A stretch of DNA of 51,182 nt from Alphaproteobacteria bacterium (GTDB lineage: Bacteria > Pseudomonadota > Alphaproteobacteria > UBA828), in the NCBI GenBank assembly GCA_022826665.1, contig JAJDUK010000021.1, positions 1 through 51,182 on the forward strand, written 5' to 3'. Each line of letters opens with the position of its first letter. Position 1 is the stretch's first letter. The notes beneath the pieces were generated by a model. That model had not been told where the DNA came from. It ran no database searches and saw only the letters and a program-made list of their open reading frames with translations. Below are positions 1-51,182 of this stretch, piece after piece. The position numbers and the translations under genes are program-made.

Positions 1-60
1 GACCCGTGGAACCCTGCGGAATCCAACTTAATCCCAGCTGATCCCGGCGAGTCCCGCCCA
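1..60. repeat. Degenerate 10-bp periodic array
   Basis: Six consecutive 10-base units each begin with a purine, a pyrimidine and CC(C): units start at 2, 11, 21, 31, 41 and 51, with ATCC or ATCCC the commonest core. No gene covers this stretch. The array may continue left of the window. A similar 10-base periodicity occurs at 29401-29450. The function is unknown; it could be a phased protein-binding array or simply a decayed tandem repeat. Confidence 0.4.
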
Positions 61-109
61 AAAAATGAGCGGCGCGCGTCTCAACACATTGCTTATTCCA
101 GCTGGCTCT

Positions 110-209
110 GTCCCCCTCCCCTCTAACAAGGCGGAGGGGGAACGTAGGTGGCGCCGCCCTCTCTCCCTCTCCTCCCCGCCCGGGAGGAGAGGGCCGGGGC
201 GAGGAGGGG
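110..209. repeat. Dispersed double-hairpin intergenic repeat, copy 1
   Basis: This element matches 35976-36070 over nearly its whole length. It contains an imperfect C-rich/G-rich arm pair at about 110-140, then a perfect 12-base inverted repeat (165-176 with 182-193) around a 5-base loop. It lies downstream of the minus-strand four-cysteine gene that ends at 268. The architecture is that of a REP/BIME-like element; it could also serve as a 3' RNA-stabilising hairpin or a terminator, but no T-tract follows. Confidence 0.7.
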
Positions 210-267
210 CGGTCTCTCGGCGGGCGGTGGGCGCGACGCAGACCGGGACCCTGGTGAGAAATGCGAC

Positions 268-441
268 CTACGCCTCGCCCTCTCGACGCTCGGCAAGCTG
301 AGCGCATTTCTCGCCGCAGAAGACCCGTCGCTCCGGCTCCTCGACCACCCAAAGGCGGCGCGCGATCATGCGCCCGCAGAGCGAGCAGTTGACGATCTTT
401 ACCTCGTACCAGGGCTTTTCGATCTCTTCCCAATGCCCCAT
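268..441 (-). CDS. 57-aa four-cysteine (zinc-ribbon-like) protein beside HyuA-HyuB
   Basis: This small gene starts ATG 9 bases after the stop of the fused hydantoinase gene, so the two are almost certainly co-translated. The protein has four cysteines, C19, C22, C42 and C46, in a C-x2-C-x19-C-x3-C layout expected to bind one metal ion, probably zinc. A WY pair precedes the first knuckle and a basic ARR segment follows it. The 79-residue protein at 45386-45625 has the same cysteine spacing and shares WY, NCS-x-CG, M-x-AR, WV and FC-x2-KCA, so the reading frame is supported by conservation. By analogy with the small zinc-binding subunits of acetone/acetophenone carboxylases, it may be a subunit or maturation factor of the hydantoinase-type enzyme; that role is inference. 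No database family is assigned here. Confidence 0.82.
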   Translation of the reverse strand: MGHWEEIEKPWYEVKIVNCSLCGRMIARRLWVVEEPERRVFCGEKCAQLAERREGEA

Positions 442-450
442 GGCCGCCCC

Positions 451-3400
451 CTATTCGGCTGCCACTGCGGAAGGCGAGACGGTCGCGGGCGCCGCCGGCG
501 GCTCGGGCCGCGCGGTGCGCATCCGGGTGCGGAGCGCCTCGGTCGCGGCCTCGTCCACCGCGAGGGAGCCGTTGCTGGCGGCGAGCACCACCCCGTAAGC
601 GCTCTCGGCCGCCTCGCGCGTGACGTTGCGGTCCAGCACATCTGCAAGCACCCGCGCCAGCGCCCGCTCCAGCGGGTCGCCGTAGCCGCCTCCGCCCGGC
701 GCCTCCAGCAGCAGCTCGTCGCCTTCGTGGACCTTGACGTTGTCGAACTTGGTCGGGCTCTCCAGCCCGAAGGCCTCGGAGAAGGTGCGGAACTCCGTGT
801 CGCCCACCCGCTTGACCCGGAACGCCTGGGTGCCGCCTTCCTTTCCACCGAACAGCCCCCAGGGACCCACGAAGTGGCGGTCGGAAAGCGCGCTAACCGT
901 CAGCTCCTTGGCGTACACGCTCACCCGGCGCATGACCGAGAGGCCGCCCCGGTTGCGCCCCGGCCCGCCGGAATCCGGTCTCAGTGCGCAGGCGTGGTGA
1001 AGCAGCGGGAAGCGGCTCTCCAGAATCTCGATGGGCGTGATCTCGATCGTGCTGCCGTGGGCACAGAACAGGTTGGCGTTGCCGTCCGCGTCGTGCCGCG
1101 CGCCCCAGCCGCCGCCTTCGAGATGGAGATGGGCGAAATACTCGCCGGTCTCGGGATGCACGCCGCCCATCGGCAACAGGCAGTTGGTCCCGCCATCGGC
1201 GGCGCAGGTTCGCTCCGGCAACGCCTGCGACATGGCACCCCAGATCGCGTTGATGACCCGCGGCTGGCCATCGGAGTTGCCGCCGACCGAACTGCCCGGA
1301 TGCTCGACATTGAGCAGGCTGCCGGGCGGGCAGATCATCGTAATGGTACGGAACACGCCCTGATTGAGGGGGACGTCGCGGACGTTGATGCTCTGGAGGA
1401 TGCCGGTGTAGGAGGCAGCCGCCGTCGCCACATAGGTCAGGTTGATCGCGGCATCGACCTGCTTGTCGGAGCGGCTGTAGTCGACCAGGATCTCGTCGTC
1501 GTCCACCGTCACGTCCACGCGGAAGACATGGGGCGTGCTATTCCGGGGATCGTCCTCGTAGCGGTCCTCGAAGGAATAGGTGCCGTCCGGGATCGCCTTG
1601 ATCTGCTCGCGCATCCAGCGCTCGGAGGCCGCCATCAGCGCCTTGGTCGCCGCCTCGATCGTGTCCACGCCGTAGTCCCGGATCAGCTCCGGAAAACGGC
1701 GGCCCGCCACCTTGAGGCTCGCCAGCATCGCGTGGAAGTCGCCGAACGTCGCATCCGGGGTGCGGTGGTTGGCGAGGATGACCTTCCACAGCTCCTCGAC
1801 ATGCTCGCCACGCTTCATCAGCTTGATCGGAGGCAGCCGCAGCCCTTCCTGATAGACCTCGCTCGCCGTGACCGCGAAGGAGCCCGGCACCATGCCGCCG
1901 ATCTCCGCGATGTGGGCGATGATCGCCGCGTAGCCCACCAGCTCGCCGTCCACGAAGATGCCTTCCAGCAGCATGTGCTCGGGCATGTGGCAGGAACCCC
2001 GGTAGGGGTCGTTGTGGACGACCACGTCGCCCGGCTCGAAATAGTCCTCGCCCAGCTCCTCGACCACGAAGGGCACCGTGTTCAAGCCGGCGCAGATGAT
2101 CGCCGGGTTGTTCTGCGCCTGGGAGATCAGCTCCAGGTCGCGGTTGAACAGCATGCAGGAGAAGTCCTTGGACTCGCTGAAGAGCGGCGAGTGCGCGGTG
2201 CGCAGGGCCTCCAGGTCCATCTCGTCGCAGATCGCATCGAGCCGGTTGCGGATGACGTTGAGCGTTACCATGTCCTCTGCCGCGCTCTTGCCCCGGCGCT
2301 GTGCCCGGCGCGCGCCGCTCGCGGGCGCGATCTCCAGCACGCCGGAGCCATGCACGATCAGCCTGTCGTCGGGCGCCACGATCACTGTGGAGTCCTCTTC
2401 GAGGATGATCGCCGGACCTTCCATCGTCGCGTCCGCGCCCAGTTCCTCCCGACGGTAGACCGGCGTCTCGACCGCGCCCGCGCCGCGGAACCAGACCGCG
2501 CGCCTGGCCGCCGGCTCCGGCGCCTCGCCGGGCTCGAGCCCCGGCAGGCGCGGCGGCGCCGACGCGCCGAGCGCGAGCACCGTGAGCCGCACGATCTCCA
2601 CCGGGTGGCCCGGCGTCTTGAAGTCGAAGCGGCGCTCATGCTCGGCGTGGAAGGTCTCCACCAGCTCCAGAGCCGTGCCCGCCAGCACGCTCGGCGTCAC
2701 CGGCAGCTCGATCTCGTGGCTCTGCAGCCGGTAGCGGGCGGATGCGCTGCGCGTGATCACCGGCTCGCCCTCGAACCCCTCTTCCAGCAGCTCGCGCACG
2801 GCCTGCTCTTCGAGCGAACGGTAGGCTTCGGCGATGTCGCTGAGCGCCATCGTGTCGGAGCGGAAGGCGACCGTCCGGCTCTTCTCCACGCGGACGTCGG
2901 CGACCACAGTGCCGAAGGCGGAGCAGAGCCCCGGATAGGGCGGCACCAGGGTCCGCCGCATGCCAACTGCGCGCGCGAGCTCGGCACCGTGGACCGGGCC
3001 CGCGCCACCGAAGGCGATCAGGTCGAAGTCGCGGTAATCGAGGCCGCGCTCGATGGTGACGCGGCGTACTGCCGTCGCCATGTTGTCGTTGACGGTCTCT
3101 ACGATGGTGAGCGCCGCCTCTTCGACCGTGAGGCCGAGCGGCTCAGCCACCGTTGCCACCGCCGCGCGTGCCGCAGCAGCGTCGAGCGGCATCCGCCCGC
3201 CGAGGAAGTAATCGGGGTCGATGCGGCCGAGCACCACGTTGGCGTCGGTCACCGTGGGCTCTGTCCCGCCCTTGCCGTAGCAGGCCGGGCCGGGTTCCGC
3301 GCCGGCGCTTTGCGGCCCCACCTTGAGCAGGCCGTCCTGCCCCACGTAGGCGATCGAGCCGCCGCCGGCGCCGATGGTGGTGAAATCGATATGCGGGGCA

Positions 3401-4371
3401 ACGACATGGATGCCCCAGTCGAGGTCGATCTGCGGCACCGAGCGGTAATCGCCACCTTCGATCATGCCCACGTCGCAACTCGTGCCGCCCATGTCGAAGG
3501 TGACGGCATTTTCCGCGCCCTCGGCGGCGGCGAAGTAATGGCCACCGATCACACCGCCAGCAAGGCCGGAGAGAAAGATCTCGGCGGTGCGGTCCGGCGC
3601 CCGTTCCGAGAGCATCTGGCCGCCGTTGGACTTCATGATAGCGAGCCGGGCGGGCAGCGAGCGTGCCTCCAGCTCCCGCTCGAGATCGGTGATGAAGCTC
3701 TGCAGGATGGGCCGGACCGAGGCGGCTAGGATGGTCGTGGTCGCCCGGTGGTACTCGCGCCAGATGGGCACGACCTCGTGAGAGAGCGAGACCGGGAGAC
3801 CGGGGAAGCGCTCGCGGAGCGCCGAGCCGAGCGCAGCCTCATGGGCAGGATTGCGGTAGCTGAACAGGAAGTTGACTGCGATGGAGCAGGCCTCGCCTCC
3901 GCCGTTGGCGCCATTGCCGCTCTCGCCGATTACACCGGCTACCTCGTCGAGGACGCGGGCGATCTCGGCGTCTTCCAGCGCCGTGATCACGTGACCGTGG
4001 TAGTCGATCCGCTCGCGCACGCCCAGGCAGTCGCGCCGCGCCACGCCCGGCTCCGGCCGGCGCCAGCTCAGGTCGTAGGCGTGGGGGCGCGAAATGCTGC
4101 CGATCAGCGGAATGTCCTCGAAGCCTGCCGTCGCGAGGTAGATGACGCGCGCACCGGTGCCCTGAAGGCGCGCGTTGGTCGCGATGGTGGTTCCGAGCAC
4201 GAAGTGGCGCACTGCCTCCGGCGCGATGCCGGAGCCGTCGAGGGCGTCGAGCACCCCGATTTCAGGCGCGGCGGCGGTGCTCGGCCGCTTGGCGACGACA
4301 ATCCCGCCGTCCTCGTCGATAGCGACGAGATCGGTGTTGGTGCCTCCTGTATCGACCCCGACTCGCAGCAT
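451..4371 (-). CDS. Fused hydantoinase A/B (oxoprolinase/carboxylase-like) protein
   Basis: At 1306 residues this chain joins a HyuA-type ATPase half (about 1-690) to a HyuB-type half (about 701 to the end), the arrangement of 5-oxoprolinase. The N-terminus carries the DTGGT-x-TD phosphate-binding motif, and a second actin-fold motif, TFDMGGTSCDVG, lies near residue 295. The HyuB half begins near the MVTLNVIRNRL segment and carries HNDPYRGSCHMPEH, the metal/substrate region conserved in HyuB and acetone-carboxylase subunits. The family performs ATP-dependent opening of hydantoin or oxoproline rings, or ATP-dependent carboxylation of ketones; the substrate cannot be told from sequence. It is preceded by an alpha/beta hydrolase 14 bases upstream and followed by the four-cysteine gene. 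A paralogue lies at 45618-49433. A proline/alanine-rich tail of about 25 residues ends the protein. Confidence 0.93.
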   Translation of the reverse strand: MLRVGVDTGGTNTDLVAIDEDGGIVVAKRPSTAAAPEIGVLDALDGSGIAPEAVRHFVLGTTIATNARLQGTGARVIYLATAGFEDIPLIGSISRPHAYDLSWRRPEPGVARRDCLGVRERIDYHGHVITALEDAEIARVLDEVAGVIGESGNGANGGGEACSIAVNFLFSYRNPAHEAALGSALRERFPGLPVSLSHEVVPIWREYHRATTTILAASVRPILQSFITDLERELEARSLPARLAIMKSNGGQMLSERAPDRTAEIFLSGLAGGVIGGHYFAAAEGAENAVTFDMGGTSCDVGMIEGGDYRSVPQIDLDWGIHVVAPHIDFTTIGAGGGSIAYVGQDGLLKVGPQSAGAEPGPACYGKGGTEPTVTDANVVLGRIDPDYFLGGRMPLDAAAARAAVATVAEPLGLTVEEAALTIVETVNDNMATAVRRVTIERGLDYRDFDLIAFGGAGPVHGAELARAVGMRRTLVPPYPGLCSAFGTVVADVRVEKSRTVAFRSDTMALSDIAEAYRSLEEQAVRELLEEGFEGEPVITRSASARYRLQSHEIELPVTPSVLAGTALELVETFHAEHERRFDFKTPGHPVEIVRLTVLALGASAPPRLPGLEPGEAPEPAARRAVWFRGAGAVETPVYRREELGADATMEGPAIILEEDSTVIVAPDDRLIVHGSGVLEIAPASGARRAQRRGKSAAEDMVTLNVIRNRLDAICDEMDLEALRTAHSPLFSESKDFSCMLFNRDLELISQAQNNPAIICAGLNTVPFVVEELGEDYFEPGDVVVHNDPYRGSCHMPEHMLLEGIFVDGELVGYAAIIAHIAEIGGMVPGSFAVTASEVYQEGLRLPPIKLMKRGEHVEELWKVILANHRTPDATFGDFHAMLASLKVAGRRFPELIRDYGVDTIEAATKALMAASERWMREQIKAIPDGTYSFEDRYEDDPRNSTPHVFRVDVTVDDDEILVDYSRSDKQVDAAINLTYVATAAASYTGILQSINVRDVPLNQGVFRTITMICPPGSLLNVEHPGSSVGGNSDGQPRVINAIWGAMSQALPERTCAADGGTNCLLPMGGVHPETGEYFAHLHLEGGGWGARHDADGNANLFCAHGSTIEITPIEILESRFPLLHHACALRPDSGGPGRNRGGLSVMRRVSVYAKELTVSALSDRHFVGPWGLFGGKEGGTQAFRVKRVGDTEFRTFSEAFGLESPTKFDNVKVHEGDELLLEAPGGGGYGDPLERALARVLADVLDRNVTREAAESAYGVVLAASNGSLAVDEAATEALRTRMRTARPEPPAAPATVSPSAVAAE

Positions 4372-4385
4372 CCTGCGTCCCTCCT

Positions 4386-5333
4386 CTAGCTCGTGCCGAA
4401 CGCTTTGCGCAGCGCGGCGCAGGCGGCAGCGTGCGCCTCGGCGGCCACGTCGAAGCGCCCGGTGGCGGTCCAGAAGCCGTGGATATGGCCCTCGTAGTTG
4501 CGGTAGTCGGTGGGCACACCCGCCGCCTTGAGCCTCTCGGCGTATTCGCGGCCGTCGTCGAAGAGCGGATCGTGGCTCGCGGTCATCACCATCGCCGGCG
4601 GCAACCCGCTCAGGTCATCGGCGCGGATCGGTGCGGCGCGCACGTCCGAGCGCTCGGACTCGTCGTTGAAGTAGCAATTGAAGAACCAGGTCATGGCCTC
4701 GGCGGTGAGCACGTAGCCGTCCGCGAAGGTCTTGTAGGACGGGCGGCCTTCGTCCGTGTCGGTGACTGGATAGACCATGAGCTGGAAGACCAGCGGTGGC
4801 CCGCCCTCGGCCTTCGCCCGCTGCGCGGTGACGGCGGTAATGCAACCGCCGGCGGAATCGCCACCGATGGCGATGCGTGCCGGATCGCCGCCGATCTCGG
4901 CGCAGTTCTCGGCGACCCAGCAAAGCGACGCCCAGGCGTCGTCCGTGGGCTTCGGAAACTTGTTCTCCGGCGCCTTGCAATAGTTGACCCCCACCACGAT
5001 ACAGCCCGCTCCCTCGCAGAGCGCGCGGCAGACACCGTCGTGGGTGTCGATGCTGAGCACCACGTAGCCGCTGCCGTGGTAGTTGACGTAGACCGGCAGC
5101 GGTGTGGCGGGGTCCGCCCCTTTGGGCCAGTAGAGGCGGATACGGATCGGCCCGTTGGGGCCGGGGATATCGCGGTTCTCGACCCGGCCGACGTCAATGC
5201 CCGGTGCCTGCAGGCCCATCACCAGATCGTTGAAGGCCTCCCGTACCTCGTCGAGCGGCCGTTCCGCGAGCGGCGGCACCTCGATCGCGTTGATTTCGTC
5301 GCAGAACTCCTGAACCTGCGGATGCAGTGCCAT
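4386..5333 (-). CDS. HSL-family alpha/beta hydrolase (esterase/lipase-like)
   Basis: This 315-residue protein belongs to the hormone-sensitive-lipase branch of alpha/beta hydrolases. The nucleophile elbow is GDSAGG with Ser160, the acid is Asp255 in SHDPLFDDG, and the catalytic His285 lies in GHIHGF. The oxyanion-hole motif reads HGSGY (86-90) rather than the usual HGGG. The start chosen is the ATG preceded by a GGGGGAG ribosome-binding site, 13 codons inside the longer open frame. It sits 14 bases upstream of the fused hydantoinase gene, so the two are probably one operon. The hydrolase may process an ester or amide related to the hydantoinase substrate (inference). No signal peptide is seen, so it is likely cytoplasmic. 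Confidence 0.9.
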   Translation of the reverse strand: MALHPQVQEFCDEINAIEVPPLAERPLDEVREAFNDLVMGLQAPGIDVGRVENRDIPGPNGPIRIRLYWPKGADPATPLPVYVNYHGSGYVVLSIDTHDGVCRALCEGAGCIVVGVNYCKAPENKFPKPTDDAWASLCWVAENCAEIGGDPARIAIGGDSAGGCITAVTAQRAKAEGGPPLVFQLMVYPVTDTDEGRPSYKTFADGYVLTAEAMTWFFNCYFNDESERSDVRAAPIRADDLSGLPPAMVMTASHDPLFDDGREYAERLKAAGVPTDYRNYEGHIHGFWTATGRFDVAAEAHAAACAALRKAFGTS

Positions 5334-5403
5334 GATCTCCCCCTCGCGCGTCGTGCTGTCTCCCTGCCACATCTTAGCGGTGGCTACCCGATTGCGGAAA
5401 CCG

Positions 5404-5424
5404 GTGCCGGAACCGATCCGGCAC
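5404..5424. promoter_or_regulatory. 7-bp inverted repeat between two minus-strand genes
   Basis: The arms GTGCCGG (5404-5410) and CCGGCAC (5418-5424) flank 7 bases. It lies between the end of the upstream oxidoreductase gene (5474) and the start of the hydrolase (5333), where an operator for the hydrolase/hydantoinase operon or a weak terminator could sit. No T-tract follows, so a regulator site is slightly more likely. Confidence 0.3.
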
Positions 5425-5473
5425 GCAACATGGGACGCGCCGGGTCGTCAACTGCAGAGGGGCCGCCCGCGCG

Positions 5474-6475
5474 TCACTCCAGCCTCACCACCGTGCCGCT
5501 AGTCGCCGATTCATGTGCCGCGAGCACGGTCCGCACAACCTCCATCGCTTCCTCCGGCGTGATCAACGCCGGGCGCGTGCCCTCGCGGACGCAGCGCGCG
5601 AAGTAAGACCATTCATCGTGCAATGCACCGCCTGTGACGCCGTGCAGCTCCGGCCAGTAGGTCGTGTCCGGGCTCCTGAAGCCCTCCTTCGAGCAGACGG
5701 CGATGTTGGGGAAGGTATCCTGGATGTGGATGAAGCCCTCGGTGCCGATCACCGACATACGCTCGTCGAGCTCGAAGGGCGAGCCGTCCGGCATGCACCA
5801 GGCACCCTCGTAGAGCGCGCTCGCGCCGTTGTCGAAGCGGTACATGAGCTGGGCCACGTCGTCATACCGGCAGCCAAGCGAGTTGACGGTCTGTGCGTAG
5901 GTGCTCACGACCTTGGCCCCGGTCAACCATAGCATCATGTCGGTATCGTGGGAGCAGGTGTGCAGAATGGGGCCGATCGTCTCGAGCTGATCGATCACCC
6001 ACCGCGCCGGCACGTTGCGCCGGGCGTTGATCGCGACCACCTTGCCGATTTGGCCCGCGTCAATCTCGCGCTTGGCGGCGATATAGCGCGGGCTGAAGCG
6101 GCAGATATGGCCCACCATGAGAATGGCGTCGCCATCGCGCGCGGCATCGCACATGCGCTGGCAGTCCTCCACCGTCGATGCCATAGGCTTCTCGACCAGG
6201 ACGTGCTTGCCGGCCGCGAGCCCGGCGAGGGTCGGCGCGGCGTGGTGGTCCCAGGGCGTGACGACGGCAAGGACGTCAATCGCCGGGTCCTCGACAAGCG
6301 CCCGGTAGTCGGTGCAGGTGCGAGCGACACCGTGCTCGTGTGCCATCTCAGCCAGGCGTTCTTCCGAGTTGTCGCAAAGCGCAACGAGCTCGAGCTGCGG
6401 ATGGTCGGCGATAGCCCGGCAATGCTCTGTCCCAAACCAGCCGACCCCGATGACTCCGACACGCAGCCGCTCCAT
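5474..6475 (-). CDS. Gfo/Idh/MocA-family NAD(P)-dependent oxidoreductase
   Basis: This 333-residue protein starts with a Rossmann fold (GVIGVGWFG at about 7-15), followed by the family signature VEKPMAST, whose lysine helps catalysis. A catalytic-type histidine region, HTCSHDTDMMLWL, follows mid-protein. Members oxidise or reduce sugars, cyclitols and related alcohols. The start is the ATG at 6475 rather than an upstream TTG, because Rossmann proteins begin close to the first strand and GGAGCGGG precedes the ATG. It lies about 140 bases upstream of the hydrolase-hydantoinase operon on the same strand and may be co-transcribed. The substrate is unknown. A distant family member occurs at 44219-45187, also beside a hydantoinase locus. 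Confidence 0.9.
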   Translation of the reverse strand: MERLRVGVIGVGWFGTEHCRAIADHPQLELVALCDNSEERLAEMAHEHGVARTCTDYRALVEDPAIDVLAVVTPWDHHAAPTLAGLAAGKHVLVEKPMASTVEDCQRMCDAARDGDAILMVGHICRFSPRYIAAKREIDAGQIGKVVAINARRNVPARWVIDQLETIGPILHTCSHDTDMMLWLTGAKVVSTYAQTVNSLGCRYDDVAQLMYRFDNGASALYEGAWCMPDGSPFELDERMSVIGTEGFIHIQDTFPNIAVCSKEGFRSPDTTYWPELHGVTGGALHDEWSYFARCVREGTRPALITPEEAMEVVRTVLAAHESATSGTVVRLE

Positions 6476-6626
6476 TGATCCCGCTCCGTCCTTTGTCAAT
6501 CAATCTGCTAACGTCGAAGCCTGCGGTGGAGTGTTCCACACGAGCCCCGGTTTGCGGAAGGACGCTAGTTCGGGTCGCTTACCGGGACAACACTGAGAGC
6601 GCTCGGCCAACCGCCTCAATGTTGGC

Positions 6627-6893
6627 TTGGCCGACGGCCGCAGGGTCAAGCATTACTACCCCACGGAATCCGTCGGGCTCGCGACCGGAATGCTGATCGC
6701 GGCCCTGCATATCGCCGGGTTGGCGACTCTGATCCACACGCCGAGCCCGATGAAGTTCCTGAACGAACTCCTGGGGCGCCCCAAATCGGCCGAGCGGCCT
6801 TTCCTGCTGCTGGTGGTGGGCTACCCGGACGAGAACGCCCAGGTGCCCGACATCGGTCGCAAGCTGCTCAACGAGGTGGTCAGCTACGTATGA
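6627..6893 (+). pseudogene. C-terminal remnant of a nitroreductase-family protein
   Basis: The 88 codons match the C-terminal third of nitroreductase-family flavoproteins: a [10 protein letters not shown] segment, the THTPSPM-like [16 protein letters not shown] segment, an [12 protein letters not shown] strand and a VPDIGRK tail. The flavin-binding N-terminal two thirds are missing. The frame is closed by TGA at 6594-6596, and nothing nitroreductase-like is visible in the other frames upstream, where the neighbouring oxidoreductase begins on the opposite strand. It is best read as a truncated, non-functional gene left by a deletion. Assignment rests on recalled family motifs. Confidence 0.72.
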
Positions 6894-6915
6894 CGACGGG
6901 AAAGGGCGCCGCGCA

Positions 6916-6945
6916 CGCGTGTGTACTTGGTTTGGTCCACACGCG
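6916..6945. promoter_or_regulatory. 8-bp inverted repeat upstream of ftsK
   Basis: CGCGTGTG (6916-6923) and CACACGCG (6938-6945) are perfect inverse complements around 14 bases. The repeat sits between the nitroreductase remnant and the -35 box of the ftsK promoter. It could be an operator or a factor-binding site; the loop is long for an efficient terminator. Confidence 0.35.
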
Positions 6946-6954
6946 GCGGTAGCT

Positions 6955-6983
6955 TTGACTCCTCCGTAACTAAACTATATAAC
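6955..6983 (+). promoter_or_regulatory. Sigma-70-type promoter for ftsK
   Basis: TTGACT (6955-6960) and TATAAC (6978-6983) are separated by 17 bases, the optimal spacing for housekeeping sigma factor. The AT-rich stretch stands out in the GC-rich surroundings. It lies about 55 bases upstream of the ftsK start and should drive ftsK and perhaps lolA. Confidence 0.65.
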
Positions 6984-7038
6984 CTCCTGTAATGTGTGCG
7001 ATGTTTGATTCGGTACAGGACGTCTGCAGGAGCCCCCG

Positions 7039-9459
7039 TTGGTAGCGACCGCCGCACGCGAAGCGCGCACGCCTCTCCTTCCCTCGGGCTCGGGGCCGTT
7101 CTTTGCCCGCCGTCTGAGTGAACTGGCGGGGCTCGCGCTCATCGCCCTCGCCGCCGTCATCGCGGTCGCCTTGGTCAGCTATTCTGCGGCCGACTCCTCC
7201 TTTAACAGCGCCAGCAGCAACGCGTCGGCCAATCTGATCGGCCGCCCCGGTGCCTACGGTGCGGACCTTCTGCTGCAATGGCTCGGCCTTGCCGCCGGCC
7301 TGGTGCCAGCGATCCTCGCGGCCTGGGCCTGGGCCCTGCTCAGCCATCGCGGGCTGAACCGGCGGCTGGTGCGCTTCGCCCTGGCGCCTCTCTCCATCCT
7401 GCTCACTGCCGTCGGCTGCGCATCGGTGGGCATTGCCGACTGGCCGACTGCGGCTGGCGCCGGCGGGGCCGCCGGCAAGATGGTGCTCTCCGCGCTTGGC
7501 CCGCTCGGGCTCGACGGCCTCGATTTGGGAGGCGGCTCCGGGATGGCCGCCGCCGGCGTCGGTGCGGTCTTCCTGATCGCTGCCGCCGTTGCTCTGGTCT
7601 TCGCGCTCGGTGTGCCGTGGCGCGAATGGCGCGCGCTGTTCCGGGGCGTTTACTGGCTCCTGCGGCGTGCCGTCGGCGCCTCTGTTTGGGTTGCCCGCGC
7701 GGGGCACGGCAGAAGCGGCGATCGCGCAGCCGACGTTAGGGATGACGAGGAGGTCGCCCCCGCACGCAAACCACGCCGCCTCGCCCGATCTGCCGAGAAA
7801 ACCACGCGCCGACGCGAGCCGAGCCTGCTTCCGCCGGCGCCAGGGGAGATTGAGGAACGGCCGGCCGAGCCCAGCATCGTCGAGAAGCGCCGGCGCAAGG
7901 TGAAGCCCGGCAAGCGGGAGAAGAAGGAGCGCCAGCCCGCCCTCGACCTTGAGGACAGCGCAGAATACACGTTGCCGGCACTGGCGCTTCTCGCCGACGC
8001 GGATGGCGACCACAAGGCACCCAACGCGAGCGAAGACGCGCTCAGGCAGAACGCGGAGATGCTGGTCTCCGTGCTCGAGGATTTCCGGGTCTTCGGCGAG
8101 ATCACGCAGGTCAGGCCGGGGCCCGTGGTCACGCTCTATGAGCTCGAGCCGCAGCCGGGCACGCGCACCTCACGCGTGATCGGACTGGCCGACGACATCG
8201 CGCGCTCGATGAGCGCGATTTCGGTCCGCGCTGCGACGATTCCGGGGCGCAGCGTCATCGGCATCGAGCTTCCCAACGGCCAACGCGAAACCGTGCTGCT
8301 GCGCGAGCTGCTGGCGAGCGCCGCTTACGAGAGCACCGAGCACAGCCTCACGCTCGCGCTCGGCAAGGACATCGGCGGCAACCCCGTGGTCGCCGACCTT
8401 GCGCGCATGCCCCACCTGTTGGTTGCCGGTACCACCGGCTCGGGCAAGTCGGTCGCGATCAACAGCATGATTCTGTCGCTGCTCTATCGGCTGCCGCCAG
8501 ACCAGTGCAAGCTGATCCTCATCGACCCCAAGATGCTGGAGCTCTCGGTCTACGACGACATCCCGCACCTGCTCACGCCGGTGGTGACCGAGCCGGCCAA
8601 GGCGGTCGTCGCGCTGAAGTGGACCGTGCGGGAGATGGAGTCCCGCTACAAGGCGATGTCGAAGCTCGGAGTGCGCAATATCTCCGGCTACAACAAACGG
8701 CTCGCCGAAGCCCGCGCGAAGGGCGAGCAGCTCACCTGGCGGGTCAACGTCGGCATGGATGCCGAGACCGGCGCGCCGATCCACGAAGAATTCGAGATCG
8801 ACCCCACGCCGATGCCGTTCATCGTCGTTGTCGTCGACGAGATGGCCGACCTCATGCTCGTCGCCGGCAAGGACATCGAGGGCGCGGTGCAGAGGCTGGC
8901 GCAGATGGCGCGCGCCGCCGGCATCCACCTGATCATGGCGACGCAGCGACCCTCGGTCGACGTCATCACCGGCACGATCAAGGCCAACTTCCCGACGCGA
9001 ATCAGCTTCCAGGTCACGTCCAAGATCGACAGCCGCACCATCCTCGGCGAAGCGGGCGCCGAGCAGCTGCTGGGCCAGGGCGACATGCTCTATCTCGGTG
9101 CCGGCGGGCGCGTGGCGCGGGTGCACGGGCCCTTCGTCAGCGATGCCGAGGTCGAGCGAGTGACCGACTTCCTGCGCGCCAACGGGCGGCCCAACTACGT
9201 CGAGGGGATCACCGAGGAGCCCGAAGCGACCGCCGCCGGGATCGACGAGGGCGGCGACGAGGACCCGCTCTACGACCGGGCCGTGGCGCTGGTCGCGGCC
9301 GAGCGCAAGGCCTCCACCAGCTTCGTGCAGCGCCATCTCCAGATCGGCTACAACCGCGCCGCCCGGATCATCGAGCGGATGGAGAGCGAAGGCGTCGTCA
9401 GCCAGGCCAACCATGTCGGCAAGCGCGAGGTGCTGGTCTCCGACCACTCGGCCGACTAA
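7039..9459 (+). CDS. ftsK: DNA translocase FtsK
   Basis: This 806-residue protein couples chromosome segregation to division at the septum. The first 190 or so residues hold about four membrane segments, the first at roughly 28-50. A charged, proline-rich linker spans about 230-320. The motor has Walker A GTTGSGKS near 464-471 and Walker [13 protein letters not shown] near 593-604. The C-terminal winged-helix gamma domain ([11 protein letters not shown] to the end) reads KOPS-type polarity sequences and contacts XerCD. The start is TTG: no other start lies between it and the upstream stop at 7006-7008 except a CTG, and AGGAG precedes it. At 806 residues it is of normal length for alphaproteobacteria. 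lolA follows 54 bases downstream. Confidence 0.97.
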
Positions 9460-9513
9460 GTCCAGATTCGCCTACGATTGTTTGCGCTGCCCGCGCACCC
9501 TACATTCCACGGC

Positions 9514-10173
9514 ATGCCGATATTGATCCGCGCTGCCGCGCTCCTCTGCCTCGCCCCGATTCTCGCCGCGTGGCTCGCCGCCGCCCAGCCGGCGCAGGCC
9601 CAGCAGTCTGCCTCTATCGTCTTGGACGAGGCGCAGGAGGAGACGCTCGCCGCCGTCGAGCGCTATCTCAACGGGCTCCAGACCCTGAGGGCGGACTTCA
9701 CGCAGGTAGGGCCGAAGGGCGAGGTCGCCGAAGGGGTGATCCATATGCGCCGGCCGGGGCTGCTTCGCGTGGAATACGCGCCGCCCGTGCCGGTGCTCAT
9801 CGTGGGTGATGGGTTGTGGATCCACTATCACGATAAGGAGCTCGGCCAGGTCAACGACTGGTTCATCTACGAGACCCCGCTCGGCGCACTCACCAGGGAA
9901 GTGACGCGCTTCGGCGAGGACGTGGAAGTCACCGCAGTCGAAGAGCGCGACGGGCGCATCGAGATCACTGTGGTGCACGAGGACGATCCCAGGGGCGGGA
10001 GCCTGACCCTGATCCTGGATACCGAGCCGCTACGCCTGACACATTGGCGGGTGATCGATGCCCAGGGGCTCGTGACCACCGTCTCCCTGCACGATCTCAA
10101 GACCAATATCAGGCTGCCGCGCAGGCTCTTCGTGTTCGACGATCCGCGCACGAAGCGTCCTCAGCACCGCTAG
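9514..10173 (+). CDS. lolA: Outer-membrane lipoprotein carrier LolA
   Basis: LolA shuttles lipoproteins across the periplasm from the LolCDE complex to the outer membrane. This 219-residue protein begins with a Sec signal peptide, hydrophobic from about 5 to 24 and with a QAQQ cleavage area near residue 30. The mature part shows the diagnostic LRADFTQV segment and GLLRVEYAPP strand. The ATG at 9514 is preferred over a TTG 12 codons earlier because it places the signal peptide correctly. It directly follows ftsK, an order common in alphaproteobacteria. A good ribosome-binding site is not visible. Confidence 0.92.
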   Translation: MPILIRAAALLCLAPILAAWLAAAQPAQAQQSASIVLDEAQEETLAAVERYLNGLQTLRADFTQVGPKGEVAEGVIHMRRPGLLRVEYAPPVPVLIVGDGLWIHYHDKELGQVNDWFIYETPLGALTREVTRFGEDVEVTAVEERDGRIEITVVHEDDPRGGSLTLILDTEPLRLTHWRVIDAQGLVTTVSLHDLKTNIRLPRRLFVFDDPRTKRPQHR

Positions 10174-10205
10174 TACGCGGCCGCCCGGCCGTTCGGAGGC
10201 AGGGC

Positions 10206-11567
10206 TTGAAGCGGCGGTCGCTGCCAATGGGTGAGTGGGCCTGGCACCGTCGGGTCTGGCGCCTAGCCTGGCCGATGGTGGTCTCCAACCTGTCGATTCC
10301 GCTGCTCGGCGCGGTCGATACGGCGGTCATCGGCCATCTGCCCGAGCCCCACTTCCTCGGTGCCGTCGCGGTCGGTGCGCTGATTTTCAACACCGTCTAT
10401 TTCGGCTGCAACTTCCTGCGGATGGGCACCACAGGTCTCACCGCCCAGGCCTTCGGCGCCCGCGACTGGAACGAGACCCGTGCCATGCTCGCTCGTGCGC
10501 TCCTGATCGCGCTCGTGCTCGCGGTCGTTCTCCTGGCAGCGCAGGGGCCGATCGGTTGGCTCGCCTTCTATCTGGTCGAGCCGAGCGAGGCGGTCGCCGG
10601 CGAGGGCATGCGCTACTTCTTCATCCGCGTCTGGGGAGCGCCTGCCACGCTCGCCAATATCGCGCTCGTCGGCTGGTTCATCGGGATGCAGAACACCCGC
10701 GCGGCGCTAGCGCTGCTGCTGACGGTGAACGGCATCAACATCGTGCTGGACCTGGTGCTCGTGCTCGTCTACGAGCTCGGCGTCCCAGGCGTCGCGTGGG
10801 CCACGGTAGCCGCCGACTACTCCGGGCTGATCCTCGGCCTCGTCGTCACCGCACGCCTTGTCCAACGCCACGGCGGCCGGTGGCATGCGCGCCTCGTACT
10901 CGACGCTGCCGCCATGCGGCGATTCCTCGGCATCAACCGCGACATCTTCCTGCGCACGCTCTTCGTGATCACGGCGTTCGCGCTGTTCACGACATTGAGT
11001 GCACGCCAGGGCGATGTGGTGCTCGCCGCGAATGCCGTGCTGCTCAACTTCGTCATTTTCCTCAACTTCGGATTCGACGGTTTCGCCTTCGCCGTCGAGG
11101 CGCTCACCGGCCGCGCCCTCGGCGCCAGGCGGCGCGACGATCTAACCCAAGCCATCCGGGCCTGCTTCTTCTGGTGCTTCGCGCTTGCCCTCCTCACGGT
11201 CGCCGTCTACGGCCTCGCCGGTGCGCCGATCATCCGCGTGCTCACGGATATCGAGGACGTGCGCGCCGTGGCTTACGACTTCCTGCCCTGGTTGATCGCG
11301 CTGCCGCTGATGGCGGTCTGGGGCATCTTCCTCGACGGCGTGTTCACCGGCACCACGCGCACCGCCCACATGCGGAACAACATGATCCTGGCGTTCGCGG
11401 TCTTCACACCCTGCGCTTGGCTGCTGCGCGAACCGCTGGGCAATCACGGCCTCTGGCTCGCGATGACGCTGCTTTACGTGGTGCGGGGCGCGGGGCTCGG
11501 CGCCATCTATCTGGGCATCCAACGGCGCGGCGGCTTCTTGTCCGCAGGCGAGCCCCGTGATAGCTGA
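10206..11567 (+). CDS. MATE-family multidrug/toxin efflux transporter
   Basis: This integral membrane protein of 453 residues has about 12 hydrophobic segments and the MATE hallmarks near its N-terminus, including AWPMVVSNLSIPLLGAVDTA and a later LRMGTTGLTAQAFGA. The family exports cationic drugs or metabolites using Na+ or H+ gradients. The TTG start is chosen because GGAGG (10195-10199) lies 6 bases upstream; an ATG seven codons later (10227) is the alternative. It lies 32 bases after lolA and 6 bases before the next gene, so the plus-strand genes from ftsK may be one transcription unit. Substrate unknown. Confidence 0.9.
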   Translation: MKRRSLPMGEWAWHRRVWRLAWPMVVSNLSIPLLGAVDTAVIGHLPEPHFLGAVAVGALIFNTVYFGCNFLRMGTTGLTAQAFGARDWNETRAMLARALLIALVLAVVLLAAQGPIGWLAFYLVEPSEAVAGEGMRYFFIRVWGAPATLANIALVGWFIGMQNTRAALALLLTVNGINIVLDLVLVLVYELGVPGVAWATVAADYSGLILGLVVTARLVQRHGGRWHARLVLDAAAMRRFLGINRDIFLRTLFVITAFALFTTLSARQGDVVLAANAVLLNFVIFLNFGFDGFAFAVEALTGRALGARRRDDLTQAIRACFFWCFALALLTVAVYGLAGAPIIRVLTDIEDVRAVAYDFLPWLIALPLMAVWGIFLDGVFTGTTRTAHMRNNMILAFAVFTPCAWLLREPLGNHGLWLAMTLLYVVRGAGLGAIYLGIQRRGGFLSAGEPRDS

Positions 11568-11573
11568 GCCGGC

Positions 11574-12389
11574 ATGACCGCGCCGCCGGTTCCCCTGATC
11601 GGCCTCCCCGCCTGTGTGCGGGATATCGGCATCCACCCCTTCCACGTCGTGGGCGACAAGTACATGCGAGCGGTGGTGGACGCTGCCGGCGGGCTACCCG
11701 TCGCGGTGCCCGCACTCGGCGGGGCGCTGGACCAGGACGCGGTGCTGGACCGCTGCGACGGCCTGCTCTTTACCGGGAGCCCCTCCAATGTGGAGCCCGC
11801 CCACTACGATGGGCCGCCGAGCGCCGACGGCACGCTCCACGACCCGGAGCGCGACGCCACCACGCTGCCCTTGATCCGCAGCGCGATCGACGCAGGGATT
11901 CCCATTCTGTGCATTTGCCGCGGCTTCCAGGAGCTCAACGTCGCCCTCGGCGGCAGTCTCCATCAGGAGGTTCACAACCTGCCGGGGCGCATGGACCACC
12001 GCTCGGACGAGGGCCAGCCCCGCGACGTGCAGTACGGGCCGATCCACGAAGTGACGTTGACTGCCGACGGGCTGCTGGCGTCGCTCTGGCCCGCGCCAGA
12101 GGTCATGGTCAATTCGCTGCATGCCCAGGGGATCAACAGCCCCGCGCCCCGGCTCGCGATCGAGGCGGTCGCGCCTGACGGCCAGATCGAGGCGGTACGC
12201 GTCAGCGATGCCCCTTCATTCGCGCTCGGCGTCCAATGGCACCCGGAGTGGAAGGTGACGGAGGATGCGTTCTCGACGGCGATCTTCGGCGCATTCGGAG
12301 ACGCCGCGCGGGCACGGGCTACCTCCCGCTTGGGTGCTTCTGCCGGAGACTCCCGCTCGTTACCCCCGGCTCTCGCCTCCGGCTCCTGA
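11574..12389 (+). CDS. Class I glutamine amidotransferase-like hydrolase (PuuD-type gamma-glutamyl-GABA hydrolase family)
   Basis: The 271-residue protein resembles peptidase C26 / PuuD proteins, which release glutamate from gamma-glutamyl amines such as gamma-glutamyl-GABA. The nucleophile cysteine is in the PILCICRGFQELN elbow near residue 112, and the His/Glu of the triad lie in GVQWHPEW near 220. An FTGSPSNVEP loop is also family-typical. Residues after about 245 form an Ala/Ser/Pro-rich tail. It starts 6 bases after the MATE gene. The glutamylated substrate is not predictable, and no polyamine pathway genes are adjacent. Confidence 0.88.
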   Translation: MTAPPVPLIGLPACVRDIGIHPFHVVGDKYMRAVVDAAGGLPVAVPALGGALDQDAVLDRCDGLLFTGSPSNVEPAHYDGPPSADGTLHDPERDATTLPLIRSAIDAGIPILCICRGFQELNVALGGSLHQEVHNLPGRMDHRSDEGQPRDVQYGPIHEVTLTADGLLASLWPAPEVMVNSLHAQGINSPAPRLAIEAVAPDGQIEAVRVSDAPSFALGVQWHPEWKVTEDAFSTAIFGAFGDAARARATSRLGASAGDSRSLPPALASGS

Positions 12390-12421
12390 GCGGTGCTTTC
12401 CGTGGGCGGCGTGCAGGCGCC

Positions 12422-13291
12422 TCACGGCTGCCGGGCGCAGTGCTGGTAGGTCTCGGGCCGGCGGTCGCGGAAGAACTGCCACGTGTCGCGGACCTCGCGA
12501 ATCTGGTCGAGGTCGAGCTCGGCAACCACCAGTTCGTCGTCCTGATCGCCACCCTGCGCCAAGATCTCGCCGCGCGGATTACAGAAGTAGCTAGAGCCGT
12601 AGAACACGTGGTTGCCGAAGCTCGGCTCCGTGCCGACCCGGTTGTTGGTGCCGATGAAGATGCCGTTGGCGATGGCCGCCCCCACCTGCTCCAGGTTCCA
12701 GATGTGATCGCTGAGGCCCTTGAAAGTCGCCGACGGGTTGAACACCAGCTCCGCGCCGCCCAACGCAAGCGCGCGCCAGCCTTCGGGGAAGTGGCGGTCG
12801 TAGCAGATATAGACCCCGACCTTGCCGACGGCCGTGTCGAACACCGGGTAGCCGAGATCGCCGTAAGCGAAATAATGCTTCTCGTCGTAGGGCCCGATCT
12901 TCGGGATGTGAATCTTGCGGAACTTGCCGAGGTAGCTGCCATCCGCATCGATCACCGCGGCGGTGTTATAGAACTTGCCATTGTGGTCGCGCTCGTAGAC
13001 CGGCGAGACGATGACCATGCCGTGCTTCTTGGCCGCGTCGCACATCGCCTGGGTGGTGGGCCCGTCCGGCACCGCCTCGGCGGACTCGAACCACTTTTCG
13101 TCGATGGTGGCGGGGAAGTAGGGCGCGTTGAAGACCTCCTGGAGCCCGAGAACCTGCACGCCCTTCTGCGCCGCCTCCTCGATAAGCGTCATGTGCGCGG
13201 CGATCATCTTGTCACGGATCGCCTCGATGGAGTCCGTCGCCGGATCCCCCTTCAGGTTCATCTGGATGAGGGCTGCCTTGACCTTGCGCAT
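12422..13291 (-). CDS. Nitrilase-superfamily carbamoyl-amidase (beta-ureidopropionase-like), copy A
   Basis: This 289-residue C-N hydrolase shows the Glu-Lys-Cys triad at E52 (GLQEVF), K126 (GKFRKIHIP) and C163 (YICYDRHFPEGWR). The segments FYNTAAVID and IFNPSAT-like VFNPSATFKGLSD resemble beta-ureidopropionases and N-carbamoylputrescine amidases, which release CO2 and ammonia from N-carbamoyl substrates. It is a tandem paralogue of the next upstream gene, with catalytic residues at identical positions. With the downstream-pathway enzyme MmsA nearby, reductive pyrimidine breakdown (N-carbamoyl-beta-alanine to beta-alanine) is a reasonable inference, but no dihydropyrimidinase is in the window. 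Confidence 0.9.
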   Translation of the reverse strand: MRKVKAALIQMNLKGDPATDSIEAIRDKMIAAHMTLIEEAAQKGVQVLGLQEVFNAPYFPATIDEKWFESAEAVPDGPTTQAMCDAAKKHGMVIVSPVYERDHNGKFYNTAAVIDADGSYLGKFRKIHIPKIGPYDEKHYFAYGDLGYPVFDTAVGKVGVYICYDRHFPEGWRALALGGAELVFNPSATFKGLSDHIWNLEQVGAAIANGIFIGTNNRVGTEPSFGNHVFYGSSYFCNPRGEILAQGGDQDDELVVAELDLDQIREVRDTWQFFRDRRPETYQHCARQP

Positions 13292-13315
13292 GAAAGCCTC
13301 CTCTCGCTCGCCCGC

Positions 13316-14188
13316 TCAGACCTGCCACGACGCCACTGCGCCGTAGGTCTCGGGTCTGCGATCACGGTAGAACTTCCACCCGTCCCGCACCTCGGCAATC
13401 ATGGCGAGGTCGAGCTCGGACGTGACCAGCGCATCCCGATCGTCCGGCCCCTGGTCGAGAATCTCGCCGCGCGGATTGACGAAGTAGCTGGAGCCGTAAA
13501 AGTAGCCGGTGTTCCAAGGCGCCTCCATGCCGACGCGGTTATTGGCGCCGATGTAGACGCAGTTCGCCACCGCGGCCGCCGGCTGTTCCAGGTTCCAGAG
13601 ATGGTCGCTCAGGCCCCGCGCGGTCGCAGACGGGTTGAAGATCACCTCGGCGCCGTTCATGGCGAGCTCGCGCCAGCCTTCGGGGAAATGCCGGTCGTAG
13701 CAAATGTAGACACCGACCTTGCAGAACGCCGTCTCGAAAACTGGATAGCCGATGTCGCCCGGCTTGAAGTAGTACTTCTCGCAGAAACCGACGACGTGGG
13801 GGATGTGAATCTTGCGGAACTTGCCGAGGTAGCGCCCGTCTGCGTCGATCACGGCGGCGGTGTTGTAGTAGACGCCAGTCTGCGCCTCCTCATAGACAGG
13901 CACCACCATCGCCATGCCGAGGCGCGCGGCTTCCGTCCGCATGCGCTGGACCGTCGGCCCGTCAGGCACCCGCTCCGCGGTGCGGTACCAGGAGTTGTCC
14001 TGCACCGCGCCGATGTAGGGCAGGTTGAAGAGCTCCTGCAGGCCCAGAATTTGCACGCCTTCGCTCGCCGCCTGCTCGATCAGGGGCAAGTGGGCTGCGA
14101 TCATTTTCTCGCTGATCTGCTCGGGCGTGTCGTGCTCGACCTCGCCCTTGAGGCTCATCTGGATAAGCCCGGCCTTCACGGTCGCCAT
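13316..14188 (-). CDS. Nitrilase-superfamily carbamoyl-amidase (beta-ureidopropionase-like), copy B
   Basis: At 290 residues this is the upstream partner of copy A, 24 bases apart. The triad is again E52, K126 and C163, with no insertions between the copies up to there. The start is the ATG preceded by GGGAG, 21 codons inside the longer open frame. Differences cluster in loops near the active site: copy B has HVVGFCEKYYFKPG where copy A has KIGPYDEKHYFAYG, and NCVYIGANNRVG versus NGIFIGTNNRVG. The copies may therefore handle different carbamoyl substrates or assemble into mixed oligomers (inference). Confidence 0.9.
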   Translation of the reverse strand: MATVKAGLIQMSLKGEVEHDTPEQISEKMIAAHLPLIEQAASEGVQILGLQELFNLPYIGAVQDNSWYRTAERVPDGPTVQRMRTEAARLGMAMVVPVYEEAQTGVYYNTAAVIDADGRYLGKFRKIHIPHVVGFCEKYYFKPGDIGYPVFETAFCKVGVYICYDRHFPEGWRELAMNGAEVIFNPSATARGLSDHLWNLEQPAAAVANCVYIGANNRVGMEAPWNTGYFYGSSYFVNPRGEILDQGPDDRDALVTSELDLAMIAEVRDGWKFYRDRRPETYGAVASWQV

Positions 14189-14273
14189 CGCCACCGCTCC
14201 CCTGCTGCCGCCAAGGCCGGCAGCGTAGCCCGGAACTCCTGCAAGGGCCACGGTGCGTGCGGCACGCGTTCCG

Positions 14274-15683
14274 TTACAGCGGCGGGCGGTGTTGGCGCCA
14301 GGGGCGAGCCTCTTCGAGCGCGGCGCCGATGCGGAGCACGGTCAGGTCGTCGAAGCGGCGGCCGACGATCTGCAGGCCCGTGGGCAACCCGTCGGCGGAG
14401 AAGCCCGAAGGAATCGAAAGCGCAGGCAGCTTGAGCGCGTTGAACTGCATGGTCATGTCCATGCTCTGGTGCCGGCCGTCGGCATCGTCCCCCATGGAGC
14501 CGAGCTCATCGTAGTCGACCGTCGGCGCCGGAATCGCCTCGGTCGGGCAGAGCAGGGCATCGCAGCGCTCGAGGATGGGGCGCAACTTGTTCCAGGCCTC
14601 GGTGTAGACTGTCTCGGTCTTCATTAGCTCGACCGCGCTCATCTTCCTGCCTTCCTCCATCGACGCGACGACGGAGGGGTGCATCTTGTCCCGCCAGCGC
14701 TCCAGGTGGTGGCCGAAGTGCGTGGCCTGGAATACGCCCCAGTAGGCCCACCAGGCCTCGTTGAACGCCGCGCTCCAACCGAGCTCGACGGGCTCGATCT
14801 CCGCCCCCGCCTGCTCCAGAGCGGCCGCGGCGGCGCGGGTGTTCGCTTCGACGTCCGGGTCGATCCGGTAGTAGCCAAGGTCGATGGAGAGCGCGAGGCG
14901 GAGGCCACGAACGTCGCTCGGCGGCGGCACGTCGATTACGAGAGCCGGCGTCAACGTGTTGAGGTCGCGCTCATCCGGCCCCTGGCAGAGCTTCAGGAAC
15001 AACGCGGCATCGGCCACGGTGCGCGAGAGCGGGCCGTGGCAGCACATGTAGTCGAACTGGGTCGGCAGGAATTCGAACGGGATCCGTCCCGAGCTCGGCT
15101 TCAGCCCCACGCAGCCGCTATGCGACGCGGGAATCCGCACCGAACCGCCGGCGTCCGAGCCTTCCGCCAACGGCACGCAGCCGGCGACCACGGCGGCGGC
15201 GGAGCCGCCGGACGAGCCGCCCGGCGTGCGGTCCGGGTTCCACGGATTGCGGGTGATGCCCCAGAGCGGGCTGTCGGTGAGGCTGGAGAAGGCGAACTCG
15301 GGCGTCGTCGTCTTGCCCACCATGATGGCGCCCGCATCGCGCAGGCGCTCGACCACGAGCGCGTCGTAATCCGGCACCCAGTCTTTGTAAGCGTAGGAGC
15401 CGAAGGTGGTCGTCTTGCCCTTCGTGGGCGTGAGGTCCTTGATGGCGATGGGGACGCCATGCAGAGACCCCACATCGTCGCCCGCGGCGATCGCCTGCTC
15501 CGCCGCTCGCGCCTGCCCGATAGCCTCCTCCGGGTAGGTGAAGCAGAAGCAGTTGAGCGTCGGGTTGACCTCTTCGATGCGCGCGAGCGCGTTCGTCACC
15601 AGGTCCACGGGCGAGAGCGAGCCGTCCCGGATGAGAGCGGCTGCCTCCGTCGCCGAGAGGTAGGAGAGGTCGTCGTTGCTCAT
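14274..15683 (-). CDS. Amidase-signature family amidase
   Basis: This 469-residue enzyme has the complete amidase-signature triad: Lys82 in AIKDL, cis-Ser157 in GGSSGGS and nucleophile Ser181 in SDAGGSVRIP. It hydrolyses an amide or carbamate to acid plus ammonia or amine. GatA is another member of the family, but there is no gatB or gatC beside this gene, and the C-terminal half differs from GatA, so a catabolic role is favoured. It sits between the nitrilase pair and mmsA on the same strand, with gaps of 85 and 37 bases, suggesting a shared nitrogen-catabolic operon. Confidence 0.92.
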   Translation of the reverse strand: MSNDDLSYLSATEAAALIRDGSLSPVDLVTNALARIEEVNPTLNCFCFTYPEEAIGQARAAEQAIAAGDDVGSLHGVPIAIKDLTPTKGKTTTFGSYAYKDWVPDYDALVVERLRDAGAIMVGKTTTPEFAFSSLTDSPLWGITRNPWNPDRTPGGSSGGSAAAVVAGCVPLAEGSDAGGSVRIPASHSGCVGLKPSSGRIPFEFLPTQFDYMCCHGPLSRTVADAALFLKLCQGPDERDLNTLTPALVIDVPPPSDVRGLRLALSIDLGYYRIDPDVEANTRAAAAALEQAGAEIEPVELGWSAAFNEAWWAYWGVFQATHFGHHLERWRDKMHPSVVASMEEGRKMSAVELMKTETVYTEAWNKLRPILERCDALLCPTEAIPAPTVDYDELGSMGDDADGRHQSMDMTMQFNALKLPALSIPSGFSADGLPTGLQIVGRRFDDLTVLRIGAALEEARPWRQHRPPL

Positions 15684-15720
15684 CGCTCCCGGCTCTCCTG
15701 CAGCCCCGGCCGCCGCGGCG

Positions 15721-17220
15721 CTATGACATCATGGGGAAGGAGAGGTCGATGCCCGAGCGGATGCCGGTCGGCCAGCGCGAGGTCACGGTCTTGAGCTTGG
15801 TGTAGAAGCGCACGCCCTCCATGCCGTGCATGGCGTGGTCGCCGAAGAGCGAGCGCTTCCAGCCGCCGAAGCTGTGGTAGGCGACCGGCACAGGAATCGG
15901 CACGTTGACGCCGACCATGCCGATCTCCACCTTGTTCGCAAACTCGCGCGCGGCGTCGCCGTCGCGGGTGAAGATCGCAACCCCGTTGCCGAACTCGTGC
16001 TCGTTTACCATTTGCACCGCGGCGTCGTAGTCCGGCGCGCGGACCACGGAGAGCACCGGCCCGAAAATCTCCTCCTTGTAGATGCGCATGTCGGGCGTGA
16101 CCCGGTCGAACAGGCAAGGCCCGATGAAGTAGCCGTTCTCGTAGCCCTGCAGGGAGAGGTCGCGGCCGTCGATCACCAACTCCGCACCCTCGTCGACCCC
16201 GATGTCCACATAGCCCCGCACCTTGTTGTAGTGCGCCTTGGTCACCAGTGGCCCCATGTCGGCCTCACCGTCGGTGCCGGGCCCTACCTTGATGCTCTCG
16301 ATCTTGGGCTTGAGGTCCTCGATCAGCGCGTCGCCCACCTTGTCGCCGATGGCCACCGCCACCGAGACCGCCATGCAGCGCTCGCCGGCGGAGCCGTAGG
16401 CCGCGCCGATGAGGGCATCGCTCGCCATCGTGAGGTCGGCATCGGGCATGACGACCGCGTGATTCTTGGCGCCGCCCAGCGCCTGCACCCGTTTACCGTG
16501 GGCGCAACCGGTGTGATAGACGTACTCGGCGATGGGCGTGGAGCCGACGAAGCTCACCGCGGCGATATCCGGGTGGGCAAGGATCGCGTCCACCGCCTCC
16601 TTGTCGCCGTGGACGACGTTGAAGACCCCGTCGGGGCAGCCGGCCTCCTTCAGCCATTCGGCCAGCATCATTGAGGCCGTGGGGTCCTTCTCCGACGGCT
16701 TCAGGATGAACGTGTTGCCGCAGGCGATGGCCACCGGGAACATCCACATCGGCACCATGGCCGGGAAGTTGAAGGGCGTAATGCCGGCGACCACGCCGAG
16801 GGGCTGCCGGCTGGAGAAGCTGTCGACGCCGGTGCCGACCGACTGGGTGAAGTCGCCCCTGAGCAGGTGCGGGATGCCGCAGGCGAACTCCAGTACCTCC
16901 ATCCCGCGGGAGACGGAGCCCATCGCGTCCGAGAGCACCTTGCCATGCTCCCGCGTCACCACACGGGCCAGCTCCTCCTTGCGGCTCTCGACCAGCTCCT
17001 TGAAGGCGAAGATCACCCGCGCACGCTGAATGGGGGGCGTTGCGGCCCAGCCGGGTGCGGCCTCTGCCGCCGCTTGCACGGCGCCCTCCACCTCGTCGGG
17101 ACTGGCGAAGGGCACGCGCGCGACCACCTCGCCGGAGGCCGGGTTGTAGACGTCGCCGAAGCGCCCGGACGCGCCCGCCCGGGCGGCGCCGTTGATCCAG
17201 TGAGTGAGCGTTGCAGTCAT
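15721..17220 (-). CDS. mmsA: Methylmalonate/malonate-semialdehyde dehydrogenase (CoA-acylating)
   Basis: The enzyme converts malonate semialdehyde to acetyl-CoA, and methylmalonate semialdehyde to propionyl-CoA, with NAD+ and CoA. The 499-residue sequence is full length. Hallmarks are NFPAMVPMWMFPVAIACGN near the N-terminus of the NAD fold and the catalytic cysteine (about 282) in AGERCMAVSVAV, typical of MmsA rather than other aldehyde dehydrogenases. A FGGWKRSLFGD segment is near the C-terminus. ATG at 17220 is preferred over the overlapping GTG one codon earlier. Neighbouring carbamoyl-amidases would supply beta-alanine, whose transamination gives malonate semialdehyde, so the gene fits pyrimidine or beta-alanine breakdown; valine and inositol breakdown are alternatives. 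Confidence 0.93.
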   Translation of the reverse strand: MTATLTHWINGAARAGASGRFGDVYNPASGEVVARVPFASPDEVEGAVQAAAEAAPGWAATPPIQRARVIFAFKELVESRKEELARVVTREHGKVLSDAMGSVSRGMEVLEFACGIPHLLRGDFTQSVGTGVDSFSSRQPLGVVAGITPFNFPAMVPMWMFPVAIACGNTFILKPSEKDPTASMMLAEWLKEAGCPDGVFNVVHGDKEAVDAILAHPDIAAVSFVGSTPIAEYVYHTGCAHGKRVQALGGAKNHAVVMPDADLTMASDALIGAAYGSAGERCMAVSVAVAIGDKVGDALIEDLKPKIESIKVGPGTDGEADMGPLVTKAHYNKVRGYVDIGVDEGAELVIDGRDLSLQGYENGYFIGPCLFDRVTPDMRIYKEEIFGPVLSVVRAPDYDAAVQMVNEHEFGNGVAIFTRDGDAAREFANKVEIGMVGVNVPIPVPVAYHSFGGWKRSLFGDHAMHGMEGVRFYTKLKTVTSRWPTGIRSGIDLSFPMMS

Positions 17221-17256
17221 CACAGTCCCCCGATTCTCGTCGGTTCTTTGTGCCGG

Positions 17257-18375
17257 TCAGGCGGCGAGTGCGCGCTCCGGCGCGAGATAGTCGTGGCCGA
17301 GGTCGAGCGCGACAGCCTCATGAGTGACTCGCCCCTGGCAGACATTGAGGCCGTGCATGAGGTGATCATCGTCGCGCATGGCCTGCCGCCAGCCTTTCCC
17401 CGCAAGCGCCAGCACGAAAGGCAGCGTCGCGTTGCTGAGCGCGAAGGTCGAGGTGCGGGCCACGGCACCTGGCATGTTGGTGACACAGTAATGCAGGACG
17501 TTGGCCACCTTGTAGGTGGGATCGGCATGGGTGGTCGGCCGGCTGGTCTCGAAACAGCCGCCCTGGTCGATCGCCACGTCGACCACGACGGCGTTGCGGC
17601 GCATCTCGTCCAGCATGTCGCGGCGCACCAGCTTGGGTGCGGCCGCACCGGCAATGAGCACGGCGCCGATGACCAGGTCGGCGTTGTTCACCGTCTCCTC
17701 GATAGCCTGGACGGTCGAGTAGACGGTCGTGGCGCTGGCGCCGAAGATCTCCTCCAGCTGGCGGAGGCGCGGGATCGAGCGGTCGATGATCGTGACCTGC
17801 GCGCCCATGCCCACCGCCATGCGGGCTGCGTGCGTGCCCACCACGCCGCCGCCCAGGATCACCACGTCGGCCGGCGGCACGCCGGGGACACCGCCAAGCA
17901 GCACGCCCCGACCCCCCTGCTCCTTCTCAAGGCAATGGGCGCCCGCCTGGATCGACATGCGGCCCGCGACCTCGCTCATGGGTGCGAGCAGCGGCAGGCC
18001 GCCCCGCGCATCGGTCACCGTCTCGTAGGCGATGGCGATGCAGCTGGAATCGATTAGAGCGTCGGTCTGGGCAGCATCGGCCGCGAGGTGGAGATAGGTG
18101 AAGAGCACCTGGTCGGCCCGCAGCATGGCGCATTCGTCCGGCGAGGGCTCCTTCACCTTCACGATCATCTCGGCCGCGCCAAAGATCTCCGCCGCGGCAT
18201 CCACCACCTGGGCGCCGGCGCGCTCGTAATGCACGTCGAGGAGCCCGATTTCGGTCCCGGCGTCCTTCTCGACCATGACCCGGTGGCCATGTTGCACGAG
18301 CTCGCGCACGCCGCCGGGCGGGATGCCGACGCGGTACTCGTGGACCTTGGTCTCCTTGGGAACGCCGATGAGCAT
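17257..18375 (-). CDS. ald: Alanine dehydrogenase
   Basis: This 372-residue NAD-dependent enzyme interconverts L-alanine and pyruvate plus ammonia. The start [10 protein letters not shown] is the family N-terminus, and length matches the usual 371 or so residues, so the inner ATG at 18375 is chosen, with GGGGAA 9 bases upstream. The NAD-binding strand-loop-helix [21 protein letters not shown] lies near 168-188, and conserved [18 protein letters not shown] precedes it. It is 36 bases upstream of mmsA on the same strand; together they channel amino nitrogen and C3 carbon to central metabolism. Confidence 0.95.
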
Positions 18376-18460
18376 GGCCGTCATTTCCCCAATTGATAAT
18401 GAATGGTGCCCGCCGTGGCCGCCCATGCGGCCCGCTCGGCGTGGCTGTCGTGGCCGGCGG

Positions 18461-19234
18461 TCAGTCGGCCGCTTCCGGCTGCAGTTCGTCTGCGGGCCCG
18501 CCGCCTTCGCCCGGCAGGCCAGCATCTGCAGTACCAGACTCCACCGTACCGGAATCGGACGGGACGACTTCGACGGCGGCTGGCGGCGCGCCGTCAGCCG
18601 GCTGGGCCGGCGTCGCGTCAGCCTGCGGCTGCTCGGGCGACGCTTGGGCTGCTGCGGCAGACGCCTCGGCTGCAGCCGCCTCGGCAGCCTTTTCCTCCCG
18701 AGCCGCCGCCCGCTCGGCTCTGGCGCGCGCCTTGCGCACCGCGTCGAGAAGCTCCGCCTCGGTGCAAATGCCCAACAGGATCGGGTCCTGCGGCGTGATG
18801 TTGGGCGTGTTCCAGTGAGTCCGCTCGCGCACGGCGTTGATCGTCGCCTTGGTGGTGCCGAGCAGCTTGCCGATCTGCGCGTCGCTCAGCTCGTCATAGT
18901 TCTTGAGCAGCCAGGCGATGGCGTTGGGGCGGTCCTGCCGCTTGCTGACCGGCGTGTAGCGGGCGCGTCGGGTGCGCTGCGGCACTTCCGGGGCGGGGCC
19001 GATGGCCTCCAGCCGCTGGGAGGAATCCTCTTCGCAGCGCTGGATATCCTCGCGGCTGACCTGTCCGTTGGCGACGGGGTCGAGGCCGCGAATACCGACT
19101 GCGACCTCTCCATCGGCGATGCCCTGCACCTCGAGCGGATGCAGCTCGCAGAACGCCGCAATCTGATCGAAGGTGAGCGTGGTGTTGTCGATCAGCCACA
19201 CCGCCGTGGCCTTGGGCATCAGCAACTCGGCCAT
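18461..19234 (-). CDS. trcR: Cell-cycle transcriptional regulator TrcR (DUF1013)
   Basis: TrcR proteins are essentially restricted to alphaproteobacteria and regulate cell-cycle transcription. The 257-residue product begins with the conserved MPKATAVWLIDNTTLTFDQIA segment and has a helix-turn-helix-like stretch, LSDAQIGKLLGTTKATINAVRERTHWN, around 125-150. Residues after about 180 form a long low-complexity Ala/Glu/Gln tail, which is longer than I expect for the family. The ATG at 19234 follows GGAAGGAA and is preferred to the track start six codons earlier. The neighbouring quinone oxidoreductase and DUF1192 genes are commonly found near it. Confidence 0.9.
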   Translation of the reverse strand: MAELLMPKATAVWLIDNTTLTFDQIAAFCELHPLEVQGIADGEVAVGIRGLDPVANGQVSREDIQRCEEDSSQRLEAIGPAPEVPQRTRRARYTPVSKRQDRPNAIAWLLKNYDELSDAQIGKLLGTTKATINAVRERTHWNTPNITPQDPILLGICTEAELLDAVRKARARAERAAAREEKAAEAAAAEASAAAAQASPEQPQADATPAQPADGAPPAAVEVVPSDSGTVESGTADAGLPGEGGGPADELQPEAAD

Positions 19235-19363
19235 CTTATTGGTTCCTTCCACTGCTGCCCACGCGCAACTGTGCCACGGCCGGCATTATCGCCCGCAGCC
19301 ACGTGTGAGGCGGTCGGTATATCGCTTACATGTGGGGAGCGCAAAGCCGCAGTTCACCGGGCA

Positions 19364-20371
19364 TTACTCGTTCGTGCGCTCCAGCAGGATTTTGCCGATC
19401 TGCTGGCCTGCCTCCATGCGGGCGTGAGCCGCGGCCGCCTGGTCGAGCGGCAGCCGGGTGTCGATGACCGGCCGCACCAGCCCTGCCTCGATCAGCGGCC
19501 AGACGGTCTCCTCCAGCGCTGCGGCGATGCGGGCCTTGCTCTCCACGCTCTGGGGCCTGAGCGTGGAGCCCACAATGGTGAGCCGCTTGCGCATGAGCGC
19601 GAAAAGGTCGATCTGGGATTTTGACGCCTCCTGGACGGCGATCTGCGCCAGCCGGCCCTCTGGCCGGAGCGCCGCGATATTGCGCGGCGCGTAGCTGCCA
19701 CCAACGATGTCGAGCACGACATCGACTCCCTCGCCGCCGGTTATCTCCTTCAACACAGCGACGAAGTCCTCGTTGCGGTAGTCGATCGCGCGCTCGGCGC
19801 CGAGTTCTTCGCAGGCGGCACATTTTTCGGGCGAGCCGGCGGTGGCGAAGACGCGGACCCCGAGCGCGGACGCGATCTGGATCGCGGTGGTGCCGATTCC
19901 GCTGCTGCCGCCGTGGACCAGCAGCCGCTCGCCAGCGCGGAGCCTGGCGCGCTCGAAGGCATTGGTCCAGACCGTGAAGCAGGTCTCGGGCAGGCCGGCG
20001 GCGTCCACCACCGAGAGCCCCGCCGGGACCGGGAGCGTCTGCGTCTCCGGGGCGACGCAGTATTCGGCATAGCCGCCACCGTGGGTCAGCGCGCAGACGG
20101 CATCGCCCGCCTCGTAGCGGTGCGCGCCGGGGCCGCTGGCCGCCACGTGGCCGGAAACCTCCAGCCCCGGGAGGTCGGAGGCGCCGGGCGGCGGCGGGTA
20201 GGCGCCCTGGCGCTGCATCACGTCTGGCCGGTTGACTCCGGCCGCCGCCACCTCGATCAGCACCTCGCCCAGTCCGGGTTCTGGCACCGGCCTGCGCGCC
20301 GGGCGCAGGACCTCGGGCCCGCCGGGTTCGGTGATCTCGATGACAGTCATCTCACACGGCAGCTTGGCCAT
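19364..20371 (-). CDS. NAD(P)H:quinone oxidoreductase, zinc-independent MDR family
   Basis: This 335-residue protein of the medium-chain dehydrogenase/reductase superfamily resembles quinone oxidoreductase QOR (PIG3-like). An N-terminal GroES-like domain contains AAGVNRPDVMQRQGAYPPPPG. The Rossmann fold starts LLVHGGSSGIGTTAIQIA near 145. The cysteines that bind catalytic zinc in alcohol dehydrogenases are absent. It probably reduces quinones or enones with NADPH. The start ATG at 20371 has GGAGG 4-8 bases upstream. It is divergent from DUF1192 (67-base gap), which suggests a shared promoter region. Confidence 0.9.
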   Translation of the reverse strand: MAKLPCEMTVIEITEPGGPEVLRPARRPVPEPGLGEVLIEVAAAGVNRPDVMQRQGAYPPPPGASDLPGLEVSGHVAASGPGAHRYEAGDAVCALTHGGGYAEYCVAPETQTLPVPAGLSVVDAAGLPETCFTVWTNAFERARLRAGERLLVHGGSSGIGTTAIQIASALGVRVFATAGSPEKCAACEELGAERAIDYRNEDFVAVLKEITGGEGVDVVLDIVGGSYAPRNIAALRPEGRLAQIAVQEASKSQIDLFALMRKRLTIVGSTLRPQSVESKARIAAALEETVWPLIEAGLVRPVIDTRLPLDQAAAAHARMEAGQQIGKILLERTNE

Positions 20372-20438
20372 GACGCCTCCAAACGATTTGCGCGCGCGAC
20401 TATACTCAAGCCGGCCCGGCCGGCGCAGGAGAAATGGG

Positions 20439-20624
20439 ATGGACGAGGAGCCAATTCGCATCCCGCGCGAACAGGAATGGACTCCGCGCGTGCTCGATGA
20501 CATGTCGGTGGACGCACTCAACCACTATGCCGGCCAGCTTGAAGAAGAGCTGGAGCGGGTGCGCGGCGCCATCCGGGCGAAGTCGGACTACCTGAGCGAG
20601 GCGGACTCGCTCTTCAAGAGCTAG
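20439..20624 (+). CDS. DUF1192-family small protein
   Basis: This 61-residue protein matches the alphaproteobacterial DUF1192 pattern: an acidic start (MDEEPIRIP), then VDALNHYAGQLEEELERVRGAI, a short amphipathic helix likely to form a coiled coil, and a C-terminal SEADSLFKS. AGGAG lies 6 bases before the chosen ATG. The function is unknown. It sits divergent to the quinone oxidoreductase, near trcR, and its last 11 bases overlap the end of soxG on the opposite strand. Confidence 0.85.
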   Translation: MDEEPIRIPREQEWTPRVLDDMSVDALNHYAGQLEEELERVRGAIRAKSDYLSEADSLFKS

Positions 20625-21333
20625 CTTCGCCCCCGCCCAGCAGAGCACGGATGGCCGCAAGGCCGACCGGGGCGCCGTCGTACTCGGCCATCGCGTCGAG
20701 CAGTGCACCCCAGAGATAGACCGCAGAGGCGAGGTCGGTGATCAAGTCGTAGGCCGGCACCGGGCCGAGGTCGCCCCGGATCACGATCACGTTGAGGCGG
20801 GCGACGTTGGTCTGGGCGATGGCATCGGGCGTGAATACTTGAGGCCTCAAGTCGACGGCGCAGACCTTGGCAAGCATCGAGGGCGCGTGTGCACCGGTGA
20901 GCAGCAGCCAGCAGCTGGTCTCGTCCCGCCTGACGCGGAAGCAGCCGTCGGCCTCCGCCATGCTCCACGCCCCATCGAGGGTCTCGATCAGGGGGCCGGC
21001 CCCGCCGCGGTCTGCGAGCACCAGTGCCTCACCCGGAGCCAGCCGCGCGATGCGGGTGCCATCGGCCTGGCGGTAGGCCCCGTTGCTCGCCTCGCCCATC
21101 TCGGCACCGTTGCCGGCGAGCCAGGGCGCGATATTCCAACCCTTGAAGCCGATGCGCGGGAACGGCGTGAGGTCGGCAAGTCCGAGCGATCCCGCTTGTG
21201 CCGCATCGGCGGCAGCCTCCCGCCCAAAGTCGCTGGCCACCGAATAGCCGCCCAACGCCTCGAAGCGCGCGCCGTGCGCCTCCAGCGCGCGGTAGAGCGG
21301 CGAACGTCGCCGTTCCTCTGCGGGAATTGCCAC
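20614..21333 (-). CDS. soxG: Sarcosine oxidase, gamma subunit
   Basis: The smallest catalytic-neighbour subunit of heterotetrameric sarcosine oxidase. The 239-residue protein shows the family-typical GWNIAPWL-like and WLLLTGAHAPSMLAKVCAVDL segments, the latter resembling the folate-binding fold of GcvT. The start is GTG, 2 bases after the soxA stop, with GGAG upstream, so translation is coupled. Order soxB-soxD-soxA-soxG is the classical one. The 3' end overlaps the convergent DUF1192 gene by 11 bases. Confidence 0.88.
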   Translation of the reverse strand: MAIPAEERRRSPLYRALEAHGARFEALGGYSVASDFGREAAADAAQAGSLGLADLTPFPRIGFKGWNIAPWLAGNGAEMGEASNGAYRQADGTRIARLAPGEALVLADRGGAGPLIETLDGAWSMAEADGCFRVRRDETSCWLLLTGAHAPSMLAKVCAVDLRPQVFTPDAIAQTNVARLNVIVIRGDLGPVPAYDLITDLASAVYLWGALLDAMAEYDGAPVGLAAIRALLGGGEASS

Positions 21334-21335
21334 CG

Positions 21336-24245
21336 TCAGAGCTCCTGCCGCGCGCCGTCGGGGTCGAAGAACGGGATCTTCGCCACGGTCGCATTCACCA
21401 TGCGCGCGCCGTCCACCCGGATCTCGATCTTGGTGCCGGGCTCGCTCTGGTCGGGCGCGACATAGGCGAGGCCGACGATCTTGTCCAGGTTCGGCGAGTA
21501 GGCCACCGACGTGACCCGCCCGGTGATCTCGCCTCCGCGGATCACCAGGTGGCATTCTTTCGGCTGTTCCACGCCGACGCCGGGCATCTCGAACCCCACC
21601 AGCTTGCGGGTGAGCCCCTTCGCAGCCTGCATCCGCACCGAGCGGATGCCGACATGGAAGGGCTTCTTCTTGGCGAGCGCCCAGGCCATGTCCGCCTCGT
21701 GGGGGGTGGTGAGGCCGTCGGTATCCTGGCCGATGAGGATGTGGCCCTTCTCCAGCCTGAGCAGGCGCTGCGCCTCGACGCCGAAGGGCCGGATGCCGTG
21801 GTTCTTGCCGGCTTCCATGAGCGCGTCCCAGAGGGCCTCGCCCTGGCTCGCCGGCACGTGCAGCTCGTAGCCGAGCTCGCCTACGAAGCCGACCCTGAGA
21901 AAGATCGTGGGGATGCCGGCGACATGGCCCTCGCGCACGCCCATGTAGGGGAAGCCCTCGGGCGAGAGGTCGACATCGTCACAAAGGGTCTCCAGCACCG
22001 GGCGGCAGTTGGGGCCCGCGATGTTGACGCCCGCGAGCGCGGCGGTGACGTTGGTGACGTCGACCTTGAGCCGCCACTGGGCGTTGTACCAGAGCATCTC
22101 GCGGTAGACGTTATCGACGCCCGAGGTCGTCGCCGTGACGTAGAAATGGTCCTCGTGCATGCGGCAGGCGACGCCGTCGTCCACCACCACGCCGCCGAGG
22201 TCGGTCATCAGCACGTAGCGCGAGCGGCCCACCGGCTGTTTGAGGTAGGCGAAGGTGTACATGCGGTTCATGAATTCGGCCGCATCGGGCCCCCGAACGT
22301 CGAGCCCGCCGAGGGTGGAGACATCGATGATGCCCACGTTGTCGCGGACGTTCTTGGCCTCCTCCCCGATCAGCGCCTGGCGCCGCGCCTTGTCGCCATA
22401 GAACTCGGGCCGGAGCCAGAGACCCGCCGGCATCATGGTGGCGCCGGCCTCCAGATGGCGGAAGTGCATCGCCGTATACCGCACCGGCTCGAAGCTGCGG
22501 CCCGCCAGATGGCCCATGGTGACCGGCACGATGGGCTGGCGCACCGTGGTGACGCCGGTCTCGTCGACGCTCCGCGACTTGGCGCGCGCCAGAATGCGCA
22601 CCGCGTTCAGCGACGAATGGCGGCCCTGCGAGGGCCCCATGCCGTTGGTGGTGAAGCGCTTAAGCAACTCGACGTGGTCGTAGCCCTCGGCGATCGCGTC
22701 TTCCAGATCGTGGACCTGCACGTCCTCGTCGAGATCGACGAAAGCCTTGTGGTCGGGATGCGCGAAGATCGGCCACGCCGCCTGCGCCGCTGCCGGCTCC
22801 TCCTCCGCAGGGGCAGCGGGCTCAGGCCCCACGTCGAGCCCGGCAGCCTGCGCCGCCTGCCAGCCGGTGCGACGGCCGTCCGCCATCGCGGCATCAAGGC
22901 CGGAGGTCCCGGCCACGTCGCCTGCGGCGAAAACGTCCGACGGGAGCTCCGCGACGGTGGTCGCGTGGCGATCACTGTCGTAAGTGAAGATAGCGCCCGC
23001 CTGGCGCAGCAGCGCGGCCGCCGGCGCATGGCCGCCGCTCACGACCAGGAGGTCACAGCTGAAGCTGTCCACGGAGGGCGCGCAGACGCCGTCCTCCTCG
23101 ATCCGGGCGACGCGGACTCGCGCGACGCCTGCTCCCTTGCGCTGCGCCACGGCCTCCCACGGCGCCGAGGCGGCGTGGACAGGCACCCGGCGCGCGGCGA
23201 GCGTGTCGCCCATCGCGGTGCGCGGCGCATCCATGCGGAGATCGACCACCGCCGCCACCTCCACGCCTGCGTCCAGCAGGTCGAGCGCCGCGCCGTAGCC
23301 CTCGTCGTCCGCCGTCGCGACCACGGCGCGGCGGCCGGGCTTCACGCCATAGAGCTTGATCAGGCGCTGCGCCGCACTGCTCAGCATGACGCCCGGCAGG
23401 TCGTTGTTGCGGAAGACCAGCGGCTGCTCTAGCGAGCCAGTGGCGACCACCAGCGCCTTGGTCCTGAGCTTGTAGAGCCGGTTGCCGCGCACCAGTGGCA
23501 GCCAGTTGTCGGCGTAGCGGCCGAGGCACGCGGTCTCGGTCATCACCGAGATGCGATCCGAACCCTCGACATCGCCGACAAGCCGGGCGCGCTCCTCTTC
23601 GGCACGAATGCCGCCGGCGTCCGCGCGGCCATAGAGCAGCCCGCCGCCGAGGGCCGCGTTCTCGTCCACCAGGATGACCTCGGCACCGGCGGCTGCCGCT
23701 TGCGATGCCGCCGCGAGCCCCGCCGCGCCGCCGCCCACCACCAGCACGTCGCAGAAGAGGTACTGCTTGTCGAAATAGCCGTGCGGGGCGTTGGTATCGA
23801 CGGTGCCGAGGCCCGCGATCCGGCGGATCATCTTGGCCCAGAGCGGCCAGGTCCAGCGCGGCTTGTAGAACGCCTTGTAGTAGAAGCCCACGGGGAAGAA
23901 ACGGTGCAGCAGGCCGAACACCGCTAGGCGGTCATGCCGCAGCGTCCCCCAGTAGTTTTGACCCGTGACCTCCAGGTCGGGAACCAGCGGCTCGCGGTCC
24001 GCGAAGCGGTTGGGTGCGGGGCCGACCTGGACCAGCGTGTTCGCATCGAGGCCGGAGAGCGAATGGATGCCGCGCGGGCGGTGATACTTGAAGGAGCGCG
24101 ATAGCACCGAGACGTCGTTCGCCGCCAGCGCGCTCGCCACCGTATCGCCGCGATAGCCCTGAAACTGCCTGCCTTCGAAGCGGAACGAGACCTGTTCCGT
24201 GCGATCGAGAAGCAGCCCTGCGGGCTCCGGCAGCCGCGTCATCAT
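21336..24245 (-). CDS. soxA: Sarcosine oxidase, alpha subunit
   Basis: The alpha subunit (969 residues) binds NAD+ and tetrahydrofolate; the enzyme converts sarcosine to glycine, trapping the methyl carbon as 5,10-methylene-THF and producing H2O2. The N-terminal 2Fe-2S-like ferredoxin fold region contains YRGDTVASALAANDV and FKYHRPRG. The dinucleotide-binding motif VVGGGAAGLAAA lies near 168-180. Residues from about 590 form a GcvT-like folate-binding domain with GELGYELHVPASQ. The ATG overlaps the soxD stop as ATGA. Length agrees with family members of about 965-1005 residues. Confidence 0.96.
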   Translation of the reverse strand: MMTRLPEPAGLLLDRTEQVSFRFEGRQFQGYRGDTVASALAANDVSVLSRSFKYHRPRGIHSLSGLDANTLVQVGPAPNRFADREPLVPDLEVTGQNYWGTLRHDRLAVFGLLHRFFPVGFYYKAFYKPRWTWPLWAKMIRRIAGLGTVDTNAPHGYFDKQYLFCDVLVVGGGAAGLAAASQAAAAGAEVILVDENAALGGGLLYGRADAGGIRAEEERARLVGDVEGSDRISVMTETACLGRYADNWLPLVRGNRLYKLRTKALVVATGSLEQPLVFRNNDLPGVMLSSAAQRLIKLYGVKPGRRAVVATADDEGYGAALDLLDAGVEVAAVVDLRMDAPRTAMGDTLAARRVPVHAASAPWEAVAQRKGAGVARVRVARIEEDGVCAPSVDSFSCDLLVVSGGHAPAAALLRQAGAIFTYDSDRHATTVAELPSDVFAAGDVAGTSGLDAAMADGRRTGWQAAQAAGLDVGPEPAAPAEEEPAAAQAAWPIFAHPDHKAFVDLDEDVQVHDLEDAIAEGYDHVELLKRFTTNGMGPSQGRHSSLNAVRILARAKSRSVDETGVTTVRQPIVPVTMGHLAGRSFEPVRYTAMHFRHLEAGATMMPAGLWLRPEFYGDKARRQALIGEEAKNVRDNVGIIDVSTLGGLDVRGPDAAEFMNRMYTFAYLKQPVGRSRYVLMTDLGGVVVDDGVACRMHEDHFYVTATTSGVDNVYREMLWYNAQWRLKVDVTNVTAALAGVNIAGPNCRPVLETLCDDVDLSPEGFPYMGVREGHVAGIPTIFLRVGFVGELGYELHVPASQGEALWDALMEAGKNHGIRPFGVEAQRLLRLEKGHILIGQDTDGLTTPHEADMAWALAKKKPFHVGIRSVRMQAAKGLTRKLVGFEMPGVGVEQPKECHLVIRGGEITGRVTSVAYSPNLDKIVGLAYVAPDQSEPGTKIEIRVDGARMVNATVAKIPFFDPDGARQEL

Positions 24246-24850
24246 GTCGCCGGATCCTTCGGCTCGCGAGGGGATGCGTCGTCGGCAGGTGCCTCGTCCG
24301 CTGGAACGTCGTCAGCGGGTACCTGGTCGGCGGCTGTATCGCCTTCGGCGTCGGCCGGCGCGGCTTGTTCTGGAGCTTCCGGCGTTTCCGCAGCGGTCTC
24401 GGCAGGTTCGGATTGCGGCTCCGGCTCGGGCGCGGCGGGCTCCTCCTCTGTGGCCTCGGTGGGTGCGGCCTCAAGCGAAGGTGGCGGCGCTTCCGGCGGT
24501 GTAGGTGGCGGCGGCGGTGCGGCCTCCTTCCGCGGCTCGGGTGCGGCTGCGGGCTCTGGAGGCGGTGGCAGAGGCTCGAATTCGACGCGCTCGGAGAACA
24601 CTCGGTCGGCTGGATAGGTGGCGAGGATCTCGTCGGTCACCGTGTTGCGCTCGGCGATAAACCAGTAGGCGGTCGCGACGTGACACCACCACTCGCGCAC
24701 CACGCCGTCCAGGTTCTCCTCCATCCAGACGAACTCGGTCCACTCGTCGTCCGAGCACCGGTTGGGATCGGGATGCGGCTCCACGGTGCCGGCGCAGATG
24801 AACTCCTGGATATTGCGCGGCCCGTTGAGTGGGCAGGGCATGATTTTCAT
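24242..24850 (-). CDS. soxD: Sarcosine oxidase, delta subunit with long low-complexity tail
   Basis: SoxD is the zinc-binding small subunit, normally about 85-100 residues. Here residues 1-92 resemble it: CPLNGPRNIQEF, then EWWCH near 53-57 and WFIAERNT. However, the CP-x-CG motif lacks its second cysteine (Asn9), and the Cys expected a few residues after His57 is Ala, so only Cys6 and His57 of the usual ligands remain. C19, C32 and C56 could supply alternatives. Residues 93-202 are a Pro/Ala/Glu-rich tail unlike a normal SoxD. The ATG at 24850 is used; upstream frame is a shadow of soxB. It ends in the ATGA overlap with soxA. Confidence 0.85.
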   Translation of the reverse strand: MKIMPCPLNGPRNIQEFICAGTVEPHPDPNRCSDDEWTEFVWMEENLDGVVREWWCHVATAYWFIAERNTVTDEILATYPADRVFSERVEFEPLPPPPEPAAAPEPRKEAAPPPPPTPPEAPPPSLEAAPTEATEEEPAAPEPEPQSEPAETAAETPEAPEQAAPADAEGDTAADQVPADDVPADEAPADDASPREPKDPAT

Positions 24851-24876
24851 GGCCGCACCTTCGCCACCCGGAGCCC

Positions 24877-26118
24877 CTAGTGCCCGACCGACGCCGCGCC
24901 CTTCTCGCCCAGAAGCGAGAAGTTGCGGAAGCGGTCGAGGCGGAACTCCTTGATCAGCTCGGGGACGCGCCCGGTCGCGATCATCTCCGCCATGGTGGTG
25001 CCGCAAACCGGTGTCGCCTTGAAGCCCCAGGTGCCCCAGCCTGAATCGATGTAGTAGTTCTCGACCGGCGTGAGCCCCATGACCGGCGCGAAGTCGGGCG
25101 TCATGTCGGTCATGCCGGCCCACTGGCGCAGCACCGGGACGTCCACCATGAAGGGAAAGAGCTCCAGGATGTGCGCCATCAGCCCCTCCATGAAGTCGAG
25201 AGTCGACGAGGTCTGATAGCGCGGGTAGGGATCGGTTGCGCCGCCCATCACCAGCTCGCCCCGGTCGGACTGCGAGATGTAGACGTGCAGGCTGCCCGAG
25301 ACGATGATCGGGTCGAGGAAGGGTTTGAGCGGCAGCGAGACGCAGGCCTGCAGCGGCACGGTGCGGATCGGCAGCGTGAAGCCGGCGAGCCGCGCGACCT
25401 GCCCGCTGAGGCCGGCCACCGCCTGCATCGCCTTGCCGCAGGCGATCGGCCCCCGGCTGGTCTCGAGCCCGACGACGCGCCCGTTCTCGATCTTGATGCC
25501 GGTGACTTCGGTCTCCTGATGAATCTCGACCCCGAGCTCCTGGGCGCGGCCGGCATAGCCCCAGGCGACCGCATCGTGGCGGGCGACCGCGCCGGGCGGG
25601 TGATAGAGCGCGCCCAGCACCGGGTGGCGAACCTCGTCCGACATGTTGAGCAGCGGCACGAGGCGGGCAAGCTCCTCGCGCTCGACGACCTCGGAATCGA
25701 CGCCTAGATGCTTGTTCACCTCGGCCCGCCAGCGCGAGGTGCGCATGGCAGAATCGGAATGCGCCAGCGTGAAGTGCCCGCGCTCGGAATAGAGGATGTT
25801 GTAGTCAAGCTCCTCGCTAAGGCCGCGATAGAGCCGCATCGATTCCTCGTAGAAGGCGACCCCTTCCGGCGTCAGGTAGTTGGAGCGGATGATGGCCGTG
25901 TTGCGCCCGGTGTTGCCGCCGCCGAGATAGCCCTTGTCGAACACGGCGACGTTGCGCACGCCGTGCCGGGCCGCGAGGTAATAGGCAGCCGCGAGCCCGT
26001 GGCCGCCGCCGCCGATGATCGCCACGTCGTAGCTCGGCCGGAGCTCCGGCCGGGCGGCGAGGAAGCGCTTGACCGGCCGGCGCCGGGAGAGGCCGTATTT
26101 CAGGAGGCCGAACGCCAT
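24877..26118 (-). CDS. soxB: Sarcosine oxidase, beta subunit
   Basis: This 413-residue flavin subunit of the heterotetrameric enzyme catalyses oxidation of the N-methyl amine. The N-terminal FAD-binding motif VAIIGGGGHGLAAAYYLA lies at 32-49, and GYLGGGNTGRNTAIIRSNY follows. The C-terminal SGWGTWGFKATPVCG motif is a hallmark of SoxB. It is the first gene of the sox operon and is 26 bases upstream of soxD. Related dimethylglycine oxidases are an alternative, but the BDAG gene set argues for sarcosine oxidase. Confidence 0.96.
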   Translation of the reverse strand: MAFGLLKYGLSRRRPVKRFLAARPELRPSYDVAIIGGGGHGLAAAYYLAARHGVRNVAVFDKGYLGGGNTGRNTAIIRSNYLTPEGVAFYEESMRLYRGLSEELDYNILYSERGHFTLAHSDSAMRTSRWRAEVNKHLGVDSEVVEREELARLVPLLNMSDEVRHPVLGALYHPPGAVARHDAVAWGYAGRAQELGVEIHQETEVTGIKIENGRVVGLETSRGPIACGKAMQAVAGLSGQVARLAGFTLPIRTVPLQACVSLPLKPFLDPIIVSGSLHVYISQSDRGELVMGGATDPYPRYQTSSTLDFMEGLMAHILELFPFMVDVPVLRQWAGMTDMTPDFAPVMGLTPVENYYIDSGWGTWGFKATPVCGTTMAEMIATGRVPELIKEFRLDRFRNFSLLGEKGAASVGH

Positions 26119-26190
26119 CGTTCGTTGTCGTCGCTCAAATGCTCGCGGTTGATAGGCTGATTTGCGTGACGCGGCAAGACGTTATCGCCG

Positions 26191-27150
26191 TTATTGGTCC
26201 GACCGCTTGGCCTCGAAACGGGCGGCCTGCTCGCGCAAGCCCCGCGCGGTACCGGCGTTGATCAGAACGAGGCTCGCCAGCAGCACCGCGACCGCAGCCC
26301 AGACCCAGTGGCTGAGCGCCGCGCCGAAGAAGATGCTGGCCCAGAAGATGCCGGCCGCGACCACCACGTAGTTGAGCTGCGCGAAGAAGAGCGCGCCGGC
26401 GCGACGCACGATCTCGAAGAAGCAGCTGTAGGTAATCGCCTGGCCTGCCGTGGCCCAGAGCAGGCCCCAGAGCCCGGAAGAGTCGGCGTCGGTCGGCAGA
26501 AAGAGCTCGCCTTGCGCGAGCATCACGATCAGCAGCAGCAGCGCGGCCACCATCATCATGCCGCCGCAGAGCGCGAACGCGCTCACGCCCACCGGCGAGA
26601 AGCGCGCGCCTGCGACATTGTTCACCGCCGCAGACATTGGCATCAGCAGCGAGAACAGCACCCACACCCAGGCGCCTGACTCCGGCAGGCTGCCTGTGGG
26701 CACGACGATGAGCAGGATCCCGCCGAAACCGAGCAGCACGCCGGCGACGCTGAGCCAGCGGAAACGGTCGAACCTCAGCACGAGGGTCAGCGAGTAGGTG
26801 GTCGCCGGGATCAGCGCCGCGCAGAGCGTCAGCACCGCCGGCGGCAGGCGATCGGCGACGTAGGTAACGACCAGCAGCGGCCCCAGAAAGCCGAAGACCG
26901 CCACCAGCCCGAAGACCCGCAGGTTCTCCTTTCTGAGCGACGGCAGCTTGGAGACGAGCGCGGCTAGCACCAGCGTCACCACGCCCGCGAACAGCGCCTG
27001 CCAGAACGAATAGGCGATGAAGGGGAAGCCCGCGTCGATCGCGATCTTGTTGGCGGTGAACAGGCTGCCGTAGGAGATGCCGCCGAGCAGCAGCAGCACG
27101 GTCGGCAGCATGAGCCGGTTCTCGCGGAACTCGTCGAGCAGCCGCCTCAT
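26191..27150 (-). CDS. DMT-superfamily (EamA) transporter
   Basis: This 319-residue protein has ten or so hydrophobic segments arranged as two EamA repeats, beginning LPTVLLLLGGISYGSLFTANK. The family exports or imports small metabolites such as amino acids. It is 73 bases upstream of soxB on the same strand and may belong to the sox transcription unit, which would suggest a link to sarcosine or glycine movement; that is inference. The C-terminus is short and basic. Confidence 0.88.
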   Translation of the reverse strand: MRRLLDEFRENRLMLPTVLLLLGGISYGSLFTANKIAIDAGFPFIAYSFWQALFAGVVTLVLAALVSKLPSLRKENLRVFGLVAVFGFLGPLLVVTYVADRLPPAVLTLCAALIPATTYSLTLVLRFDRFRWLSVAGVLLGFGGILLIVVPTGSLPESGAWVWVLFSLLMPMSAAVNNVAGARFSPVGVSAFALCGGMMMVAALLLLIVMLAQGELFLPTDADSSGLWGLLWATAGQAITYSCFFEIVRRAGALFFAQLNYVVVAAGIFWASIFFGAALSHWVWAAVAVLLASLVLINAGTARGLREQAARFEAKRSDQ

Positions 27151-27281
27151 CGCCCTGGCTCGTGCAGCGTCGGCGGTCGCGCGCTCGGCTTCAGTGGGGC
27201 GGCTGGCATGGAGGTACGAGGCGGGAGCGGGGCGCCCAGCGCCCGCCGTTCAGCCCGGGCTCGCGGCCTGGCGCGGCGGAC

Positions 27282-27356
27282 TGGTGGGCGCTGCTGGATT
27301 TGAACCAGCGACCTCTTGCATGTCAAGCAAGCGCTCTCCCCCTGAGCTAAGCGCCC
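27282..27356 (-). tRNA. tRNA-Val (anticodon GAC)
   Basis: On the minus strand the acceptor arm GGGCGCT (27356-27350) pairs with AGCGCCC (27292-27286). The anticodon stem CTTGC/GCAAG encloses the loop TTGACAT, giving anticodon GAC. The T arm GCTGG TTCAAAT CCAGC is canonical. The discriminator base is A, and CCA is encoded in the DNA at 27284-27282. Confidence 0.96.
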
Positions 27357-27439
27357 GTGCCGCCAACGCTCGGGCTTAGCACCGCGCGCGCGGCGTTGGC
27401 AAGACCGGCGGGGCCGTGCCGGCGCCGCTCCCCCCGGCC

Positions 27440-27467
27440 CTTGACCGTACGCGGGGAATGCCCACAT
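27440..27467 (+). promoter_or_regulatory. Possible heat-shock-type promoter for hslVU
   Basis: CTTGACC at 27440-27446 and CCCACATGG at about 27461-27469 resemble the -35 CTTGA and -10 CCCCAT-like elements used by sigma-32. The -10 match is poor. It ends about 30 bases before the hslV start, a plausible distance, and hslVU is a known heat-shock operon in other proteobacteria. Confidence 0.3.
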
Positions 27468-27498
27468 GGTGCGAGCGAGGCGGGCGAGGCAAGGGAAC

Positions 27499-28062
27499 AT
27501 GACCGAGGAAGAGCGGCGGGGCGGGCCGGTGTGGCACGGGACGACGATCCTTTCCGTCCGCAAGGGGGACATGGTGGTCGTCGCCGGCGACGGCCAGGTC
27601 ACGCTCGGGCAGACGGTCATCAAGGCCAACGCCCGCAAGGTCCGGCGCCTCGGCGAAGGCGGCATTATTGCGGGCTTCGCCGGCGCCACGGCCGACGCCT
27701 TCACCCTTTTCGAGCGCCTGGAGGGCAAGCTGGAGCAGCATCCGGGCCAGCTCACCCGCGCCTGTGTCGAGCTCGCCAAGGACTGGCGCACTGACCGCTA
27801 CCTACGTCGGCTGGAGGCGATGATGGCAGTGGCCGACAGCGAGGTCTCGCTGGTGCTCACCGGCACCGGCGACGTGCTGGAGCCTGCGGACGGGCTGATC
27901 GGCATCGGCTCCGGCGGCTCCTATGCGCTGGCTGCGGCGCGGGCGCTGCTCGACATCGAAGGCATCGACGCCGGGGAGGTCGCCCGCCGCGCCATGGCCA
28001 TCGCCGCCGACATCTGCATCTACACCAACACCGAGATCGTGCTGGAGAAGATCGAGCCATGA
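27499..28062 (+). CDS. hslV: ATP-dependent protease peptidase subunit HslV
   Basis: HslV is the threonine protease ring of the HslUV (ClpQY) proteasome-like complex. The 187-residue protein has the pro-segment followed by [11 protein letters not shown]; cleavage before Thr15 exposes the nucleophile. [22 protein letters not shown] and [21 protein letters not shown] are family-diagnostic. The ATG at 27499 is preferred to the longer frame start because AAGGGAAC precedes it and the pro-segment is then of normal length. The stop overlaps hslU as ATGA. Confidence 0.97.
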
Positions 28063-29369
28063 CCGGCTTCAGCCCCCGCGAGATCGTCTCCGAGCTCGAT
28101 CGCTTCATCATCGGCCAGGACGACGCCAAGCGCTCCGTCGCCATCGCGCTTCGCAACCGCTGGCGGCGCCAGCAGCTGGCGGACGACCTGCGCGAGGAGG
28201 TGCTGCCCAAGAACATCCTGATGATCGGCCCCACCGGCGTCGGCAAGACCGAGATCGCGCGCCGCCTCGCCCGCCTCGCCCAGGCGCCTTTCATCAAGGT
28301 AGAGGCGACCAAGTTCACCGAGGTCGGCTACGTCGGCCGCGACGTGGAGCAGATCGTGCGCGACCTGGTCGAGGTCTCGATCCACATGACCCGCGAGCGC
28401 ATGCGCAAGGAGGTCGCGGCCAAAGCCGAGCTCAACGCCGAGGAGCGGGTGCTCGACGCGCTCGTCGGCAAGAACGCGACCAAGGAGACCCGCGGCAAGT
28501 TCCGCAAGATGCTGCGCGACGGCTCGCTTGCCGAGAAGGAGGTGGACATCGAGGTGAGCGAGTCTGCCGCCTCGTCGCTGCCCACCTTCGACATCCCCGG
28601 CATGCCCGGCGCCCAGATGGGCATGGTCAATCTCGGCGACATGCTCGGCAAGGCGTTCGGCGAGCAGAAGAAGATCAAGCGCATGAGCGTGGAGGACTCC
28701 TACGACACCCTGATGGCGGAGGAGAGCGACCGGCTGTTGGATCAGGACGTGGTCGTGCGCAACGCGCTGGAGAACGCCCAGAACGATGGCATCGTCTTCA
28801 TCGACGAGATCGACAAGATCTGCGCCCGCTCCGACCGCCTCGGCGCCGACGTGAGCCGCGAGGGCGTGCAGCGCGACCTGCTGCCGCTGATCGAAGGCAC
28901 CACGGTCACCACCAAGCACGGCGCGCTCACCACCGACCACATCCTCTTCATCGCCTCCGGCGCCTTCCACCTGGCAAAGCCGGCGGACCTCCTGCCCGAG
29001 TTGCAAGGGCGGCTGCCGATCCGGGTCGAGCTGAATTCGCTCGCCCGCGACGACCTGAAGAAGATCCTGACCGAGCCCGAGAACAGCCTGATCCGCCAGT
29101 ACCGCGCGCTGATGCAGACCGAGAACGTGACGCTCGACTTCAGCGACTGCGCCATCGACGCGCTCTCGGACCTCGCCGCCGAGGTCAACCGCGCGGTCGA
29201 GAATATCGGTGCGCGCAGGCTGCACACGGTGATGGAGAAGCTGCTGGAGGATATCAGCTTCGAGGCCGCCGACCGCTCTGGAGAGACCATCACCATCGAT
29301 GCGACTTACGTCGAGGCTCATGTGGGCGACCTCGCCAAGGACGCGGACCTCAGCAAGTTCATCCTCTGA
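28059..29369 (+). CDS. hslU: ATP-dependent protease ATPase subunit HslU
   Basis: HslU unfolds substrates and feeds them to HslV. The 436-residue AAA+ protein has Walker A GPTGVGKT at 57-64, Walker [12 protein letters not shown] near 243-253, and ends SKFIL, the C-terminal peptide that inserts into HslV. An intermediate domain lies between about 110 and 230, with an [10 protein letters not shown] pore-loop motif before it. Translation is coupled to hslV through ATGA. It is the last gene before the repeat-bearing intergenic region. Confidence 0.98.
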
Positions 29370-29707
29370 GCTGACGCCCCCAAAAAAGTTTCTTGGGCGG
29401 CCTATTCCGGCCTACTCCGGCCCAAAGTGGCCCAAGGTGGTCCAGGGCGGCGTCTCCCGATGCGGCTCATTCCGGCCCAAAGTGGCCCAAGGCGCCCTCG
29501 CTCGACCCGCGTCCGCGGCCGATTGCGGTGGCGGCGGCGAGGATTGTCGCGTGGGCCACAAAGGTCCCGCGCGCGGAATAGACTCCAGCCCGTGCGCTCA
29601 ATCCACCTGTCGTGACATGTCCGCTCTTGCACGTCATGGCGCGATGATGGCGCACCCGCCCCGCGACGTGCACCGCACCATGGTCCGGGGTCAAAGGCGC
29701 CCCGCCG
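29370..29707. other. 338-bp intergenic region between convergent hslU and the transporter operon
   Basis: No supported gene lies here. It begins with a weak inverted repeat around a CCCCAAAAAAG run at 29377-29399, a possible hslU terminator. Then come a 10-base periodic array and a 22-base direct repeat (listed separately). The rest, 29500-29707, contains short open frames without recognisable protein features. Both flanking transcripts end in this region. Confidence 0.5.
29401..29492. repeat. 10-bp periodic units and 22-bp direct repeat
   Basis: From 29401 to 29450 five 10-base units share CC at the start and GG at the end. Within and after them, a 22-base segment at 29416-29437 recurs exactly at 29471-29492, 55 bases on. 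The core of both copies is CCCAAAGTGG followed by CCCAAGG. The array recalls the 10-base periodicity at 1-60, although the unit sequence differs. Confidence 0.65.
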
Positions 29708-30400
29708 TCAAATCCCCAAATACTCGTCCACGATCGCGCGGTCGGAGAGCTGCTCGGGCTTGATCGTCGCGACGATGGTGCCCTTCTGCAAGATCAGCAC
29801 CCGCTCCGCCAGCGCCTGGATGAAGCGCAGATTCTGCTCGACCAGGAGCACCGTGAGGTCGAGTGCGGCGGCAAGCTCCGCAAGCTTCGCCTGGATCTGA
29901 TCGACGATGGAGGGCTGGATTCCCTCGGTGGGCTCGTCCAGCAGCAGCAGGCTGGGCCGGCCCGCAAGGCAGCGGGCGAGCGCCAGAATCTGCTGCTCGC
30001 CGCCGGAGAGCGCACGCCCCGGCCGCTCCAGCAGCGCGTCCAGCACCGGGAAGTAGTCCAAGAGCTCCGGCACGGCGCTCTGGCCCCGGCGCACGATCTC
30101 GCCCATGCGCAGATTGTCCATGACGCTGAGCTGCGGATAGATGTCCCGGCCCTGCGGCACGTAGCCGATGCCGAGCCGGGCGCGCCGGTGCATGGCAAGC
30201 CGGGTGATGTCCTCGTCCTCGAACACGATGCTGCCGCCGGTGGCGCGGATCTCCCCCATCAGCGTGCGCAGGAGCGTCGTCTTGCCCATGCCGTTATGGC
30301 CGAGCACGCCCACGATCTCGCCGCGCGCGATGGAGAAATCGATCCCGTTCAGGATCGGGATGCGGCCGTAGCCGGCGTTGAGGCCTTCAACCTCAAGCAA
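29708..30400 (-). CDS. urtE: Urea/amide ABC transporter ATPase, UrtE-type
   Basis: The 230-residue ATPase is the LivF/UrtE-like second ATP-binding subunit of a HAAT-family importer. Walker A is GHNGMGKTT, the signature is LSGGEQQ, and Walker B ends LLLLDEPTEG followed by IQPSIV, the UrtE/LivF pattern. The start is TTG, overlapping urtD by 8 bases; no ATG lies nearer. It is the last gene of a five-gene operon. The exact substrate (urea, formamide or a short-chain amide) cannot be fixed by sequence. Confidence 0.88.
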   Translation of the reverse strand: MLEVEGLNAGYGRIPILNGIDFSIARGEIVGVLGHNGMGKTTLLRTLMGEIRATGGSIVFEDEDITRLAMHRRARLGIGYVPQGRDIYPQLSVMDNLRMGEIVRRGQSAVPELLDYFPVLDALLERPGRALSGGEQQILALARCLAGRPSLLLLDEPTEGIQPSIVDQIQAKLAELAAALDLTVLLVEQNLRFIQALAERVLILQKGTIVATIKPEQLSDRAIVDEYLGI

Positions 30401-31133
30401 GACCGGACGTCCCCAGATAGACCTCGCGCACCGCCTGGTTGGCCTGGATGCGCGCCATGGTGTCCTCCGCCAGGATGCGGCCCTGGTGGAACACCGTGAC
30501 GATATCGGCGATCTGGCGGATGAACTGCATGTCGTGCTCGACCACGACGATGGTCGTAGTCCGGTTCACCTCGCGGATCAGCGCCGCCGTGCGGTTGGTC
30601 TCTTCGATGCTCATGCCGGCGGTGGGCTCGTCGAGCAGGATGATCTTGGGCTCCAGCGCCATGACCATGCCGAACTCGACCCACTGGCGCTGGCCGTGGG
30701 CGAGCGCGCCGAGCAGCTGCCAGCGGATGTCGCGAAGCTCCAGCCGGTCGAGGATGTCGTCCACCTTGGCGCGCGCGGCCCTGGCGCCGTGGCGCGGGTG
30801 CGCAGCGAGCCACAGGTTCTCGTCCACGGTGATGCCGTCGTAGACGTCCGGCACCTGGTTCTTGATGCCGATGCCGAGGCGCGAGATTTCGTGCGGATGC
30901 GCACGACTGATGTCGCGGCCGTCGAACAGCACCTGCCCCTTCGACGGCCTGATCTGGGCCGTGAGCATCTTGAAGAAAGTGCTCTTGCCGGCGCCGTTCG
31001 GGCCGATCAGGCAGCGCAGCTCGCCCCGGCGGAGCGCGAAGTCCACCCCGGCGATGGCGCTCACGCCGCCGAAGCGCTTCTCCAGCGCCCGGGTCTCCAG
31101 GATCACCGCGTCCTCGCGCACCACCTCGCTCAC
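30393..31133 (-). CDS. urtD: Urea/amide ABC transporter ATPase, UrtD-type
   Basis: This 246-residue LivG/UrtD-like ATPase has Walker A GPNGAGKST, the signature region AHGQRQWVEFGMVMALEP in place of a standard LSGGQ, and Walker B ILLDEPTAGMS. The altered signature is typical of UrtD. The GTG start overlaps the urtC stop as GTGA and is preceded by GGGAGG. The open frame extends far upstream but that part is a shadow of the permease genes. Pairs with the UrtE-type ATPase. Confidence 0.9.
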   Translation of the reverse strand: MSEVVREDAVILETRALEKRFGGVSAIAGVDFALRRGELRCLIGPNGAGKSTFFKMLTAQIRPSKGQVLFDGRDISRAHPHEISRLGIGIKNQVPDVYDGITVDENLWLAAHPRHGARAARAKVDDILDRLELRDIRWQLLGALAHGQRQWVEFGMVMALEPKIILLDEPTAGMSIEETNRTAALIREVNRTTTIVVVEHDMQFIRQIADIVTVFHQGRILAEDTMARIQANQAVREVYLGTSGLA

Positions 31134-32242
31134 GGCCGCCCTCCCTGGCGCCGTCTCCGGCGCGGCGGGCCCGAGCGCCACGTGAGGTGGTGCTGCACGA
31201 ACTCGGCCAGCTGCTCGCGGATCGCAGCCCGGTCCAGCCAGAGGCCCGGCAGGGAGCCGATGCTCGGCAACAGGCCCTTGTGGAAGACGAGGACGAAGAG
31301 GATCAGCACCGCGCCCAGCACCAGTGTCACCTGGCCCACGCCCTGGGTGCCGAGCCAGCCCTTGAAGTGCTCGATGGCGAAGACGCCTGCGATCGGGCCG
31401 ATCAGGGTGCCCTTGCCGCCCACCAGCACCCACATGATCACGTCCGCCGCGCGGCCTAGGCTGAACATCTCCGGGTGCGCCAGCGGGATCGAGATGGCGT
31501 AGAGCGCCCCGCCGAGGCCGGCCACGCCGCCCGCCAGCATGAAGGCCGCGAGCTTGTAGCGCCGCGCATCGTAGCCGAGCAGCTCGGTCCTGCGCTCGTT
31601 CTCGCGAATGCCCACCAGCACCCGGCCAAAGGGCGTGGTCAGGATCAGCCGGAGCCCGATGTAGACCAGGATCATCAGCACCGCGCCGACCCAGAAGAAC
31701 CAGTTGATGTCGAGCTGCACGCTCGGGTTCCACGGCACGTCCAGCTGCGGCACGGTGGGGATGCCGTTCTGCCCGTTCAGCCGCACCTTGCCGATGACGT
31801 ACTGGTCGCCCGAGGTGGCGCGGATGCCCTTCTCCAATATCAGCGTGAAGACCAGGGTGATGACGCTCAGGTAGATCTCGCTGATGCGGCCGTAGATCAT
31901 GAAGTAGCCGAGGATGCCGGCTCCGGCTGCGCCGAGGGCGACGGCGAAGAAGACCGAGCCCGTGGTCTCGCCTGTATTGAGCGCGAGCACGGTGAAGCCA
32001 TAGCCGCCGAGGCCGAAGAACGCGGTCTGTCCGAAGCTGAGAATCCCGCTGAAGCCCCAGAGGAAGCCCATGCTGAGCGCGAGCATCGCCATCCCGAAGA
32101 AGCGCGACATCTCCAGGATGACGAAGATCTCCAGGTGGAAAGGCATGGTGATGAAGAAGGCCGCGAGCGCGGCGACAAAGACCCACCACCACCACTTGGG
32201 GCGCTCGCTCGAGTGCTGCATCAGGGCGACGCCGTGGATCAT
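31130..32242 (-). CDS. urtC: Urea/amide ABC transporter permease, UrtC-type
   Basis: This 370-residue LivM/UrtC-like inner-membrane permease has about ten hydrophobic segments. Family features are GFSGILSFGQTAFFGLGGYGF near 63-83 and a long loop DQYVIGKVRLNGQNGIP typical of UrtC. A basic C-terminal tail (PPRRRRRQGG) ends it. It begins 3 bases after urtB ends and overlaps urtD, so expression is coupled. Confidence 0.9.
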   Translation of the reverse strand: MIHGVALMQHSSERPKWWWWVFVAALAAFFITMPFHLEIFVILEMSRFFGMAMLALSMGFLWGFSGILSFGQTAFFGLGGYGFTVLALNTGETTGSVFFAVALGAAGAGILGYFMIYGRISEIYLSVITLVFTLILEKGIRATSGDQYVIGKVRLNGQNGIPTVPQLDVPWNPSVQLDINWFFWVGAVLMILVYIGLRLILTTPFGRVLVGIRENERRTELLGYDARRYKLAAFMLAGGVAGLGGALYAISIPLAHPEMFSLGRAADVIMWVLVGGKGTLIGPIAGVFAIEHFKGWLGTQGVGQVTLVLGAVLILFVLVFHKGLLPSIGSLPGLWLDRAAIREQLAEFVQHHLTWRSGPPRRRRRQGGRP

Positions 32243-32245
32243 CGC

Positions 32246-33106
32246 TCAGACCCCGCGGGTCATGCGCCCGGTAATCCCGAGCGGCAGCAGTCTGAGCAGG
32301 ATGATCGCCACGAACAGCACCGTCATCTCGCCGATCACTGAACTCGAGATCGTGGCGACGATGCCGTCGATGGTGCTGAAGAGTCCCGATGCGCTCACCG
32401 TGCCGATCAGCGGCAGGTGCCCGCCGGTGATGACCGTGATGAAGGCCTTGGCCACGTAGACAATGCCGAGGGTGGGATAGGCGCCGACGATGGGCGCCAG
32501 CACCGCGCCGGCGAGCCCGGTGAGCGCCGAGCCGAAGGCGAAGGTCAGCATGTAGACGAGGCTGCGGTTGACCCCTAACGCGGCCGAGATCGTCGGGTTC
32601 TGCATGGTGCCGCGCACGATCAGCCCGTAGCGGGTGAAGCGCCAAAAGGCGTAGACCGCGCCCAGCAACGCCACGGCAATCGCCATCATCACAAGGCCGT
32701 AGATAGGGAACCCGAAGGCGCCCACCTGCACGTTGCCGAGCGGCGCCGCGACGCTCTCGGTCTGGGGTCCGAAGATCGTGGTGACACCGCCCACCAGCAA
32801 CAGGCTCAAGCCCCAGGTGGCGAGCAGCGTGTCGATGATACGGCCGTAGAGCCACCGGATGATGAACCGCTCGACGATGATGCCGAACACACCCACGGCA
32901 AGCGCCGACAGAATGAACGAGAGCCAGAGGTTGATTCCGGCGTGGCTACAGAGCGTGCAGAAGTAGGCGCCGAGCATGAGGAACTCGCCCTGCGCCAGGT
33001 TGATCACCCGCATCATCCCGAAGATGACCGCGAGCCCGAGGCTGATCAGGATGAAGATCGAGAAGGAAAAGCCGATCTGGAAGAGATAGTTCGCGACCTG
33101 ATCCAA
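32246..33106 (-). CDS. urtB: Urea/amide ABC transporter permease, UrtB-type
   Basis: This 286-residue LivH/UrtB-like permease starts with TTG, preceded by GGGGGTGA; no ATG lies within the first 30 codons (the first methionine pair is MMRVINLAQGEF, itself the family's conserved segment). About eight membrane segments follow. It begins 140 bases downstream of the substrate-binding-protein gene. Together with the UrtC-type subunit it forms the translocation pore. Confidence 0.9.
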   Translation of the reverse strand: MDQVANYLFQIGFSFSIFILISLGLAVIFGMMRVINLAQGEFLMLGAYFCTLCSHAGINLWLSFILSALAVGVFGIIVERFIIRWLYGRIIDTLLATWGLSLLLVGGVTTIFGPQTESVAAPLGNVQVGAFGFPIYGLVMMAIAVALLGAVYAFWRFTRYGLIVRGTMQNPTISAALGVNRSLVYMLTFAFGSALTGLAGAVLAPIVGAYPTLGIVYVAKAFITVITGGHLPLIGTVSASGLFSTIDGIVATISSSVIGEMTVLFVAIILLRLLPLGITGRMTRGV

Positions 33107-33246
33107 CCGTCACCCCCGCCGCCCCGGCCGGGCGCACCGGGGCCAAACACGCATCCGGGAACGCAGGACGGCCCGTCGGCGGCGATTCGCGCCGCCGATG
33201 AACCCGGTGTCCCGGCTACGAAATTGTCGTCGTAACGCCCCGATCT

Positions 33247-34494
33247 CTACTCGACCTCGACCTCGTACTGGGTCTTGTCGTCGGGGTTGGCGTGGAGATC
33301 GCAGACCTGCTGCGTGTCCAGCGGCGGGCGCTGCGAGAACGAACGGATCACATCGAAGGTCTGCGTCATGTTGCCGCGCACGATGTGGATGTCCATGGTC
33401 GTGTGGTTGGTCTGCCCGTCCACCGTGTACTGGCCGCCGGCGCCGATCACGCTGACGTTGCTCGTCGCCAGCGCATCGATCACCGCATCGGAGCTGGCAT
33501 CGCCCGCCTGACGCACCGCCTCGGCCCAGACCTTGATGCCGCGCTCGCCGTATTCGCCGTACTCGCCCACGTAGCCGGTGTCGCCGGTGTAGGCGTGGAA
33601 GCGGCTCACGAAGTCCTTGGCCTCGGCCGTGTCGAGGTCGTCCACGAAGGAGGTCGCCAGGATGATGCCGTTGCCCTCCTCGGGGCTGAGCTGAGTGTGC
33701 TCCAGACCAACGCCGTAGGAGCCCGACGCCAGCATCATGTTGTCCTTGCCGATTGAGGCCTCGAACTGGCGGTAGAAGGCGATATGGGCGCCGCCCACCA
33801 GCGCCGACATCACCACGTCGGGCTTCGCCGCCTGGATGCGCGAGATCGCCGGCTGGAAGTTGGTCACGTCGAGCGGGAAGAACTCGACCGCAAGGTCCTC
33901 GCCGCCGTTGTCCCGGGTGAACTTCTGCATCCACTTGGACGTGATGTGGCCGTAGTTGTAGTCGGCCGCCAGGATGTAGGTGCGCTTGCCGCCGAGCTCG
34001 TTCACCACGTAGTCGAACAGCGGCTCGAGCTGCTGCGCCGGCACCATGCCGGTGGAGACGTGGCGGCGGTCGCAGACGCCCCCTTCATAGAGCGAGTTGT
34101 AGAAGAGCAGCCCCTTGAAGCGGTTCACGATGGGGCGCATCACCTCGCGCGAGGAGCTGGTGATGCCGCCGTGCACCACCACGCACTTGTCCTTGACCAG
34201 CGCCTCGGTGACGTACTGCGAGTTGTACTGGCCGTCGGACTGGGAATCGTAGAACACCAGCTCCAGCGGCCGGCCCAGCAGGCCGCCGGCGGCGTTGATC
34301 TCGTCCACTGCCATCGCCGTCGCCTGGATCTGCTTAAGGCTGTAGATGTTGAGGATGCCGGTGCGGTCGAGGATGTTGCCGACCTTGATTGGGTCCTCGC
34401 TGGCGATGCCGGCGCGGCGCAGAACATGAGGCAGGCTGGCGAATGCCAGCGCGCCGGATGCTGCCTGGAAGAACTGTCTACGGCTCAGTCTCAT
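33247..34494 (-). CDS. urtA: Tat-exported urea/short-chain-amide-binding protein
   Basis: This 415-residue periplasmic solute-binding protein of the AmiC/UrtA/FmdD group begins with SRRQFFQAASGALAFASLP, a twin-arginine signal, so it is exported folded. The mature part has IKVGNILDRTGILNIYSLKQ and YDSQSDGQYNSQYV, then VHGGITSSSREVMRPI, typical of amide/urea binders. ATG at 34494 has GGGAG upstream and puts the signal at the N-terminus. First gene of the transporter operon; urtB-urtE follow. A short-chain-amide or urea ligand is inferred from family resemblance only. Confidence 0.88.
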   Translation of the reverse strand: MRLSRRQFFQAASGALAFASLPHVLRRAGIASEDPIKVGNILDRTGILNIYSLKQIQATAMAVDEINAAGGLLGRPLELVFYDSQSDGQYNSQYVTEALVKDKCVVVHGGITSSSREVMRPIVNRFKGLLFYNSLYEGGVCDRRHVSTGMVPAQQLEPLFDYVVNELGGKRTYILAADYNYGHITSKWMQKFTRDNGGEDLAVEFFPLDVTNFQPAISRIQAAKPDVVMSALVGGAHIAFYRQFEASIGKDNMMLASGSYGVGLEHTQLSPEEGNGIILATSFVDDLDTAEAKDFVSRFHAYTGDTGYVGEYGEYGERGIKVWAEAVRQAGDASSDAVIDALATSNVSVIGAGGQYTVDGQTNHTTMDIHIVRGNMTQTFDVIRSFSQRPPLDTQQVCDLHANPDDKTQYEVEVE

Positions 34495-34587
34495 GGTCTG
34501 CTCCCTGCGATTGCGTGGGCGGTCCTTTGCCGCCGGTGGGTCATCATAATTCCAGGAATGACGCCCGTTCAACAAACGCGTCGATGT

Positions 34588-35502
34588 TCAGAGCGTCTCG
34601 ACCAGCGCCAGGCTCTCCTCCGCCATGGCCGCGATGAAGCGGTTCATCTTGCGCTTGAGCTGGGGCAGGTCGCGCGAGCGGGCGACCGTGGCTTCGTTCA
34701 TGTAGAGCCGGCGGTTGACCTCGATCTACAGCGCGTGCACGCGCTTGCCGGGCTGGCCGTAATGGGCGGTGGTGTAGGCGCCGGCGTAGGGCTCGTTGCG
34801 CCTGACCGTTAAGTCCAGGTCACGCAGGATGCGCTCCGCCGTCTCGACCACAGCAGGCTCGCAGGAAGCGCCGAAGCGGTCACCCAGCACGATGTCGGGG
34901 CGGGGCGTGCCGCGGTCCCGGTCCGTCGGCCCGCCGACCGAGGGCATCGAGTGGCAATCCAGCACGAAGGCCGCGCCGAAATCGTGCAGCGTCGCCTCGA
35001 TCAGCCTTTCGAGTGCCCGGTGATAGGGCCGGTAGAGCGTGTCGATGCGGCGCTCCGCCTCGGCGAAGGACATCTTGCCGGCATAGATCTCGGCGCCCGA
35101 CGCCACCAGCTTGGCGATGGTGCCGAAGCCCGCGCGCACCCGGTCGGAGCGCGTTTTCACGTGGCTCGGCAACGGCTCGGTAAACATCTCCGGGTCGAGC
35201 TCGTAGGGCTCGCGGTTGGGGTCAAGGTAGGCGCGCGGATAGAGCGCGCAGAGCAGCGGCACGCCGCTCTCCGGCGCACCGGCGAAGATCTCGTCGACGA
35301 AGCTGTCTTCGGAGCGCCGCAGGTTCTTCTCGTCGAGCCGGGAGCTCGCGATAAAGGCAGGGTCGTAGTCGGTGCCGCTATGAGGGGAGGTGAAGATGAG
35401 CGGCGCGGTCTGGCGCGCCGGCACGCGGACATCGATGACACCGTTGACGGCCGCCAGGGTCTCTTCGGCGCGGCGCCGGGCGGCTTGTCCTCCTCGGCTC
35501 AT
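34588..35502 (-). pseudogene. N-formylglutamate amidohydrolase interrupted by an in-frame TAG
   Basis: The frame reads a clear N-formylglutamate amidohydrolase (histidine breakdown; hydrolyses N-formylglutamate to glutamate and formate): SPHSGTDYD, FVDEIF, YLDPNREPYELDPEMF, LDCHSMPSVGGP and PYAGAYTTAHYG in order. At 34726-34728 a TAG stands where the family has Gln in HALQIE-NRRLYM. The same frame continues without further stops for 46 codons (IEVNRRLYMNEATV and onward) to TGA at 34588. A CAG-to-TAG change explains it. It may be a recent nonsense mutation, a sequencing error or suppressed amber codon. The ATG is at 35502. Confidence 0.85.
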
Positions 35503-35573
35503 TCCTCGCGGTTTAGAGCAAAAGGCCGCCCCTGTCATCCGCGAGGCGGTCGCGCGCTCATGCGCGCGCGGAC

Positions 35574-35619
35574 TTGACGGTGTCCTGCGCTTGACCGATA
35601 CGCGCGTTCCCTCTAAAGA
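35574..35619 (+). promoter_or_regulatory. Overlapping candidate promoters for rpmB
   Basis: TTGACG (35574-35579) and GATACG (35597-35602) are 17 bases apart. A second pair, TTGACC (35591-35596) and TAAAGA (35614-35619), also has a 17-base spacer. Both read toward rpmB at 35650. The second places the start of transcription about 20 bases before the ATG. Confidence 0.5.
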
Positions 35620-35649
35620 AGCCGCTCTCTCATCCACGGAGCGCGAACC

Positions 35650-35946
35650 ATGGCACGCCGCTGCGAGCTGACCGGCAAGGGCGTCCTGACCGGCAACAAC
35701 GTGAGCCATGCTCACAACAAGACCCGTCGGCGGTTCCTGCCCAATCTGCACGACAAGGCGCTGCACAGCGAAGCGCTGGAGCGGATGGTGCGGCTCAAGG
35801 TCTCGACCAGCGCGATCCGCACGGTAGAACGCCACGGCGGCCTCGACAGCTACCTGCTCAAGACCTCGGACGACCGGCTCTCCCAGGATGCCCGGCGTAT
35901 CAAGCGCCAGGTGAGGAATGCCCGCGCGGCCAACGCCGCCGAGTAG
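35650..35946 (+). CDS. rpmB: 50S ribosomal protein L28
   Basis: This 98-residue L28 shows the N-terminal [33 protein letters not shown] pattern and a basic C-terminus rich in Arg and Lys. It is a large-subunit protein near the exit-tunnel region. The start has GGAG at 35638-35641, about 8 bases upstream of the ATG. Length is normal for alphaproteobacterial L28. It stands alone with its own promoter and is followed by the double-hairpin repeat. Confidence 0.97.
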
Positions 35947-35975
35947 TCGATCTCTTCGCCGCTCTACCTCCCCCT

Positions 35976-36070
35976 GTCCCCCTCCCGCCAAAGGCGGAGG
36001 GGGAACGCAAGCGGCGCCGGCGAATTTTCCCTCTCCTCCCTGGGGAGGAGAGGGCCAGGGTGAGGAGGGG
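35976..36070. repeat. Dispersed double-hairpin intergenic repeat, copy 2
   Basis: This matches 110-209. Its first arm pair (about 35977-36004) is nearly perfect apart from one extra base. The second hairpin is a perfect 12-base pair, 36029-36040 with 36043-36054, around 2 bases. It lies between rpmB and the VUT transporter gene, again just after a gene end. Its sequence is strikingly C-rich on one arm and G-rich on the other. Confidence 0.72.
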
Positions 36071-36161
36071 ACTTTCTCCAGCGCTCCGTTCTGGCAAAGT
36101 ACATGATCGGACCGATGCTCCGCGTTGGCCCTGTGGGGCCTGCGCCTTATAGTCCGCGGCC

Positions 36162-36746
36162 ATGAAGGCACCGCTGCCGCTATCGCTGCTGCTCCCCATC
36201 GTCGCGATGATGGCGGTGATCGGGGTCTCGAACGTCGCCGTCCAGCACGCGATCAACGACTGGCTAACCTGGGGCGCGTTCACCTATCCGCTGGCGTTTC
36301 TGGTGACCGACCTCACCAACCGGGCGTGGGGGCCGGGGCGGGCGCGCACGGTGGCCTATGTGGGCTTCCCCTTCGGGATGGGGCTTTCCATCGTCCTCGC
36401 GGTGGCGGCGGACATTCCTCTCTGGGAAGGCGTGCGCGTGGCGCTGGCCTCGGGCTTCGCCTTCATCTGCGCCCAGCTCTTCGACATCGCGCTGTTCCAC
36501 CGGCTGAGGCGCAGCCTCTGGTGGCGGGCGCCGCTGGTCTCGTCGCTCTCCGCGTCTGCGCTCGATACCGCGATCTTCTTCAGCGCGGCCTTTGCGCTGA
36601 CGGGCCTGCCGTGGGTGACCTGGGCGCTCGGCGATTTCGGCATCAAGGTGGGGATGGCGGCCGTCCTGCTGATCCCCTTCCGGCTGCTGATGCCCGTCAT
36701 CGTCCCCTCCCTCTACAACGACCCGCAACCTCAGACGAGCCGATAG
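36162..36746 (+). CDS. VUT-family queuosine-precursor transporter (YhhQ-like)
   Basis: This 194-residue membrane protein has about six hydrophobic segments and the family signature [17 protein letters not shown] near 41-57. VUT proteins import 7-deazaguanine precursors of queuosine (preQ0/preQ1). The start lies 14 codons upstream of the first strongly hydrophobic segment and is the only good ATG. It ends 4 bases before upp, so the two are likely co-transcribed; both concern salvage of nucleobase-like compounds. Confidence 0.88.
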
Positions 36747-36750
36747 CCCC

Positions 36751-37398
36751 ATGAGCGATAATCCGTTCCCCAACCTCCATGTGGTCGATCACCCGCTGGT
36801 GCAGCACAAGCTGAGCCACCTGCGCGACAGGACGACCTGGACCCCGCTGTTCCGCGACTTGCTGCGCGAGATCGCCTTGCTCATCGGCTACGAGATCACC
36901 CGGGGCCTGCCCATGGACTCGCGCACCATCGAGACGCCGCTCACGGAGATGGAGGCGCCATTCCTGCGCGGCCGCAAGCCCGCGATCGTGCCGATCCTGC
37001 GCGCCGGTCTCGGCATGGCGGAGGGGCTGGCGGAGCTGCTGCCGACCGCGCCGCTCGGCCACATTGGGCTCTACCGCGACCCGAACACTCACCGGCCGGT
37101 GGAGTACTACGTGCGGCTCCCGGCGGATACCAACCGTCTTTTCATCCTGGTCGACCCGATGCTCGCCACCGGCTATTCCGCCTCCTACGCGGTCGACCTG
37201 CTCAACCGCAACGGCATCGACGACAGCAACGTCCGTTTCATGGCCATGGTTGCTGCGCCCGAGGGCATGCGCGCCTTCAACGAGAAGCACGCGAGCGTCG
37301 AGGTGTGGGCCGCAAGCCTCGACGAGTGCCTGAACGAGAAGGCCTATATCGTGCCGGGCCTGGGCGACGCCGGCGACCGGCTCTTCGGCACGGATTAA
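36751..37398 (+). CDS. upp: Uracil phosphoribosyltransferase
   Basis: This 215-residue enzyme makes UMP from uracil and PRPP. The PRPP-binding motif [14 protein letters not shown] lies near 130-143, and an [10 protein letters not shown] segment precedes it near 82-91. The C-terminus has the uracil-binding [15 protein letters not shown] motif, with length normal for bacterial UPRT. The ATG is 4 bases after the VUT gene. It converges on the HMG-CoA-lyase gene: the two TAA stops share the palindrome TTAA at 37395-37398. Confidence 0.97.
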
Positions 37399-38309
37399 TT
37401 GGCGCGGGCGCGCTTCTCCCGCGAGTCCAGGAAGGGCGTGATCCGGCCGCCGAGGGTCTGGCCGGTCAGCTCCTCGGCGACGGCGACGGCCTTGCGCAGG
37501 CCGCCCACGTCGATGCCGGTCTCGAAGCCGGCCTCGGTCACCATGAACACAAGGTCCTCGGTGGCGAGGTTGCCGGTGGCGCCCGGCGCGAAGGGGCAGC
37601 CGCCGAGGCCGCCGATGGAGCTGTCGAACTTGCGAATGCCGCACTCGATGGCGACCCAGGTGAGCGTGAGACCCATTGCGCGCGTGTCGTGGAAGTGGCC
37701 GGCCAGACGTTCCGGCCCGTAGCGATGCGCCAGCGTCTCGAACAGATGCGCCATCTGCGGCGGGGTGCCTGCGCCGGTGGAATCGCCCAGCGCAAGCTCG
37801 TCGGCACCGGCTTCGAACATGCGCGCGGCGAGGTCGAACACCGTCTCGGGCGGGACTACGCCCTCGTAGGGGCAGGCCGCGACCACCGAGAGGTAGGAGC
37901 GCGCGCGAATCCCGTCCGCCTTCGCTCGCCTTATCACCGCCTCGTTGACCCGGATCGCCTCGTCCAGCGACATGTTGATGTTGCGCCGGTTGAAGGTGTC
38001 CGTGGCGGCGAGCACCAGCGCCACGGTGGTGACGCCGGCCTCCGCCGCGCGCTCGTAGCCCTTCTCGTTGGGCACCAACGCCTCGTAGCCGGCGCCGCGA
38101 TCCTGCGGCAGGTTGGCGAATATCTCCGCCGCGTCCGCCATCTGCGGGACCGCCTTGGGCGAGACGAAGCTTGCGGCCTCGATGGATTGGAGGCCCGCAT
38201 CCAGCAGGGCATCCAGCAGCCGCAGCTTGCCTTCCGTCGGCACGACGCGCGGTTGGTTCTGGAGCCCGTCCCGGAGCCCCACCTCGTGCACGGTGATGAC
38301 CTCACTCAT
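37395..38309 (-). CDS. mvaB: Hydroxymethylglutaryl-CoA lyase
   Basis: This 304-residue metal-dependent lyase cleaves HMG-CoA to acetoacetate and acetyl-CoA in leucine breakdown. The first motif GLRDGLQNQ lies at 11-19, metal-binding GHFHDT at about 204-209, and the active-site cysteine loop [15 protein letters not shown] near 233-247. AAGGAA precedes the ATG at 38309. A CoA transferase lies 30 bases upstream on the same strand, so the two probably act in one acyl-CoA pathway. The 3' end overlaps upp in TTAA. Confidence 0.94.
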
Positions 38310-38339
38310 CGTTCATTTCCTTGCGTCTGTGCCTGCGGT

Positions 38340-39539
38340 TCAGGCTATCACACCTGCTTGCCTGAGCCGGGAGAGATCGGCGCCGCTCTTGCCGCAGAGG
38401 CCGGTCAGCACCTCGTCCGTATGCTGGCCGAGCAGCGGCGGCGGGTCGTAGTTCTCGCCCGGCGTCTCGCTCAGCTTGATCGGGTTGCCCGTGGTGCGGA
38501 AGGAGCCGCCCTCCGGGTGTGCGATTTCGACCACCATGTCGCGGGCCTGTACCTGCACGTCGGTGAGCGCGTGGGCCACGTCGTTGACCGGCCCGCACGG
38601 CACGCGGGCCGCGCGCAGCCTCTCCAGCCACTCGTCGCAGCCGCGCGCCGCAAGCGCCTCCGTGATCGCGCCGACGACCTCCTCCCGATGGTCGCGCCGG
38701 CCCTCGTAGCCGTCGAAGCGCGCATCCTGGAGCGCCGGGCTCCCCAGCACGTCCCTGAGCCGCGCCCACTGGTCGTCCTTCACCACCGCGATGATGAGCC
38801 ACCGGTCCTTGGTCTGGAACGTATCGTACGGCACGTAGACCGAATGCGCGTTGCCGAATTGACGCGGCACATCGCCGGAGAGCAGGTGCATCGCGGCGAT
38901 GTAGCTCAGGAGCGAGACCTGGCAGTCCTGCATGGAGAGGTCGATATGCTGGCCTCGCCCGGTCAGCTCGCGCGCGTGCAGCGCCGCCAGCATGGCGACC
39001 GCGCCGAAGAGCCCGCTCGTGAGGTCGCCCATGGGCACGCCGGCGCGGATGGGCGGGCCGCCGGGCTCGCCGGTAATCGACATGCCGCCGCCGTAGCCCT
39101 GAGCCACCATGTCGAAGGCGGTGCGGTCGCAGTCCGGCCCCTCCTCGCCGAAGCCGGTCACGCTGCAGGTGACGATGCGCGGGTTGATCACGGCGAGCGT
39201 CGCGTGGTCGATGCCGAGCCGCTTAGGAACGCCGGCCCGAAAATTGTTGACGACGATATCTGCCGTGGCCGCGAGCTCGTGGAAGAGGGCGCGGCCCTCC
39301 GCCCGCTTCAGGTCGATGCAGACGCTCTTCTTGTTGCGGTTGAGCGTGCGGAAGTAAGGCCCCATGCCCTTATAAGCGTAGCGCGGGTGGTCGCCCATCA
39401 GGCTGCGGGTCATCTCGCCGGTGCCCGGCGGCTCCACCTTGATGGTCTGGGCGCCGAGATCGGCCAGCAGCATCGCGGCGAAGGGGCCCGACAGCATATG
39501 CGTCAGGTCGAGCATCACGATATCCGAGAGGGCCTTCAT
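38340..39539 (-). CDS. Class III (CaiB/BaiF) CoA transferase
   Basis: This 399-residue enzyme moves CoA between an acyl-CoA and a carboxylic acid via an aspartyl-CoA thioester-type intermediate. The N-terminus shows VLDLTHMLSGPFAAMLLADLGA, then IDLKRAEGRALFHEL, and the catalytic-Asp region GPDCDRTAFDMVAQGYGG near 157-174. Most of the family is recognised by these segments; the acceptor acid is not predictable. The inner ATG at 39539 is used, since the upstream codons are not family-like. Neighbour of HMG-CoA lyase, suggesting shared catabolism of branched acids. Confidence 0.93.
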   Translation of the reverse strand: MKALSDIVMLDLTHMLSGPFAAMLLADLGAQTIKVEPPGTGEMTRSLMGDHPRYAYKGMGPYFRTLNRNKKSVCIDLKRAEGRALFHELAATADIVVNNFRAGVPKRLGIDHATLAVINPRIVTCSVTGFGEEGPDCDRTAFDMVAQGYGGGMSITGEPGGPPIRAGVPMGDLTSGLFGAVAMLAALHARELTGRGQHIDLSMQDCQVSLLSYIAAMHLLSGDVPRQFGNAHSVYVPYDTFQTKDRWLIIAVVKDDQWARLRDVLGSPALQDARFDGYEGRRDHREEVVGAITEALAARGCDEWLERLRAARVPCGPVNDVAHALTDVQVQARDMVVEIAHPEGGSFRTTGNPIKLSETPGENYDPPPLLGQHTDEVLTGLCGKSGADLSRLRQAGVIA

Positions 39540-40413
39540 CGGGGGCGTCTGGCGTGCTGCGGCGGGAAGGGCGCACACTCTATGGCCCGCGCCCGCGGCC
39601 GGTCAATGTGGGCTACCTAGAATTGACGTACGCGATTATGTGTCAGGCGGGAAAGGGGTACTCCCTGTGGTTATCCAACAGCCACGAGCAGGAGCACCCC
39701 AATACCACAGCGCGCTTCGACGATTGAGGGTTTACCGTTGACCTTCGCCGTGGTGGAGGAGATGCGAGCCCACGGGTTTGAGTAGGGCGAGGTCCTGATC
39801 GTCCTGCTCAGGCCTCCGGTCCCAGCCGCCACCGTAAGCCGTGTCGCCAAGACTCTGAGTGAGTTGGTCGCCGCCTTTCACAGTCGCACGCGCGCCAAGC
39901 AAACACTATCTTTTGTTGCTGACCGGCTGCCAACCCATCGCGCCACCCGAGAGTGGAAGTCTGTGTATTCGTTAGGGTAGGATGCGTCCCCTCAACGGGA
40001 TAGCTCTCGATCATGCGATTACCTGTATGAGCTTTTATTCTCGACCGCAGCACAGATCGATGGCAACTGACCCGCGAAAACCTTGACAGGATCGGCCTGA
40101 AAGCAACGCTAATCGTCGCTATAGATCAGCTGAGTCTCCTCGGTAACTCATCGACCAGGTTCTTGGGCGCGGGGATCGTCGTTTGGGCCTCAAGCCACTT
40201 CAAGGCGATAGGAGTTTCCTCGAATGCGCCGTACCGGCGGCGCTCATTCTGGAAGACGATACCGATGCTGGCACATCTGTTCCGTCGATAATCCCATCAC
40301 TAGACTGGTGACCTCAAGGCCACGGTCTCGGCAAATTGGTTAGCGCAATTGGGGCAAAGTGTTAAGTATGGCTCGGGCGTCCCGTCGAGTTAAGGAAGTA
40401 GGAGGTGGAGAAT
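39540..40413. other. 874-bp gene-poor region with decayed frames, left edge of the low-GC island
   Basis: No intact gene is supported. On the plus strand a frame from about 39747 runs across a TAG (39772-39774) to a TAG at 39978-39980, encoding an uninterrupted 68-codon stretch after the first stop. On the minus strand a 57-codon open stretch (40296-40126) carries GIVFQNERRRYGAFEETP and lacks a start codon. Neither is recognised. The composition becomes less GC-rich toward the right. This looks like debris left by gene replacement at the island boundary. A clear SD/ATG for the next gene begins at 40400. Confidence 0.5.
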
Positions 40414-41370
40414 ATGCAGATCGTTTATGGCGTAAATGCGGAATATGTCTTGCCCGCCCTAGTATCCATCTGGTCGCTACAGAGAAGCGCAAGCCAGCCC
40501 GTTGAAGTGACGATCTACGGCGAAGGGTTTTGTGAAAGTCATTACAACCTCATTCAACGGGTCGGAGACAATTGCGGCTTGTCAATTTCTGTTAGCGACT
40601 TTGACGAAACTGCGTTCCAAGAATATTCCAACATCACAACGACACGCTTTCCTAATATCAGTCTATTGTCACTTCTTCTACCCCGTCTTGTGGATGGGCG
40701 ATGCCTCTTTATTGACGCTGATACCTTGGTCCTGGGTGATGTTTGCGAACTCATGTCATCCGATCTCGGTGGATTTCCTATAGGAGCCTGCACCGATATT
40801 GGCCGAGTCACCTATTTGGAAGACCGGATACTTAACGTGAAAGCATCGGACCTGTTGCGTCCGACACACGCTCAACAAAAGAAAGTGAAATATCTGAACT
40901 GCATCCTTAGCTTGGGTTTCTTACCAGGAGAAAACTACTTCAATTCCGGCGTTGTAGTCATGGATTGTGATAGGATTCGAAGCGACTGCCCCGACTACGT
41001 CGATCTCGCCAGGATGGACAAGCTTCTACCTTACGTCCACACTTCGGCCGACCAAGACCGGCTGAACGAGTTTTTTGCGGGTAAGTGGTTCCAGTTTCCG
41101 CTCAAGTGGAATACGCGTCCGACAATCCGGAAAGACCTTGCACGCCTTGATGGGCAAAAGCACAAGTTCCGATATGTGACTGACGATTTTCTAGCGCAAG
41201 TACAGGAAGCCGTCCATTCACCGAAGGTATGGCACTTCATGGGGCGAAAAAAGCCTTGGAACAAGGGGTGGTGGCGGCGACGCCTCTTGATCCGCCGACA
41301 AGCCTTCAAGGATTATGTGAACGCCCTGCGGGACTTCGAGATCCAAACAGGCATCACGTTCGACATGTAG
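40414..41370 (+). CDS. Family 8-type glycosyltransferase
   Basis: This 318-residue retaining glycosyltransferase resembles GT8 enzymes that add galactose or glucose to lipopolysaccharide cores. The metal-binding DAD motif is at 101-103 in LFIDADTLVLGDV, and ENYFNSGVVVMD lies near 173-184, both GT8 hallmarks. HFMGRKKPW near the C-terminus also fits the family's H-x-G-x-KPW motif. AGGAGGTG lies before the ATG. Codon use and base composition are less GC-rich than in flanking operons, a sign of transfer. It is first of three plus-strand glycan genes; 23 bases separate it from the next. Confidence 0.87.
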   Translation: MQIVYGVNAEYVLPALVSIWSLQRSASQPVEVTIYGEGFCESHYNLIQRVGDNCGLSISVSDFDETAFQEYSNITTTRFPNISLLSLLLPRLVDGRCLFIDADTLVLGDVCELMSSDLGGFPIGACTDIGRVTYLEDRILNVKASDLLRPTHAQQKKVKYLNCILSLGFLPGENYFNSGVVVMDCDRIRSDCPDYVDLARMDKLLPYVHTSADQDRLNEFFAGKWFQFPLKWNTRPTIRKDLARLDGQKHKFRYVTDDFLAQVQEAVHSPKVWHFMGRKKPWNKGWWRRRLLIRRQAFKDYVNALRDFEIQTGITFDM

Positions 41371-41393
41371 CACCAAAATAGACGGAGGTAGGA

Positions 41394-42518
41394 GTGCGGC
41401 GCAATCCTAGCCATTCTGTCCACCTCAAGAACAGCACGCCATTCGAATTTCTGTGCGTGAGCCGTGACATGTCGCAGCGGCGGATCATCGAACGCGTGCT
41501 TGGCCGAGAGGGCAGGGTAAGGTGGATCCTGGTGCGTCCGATAAGCCTACGCCCCTATAAGGAGGCGCGGACAGTTGCCGAGACCGCGCTGGCGAATGCG
41601 CCAAGCCAACCTTCTGGTTGGCTGATGCGGGCACTCAAACTCTGGCACCTTAGGGCGCAGTACGCCGGCGCACGCCGACTTTTCCAGCGCCGCAACTCGG
41701 CTGTCGCCGTGGCTTGGGGCGCCAGCGATGGAGGACGCATGGCCTTCATGGAAGGTGCACGGGCAGCGGGTGCGCGCCGGCTGTACCTTGAGCACGCACC
41801 GGTGCCCGGGCGGATTACTGTCGACCCGCGCGGCGTCCATGCGCGCAGTTCGTTGCCCCGAACGCTCGAGCCCTATCTGGCATGGGCCGACAAACATGCA
41901 CCCGATCGGAAGGCATGGCGCGTGTCGCAGAACGACGTCCGGCAGCGCGCTAGGTCCAGGGTCAGAGAGGGGGACAGGATATTGCCGCCCGCGGAGGCAC
42001 CGTTTCTATTCGTGCCTTTGCAGGTTCCTTGTGATGTCTTCGTCTTGACCCTCGCTTCGGCAGCGGCTTCGCTGCCCGAAGGCTGGCATCTGCGGCTCAA
42101 GGAACACCCTTCTGCCCGGGCTTCGGTTGTCGAAGCTATACGCGCAGCCGGCACGTCCCGGATCTGGCTGGACAATGACAACGACACTTTCGCGCAGGTC
42201 GCTGCGTCGCGCGGAGTAGTCACAGTCAATTCCTCGGTTGGGATCCAGGCGTTCTATTTTGATAAGCCGGTGGTGGTCTGCGGACCGGCCTTCTGGGCCA
42301 TCCCCGGAATCGCCACACCGGCCCCTGACCTAAACAGCCTCAAGAAGGTCTTTGCCGAGGCCGAGGCACTTGGTTTTGACACAGCCGCCCGCGACGCCTT
42401 CATGACCTACCTGTCCTCAGTCTATTTTCCCGCAATCGACGGGGGCGTGTCCACCGCAAGCATCGCTGAACGCTTGGCTGGGGCGGACGCGTACGGCTTC
42501 TGGAGGGTTGAGCCATGA
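41394..42518 (+). CDS. Capsule-polysaccharide (KpsC/KpsS-like) biosynthesis protein
   Basis: This 374-residue protein resembles KpsC/KpsS capsule proteins, which are Kdo-type glycosyltransferases building the linker of group 2 capsules. Supporting segments are YLEHAPVPGRITVDPRGV near 135-150 and VVTVNSSVGIQAFYFDKPVVV near 280-300, both typical of the C-terminal sugar-nucleotide half. The GTG start follows GGAGGTAGGA. Its end overlaps the next gene as ATGA. Family assignment rests on the recalled motif, so the donor sugar is uncertain. Confidence 0.75.
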   Translation: MRRNPSHSVHLKNSTPFEFLCVSRDMSQRRIIERVLGREGRVRWILVRPISLRPYKEARTVAETALANAPSQPSGWLMRALKLWHLRAQYAGARRLFQRRNSAVAVAWGASDGGRMAFMEGARAAGARRLYLEHAPVPGRITVDPRGVHARSSLPRTLEPYLAWADKHAPDRKAWRVSQNDVRQRARSRVREGDRILPPAEAPFLFVPLQVPCDVFVLTLASAAASLPEGWHLRLKEHPSARASVVEAIRAAGTSRIWLDNDNDTFAQVAASRGVVTVNSSVGIQAFYFDKPVVVCGPAFWAIPGIATPAPDLNSLKKVFAEAEALGFDTAARDAFMTYLSSVYFPAIDGGVSTASIAERLAGADAYGFWRVEP

Positions 42519-43474
42519 CCATTAGTATTGCAGAGAACCCACAAGTTCAGCTTGGACAGATCGGCGATCCAGCGCGCCCGGCAGGGATCAGCGCATTTCT
42601 GCGTGTCAAAAACGGTGCGGACTATATCGAACCCACGATACGCAGCCACATCCGCCACTTTGACGAGATCGTCGCCGTCTTCAATGGCTGCACCGACGCT
42701 ACACCCGATATCCTGGCCCGTCTGGCGGTCGAGTTTGGTAAACGACTGCGAGTCTTCAATTACGTCCCCGAAGTCTTCCCGCCCGGGAGCCATAACTACG
42801 CCGCTGAGCCCGCCGACTCGCCGCATTCTCTGGTCCACTACTCAAATTTTGCTCTCGCACAGACCCGATACAGTGCAGTCACCAAGCTGGACGACGATCA
42901 TATCGCTCTGGATGCCCCGCTCGATGAAATGTGCCGCCTAATCCGTCTTCGCGGTTGCAGGCTGATGGAAATCTGGTGTTTCTCAGGCCTCAATCTCGCA
43001 CGCATGGCCGATGGCAGCCTAGGCATTCCCATGGCAGATCCGATCTCGGGCAGCGGCGACATTGGCTTTTTCACGCCCGCTCAGGCAACCGGGTTCCGCC
43101 ATGACCCTCGCTTCGAACGCTTCGATTGTGGCGGCATCCCGCGTCGGTTTACGGGTTTTCTTTACTGGCACATGAAGTACCTCAAGAACGCTGCAGGGTT
43201 TGCTAACTATGACCTTGAAAAGCATCCCGAAAGCCGCTTTCATGGAAAGAAGTTGGAGTTCGAAACCTCTGAGATTCTGCCGTTGCCCGAATTCCGATTA
43301 CGCATTGGGCACGGATGCCGGCTTACAAGTGGAATTGCTTTGCGGCTGAACGCTAAACTGAGGTTAAAGGCCGAACGTGATCGCGCGGTTGCGGAGAGCT
43401 TCCCCCAAACTTCGCTGGAAAATGCGATAGCTGAGACAAGTCCGGAGTTTGCGGAGCTGATCCTCGGCAATTAA
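42515..43474 (+). CDS. Probable glycosyltransferase, GT2-like fold
   Basis: This 319-residue protein opens with SAFLRVKNGADYIEPTIRS and DEIVAVFNGCTDATPDI, the N-terminal pattern of GT-A glycosyltransferases (family 2-like), followed by a TKLDDDHIAL segment with Asp126-128, likely the metal-binding motif. The C-terminal part is less typical. The gene's ATG overlaps the preceding stop, so the three glycan genes form one unit. It is likely to work on capsule or lipopolysaccharide; the substrate is unknown. The following 200 bases are not coding as far as I can see. Confidence 0.72.
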   Translation: MTISIAENPQVQLGQIGDPARPAGISAFLRVKNGADYIEPTIRSHIRHFDEIVAVFNGCTDATPDILARLAVEFGKRLRVFNYVPEVFPPGSHNYAAEPADSPHSLVHYSNFALAQTRYSAVTKLDDDHIALDAPLDEMCRLIRLRGCRLMEIWCFSGLNLARMADGSLGIPMADPISGSGDIGFFTPAQATGFRHDPRFERFDCGGIPRRFTGFLYWHMKYLKNAAGFANYDLEKHPESRFHGKKLEFETSEILPLPEFRLRIGHGCRLTSGIALRLNAKLRLKAERDRAVAESFPQTSLENAIAETSPEFAELILGN

Positions 43475-43682
43475 GTTTGTTAGGCGCGAAAACCGCAAAC
43501 CGGCCCAAGAGCGCCAGTAGATGTGCGCGAATGTGGCCTCGGAGACGGCCACCGCTGCTGGACCTGTCGCACGTAAACTCAAGACCGAGGCCGTCGTCCC
43601 TCGCGGGAAGGTGTCAGAGGATGATCGAGCCGGAACGGCCTGCTCCCGCGCCCCGAGGCGGGCTTCGAGGATATTGCAGACC

Positions 43683-44168
43683 TCAGCCCTCAAATGGCAC
43701 ATGCGTACGGTGCCCCCCTGTCATCAATGCCCAAGCTATTAGCAACATGCGATTTAGAAAGACGATACGGTTGGGCTTCCATACCGGCCGCGGCGACTTG
43801 ACCCAGCCATTAGTACGGATGTGGATGTCGGAGCCCACCCTCTCAAAGGGACGATGTTGGACCGTGCCCGGAACCACTCGTAGCGGTCGCGCGTGCCGCG
43901 CAATATGCAAATTGACCACGTGGAATAGCAGACGGTCAATCGGCATTGGCACGTCGGGTGCGACAACAAGAACTTGCTCTGCAGTATCGCGATCAATCAA
44001 GTAGCCATAGCCGCCCATGTGCTTGTGAATGATCGGGTGCAGCGTGCGGCCGTCTGGCGTGAACCCCACACAGCGTCCAGAGCGTAACACGTAACCGCGC
44101 ATGGTTACGTCGGGCGGGAGAAAGATCGGGCGGGTGTCAACGCGGCGGCAGCCGGCCTCGGGTCGCAT
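43683..44168 (-). pseudogene. C-terminal fragment of a family 25-type glycosyltransferase
   Basis: The 161-codon frame contains GGYGYLIDRDTAEQVLV, VPMPIDRLLFH and a SDIHIRTNGW stretch, resembling the C-terminal half of GT25 (LPS biosynthesis) proteins. A normal GT25 is about 250 residues and begins with a YVINLDR-like start that is missing. The first 25 or so codons do not look like the family, and the divergent oxidoreductase gene begins at 44219, so the 5' half seems lost. It marks the right edge of the glycan island and is opposite in direction to the three genes before it. Confidence 0.68.
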
Positions 44169-44218
44169 GTCTCGCCCCGTGATACCATCGACCGGCAGTA
44201 GAGCGTAGGGAGGTGAGC

Positions 44219-45187
44219 ATGGCGGCGAAACCGGTCGGCTGGGGCATGATCGGCACGCGAGGCTGGAGCGACATGATCCTCGGCCCGGCGATCAACGCGG
44301 CGCGGGGCGCGCGGTTCAAGGCCGTGCTGTCGACGAAGCAGGAGAACGCCGAGCGTTACTGCGCGAGCCACGGCGTGGCCCGCGGCTATACGGACCTCGA
44401 GGCCTTCCTCACCGATCCCGCCGTCGACGTGGTGTGGATCGCGAGCCCTAACCACCTGCACAAGGAGCAGACCATCGCCGCGCTCAAGGCCGGCAAGCAC
44501 GTGCTCTGCGAGAAGCCCATGGCGATGAACCAGGCCGAATGCCGGGCCATGATCAGGGCCGCCAGGAAGGCGGAGCGCCTGCTCACCATCGGCTACAACA
44601 GCCGCCACCACCCGAGACTCGACGCCCTTCGCACGCAGTGGCAAGGCGGCCGCTTCGGCGCGCCGGTGCATATGCACTGCCAGTTCCGCTACCGCTACCC
44701 CGAGGTGCCCGACGACTGGTGGCGCCTCGACGACGCGAAGTCGGGCTGCTGGGTGCTGGGCGATATCGGCACCCACTTCATCGACCTGCTGCGCTGGTTC
44801 AACGGAGAGGCGAAAACGGTGCACGCCCATCTCGCCAACAAGGCCTACGGCCGCTCCGCTGACACTGCCGCAGTCTCAATCGGCTTCGCGAACGGTGCCT
44901 TCGGCACGATCACGGCCTCCACCGCCGTGACCACCGGCGGCGGGTTCGAGCTGCTGGGTAGCGAGAGCTGCTGCACGATCGAGGGCGGCTTCGTCGGCAT
45001 TCCGGGCACCATGACCACGGTGCGCAAGGGCGGCGAGCCGCGCACCGTCCCGCTCGCGGGCCACGACACTTACAAGGCCCAGGTGGAGAGCATCACCCGC
45101 GCCATCGCCCGCGGCACGCCGCTCGCGGTCACGGCCCAGGACGGGCTCGCTAACGTCCGCATCATCGAGCAGGCGCGCGGCTGGTAG
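44219..45187 (+). CDS. Gfo/Idh/MocA-family oxidoreductase
   Basis: This 322-residue protein has a Rossmann fold beginning GWGMIGTRGWSDMI, the family lysine motif CEKPMAMNQAE near 95-105, and a GDIGTHFIDLLRWF histidine region near 180-193. The chosen ATG at 44219 has GGGAGGTG just upstream; an in-frame GTG at 44213 is inside that ribosome-binding site. Base composition is again like the core genome. It lies about 200 bases upstream of the second four-cysteine/HyuA-HyuB pair. Whether it is part of that unit is uncertain, but the first hydantoinase locus also has a family member close by. Confidence 0.9.
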   Translation: MAAKPVGWGMIGTRGWSDMILGPAINAARGARFKAVLSTKQENAERYCASHGVARGYTDLEAFLTDPAVDVVWIASPNHLHKEQTIAALKAGKHVLCEKPMAMNQAECRAMIRAARKAERLLTIGYNSRHHPRLDALRTQWQGGRFGAPVHMHCQFRYRYPEVPDDWWRLDDAKSGCWVLGDIGTHFIDLLRWFNGEAKTVHAHLANKAYGRSADTAAVSIGFANGAFGTITASTAVTTGGGFELLGSESCCTIEGGFVGIPGTMTTVRKGGEPRTVPLAGHDTYKAQVESITRAIARGTPLAVTAQDGLANVRIIEQARGW

Positions 45188-45345
45188 AGGGGCGCTGTCC
45201 GTACCTCACCCTCTCTTTCATTTCCCTCAGGCGCCGGGCGCTCACTCCGTTCGCTTGGCTCCGCGCTACGCGCGCGGCGCGGTCGCGCCGTCCGGGCCTA
45301 ACGGCCCGGTAGCCGCGCGGTTGACCCGCATGGCGCGCCATGAAA

Positions 45346-45367
45346 GTGTCTCGGCCGTCCGAGACAC
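45346..45367. promoter_or_regulatory. Perfect 9-bp palindrome before the second HyuA-HyuB locus
   Basis: GTGTCTCGG (45346-45354) and CCGAGACAC (45359-45367) are exact inverse complements around CCGT. It lies 18 bases before the ATG of the four-cysteine gene, with GGGAGGCGGGGAG in between. It may be an operator, or an mRNA hairpin near the ribosome-binding site that modulates translation. It is not followed by a T-tract, so it is not an obvious terminator. Confidence 0.45.
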
Positions 45368-45385
45368 GCTGGGAGGCGGGGAGAG

Positions 45386-45625
45386 ATGAGCGGCAAGTGG
45401 CTCCCGTTTGAGCTCGCCTGGTACGACACGCGAATTTTCAACTGTTCCTTCTGCGGCATCATGATGGCGCGGGAATACTGGGTGGACGACGAGTTCCCCG
45501 GCGAGATGTTCTGCGAGGACAAGTGCGCCGACGTGAAGCGGCGGGTCCGGGCGGAGTTTGCCGAGGCGAAGGCGGCCGGCCGCGTCGAGGAAGCGCGCCA
45601 CGGTGAGGAGGCAAGCGATGTATAG
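45386..45625 (+). CDS. 79-aa four-cysteine (zinc-ribbon-like) protein beside HyuA-HyuB
   Basis: The protein has C20, C23, C43 and C47, in the same C-x2-C-x19-C-x3-C spacing as the 57-residue protein at 268-441. It shares WY, NCS-x-CG, M-x-AR, WV and FC-x2-KCA. After the ribbon it carries a charged helix (ADVKRRVRAEFAEAKAAGRVEEA), absent from the other copy. The stop overlaps the ATG of the fused hydantoinase gene by 8 bases (ATGTATAG), so translation is coupled. GGGAG precedes the ATG. Probable metal-binding subunit or chaperone of the enzyme; role inferred from location and duplication only. Not a family I can name. Confidence 0.85.
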   Translation: MSGKWLPFELAWYDTRIFNCSFCGIMMAREYWVDDEFPGEMFCEDKCADVKRRVRAEFAEAKAAGRVEEARHGEEASDV

Positions 45626-48600
45626 GGTCGGCATCGACACCGGCGGCACGTTCACGGACTTGGTCGCGCTGGACGACGCGAGCGGGAGCATTCGCACCGT
45701 CAAGGTCCCATCCACGCCGCAGCAGCCTGCCGCCGCGCCGCTCAACGCCATCGGCCAAAGCAAGCTCACACCGGACGAGATCGGCCGCATTGTGCTCGGC
45801 ACCACCATCGCCACCAATGCGCGTCTGCAGAAGAAGGGCGCGACCGTGCTCTACGTTGGCACCGACGGCGTGCAGGACGTGCCCATCATCGGCCTGATCG
45901 CGCGCAAGGAGGCCTACAACCCGGCGTGGGAGAAGCCCAGTGCCGGCGTGCTGCGCCGCCATGTCTTCGGCATCAAGGAGCGCGTCGATCACAAGGGCAA
46001 CATCCTGGTCCCGCTGGAAATGCCCGAGCTGGAGCGGCTCGGCGACTGGATCGACGAATGGCGCGCGAGTGACCCCACGCAGGAGTGGGCGGTCGCGGTC
46101 AACCTGCTTTTCTCCTACGTGGATACCAGTCACGAGGAAGCCATCGGCGCCTACCTCGCCGAGCGCTTCCCTGATCTGCCGGTCTCGCTCTCGAGCGACG
46201 TCTGCCCGATCTGGCGCGAGTATCAGCGGAGCGCCACGGTCATCACCGACGCCTTCATCAAGCGCATCATCGACCGCTTCGTGGGTCAGGTCTCGACCGA
46301 CCTGGAGACGGCGGGGATCGAGGCGCCGCTCTCGCTCATGAAGTCGAACGGCGGCCATCTGCAGGCGGAATCCGCCGGCGACGCGCCGGTTCAGCTGCTG
46401 CTCTCGGGCCTCGCCGGCGGGGTCATCGCCGGCGCCCGCTTCGCCCGCGACCATGCGGACGGCAACGGCGTCACCCTCGACATGGGCGGCACGAGTTGCG
46501 ACGTCGGCCTTGTCACCGACGGCGCCTTCGGCTCCACCACCGAATACGAGGTGGAATGGGGCGTGCCGGTGAGCGCGCTCTTCATCGACTACACCACCAT
46601 CGGCGCGGGCGGCGGCTCCATCGCCTATGTCGATGTCGGCGGCCTGCTCCGCGTGGGACCTCGCAGCGCAGGTGCCGACCCCGGCCCGGCCAGCTACGGC
46701 AAGGGCGGGACCGAGCCCACGGTCACCGACGCGAACGTGGTGCTCGGCCGTCTCGACCCCGACTACTTCCTGGGCGGCGAGATGACGCTGGACGCCGCCA
46801 AGGCGCAGGAGGCGGTGGCCGGGCTCGGCCAGCAACTCGGTCTCACGGCGGTGGAGACCGCGCGCGCGATCCTGGAGACGGCGGCCGAGAACATGGCGGA
46901 CGCGATCCGCCTGATGACGGTCGAACGTGGCATCGATCACCGCGACTATGCCCTGATCGCCTTCGGCGGCGCCGGCCCGCTCCACGCGGTCGATGTCGCG
47001 GCCCCGCTGGAGATGAAGAAGGTCGTGGTGCCGCCCCATCCGGGGCTCTGCTCGGCGCTCGGCACGCTGCTCACCGACCTCCGTGTCGACCGCGCGCGCA
47101 CGGTCAACCACCGCTCCGACACGGTGGATCTGCCTGTCCTCAACGGTCAGCTCCAGGCGCTCGCCCGCGAGGCGGTCGAGGAACTCAAGCGCGATGGGCT
47201 GGAGGGCGAGGCGCGGGTCACTGGCTACATCAGCATGCGCTACATGGGGCAGAACTTCGGCGAGCTGGTGCAGCTCGACACGCTGGAACTCGACGAGGAC
47301 GGCTTCGCCCGGGCGCTCGAAGGGCTCCACCGCCAGCACGAGGAGCTCTACGGCTACGCGCTCCGCGACAAGGTGGCCGAGATGACCGAGGTGCGGGTGA
47401 TCGCCGTCGGCGAGGAGCGCACCGATGCGACGCTGAGCGCGCCCGCCACGGGTTCGGGTCAGGCCCACGCCCACCGCGAGGTCTACTTCGACGGCGACCA
47501 GCCGCTGGAGACACCGATCTACCGCCGCGCGGAACTCCCCGCAGGCTCCGTGGTCGCAGGCCCCGCGATCATCGACGAGATGGACTCCACCACGCTCGTG
47601 CCGCCGCAGAGCGAGGTCGAGATCGGCGCCGACGGCAGCCTGATCGTGAGCCTGCCCAGGGCGGCGAGCGCTGCGGTCGGCACCGGACGGCTCGCGCCGG
47701 AGAAAGACCCGGTCACGCTCACCGTGGTCAACAACGCGCTCGGCAACATCTGCAACGAGATGGAAAGCGCCATGGTGCGCACCGCGTATTCGCCGATCTT
47801 CAGCGAATCGCGGGACTTCTCGTGCTGCCTGTTCGACCGCCACCTGCGCATGGTGGGCCAGGCCGAGATGAACCCGGCGATCATCTGCGCCGGGCTGCAC
47901 ACGGTGCCGCTCTGCGTGAAGGAGATGGAGGAGCCGATTGAGCAGGGCGACGTGATCGTCCACAACGATCCCTACCGCGGCCAGTGCCACATGCCGGAGC
48001 ACCTGCTAATGAAGCCGGTCTTCGTCGACGGCACGCTGATCGGCTACGCCGCCAACATCGCCCACATCGCCGAGATCGGCGGCATGGCGGTGGGCTCCTT
48101 CGCCAGTACGGCGACCGAGGTGTTTCAGGAGGGGCTGAGGCTGCCCCCGGTGAAGCTGCTTTCGCGCGGCGAGTACGTGAAGGACGTCTGGCGCATCGCG
48201 CTCGCCAACCACCGCACCCCCAACACCACCTGGGGCGACTTCCACGCGATGATCGGCTCGCTCAACACCGCCGAGCAGCGGCTGGGGGCCATGGTGAAGC
48301 GGCTCGGCGTCGAGACCTTCGAGAAGATCTGCGACGCGCTCGTGGATCACGCCGAGCACTGGATGCGGAACGAGATCCGCAAGCTTCCCAACGGCATCTA
48401 CAAGGCCGAGGACTACTTCGAGGACGACGGGGTTAGCACCAATCGCTTCTACTTTCGCCCGACCGTGCACATCCGGGAGGAGGAGATCGTGGTCGACCTC
48501 TCGGAATCGGACGAGCAGGCGCGGGGGCCGATCAACGTCACCTACGTGGCGACCGCCGCCGCCGGCTGCACCGCAGTGCTGCAGACCCTCTGCGCCCGCG

Positions 48601-49433
48601 ACGTGCCGCTCAACAGCGGCTGCTTCAAGCCTCTCCGCGTGGTGGCGCCGCCTGGCACGGTGGCGAACCCGGTGTTTCCCGCGCCGAGCGTCGCCGGCAA
48701 CACCGAGGGCCAGCCCCGCATCATCGCGGCGGTACAGCACGCGCTCTCTAAGGCCGTGCCGGATATGGTGAGCGCCGCAGAGGGCGGCACCGCTTGCAAT
48801 CTGCTGCTCGGCGGCATCCACCCCGATACCGGCGAGTACTGGACCCACTACCAGCTGGAAGGCGGCGGCTGGGGCGGCCGGCTCGGCAAGGACGGCAATA
48901 CCGCGCTCTGCTGCGCGCACGCGAGCACCATCCGGGCGACGCCGATCGAGGTGTTCGAGACCCGCTTCCCGCTCCGTGTGATGAAGTACGAGATCCGCCC
49001 CGATTCAGGGGGCGCAGGCAAGTGGCGGGGCGGGCTCGGCTGCTGGCGCCAGTTCGAGGTGATTGCGGATGCGATCAGCGTAAGCGCGCTCACCGACCGC
49101 ATCACCGAGGGACCCTATGGGCTGATGAAGGGAGAGGCTGGCGCACCCACGGGCTTCTTCGTCAAACGGGTCGAGGACGAAGAGTTCCGCACCTTCAAGG
49201 AGGTCTATGGCACCGTAAGCCCGACCAAGTTCGTCAACATCCGGCTGCACCGGGGCGACCAGATCCTGGTCCGCGTGCCGGGGGGCGGCGGATACGGCGA
49301 CCCGCGCGAGCGGGCGGAGGACGCGCTCCGCGCCGACCTGGAGGACGGCTTCGTCAGCGTGGAAGGGCTCTCGGCTTACGGCCGCGACGCGAGCTTCGCG
49401 GACGCGGTGAAGGAAGCTGCGGCGGCGGAATAG
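45618..49433 (+). CDS. Fused hydantoinase A/B (oxoprolinase/carboxylase-like) protein, second copy
   Basis: This 1271-residue protein has the same architecture as the copy at 451-4371: VGIDTGGTFTDL at 4-15, a TLDMGGTSCDVG motif near 285, then a HyuB half from about 698 with ICNEMESAMVRTAYSPIF and VHNDPYRGQCHMPEH. The start is the ATG at 45618, 20 codons inside the longest frame, because it overlaps the four-cysteine gene and begins at the family N-terminus. Sequence drift from the other copy is substantial, pointing to an old duplication or separate acquisitions. It is followed, convergently, by a betaine-type ABC transporter. Substrate unknown; ring-opening of hydantoin-like compounds or carboxylation are both possible. 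Confidence 0.94.
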   Translation: MYRVGIDTGGTFTDLVALDDASGSIRTVKVPSTPQQPAAAPLNAIGQSKLTPDEIGRIVLGTTIATNARLQKKGATVLYVGTDGVQDVPIIGLIARKEAYNPAWEKPSAGVLRRHVFGIKERVDHKGNILVPLEMPELERLGDWIDEWRASDPTQEWAVAVNLLFSYVDTSHEEAIGAYLAERFPDLPVSLSSDVCPIWREYQRSATVITDAFIKRIIDRFVGQVSTDLETAGIEAPLSLMKSNGGHLQAESAGDAPVQLLLSGLAGGVIAGARFARDHADGNGVTLDMGGTSCDVGLVTDGAFGSTTEYEVEWGVPVSALFIDYTTIGAGGGSIAYVDVGGLLRVGPRSAGADPGPASYGKGGTEPTVTDANVVLGRLDPDYFLGGEMTLDAAKAQEAVAGLGQQLGLTAVETARAILETAAENMADAIRLMTVERGIDHRDYALIAFGGAGPLHAVDVAAPLEMKKVVVPPHPGLCSALGTLLTDLRVDRARTVNHRSDTVDLPVLNGQLQALAREAVEELKRDGLEGEARVTGYISMRYMGQNFGELVQLDTLELDEDGFARALEGLHRQHEELYGYALRDKVAEMTEVRVIAVGEERTDATLSAPATGSGQAHAHREVYFDGDQPLETPIYRRAELPAGSVVAGPAIIDEMDSTTLVPPQSEVEIGADGSLIVSLPRAASAAVGTGRLAPEKDPVTLTVVNNALGNICNEMESAMVRTAYSPIFSESRDFSCCLFDRHLRMVGQAEMNPAIICAGLHTVPLCVKEMEEPIEQGDVIVHNDPYRGQCHMPEHLLMKPVFVDGTLIGYAANIAHIAEIGGMAVGSFASTATEVFQEGLRLPPVKLLSRGEYVKDVWRIALANHRTPNTTWGDFHAMIGSLNTAEQRLGAMVKRLGVETFEKICDALVDHAEHWMRNEIRKLPNGIYKAEDYFEDDGVSTNRFYFRPTVHIREEEIVVDLSESDEQARGPINVTYVATAAAGCTAVLQTLCARDVPLNSGCFKPLRVVAPPGTVANPVFPAPSVAGNTEGQPRIIAAVQHALSKAVPDMVSAAEGGTACNLLLGGIHPDTGEYWTHYQLEGGGWGGRLGKDGNTALCCAHASTIRATPIEVFETRFPLRVMKYEIRPDSGGAGKWRGGLGCWRQFEVIADAISVSALTDRITEGPYGLMKGEAGAPTGFFVKRVEDEEFRTFKEVYGTVSPTKFVNIRLHRGDQILVRVPGGGGYGDPRERAEDALRADLEDGFVSVEGLSAYGRDASFADAVKEAAAAE

Positions 49434-49436
49434 ACG

Positions 49437-50519
49437 TCAACCGGCTTCGGCCGCCTGCCCGGCGTTCCCCGCCGCTGCCCGGTCGCGCTCCCGGTCGTTG
49501 CCGAGGGCGCGGACCAGGGTGCAGAGCGTTACGGCGCCGACCGGCTCGCCCTCGCCGTTCAGAACGCGGGCCTCGCCACCGGGCGATGCGACCGCGACCG
49601 GCAGCGCCTCCTCCACCGACATGTCGTGCGGGCAATCGGGCCCCGACAGGTCCGGCCTGAGCTGCTCCATGATAGAGCCCACGCGAATGACGCGGCCGCG
49701 ATTGATGCTCTTCGTGAAGTCGGCGATGTAGGAGTCCGCCGGGCGCAGCACGATGTCCTGTGAATCGCCGTTCTGAACGACCTCGCCGTCGCGCAGGATC
49801 GCGATGCGGTCGCCGATCTCGATCGCTTCCTCAAGGTCGTGGGTGACGAACACGATGGTCTTGTGCAACTCGTGCTGCAGGTCCAGCAGCAGCACCCGCA
49901 TGTCCGAGCGGATCAACGGATCGAGCGCACTGAAGGCCTCGTCCATCAGCAGGATGTCTGCATCGGTCGCGAGCGCGCGGGCGAGGCCGACGCGCTGCTG
50001 CATGCCGCCGGAGAGGTGATGCGGATAGGAGTTTTCGTAGCCCTGCAGGCCGACCCTCTCGATCCACCGCGCTGCGCGCTCCACACGTTCGCGCTTGGCA
50101 AGGCGCTGAAGCGCCAGGCCGTAACTGATGTTGTCCATCACGGTCCGGTGCGGGAACAGCGCAAAGCGCTGGAACACCATGCTGATCTTGTAGCGCCGGA
50201 GTTGCTTTAGCGCCGCGGCGTCAAGCGCGAGCATGTCCTCCCCGTCCACGCGGATTTCGCCTTCGGTCGGGTCGATGAGACGGTTGATATGGCGGACGAG
50301 GGTGGACTTGCCGGAGCCGCTGAGTCCCATGACGACCTGGATGCTGCGCGGGGACACGTCCAGATTGATGTCGCGCAGCCCGAGCACGTGACCGTGGTCT
50401 TCCAGCAGCTCCTGCTTGCCGATGCCTTCGTGCACCAGCGGCATCACGGACGCCGGGTCGGTGCCGAACACCTTGTACAGGCGTCCGACGTGGATGCCTT
50501 CGTGGGTCTCTGTGGTCAT
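49437..50519 (-). CDS. proV: Glycine betaine/proline ABC transporter ATPase (ProV/OpuAA type)
   Basis: The 360-residue ATPase has Walker A GLSGSGKST near 64-72, the signature LSGGMQQRVGLARAL, and Walker B ILLMDEAFSALDPLIR. The extended N-terminus GRLYKVFG before the ATPase core and a C-terminal partial CBS-like region are typical of ProV/OpuAA. It powers uptake of betaine-like osmolytes or carnitine/choline relatives. The ATG at 50519 overlaps the permease stop as ATGA. Its end converges on the fused hydantoinase gene, with only 3 bases between stops. Confidence 0.92.
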   Translation of the reverse strand: MTTETHEGIHVGRLYKVFGTDPASVMPLVHEGIGKQELLEDHGHVLGLRDINLDVSPRSIQVVMGLSGSGKSTLVRHINRLIDPTEGEIRVDGEDMLALDAAALKQLRRYKISMVFQRFALFPHRTVMDNISYGLALQRLAKRERVERAARWIERVGLQGYENSYPHHLSGGMQQRVGLARALATDADILLMDEAFSALDPLIRSDMRVLLLDLQHELHKTIVFVTHDLEEAIEIGDRIAILRDGEVVQNGDSQDIVLRPADSYIADFTKSINRGRVIRVGSIMEQLRPDLSGPDCPHDMSVEEALPVAVASPGGEARVLNGEGEPVGAVTLCTLVRALGNDRERDRAAAGNAGQAAEAG

Positions 50520-51182
50520 GACTGTCGCTGCGCTTGGATGCGCCGGCCGTAGCTCTGGGTCACCCGGTCGAACACGATCGCGAGCCCGACCACCGCCGCC
50601 CCGTTGAAGAGGCCGAGGGCGAAGTACTGGTTGGTAACCGCCTGGAGCACGGGCATGCCGAGGCCCTTCACGCCAATCATCGAGGCAATCACCACCATCG
50701 AGAGCGCCATCATGATCGTCTGGTTGACGCCGGCCATGATGTTGGGCAGCGCCAGCGGCAACTGCACGCCGAAGAGCCTGCGCCAGGTGCCGGCGCCGAA
50801 GGCGTCCGCCGCCTCGAGCACTTCCTGATCCACCAGGCGGATGCCGAGGTTGGTCAGCCGGATCACCGGCGGCACGGCGTAGATCACCACCGCGATCAGC
50901 CCCGGTATCTTGCCGAGGCCGAACAGCATTACCACAGGAATCAGGTAGACGAAGATCGGCATCGTCTGCATCACGTCCAGGATCGGCGTCATGAACGCCT
51001 GCATGCGGTCGGAACGCGACATGGCGATGCCGAGGGGAATGCCGATGGCGATGGCGATGAGGGTGGCGACGAAGATGATGGCGAGCGTGCGCATCGTGTC
51101 CTCCCACATGCCGAGGACACCGATGATGAGGAAGGCGACGATGACGCCGAGGCTCAGCCGCACGCGCCGGCTCGCGGCGTAG
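50516..51182 (-). CDS. proW: Glycine betaine/proline ABC transporter permease (ProW/OpuAB type), partial
   Basis: The inner-membrane permease is open to the right edge, so the 5' end is outside the window. At least 222 residues are seen, with five or so hydrophobic segments, FVATLIAIAIGIPLGIAMSRSDRM, and the EVLEAADAFGAGTWRRLFGVQLPLALPNIMAGVNQTIMMALSMVVIASMIG coupling region; these are family hallmarks. Downstream proV is translationally coupled. A periplasmic binding protein gene (proX) would be expected beyond the window. The osmolyte specificity cannot be read. Confidence 0.9.
   Translation of the reverse strand, partial: YAASRRVRLSLGVIVAFLIIGVLGMWEDTMRTLAIIFVATLIAIAIGIPLGIAMSRSDRMQAFMTPILDVMQTMPIFVYLIPVVMLFGLGKIPGLIAVVIYAVPPVIRLTNLGIRLVDQEVLEAADAFGAGTWRRLFGVQLPLALPNIMAGVNQTIMMALSMVVIASMIGVKGLGMPVLQAVTNQYFALGLFNGAAVVGLAIVFDRVTQSYGRRIQAQRQS

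What the first reader, a model, noticed from the sequence alone, without database searches (positions are those of the whole stretch)
268..441. Overlooked four-cysteine microprotein paired with a fused HyuA-HyuB gene
A 57-codon gene lies 9 bases after the fused hydantoinase stop. Its C-x2-C-x19-C-x3-C pattern and surrounding residues recur in the 79-residue protein at 45386-45625, which overlaps the other fused hydantoinase gene. Two independent pairings, in opposite gene order (downstream at one locus, upstream at the other), argue for a real partnership rather than chance linkage. Acetone and acetophenone carboxylases are known to contain HyuA- and HyuB-like subunits plus small subunits; these proteins may be a minimal equivalent attached to an oxoprolinase-like fusion.
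Basis: partly seen in the sequence, partly recalled or inferred. Interest (0 to 1): 0.82.

Follow-up and report, generated by a model that had tools for sequence, protein, structure and literature searches.

The report
Zinc-finger partner of fused hydantoinases
Two tiny, overlooked genes encode a four-cysteine zinc-finger protein that almost always sits beside, and sometimes is fused to, one particular branch of ATP-driven enzymes of the hydantoinase/oxoprolinase family, so it is very probably a missing third part of those enzymes.

Summary
Both small genes are real and homologous (44% identity) and under purifying selection. Each sits next to a fused HyuA-HyuB gene: 9 bp downstream at one locus, overlapping by 8 bp upstream at the other. 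Relatives form a wider four-cysteine family (C-x2-C-x16-23-C-x3-C) without a Pfam or NCBIfam model. They occur in six arrangements: before or after fused HyuAB, before HyuA, between HyuA and HyuB, after HyuB, and fused to the N-terminus of HyuB. In 46 of 48 decidable cases the gene is adjacent or fused. It accompanies one HyuAB clade, marked by Asp-to-Glu changes in HyuB metal-site motifs. In the plasmid collection all 20 records of that clade have it; protein searches found it with no other HyuAB. Micro and HyuA distances correlate (r = 0.94). HyuA-HyuB fusion is not the key: most fused HyuAB genes lack the partner and many partnered ones are unfused. The protein resembles treble-clef (eL24/FCS/TRASH) fingers, not the acetone/acetophenone carboxylase gamma subunit, so that analogy is functional only. 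Best reading: a structural zinc subunit held on the HyuB half. Binding, zinc content and substrate are untested.

The parts
268..441 (-). Micro A: 57-aa zinc-finger protein, Cys19-x2-Cys22-x19-Cys42-x3-Cys46; gene 9 bp downstream of fused HyuAB-1
442..452 (-). 9-bp gap and G-rich ribosome-site-like stretch (AGGGGG, overlapping the HyuAB-1 stop) before micro A
   Evidence: sequence
451..4371 (-). Fused HyuA-HyuB (HyuAB-1, 1306 aa); HyuA half about 2302-4371, HyuB half about 454-2286; HyuB motif H-M-P-E-H ... H-I-A-E-I-G-G
   Evidence: Pfam PF05378, PF01968, PF19278, PF02538
45386..45625 (+). Micro B: 79-aa zinc-finger protein, same cysteine spacing as micro A, with a charged C-terminal tail
45618..49433 (+). 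Fused HyuA-HyuB (HyuAB-2, 1271 aa from ATG 45618); start overlaps the micro B stop by 8 bp, suggesting translational coupling; HyuB half about 47694-49430
44213..45187 (+). Gfo/Idh/MocA oxidoreductase upstream of micro B; same neighbour kept in four relatives
   Evidence: synteny
4386..5372 (-). Alpha/beta hydrolase (hormone-sensitive-lipase type) directly upstream of HyuAB-1, likely same operon
5474..6499 (-). Gfo/Idh/MocA oxidoreductase upstream of HyuAB-1, 31% identical to the one at 44213

Best explanation
The small proteins are a third, zinc-binding structural subunit of one clade of ATP-dependent hydantoinase/oxoprolinase-family enzymes. HyuA phosphorylates the substrate (or bicarbonate) and HyuB completes the reaction at its metal site (inferred from solved relatives). 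The small protein, a treble-clef-like finger holding one zinc through four cysteines, is predicted to sit on the HyuB half and stabilise it or its contact with HyuA, as the unrelated gamma subunit does in acetone and acetophenone carboxylase. Shown here: the genes are coding, conserved, co-located, co-diverging and sometimes fused to HyuB; the partnered HyuB clade has a distinct metal-site motif. Inferred: zinc binding, contact with HyuB, structural role. Guess: the partnered enzymes open lactam- or imide-like rings to amino acids, because several clusters carry aminotransferase, GABA transaminase and semialdehyde dehydrogenase genes.
For: Homology and coding. Adjacent or fused in 46 of 48 decidable loci. 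N-terminal fusion to HyuB in seven Agrobacterium vitis / Allorhizobium ampelinum records. Plasmid specificity, exactly the 20 HyuB records above 49% identity to the Sulfitobacter HyuB, none below 40%. All linked HyuA in one clade. HyuB Glu motif on one side of a branch, SH-aLRT 100. Micro versus HyuA distances r = 0.94, 0 of 5000 permutations, 18 non-redundant pairs. Cys4 invariant across 17 divergent members. eL24 profile match E 0.0017. Beta-beta-alpha model, pLDDT 80.8; YacG, eL24/RLP24, FCS and TRASH folds lead the structural second look at low Z. Precedent for zinc-binding small subunits bound to the HyuB homologue: PMC5214803 and PMC5543143. Operons with gabT, semialdehyde dehydrogenase and amino-acid ABC genes.
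Against: No complex could be modelled and no zinc measured. One subclade with the same HyuB motif (10 HyuA rows) has no detectable micro gene nearby, so the subunit is dispensable or supplied in trans there. One C-type micro stands alone (G013, L102). Fold matches are weak (Z 3.3 at most; Foldseek none significant). The R. leguminosarum fusion rests on one homopolymer base and may be a sequencing error. The window loci lack the transaminase genes on which the substrate guess rests.
Confidence: 0.66

Rival explanations
1. Metal-delivery factor: the small protein is a zinc or other metal chaperone that loads the HyuB active site and does not stay in the enzyme.
For: Four cysteines; presence tracks a HyuB clade whose metal-site motifs changed from Asp to Glu; TRASH-type fingers have been proposed as metal handlers (own knowledge).
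Against: Stable fusion to the HyuB N-terminus in seven plasmid records suits a permanent subunit better; the spacing is that of a structural finger; the subclade with the same Glu motif does without it.
Confidence: 0.13
2. Local regulator: the small zinc finger binds DNA or RNA and controls its own hyuAB operon; co-location and co-divergence follow from that.
For: Small basic C-terminus; treble-clef fingers include nucleic-acid binders such as eL24; tight operon linkage.
Against: Fusion to HyuB; order shuffled to positions inside and after the operon, including between hyuA and hyuB; the conserved aromatic/acidic motif WYETRI / NGYYIE looks like a protein-contact surface; separate GntR or LacI regulators already sit in several clusters.
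Confidence: 0.07
3. Direct member of the acetone/acetophenone carboxylase gamma-subunit family (PF08882), shrunk and diverged beyond recognition.
For: Same partner type (HyuB), same metal-ligand class, also found fused to HyuB; a single CxxCG knuckle aligns.
Against: No Pfam match; profile comparison covers only 20 columns with probability 48; different second knuckle (C-x3-C rather than C-x2-C) and loop length; genuine PF08882 relatives coexist in the same genome beside other HyuB genes.
Confidence: 0.08
4. Linkage without function: a small neutral gene hitchhiking with one HyuAB clade.
For: Missing from one subclade.
Against: Purifying selection, invariant cysteines across archaeal and bacterial members, and six gene arrangements that all keep linkage.
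Confidence: 0.02

Closest known systems
Acetophenone carboxylase gamma and acetone carboxylase gamma subunits (PF08882; PDB 5L9W, 5M45, 5SVB)
   Same: Small Cys4 zinc subunit of a HyuA/HyuB-family enzyme, bound mainly to the HyuB-like subunit, gene in the operon
   Different: Larger, CxxC ... CxxC with a 45-50 residue loop, described as Yippee-like; no detectable sequence relationship; found with other HyuAB clades
eL24 / zf-FCS / MYM-TRASH / YacG treble-clef fingers
   Same: C-x2-C-x~19-C-x3-C pattern, beta-beta-alpha model, best profile and structural matches
   Different: No member known to me is a metabolic-enzyme subunit; all Pfam scores below curated cut-offs
Caprolactamase CapAB (6YRA), fused N-methylhydantoinase (7HK5) and 5-oxoprolinase
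   Same: HyuA/HyuB domain order, ATP motif and HyuB metal-site layout; nearest solved relatives of the fused genes
   Different: HyuB metal motifs use Asp where the partnered clade has Glu; caprolactamase is described as two subunits, with no small one; scores far below NCBIfam equivalog cut-offs

Membership tests
Hydantoinase/oxoprolinase family (the fused genes) | HyuA N, HyuA, HyuA C and HyuB Pfam domains | tested here: met
   All four above the gathering score in both fused genes
Caprolactamase / acetophenone carboxylase equivalogs | NCBIfam equivalog cut-off | tested here: not met
   Best 464 bits against a cut-off of 1000
Caprolactamase-type HyuB active site | Metal ligands Asp41, His99, Asp102, His124 (CapB numbering, PMC8453981) | tested here: not met
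   Asp41, His99 and His124 positions kept; the position 102 equivalent is Glu (HMPEH) in both window genes and in all but one HyuB of the clade; CapB, Apc and 7HK5 have Asp there
Acetone_carb_G / Apc-Acx gamma (PF08882) | Match to the family profile | tested here: not met
   No hit up to E 5; HMM-HMM alignment limited to one knuckle, 20 columns, probability 48
Acetone_carb_G / Apc-Acx gamma (PF08882) | CxxC ... CxxC zinc site with a long loop (Cys22, 25, 75, 78 in Apc gamma) | tested here: not met
   C-x2-C, short loop, C-x3-C in all members
Acetone_carb_G / Apc-Acx gamma (PF08882) | Physical binding to the HyuB-like subunit | not testable with these tools
   Only natural fusion to HyuB as indirect evidence
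Treble-clef FCS/MYM-TRASH/eL24 finger | Cysteine pattern C-x2-C-x~19-C-x3-C | tested here: met
   Exact in window genes; loop of 16-23 in divergent members
Treble-clef FCS/MYM-TRASH/eL24 finger | Curated profile score | tested here: not met
   zf-FCS 13.4 bits against 22.4 in a relative; eL24 chains in PDB E 0.0017 by hmmsearch
Treble-clef FCS/MYM-TRASH/eL24 finger | Beta-hairpin plus helix fold around one zinc | tested here: inconclusive
   AlphaFold2 E12-18, E25-31, H44-56, pLDDT 80.8; Z at most 3.3
Treble-clef FCS/MYM-TRASH/eL24 finger | Bound zinc | not testable with these tools
   No metal measurement possible

The most novel reading that the evidence does not exclude
The clade is a distinct, uncharacterised class of three-part ATP-dependent enzymes: HyuA kinase, a HyuB with a Glu-containing metal site, and an obligatory treble-clef zinc subunit acquired independently of the carboxylase gamma subunit, so that HyuAB enzymes recruited unrelated small zinc proteins at least twice.
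Probability: 0.4. Interest if true: 0.72.

Novelty: new variant of a known kind. Interest (0 to 1): 0.62.

Why it matters
Hydantoinase/oxoprolinase-family genes are common, and the hydrolase branch is described as two-part (PMC5214803: Hyd lack gamma orthologues). A missing third subunit would tell biochemists what to co-express when reconstituting enzymes of this clade, and would show that a family known for one kind of zinc helper recruited a second, unrelated one. It also gives a testable function to small genes now annotated as hypothetical or not annotated at all.

Tried and rejected
Fusion of HyuA and HyuB as the determinant: rejected; partners occur with split genes, and fused genes of other clades lack the micro. 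PF08882 membership: rejected by profile, spacing and HMM-HMM comparison. Brucella hit L009: rejected, internal to a 574-codon open frame with no hyu gene beside it. Hits in G278 and G110: rejected, stops inside. An apparent HyuAB-micro fusion in G015 (1402-codon frame): rejected, HyuB ends at a TAA before the micro. Viral contigs: no relatives. Foldseek against the PDB: nothing significant. Widening by an archaeal centre failed. Literature searches found no paper on this pairing.

Full report
Observation. Micro A (268-441, minus) starts 9 bases after the stop of a 1306-codon fused HyuA-HyuB gene. Micro B (45386-45625, plus) overlaps the ATG (45618) of a second fused gene by 8 bases. They are homologous over 55 residues at 44% identity, E 7e-17, with the same cysteine spacing, C-x2-C-x19-C-x3-C. 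Neither reaches any Pfam or NCBIfam cut-off. GC3 of 0.81 and 0.86 and low dN/dS among orthologues (0.06-0.30 for B, 0.12 for one A pair, 0.03-0.24 for the third type) show that they are protein-coding and constrained.

Extent of the family. In the same taxonomic order, 15 of 22 genomes have A- or B-type members. Looking at the plasmid relatives of the fused gene revealed more distant members that similarity to the window proteins alone had missed: between hyuA and hyuB in Rhizobium leguminosarum (WP_113541613.1), after hyuB in Sulfitobacter dubius (WP_243263862.1), before hyuA in the haloarchaeon Halalkalicoccus jeotgali (WP_158306598.1), and fused to the HyuB N-terminus in Allorhizobium ampelinum (WP_012650545.1). 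A profile of these found a third member in the window's own genome, 118 bp upstream of a HyuA-HyuB-HyuB cluster on another contig. Across 17 divergent members only the four cysteines, one glycine, one tyrosine and the start Met are invariant. The family is narrow: 6 and 9 of 385 sampled genomes of the class in two searches (one hit in each search is a broken frame), and only the own genome among 378 sampled from the phylum. These scans score a limited number of candidates per genome, so the counts are lower bounds.

Linkage. Counting loci with enough flanking sequence, A/B-type members are adjacent to HyuAB in 16 of 16 and C-type in 11 of 12. In plasmids, 19 of 20 records are adjacent or fused and one (Methylobacterium) lies 6 kb upstream in a same-strand cluster. 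Two further loci are cut off by contig ends and were not counted. One true orphan was seen (G013, L102). A query with one C-type HyuB finds 333 plasmid records: the 20 above 49% identity are exactly those with a micro gene, the next is at 39.5%, and none of the others is detected with the micro queries. Many records are near-copies of one strain group, so the number of independent cases is smaller than 48; the non-redundant set used for the distance test has 18 pairs.

Clade and active site. On a HyuA tree all linked genes fall in one group of 48 rows (SH-aLRT 80 at its base; main subgroups 100). Within it one subgroup of 10 lacks the gene, which reads as loss or supply in trans. The HyuB halves of this group carry H-x-P-E-H and H-x-x-E-(I/V/T)-G-G, where other clades, including caprolactamase and the fused N-methylhydantoinase of known structure, have Asp: 58 EE, 28 DD, one DE. 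The EE and DE rows are one side of a branch with full SH-aLRT support. By the CapB numbering in PMC8453981 the first change hits a metal ligand (Asp102). The micro-less subgroup shares the motif, so the motif marks the clade rather than requiring the micro. Micro and HyuA distances correlate at r = 0.94, exceeding all 5000 permutations; shared descent by linkage would give this too, so it shows long co-inheritance rather than contact.

Fold. The family profile matches eL24 chains (E 0.0017). AlphaFold2 gives two strands and a helix for micro A at pLDDT 80.8 and the same layout at lower confidence for micro B. A second structural look ranks YacG, eL24/RLP24, an FCS finger and a TRASH finger among its best, with low Z, and Foldseek alone finds nothing significant. 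I call it treble-clef-like, not proven.

Mechanism and comparison. Acetophenone and acetone carboxylases have a small Cys4 zinc subunit bound to the HyuB homologue, thought to be structural (PMC5214803; PMC5543143). The micro matches this role in partner and metal-ligand type, but not in family: PF08882 does not match, an HMM-HMM comparison aligns one knuckle only, and true PF08882 domains lie beside, or fused behind, other HyuB genes in the same genomes. So HyuAB enzymes appear to have taken on unrelated zinc proteins more than once. The likely place is on HyuB, because the natural fusions are to HyuB. Several C-type clusters carry GABA transaminase, succinate-semialdehyde dehydrogenase or other aminotransferase genes and amino-acid ABC transporters, consistent with opening lactam-like rings to amino acids. 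At the window loci the shared neighbour is a Gfo/Idh oxidoreductase, so their substrate may differ.

Limits. No complex, no metal and no activity could be tested. The tree is a quick search with long branches. The R. leguminosarum fusion may be a sequencing error; the A. vitis / A. ampelinum fusion is seen in seven records.

Noticed in passing
window 45205-45310 and window 108-210: Two families of dispersed intergenic repeats of about 95 bp, each with some 40 copies in the genome. At several places (C28, C73, C42, C36, C15) one copy of each lies back to back, as if they were halves of a composite element.
   Followed up: partly
L125 (G000:C36), L129-L132, L140: An acetone-carboxylase-gamma (PF08882) zinc domain, CGDCG...CCPGCG, appears fused to the C-terminus of a divergent HyuB in this genome and its relatives; separate PF08882 genes sit after other HyuB genes (L126, L139, L141).
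   Followed up: partly
   Followed up: no
L084, L101, L108, L117, L118: Clusters with one HyuA and two or three HyuB paralogues in a row; the role of the extra HyuB is unknown. Most of these lack the micro gene.
   Followed up: no
window 12422-18525: Run of nitrogen-compound genes: two N-carbamoylputrescine-amidase-like hydrolases, an amidase, methylmalonate-semialdehyde dehydrogenase and alanine dehydrogenase, between the two HyuAB loci.
   Followed up: no

Follow-up and report, generated by a model that had tools for sequence, protein, structure and literature searches.

The window, a stretch of 51,182 nucleotides, carries on its minus strand a soxBDAG-type operon that most likely encodes an N-methylglutamate dehydrogenase (mgdABCD), with a delta subunit that is probably zinc-free and bears a disordered, probably dispensable tail; we place the probability of this reading at roughly 0.7. 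The enzyme would carry out an ordinary task with an unusual part.

Organization of the operon and domain content

The genes follow the order EamA-soxB-soxD-soxA-soxG on one strand (Table 1), the soxD stop and the soxA start sharing an ATGA overlap; four sox-type subunits are encoded in a single operon, as MgdABCD requires. The EamA-type gene adjoins soxB also in four other genomes of the genus (G004, G005, G006 and G007), and in G001 the contig stops within soxB. An earlier note, made from the sequence alone, had placed a SoxD with a long Pro/Ala/Glu tail at 24242-24850, and both the assignment and the coordinates were correct (minus strand, 202 aa).

Table 1. Position of the operon genes and of the soxD features within the window.
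Feature	Position (nt)	Strand	Description or basis
soxD/mgdB-like gene, 202 aa	24242-24850	minus	zinc-ribbon-fold delta subunit, CPLNG and acidic Pro/Ala/Glu tail
Codons Cys6-Gly10 (CPLNG), first knuckle, Asn9 replacing Cys	24821-24835	minus	translation, alignment
SoxD tail, residues 91-202 and stop	24242-24580	minus	genus-specific; without predicted secondary structure
AAGGA, Shine-Dalgarno-like, within the last soxD codons	24255-24259	minus	9 nt ahead of the soxA ATG
soxB/mgdA-like FAD oxidoreductase gene, 413 aa	24877-26118	minus	Pfam (DAO), NCBIfam
soxA/mgdC-like gene, 969 aa	21336-24245	minus	Fer2_4, Pyr_redox_2, SO_alpha_A3, GCV_T, GCV_T_C
soxG/mgdD-like gene, 239 aa, divergent	20614-21333	minus	GCV_T by Pfam; TIGR01375 34.1 bits (cut-off 143.95)
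EamA-type transporter gene preceding soxB	26191-27150	minus	Pfam

SoxD matched PF04267 over residues 4-80 (E=1.5e-25; 89.6 bits, Pfam cut-off 27). The best PDB matches of its predicted fold, found with Foldseek, were 1vrq_D (E=3.0e-6) and 2gag_D (E=6.8e-6), that is, the SoxD fold; by E-value the match with 1vrq_D is clear, but geometrically it is loose (rmsd 6.2; TM 0.64 by target). The SoxD of 1VRQ is classed as a zinc ribbon in PMC5906684, where it stands among zinc-ribbon relatives with Cren7/Sul7 that vary in the number of Cys and whose function is unrelated to that of SoxD. When scored with the NCBIfam sox models, SoxD reached 65.6 bits (TIGR01374, cut-off 116.5), SoxB 487.3 bits (cut-off 529.45) and SoxA 874.7 bits (cut-off 1164). 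All four subunits thus fall under the sox cut-offs, which was an initial hint that the subfamily is divergent.

The zinc site of the delta subunit

The zinc ligands of SoxD, which we take to be Cys6, Cys9, His59 and Cys63, are only partly preserved in the window. In the alignment with 2gag_D and 1vrq_D, Cys6 and His57 are retained, Cys9 is replaced by Asn9 and the Cys serving as fourth ligand is missing, so the combination of Cys-x-x-Cys with His-x(2,3)-Cys is absent. The earlier note had read the two lost ligands as Asn and Ala. The Asn stands, and the Ala is only approximate: HMMER sets the lost fourth Cys opposite a gap preceding Ala61, and a relative from Acidithiobacillus caldus having both Cys (HLPCNEWF) aligns Thr60 to that position. 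A profile search returned no SoxD structure besides 2gag and 1vrq, and no solved zinc-bound CPxNG homologue.

The two Cys behave as a pair. A set of 136 SoxD rows was compiled from fetched loci (80 kept out of 119 relatives), to which relatives of the window as well as canonical and plasmid loci were added. Whole-genome loci that duplicate contig loci, short canonical loci for which a longer version existed and rows lacking a SoxB match were dropped beforehand. The Cys at position 9 and the Cys of HxxC/HxxxC were jointly present in 37 rows and jointly absent in 99, and one of them alone occurred in 0/136, with the second motif of L038 read by eye. Asn9 without the second Cys was found in 98 rows, a 98:37 ratio that is uninformative on abundance since the peptide patterns used for the search included MKIMPCPL; likewise, Asn occupies position 9 in 80/80 fetched loci with search patterns that favour it there. 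The one remaining row, Ruegeria L235 (HPLLG...HEQGD), has neither Cys nor Asn. Such paired presence or loss is to be expected of residues that share a metal site. Among the aligned CPxNG sequences C6, N9 and H57 are invariant (38/38).

The A. caldus locus (L161) has both Cys (positions 9 and 60), and yet its SoxB and SoxA nest within the CPxNG clade, where Paraburkholderia phymatum L237 (CPVNG) is their sister with support 1.0 in both trees. The site was therefore retained or regained there as a unit. The loss of the zinc Cys pair is old and common to a large clade, and the window SoxD likely represents a zinc-ribbon fold without zinc, although Cys6, Asn9 and His57 could bind a metal weakly or together with a residue from a partner subunit. 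A Cys pair gained and lost together offers a clean natural test of the purpose of zinc in SoxD.

Phylogenetic position of the complex

CPxNG complexes form a clade of their own in both the SoxB and the SoxA tree, where the window sits among loci linked to gmaS/mgs (support of the group in the SoxB tree, 0.999) and not with the CPxCG complexes of its relatives, as a sarcosine oxidase would be expected to. The divergent SoxBDAG subfamily suggested in the earlier note is thus recovered. Orthologues of the same family in other genera are 76-81% identical in SoxB and 61-67% in SoxA. Elsewhere in the clade, the complexes are found with purU/folD/IclR genes in Pseudomonas and Acinetobacter, and with genes for an ectoine-type transporter and creatinase-like proteins in Ruegeria, Shimia and Mesorhizobium. 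Such varied settings suggest that the CPxNG lineage probably has more than one substrate.

Linkage with N-methylglutamate pathway genes

In other genera, gmaS and/or mgs genes adjoin soxBDAG in 10 of the 12 loci of the window's family; the contigs that carry the two unlinked loci are short, 6.1 and 3.1 kb in length. As a control, the CPxCG loci of the relatives were inspected up to 6 kb per side, and gmaS/mgs genes were beside 0/20. Within the genus of the window, soxBDAG adjoins gmaS/mgs in 0/6 loci. The window's genome encodes both GmaS (70% identical) and MgsABC, the latter in two sets (contigs C75 and C33), as expected of a carrier of MgdABCD. These genes are on contigs other than the window, in a draft with 4% estimated contamination. 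Across the genus, gmaS was found in 6/8 genomes and mgsC in 6/8; among the six tail-bearing genomes, five have gmaS (in G005 it was absent at E<=1e-100) and six mgsC. The window's genome has two SoxD in total, the other being of the CPWCG type in a canonical soxBDAG. It also carries a TMAO demethylase scoring above its cut-off, and showed no match to PF11927, which presumably covers DmmA.

The presence of gmaS and of two mgsABC sets, the canonical type of the only other soxBDAG and the orthology with linked loci make N-methylglutamate dehydrogenase the most likely identity of the window complex. This agrees with the earlier proposal that the complex acts on another N-methyl compound, N-methylglutamate being the likely one.

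Genes of the N-methylglutamate pathway are described in PMC5023235 and PMC13390433. Judged by gene content, the window resembles the MgdABCD systems of Methyloversatilis universalis FAM5 and Ruegeria pomeroyi (SPO1585-1588) in having a four-gene soxBDAG-type operon in a genome with gmaS and mgsABC; its sister-genus orthologues directly adjoin gmaS/mgsABC, and the SoxD tail is an extra. In 10 Ruegeria genomes, no soxBDAG was present within the flanks of gmaS inspected, which reached up to 20 kb per side.

The idea that CPLNG itself denotes specificity for N-methylglutamate was rejected. Considering all CPxNG loci, 30/98 were linked to gmaS/mgs within the stretch examined and 68/98 were not, and among CPxCG-type loci linkage was seen in 2/37, namely L161, which lies within the CPxNG clade, and Shinella L240, which belongs to another SoxBDAG lineage; both have intact ligands. 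N-methylglutamate dehydrogenase is thus not confined to the CPxNG lineage. Shinella L240 keeps its zinc ligands, unlike the window SoxD, and may, at a guess, be nearer to the tested MgdABCD than the window complex is. On these comparisons zinc loss does not predict the substrate, and zinc state and substrate are best treated as separate questions; that tail or zinc loss marks the substrate is not supported, given the two linked loci with intact ligands.

The acidic C-terminal tail

Beyond residue 90 the window SoxD continues for 112 residues (P 29%, A 24%, E 18%, D 8%) with a net charge of -25. The tail is not confined to this assembly. A CPLNG SoxD was found in 6/8 genomes of the genus and has a tail in 6/6, of 112 residues past residue 90 in the window, 110 in G001, 80 in G004, 96 in G005, 51 in G006 and 109 in G007. 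Of the other two genomes, G003 (62% complete) gave no SoxD match and G002 (67% complete) has a canonical SoxD only. Outside the genus, 0/89 CPxNG rows carry a tail (>130 aa), their lengths being 81-130 aa; the 36 rows of CPxCG type (two proteins counted twice) measure 88-128 aa, and the genus's own canonical SoxD, at 98-101 aa, is tail-less. The usual length of about 90-100 residues given earlier for delta subunits is in line with these values. Close homologues therefore share the motif across the clade and the tail only within the genus, which speaks against the view that the two belong together. On this distribution the tail is an acquisition of the genus, with an origin separate from the zinc loss, and it would be dispensable for the chemistry, given that orthologues beside gmaS or mgsABC are without it. 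By itself it is a genus-level curiosity. In the open-licence literature searched, no title or abstract start dealt with a SoxD/MgdB that has a tail or has lost its zinc.

Pairwise dN/dS in the six genomes was 0.05-0.34 for the core and 0.16-0.57 for the tail, the latter depending on the alignment because of the low complexity and having a dS near saturation, and the reading frame is maintained across many indels of the tail. The maintained frame together with these ratios indicates that the tail is neither chance nor artefact. In the AlphaFold model, helices and strands end by residue 84 and the block means of pLDDT lie at 51-76 past residue 100, so the tail is predicted to be disordered. Hydrophobic residues are scarce, and conserved motifs are limited to the first residues and to the end, which overlaps a purine-rich Shine-Dalgarno-like run located where soxD ends, just ahead of soxA (6/6 genomes, by eye). 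This run is AAGGA in four genomes and GGAGG or AGGGA in two, and the amino acids there vary; it explains in part the conservation of the tail end.

In 451 kb of the window's genome (G000), a home-made gene caller called 358 genes, six of which carry P/A/E/D tails of at least 40 residues, with surveyed lengths that run over into folded parts. Elsewhere, the same caller found such tails in 0/74 genes of G006 (100 kb), 0/131 of G019 (160 kb) and 0/92 of G015 (120 kb). The tail of SoxD is therefore unusual, yet not alone, and a general habit of the genome was rejected as a full account of it at 6/358 genes. The other five tailed genes are a TrcR gene in the window, a gene for a 648-aa protein with a DnaK-like N-terminus (by eye) and three further genes.

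Proposed function and alternative readings

Following the known pathway, the SoxB flavin subunit would oxidise the N-methyl group of N-methylglutamate, tetrahydrofolate would accept the C1 unit in the GCV_T portion of SoxA, and the products would be methylene-tetrahydrofolate and glutamate. SoxD would be a structural subunit of zinc-ribbon type whose knuckles, Cys6/Asn9 and His57/Thr60, probably hold together metal-free, and the tail a disordered acidic extension gained in the genus and presumably unnecessary for the chemistry.

An ordinary sarcosine oxidase with a degenerated delta subunit would share the four-subunit plan and the domains seen here, as well as Cys6, His57 and the RHDAVA stretch retained in SoxB. 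We regard it as improbable, because the genome has a separate soxBDAG of the CPWCG type, the CPxNG complexes have a clade of their own in both trees, the dN/dS of the SoxD core denotes conservation and not decay, and the orthologues are linked to gmaS/mgs. With the heterotetrameric sarcosine oxidase SoxBDAG of 1vrq and 2gag the window complex shares the subunit plan and the SoxD fold; it differs from it in the lost Cys pair of SoxD, in all four scores lying under the sox cut-offs and in its separate clade in both trees. The absence of gmaS/mgs linkage within the genus, the EamA transporter gene of the operon and the different neighbours of other CPxNG complexes might instead suggest that the substrate changed to a third N-methyl compound upon separation of the operon from gmaS/mgs. 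That seems unlikely, since the genome would then lack a second complex of CPxNG type to serve its gmaS and mgsABC, and since SoxB remains so close to that of the linked orthologues.

As to the delta subunit itself, we doubt that zinc is still bound through Cys6, His57 and other residues. The first two are indeed invariant, and further Cys occur in the window SoxD at 19, 32 and 56; these are, however, unconserved in the alignment, and in 99/99 rows lacking either of the lost Cys both have disappeared. Similarly doubtful is a role of the tail in tethering the complex, be it to the membrane or to a second enzyme of the N-methylglutamate pathway. Its presence in all six genomes with composition and frame preserved, the rarity of such tails in the genome sample and the splitting of the gene from gmaS/mgs in the genus, which might make a physical link conceivable, point in that direction; against it, the tail extends anywhere between 51 and 112 residues past residue 90, its hydrophobics are few, it has no conserved motif save at the first residues and at the end, where the Shine-Dalgarno-like run of soxA lies, and the orthologues are tail-less. 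Of the disordered tether put forward in the earlier note, the predicted disorder is thus upheld and the tethering to a partner is not.

A wider reading, which we offer as a speculation with a small chance of being right, is that a large, multi-substrate CPxNG branch, covering N-methylglutamate and two or more other gene settings, works with a zinc ribbon devoid of metal, that the zinc site toggles as a unit, being present in A. caldus inside the clade and lost independently in a second lineage (Ruegeria L235), and that in the genus of the window the disordered acidic arm organises a pathway whose genes are scattered.

In the plasmid collection, the CPxNG complexes of the annotated regions examined (7/98 matching records) were annotated just as sarcosine oxidase or FAD-dependent oxidoreductase. 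A motif of two positions, Asn9 and no Cys after His57, would help to mark these complexes as a separate clade, given that 30/98 CPxNG loci lie with genes of the N-methylglutamate pathway.

Variation in SoxD zinc ligands and gene settings

The SoxD of an Acidithiobacillus caldus plasmid (L161), whose gene is adjoined by glnT and mgsABC, has both zinc-site Cys yet was placed within the CPxNG clade. A Ruegeria SoxD (L235) lacks three of the four usual ligands and is a separate loss event in a different lineage.

Three CPLNG soxBDAG loci (L159, L022 and L034) are clustered with genes for amino-acid or ectoine-type ABC transporters, for a beta-eliminating lyase and for a protein resembling M24 peptidases/creatinases, and their complexes probably act on a different substrate. 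Plasmid-borne CPLNG-type soxBDAG was also found in Acinetobacter, on L160 and other plasmids (20 records); on L160, purU and folD accompany it. The window's own genome carries two distinct mgsABC sets, on contigs C33 and C75 (L130 and L129), one of them accompanied by a GlnA-like gene (29% to GmaS).

Other features of the window

GC content is reduced (0.589 across 40–45 kb) near the stretch without a called gene. The fused 5-oxoprolinase/hydantoinase is glutamate-related.

Positions of the features
Feature	Location	Position	Remark
SoxD	L161, A. caldus plasmid	7001-7258	CPICG and HLPC, both Cys present
SoxD	L235, Ruegeria	6027-6260	HPLLG and HEQGD
TrcR (PF06242)	window	18461-19252	C-terminal tail also Ala/Pro/Glu/Asp-rich
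Stretch without called gene	window	39618-42514	gene calling
Fused 5-oxoprolinase/hydantoinase A+B gene	window	45618-49433	1271 aa
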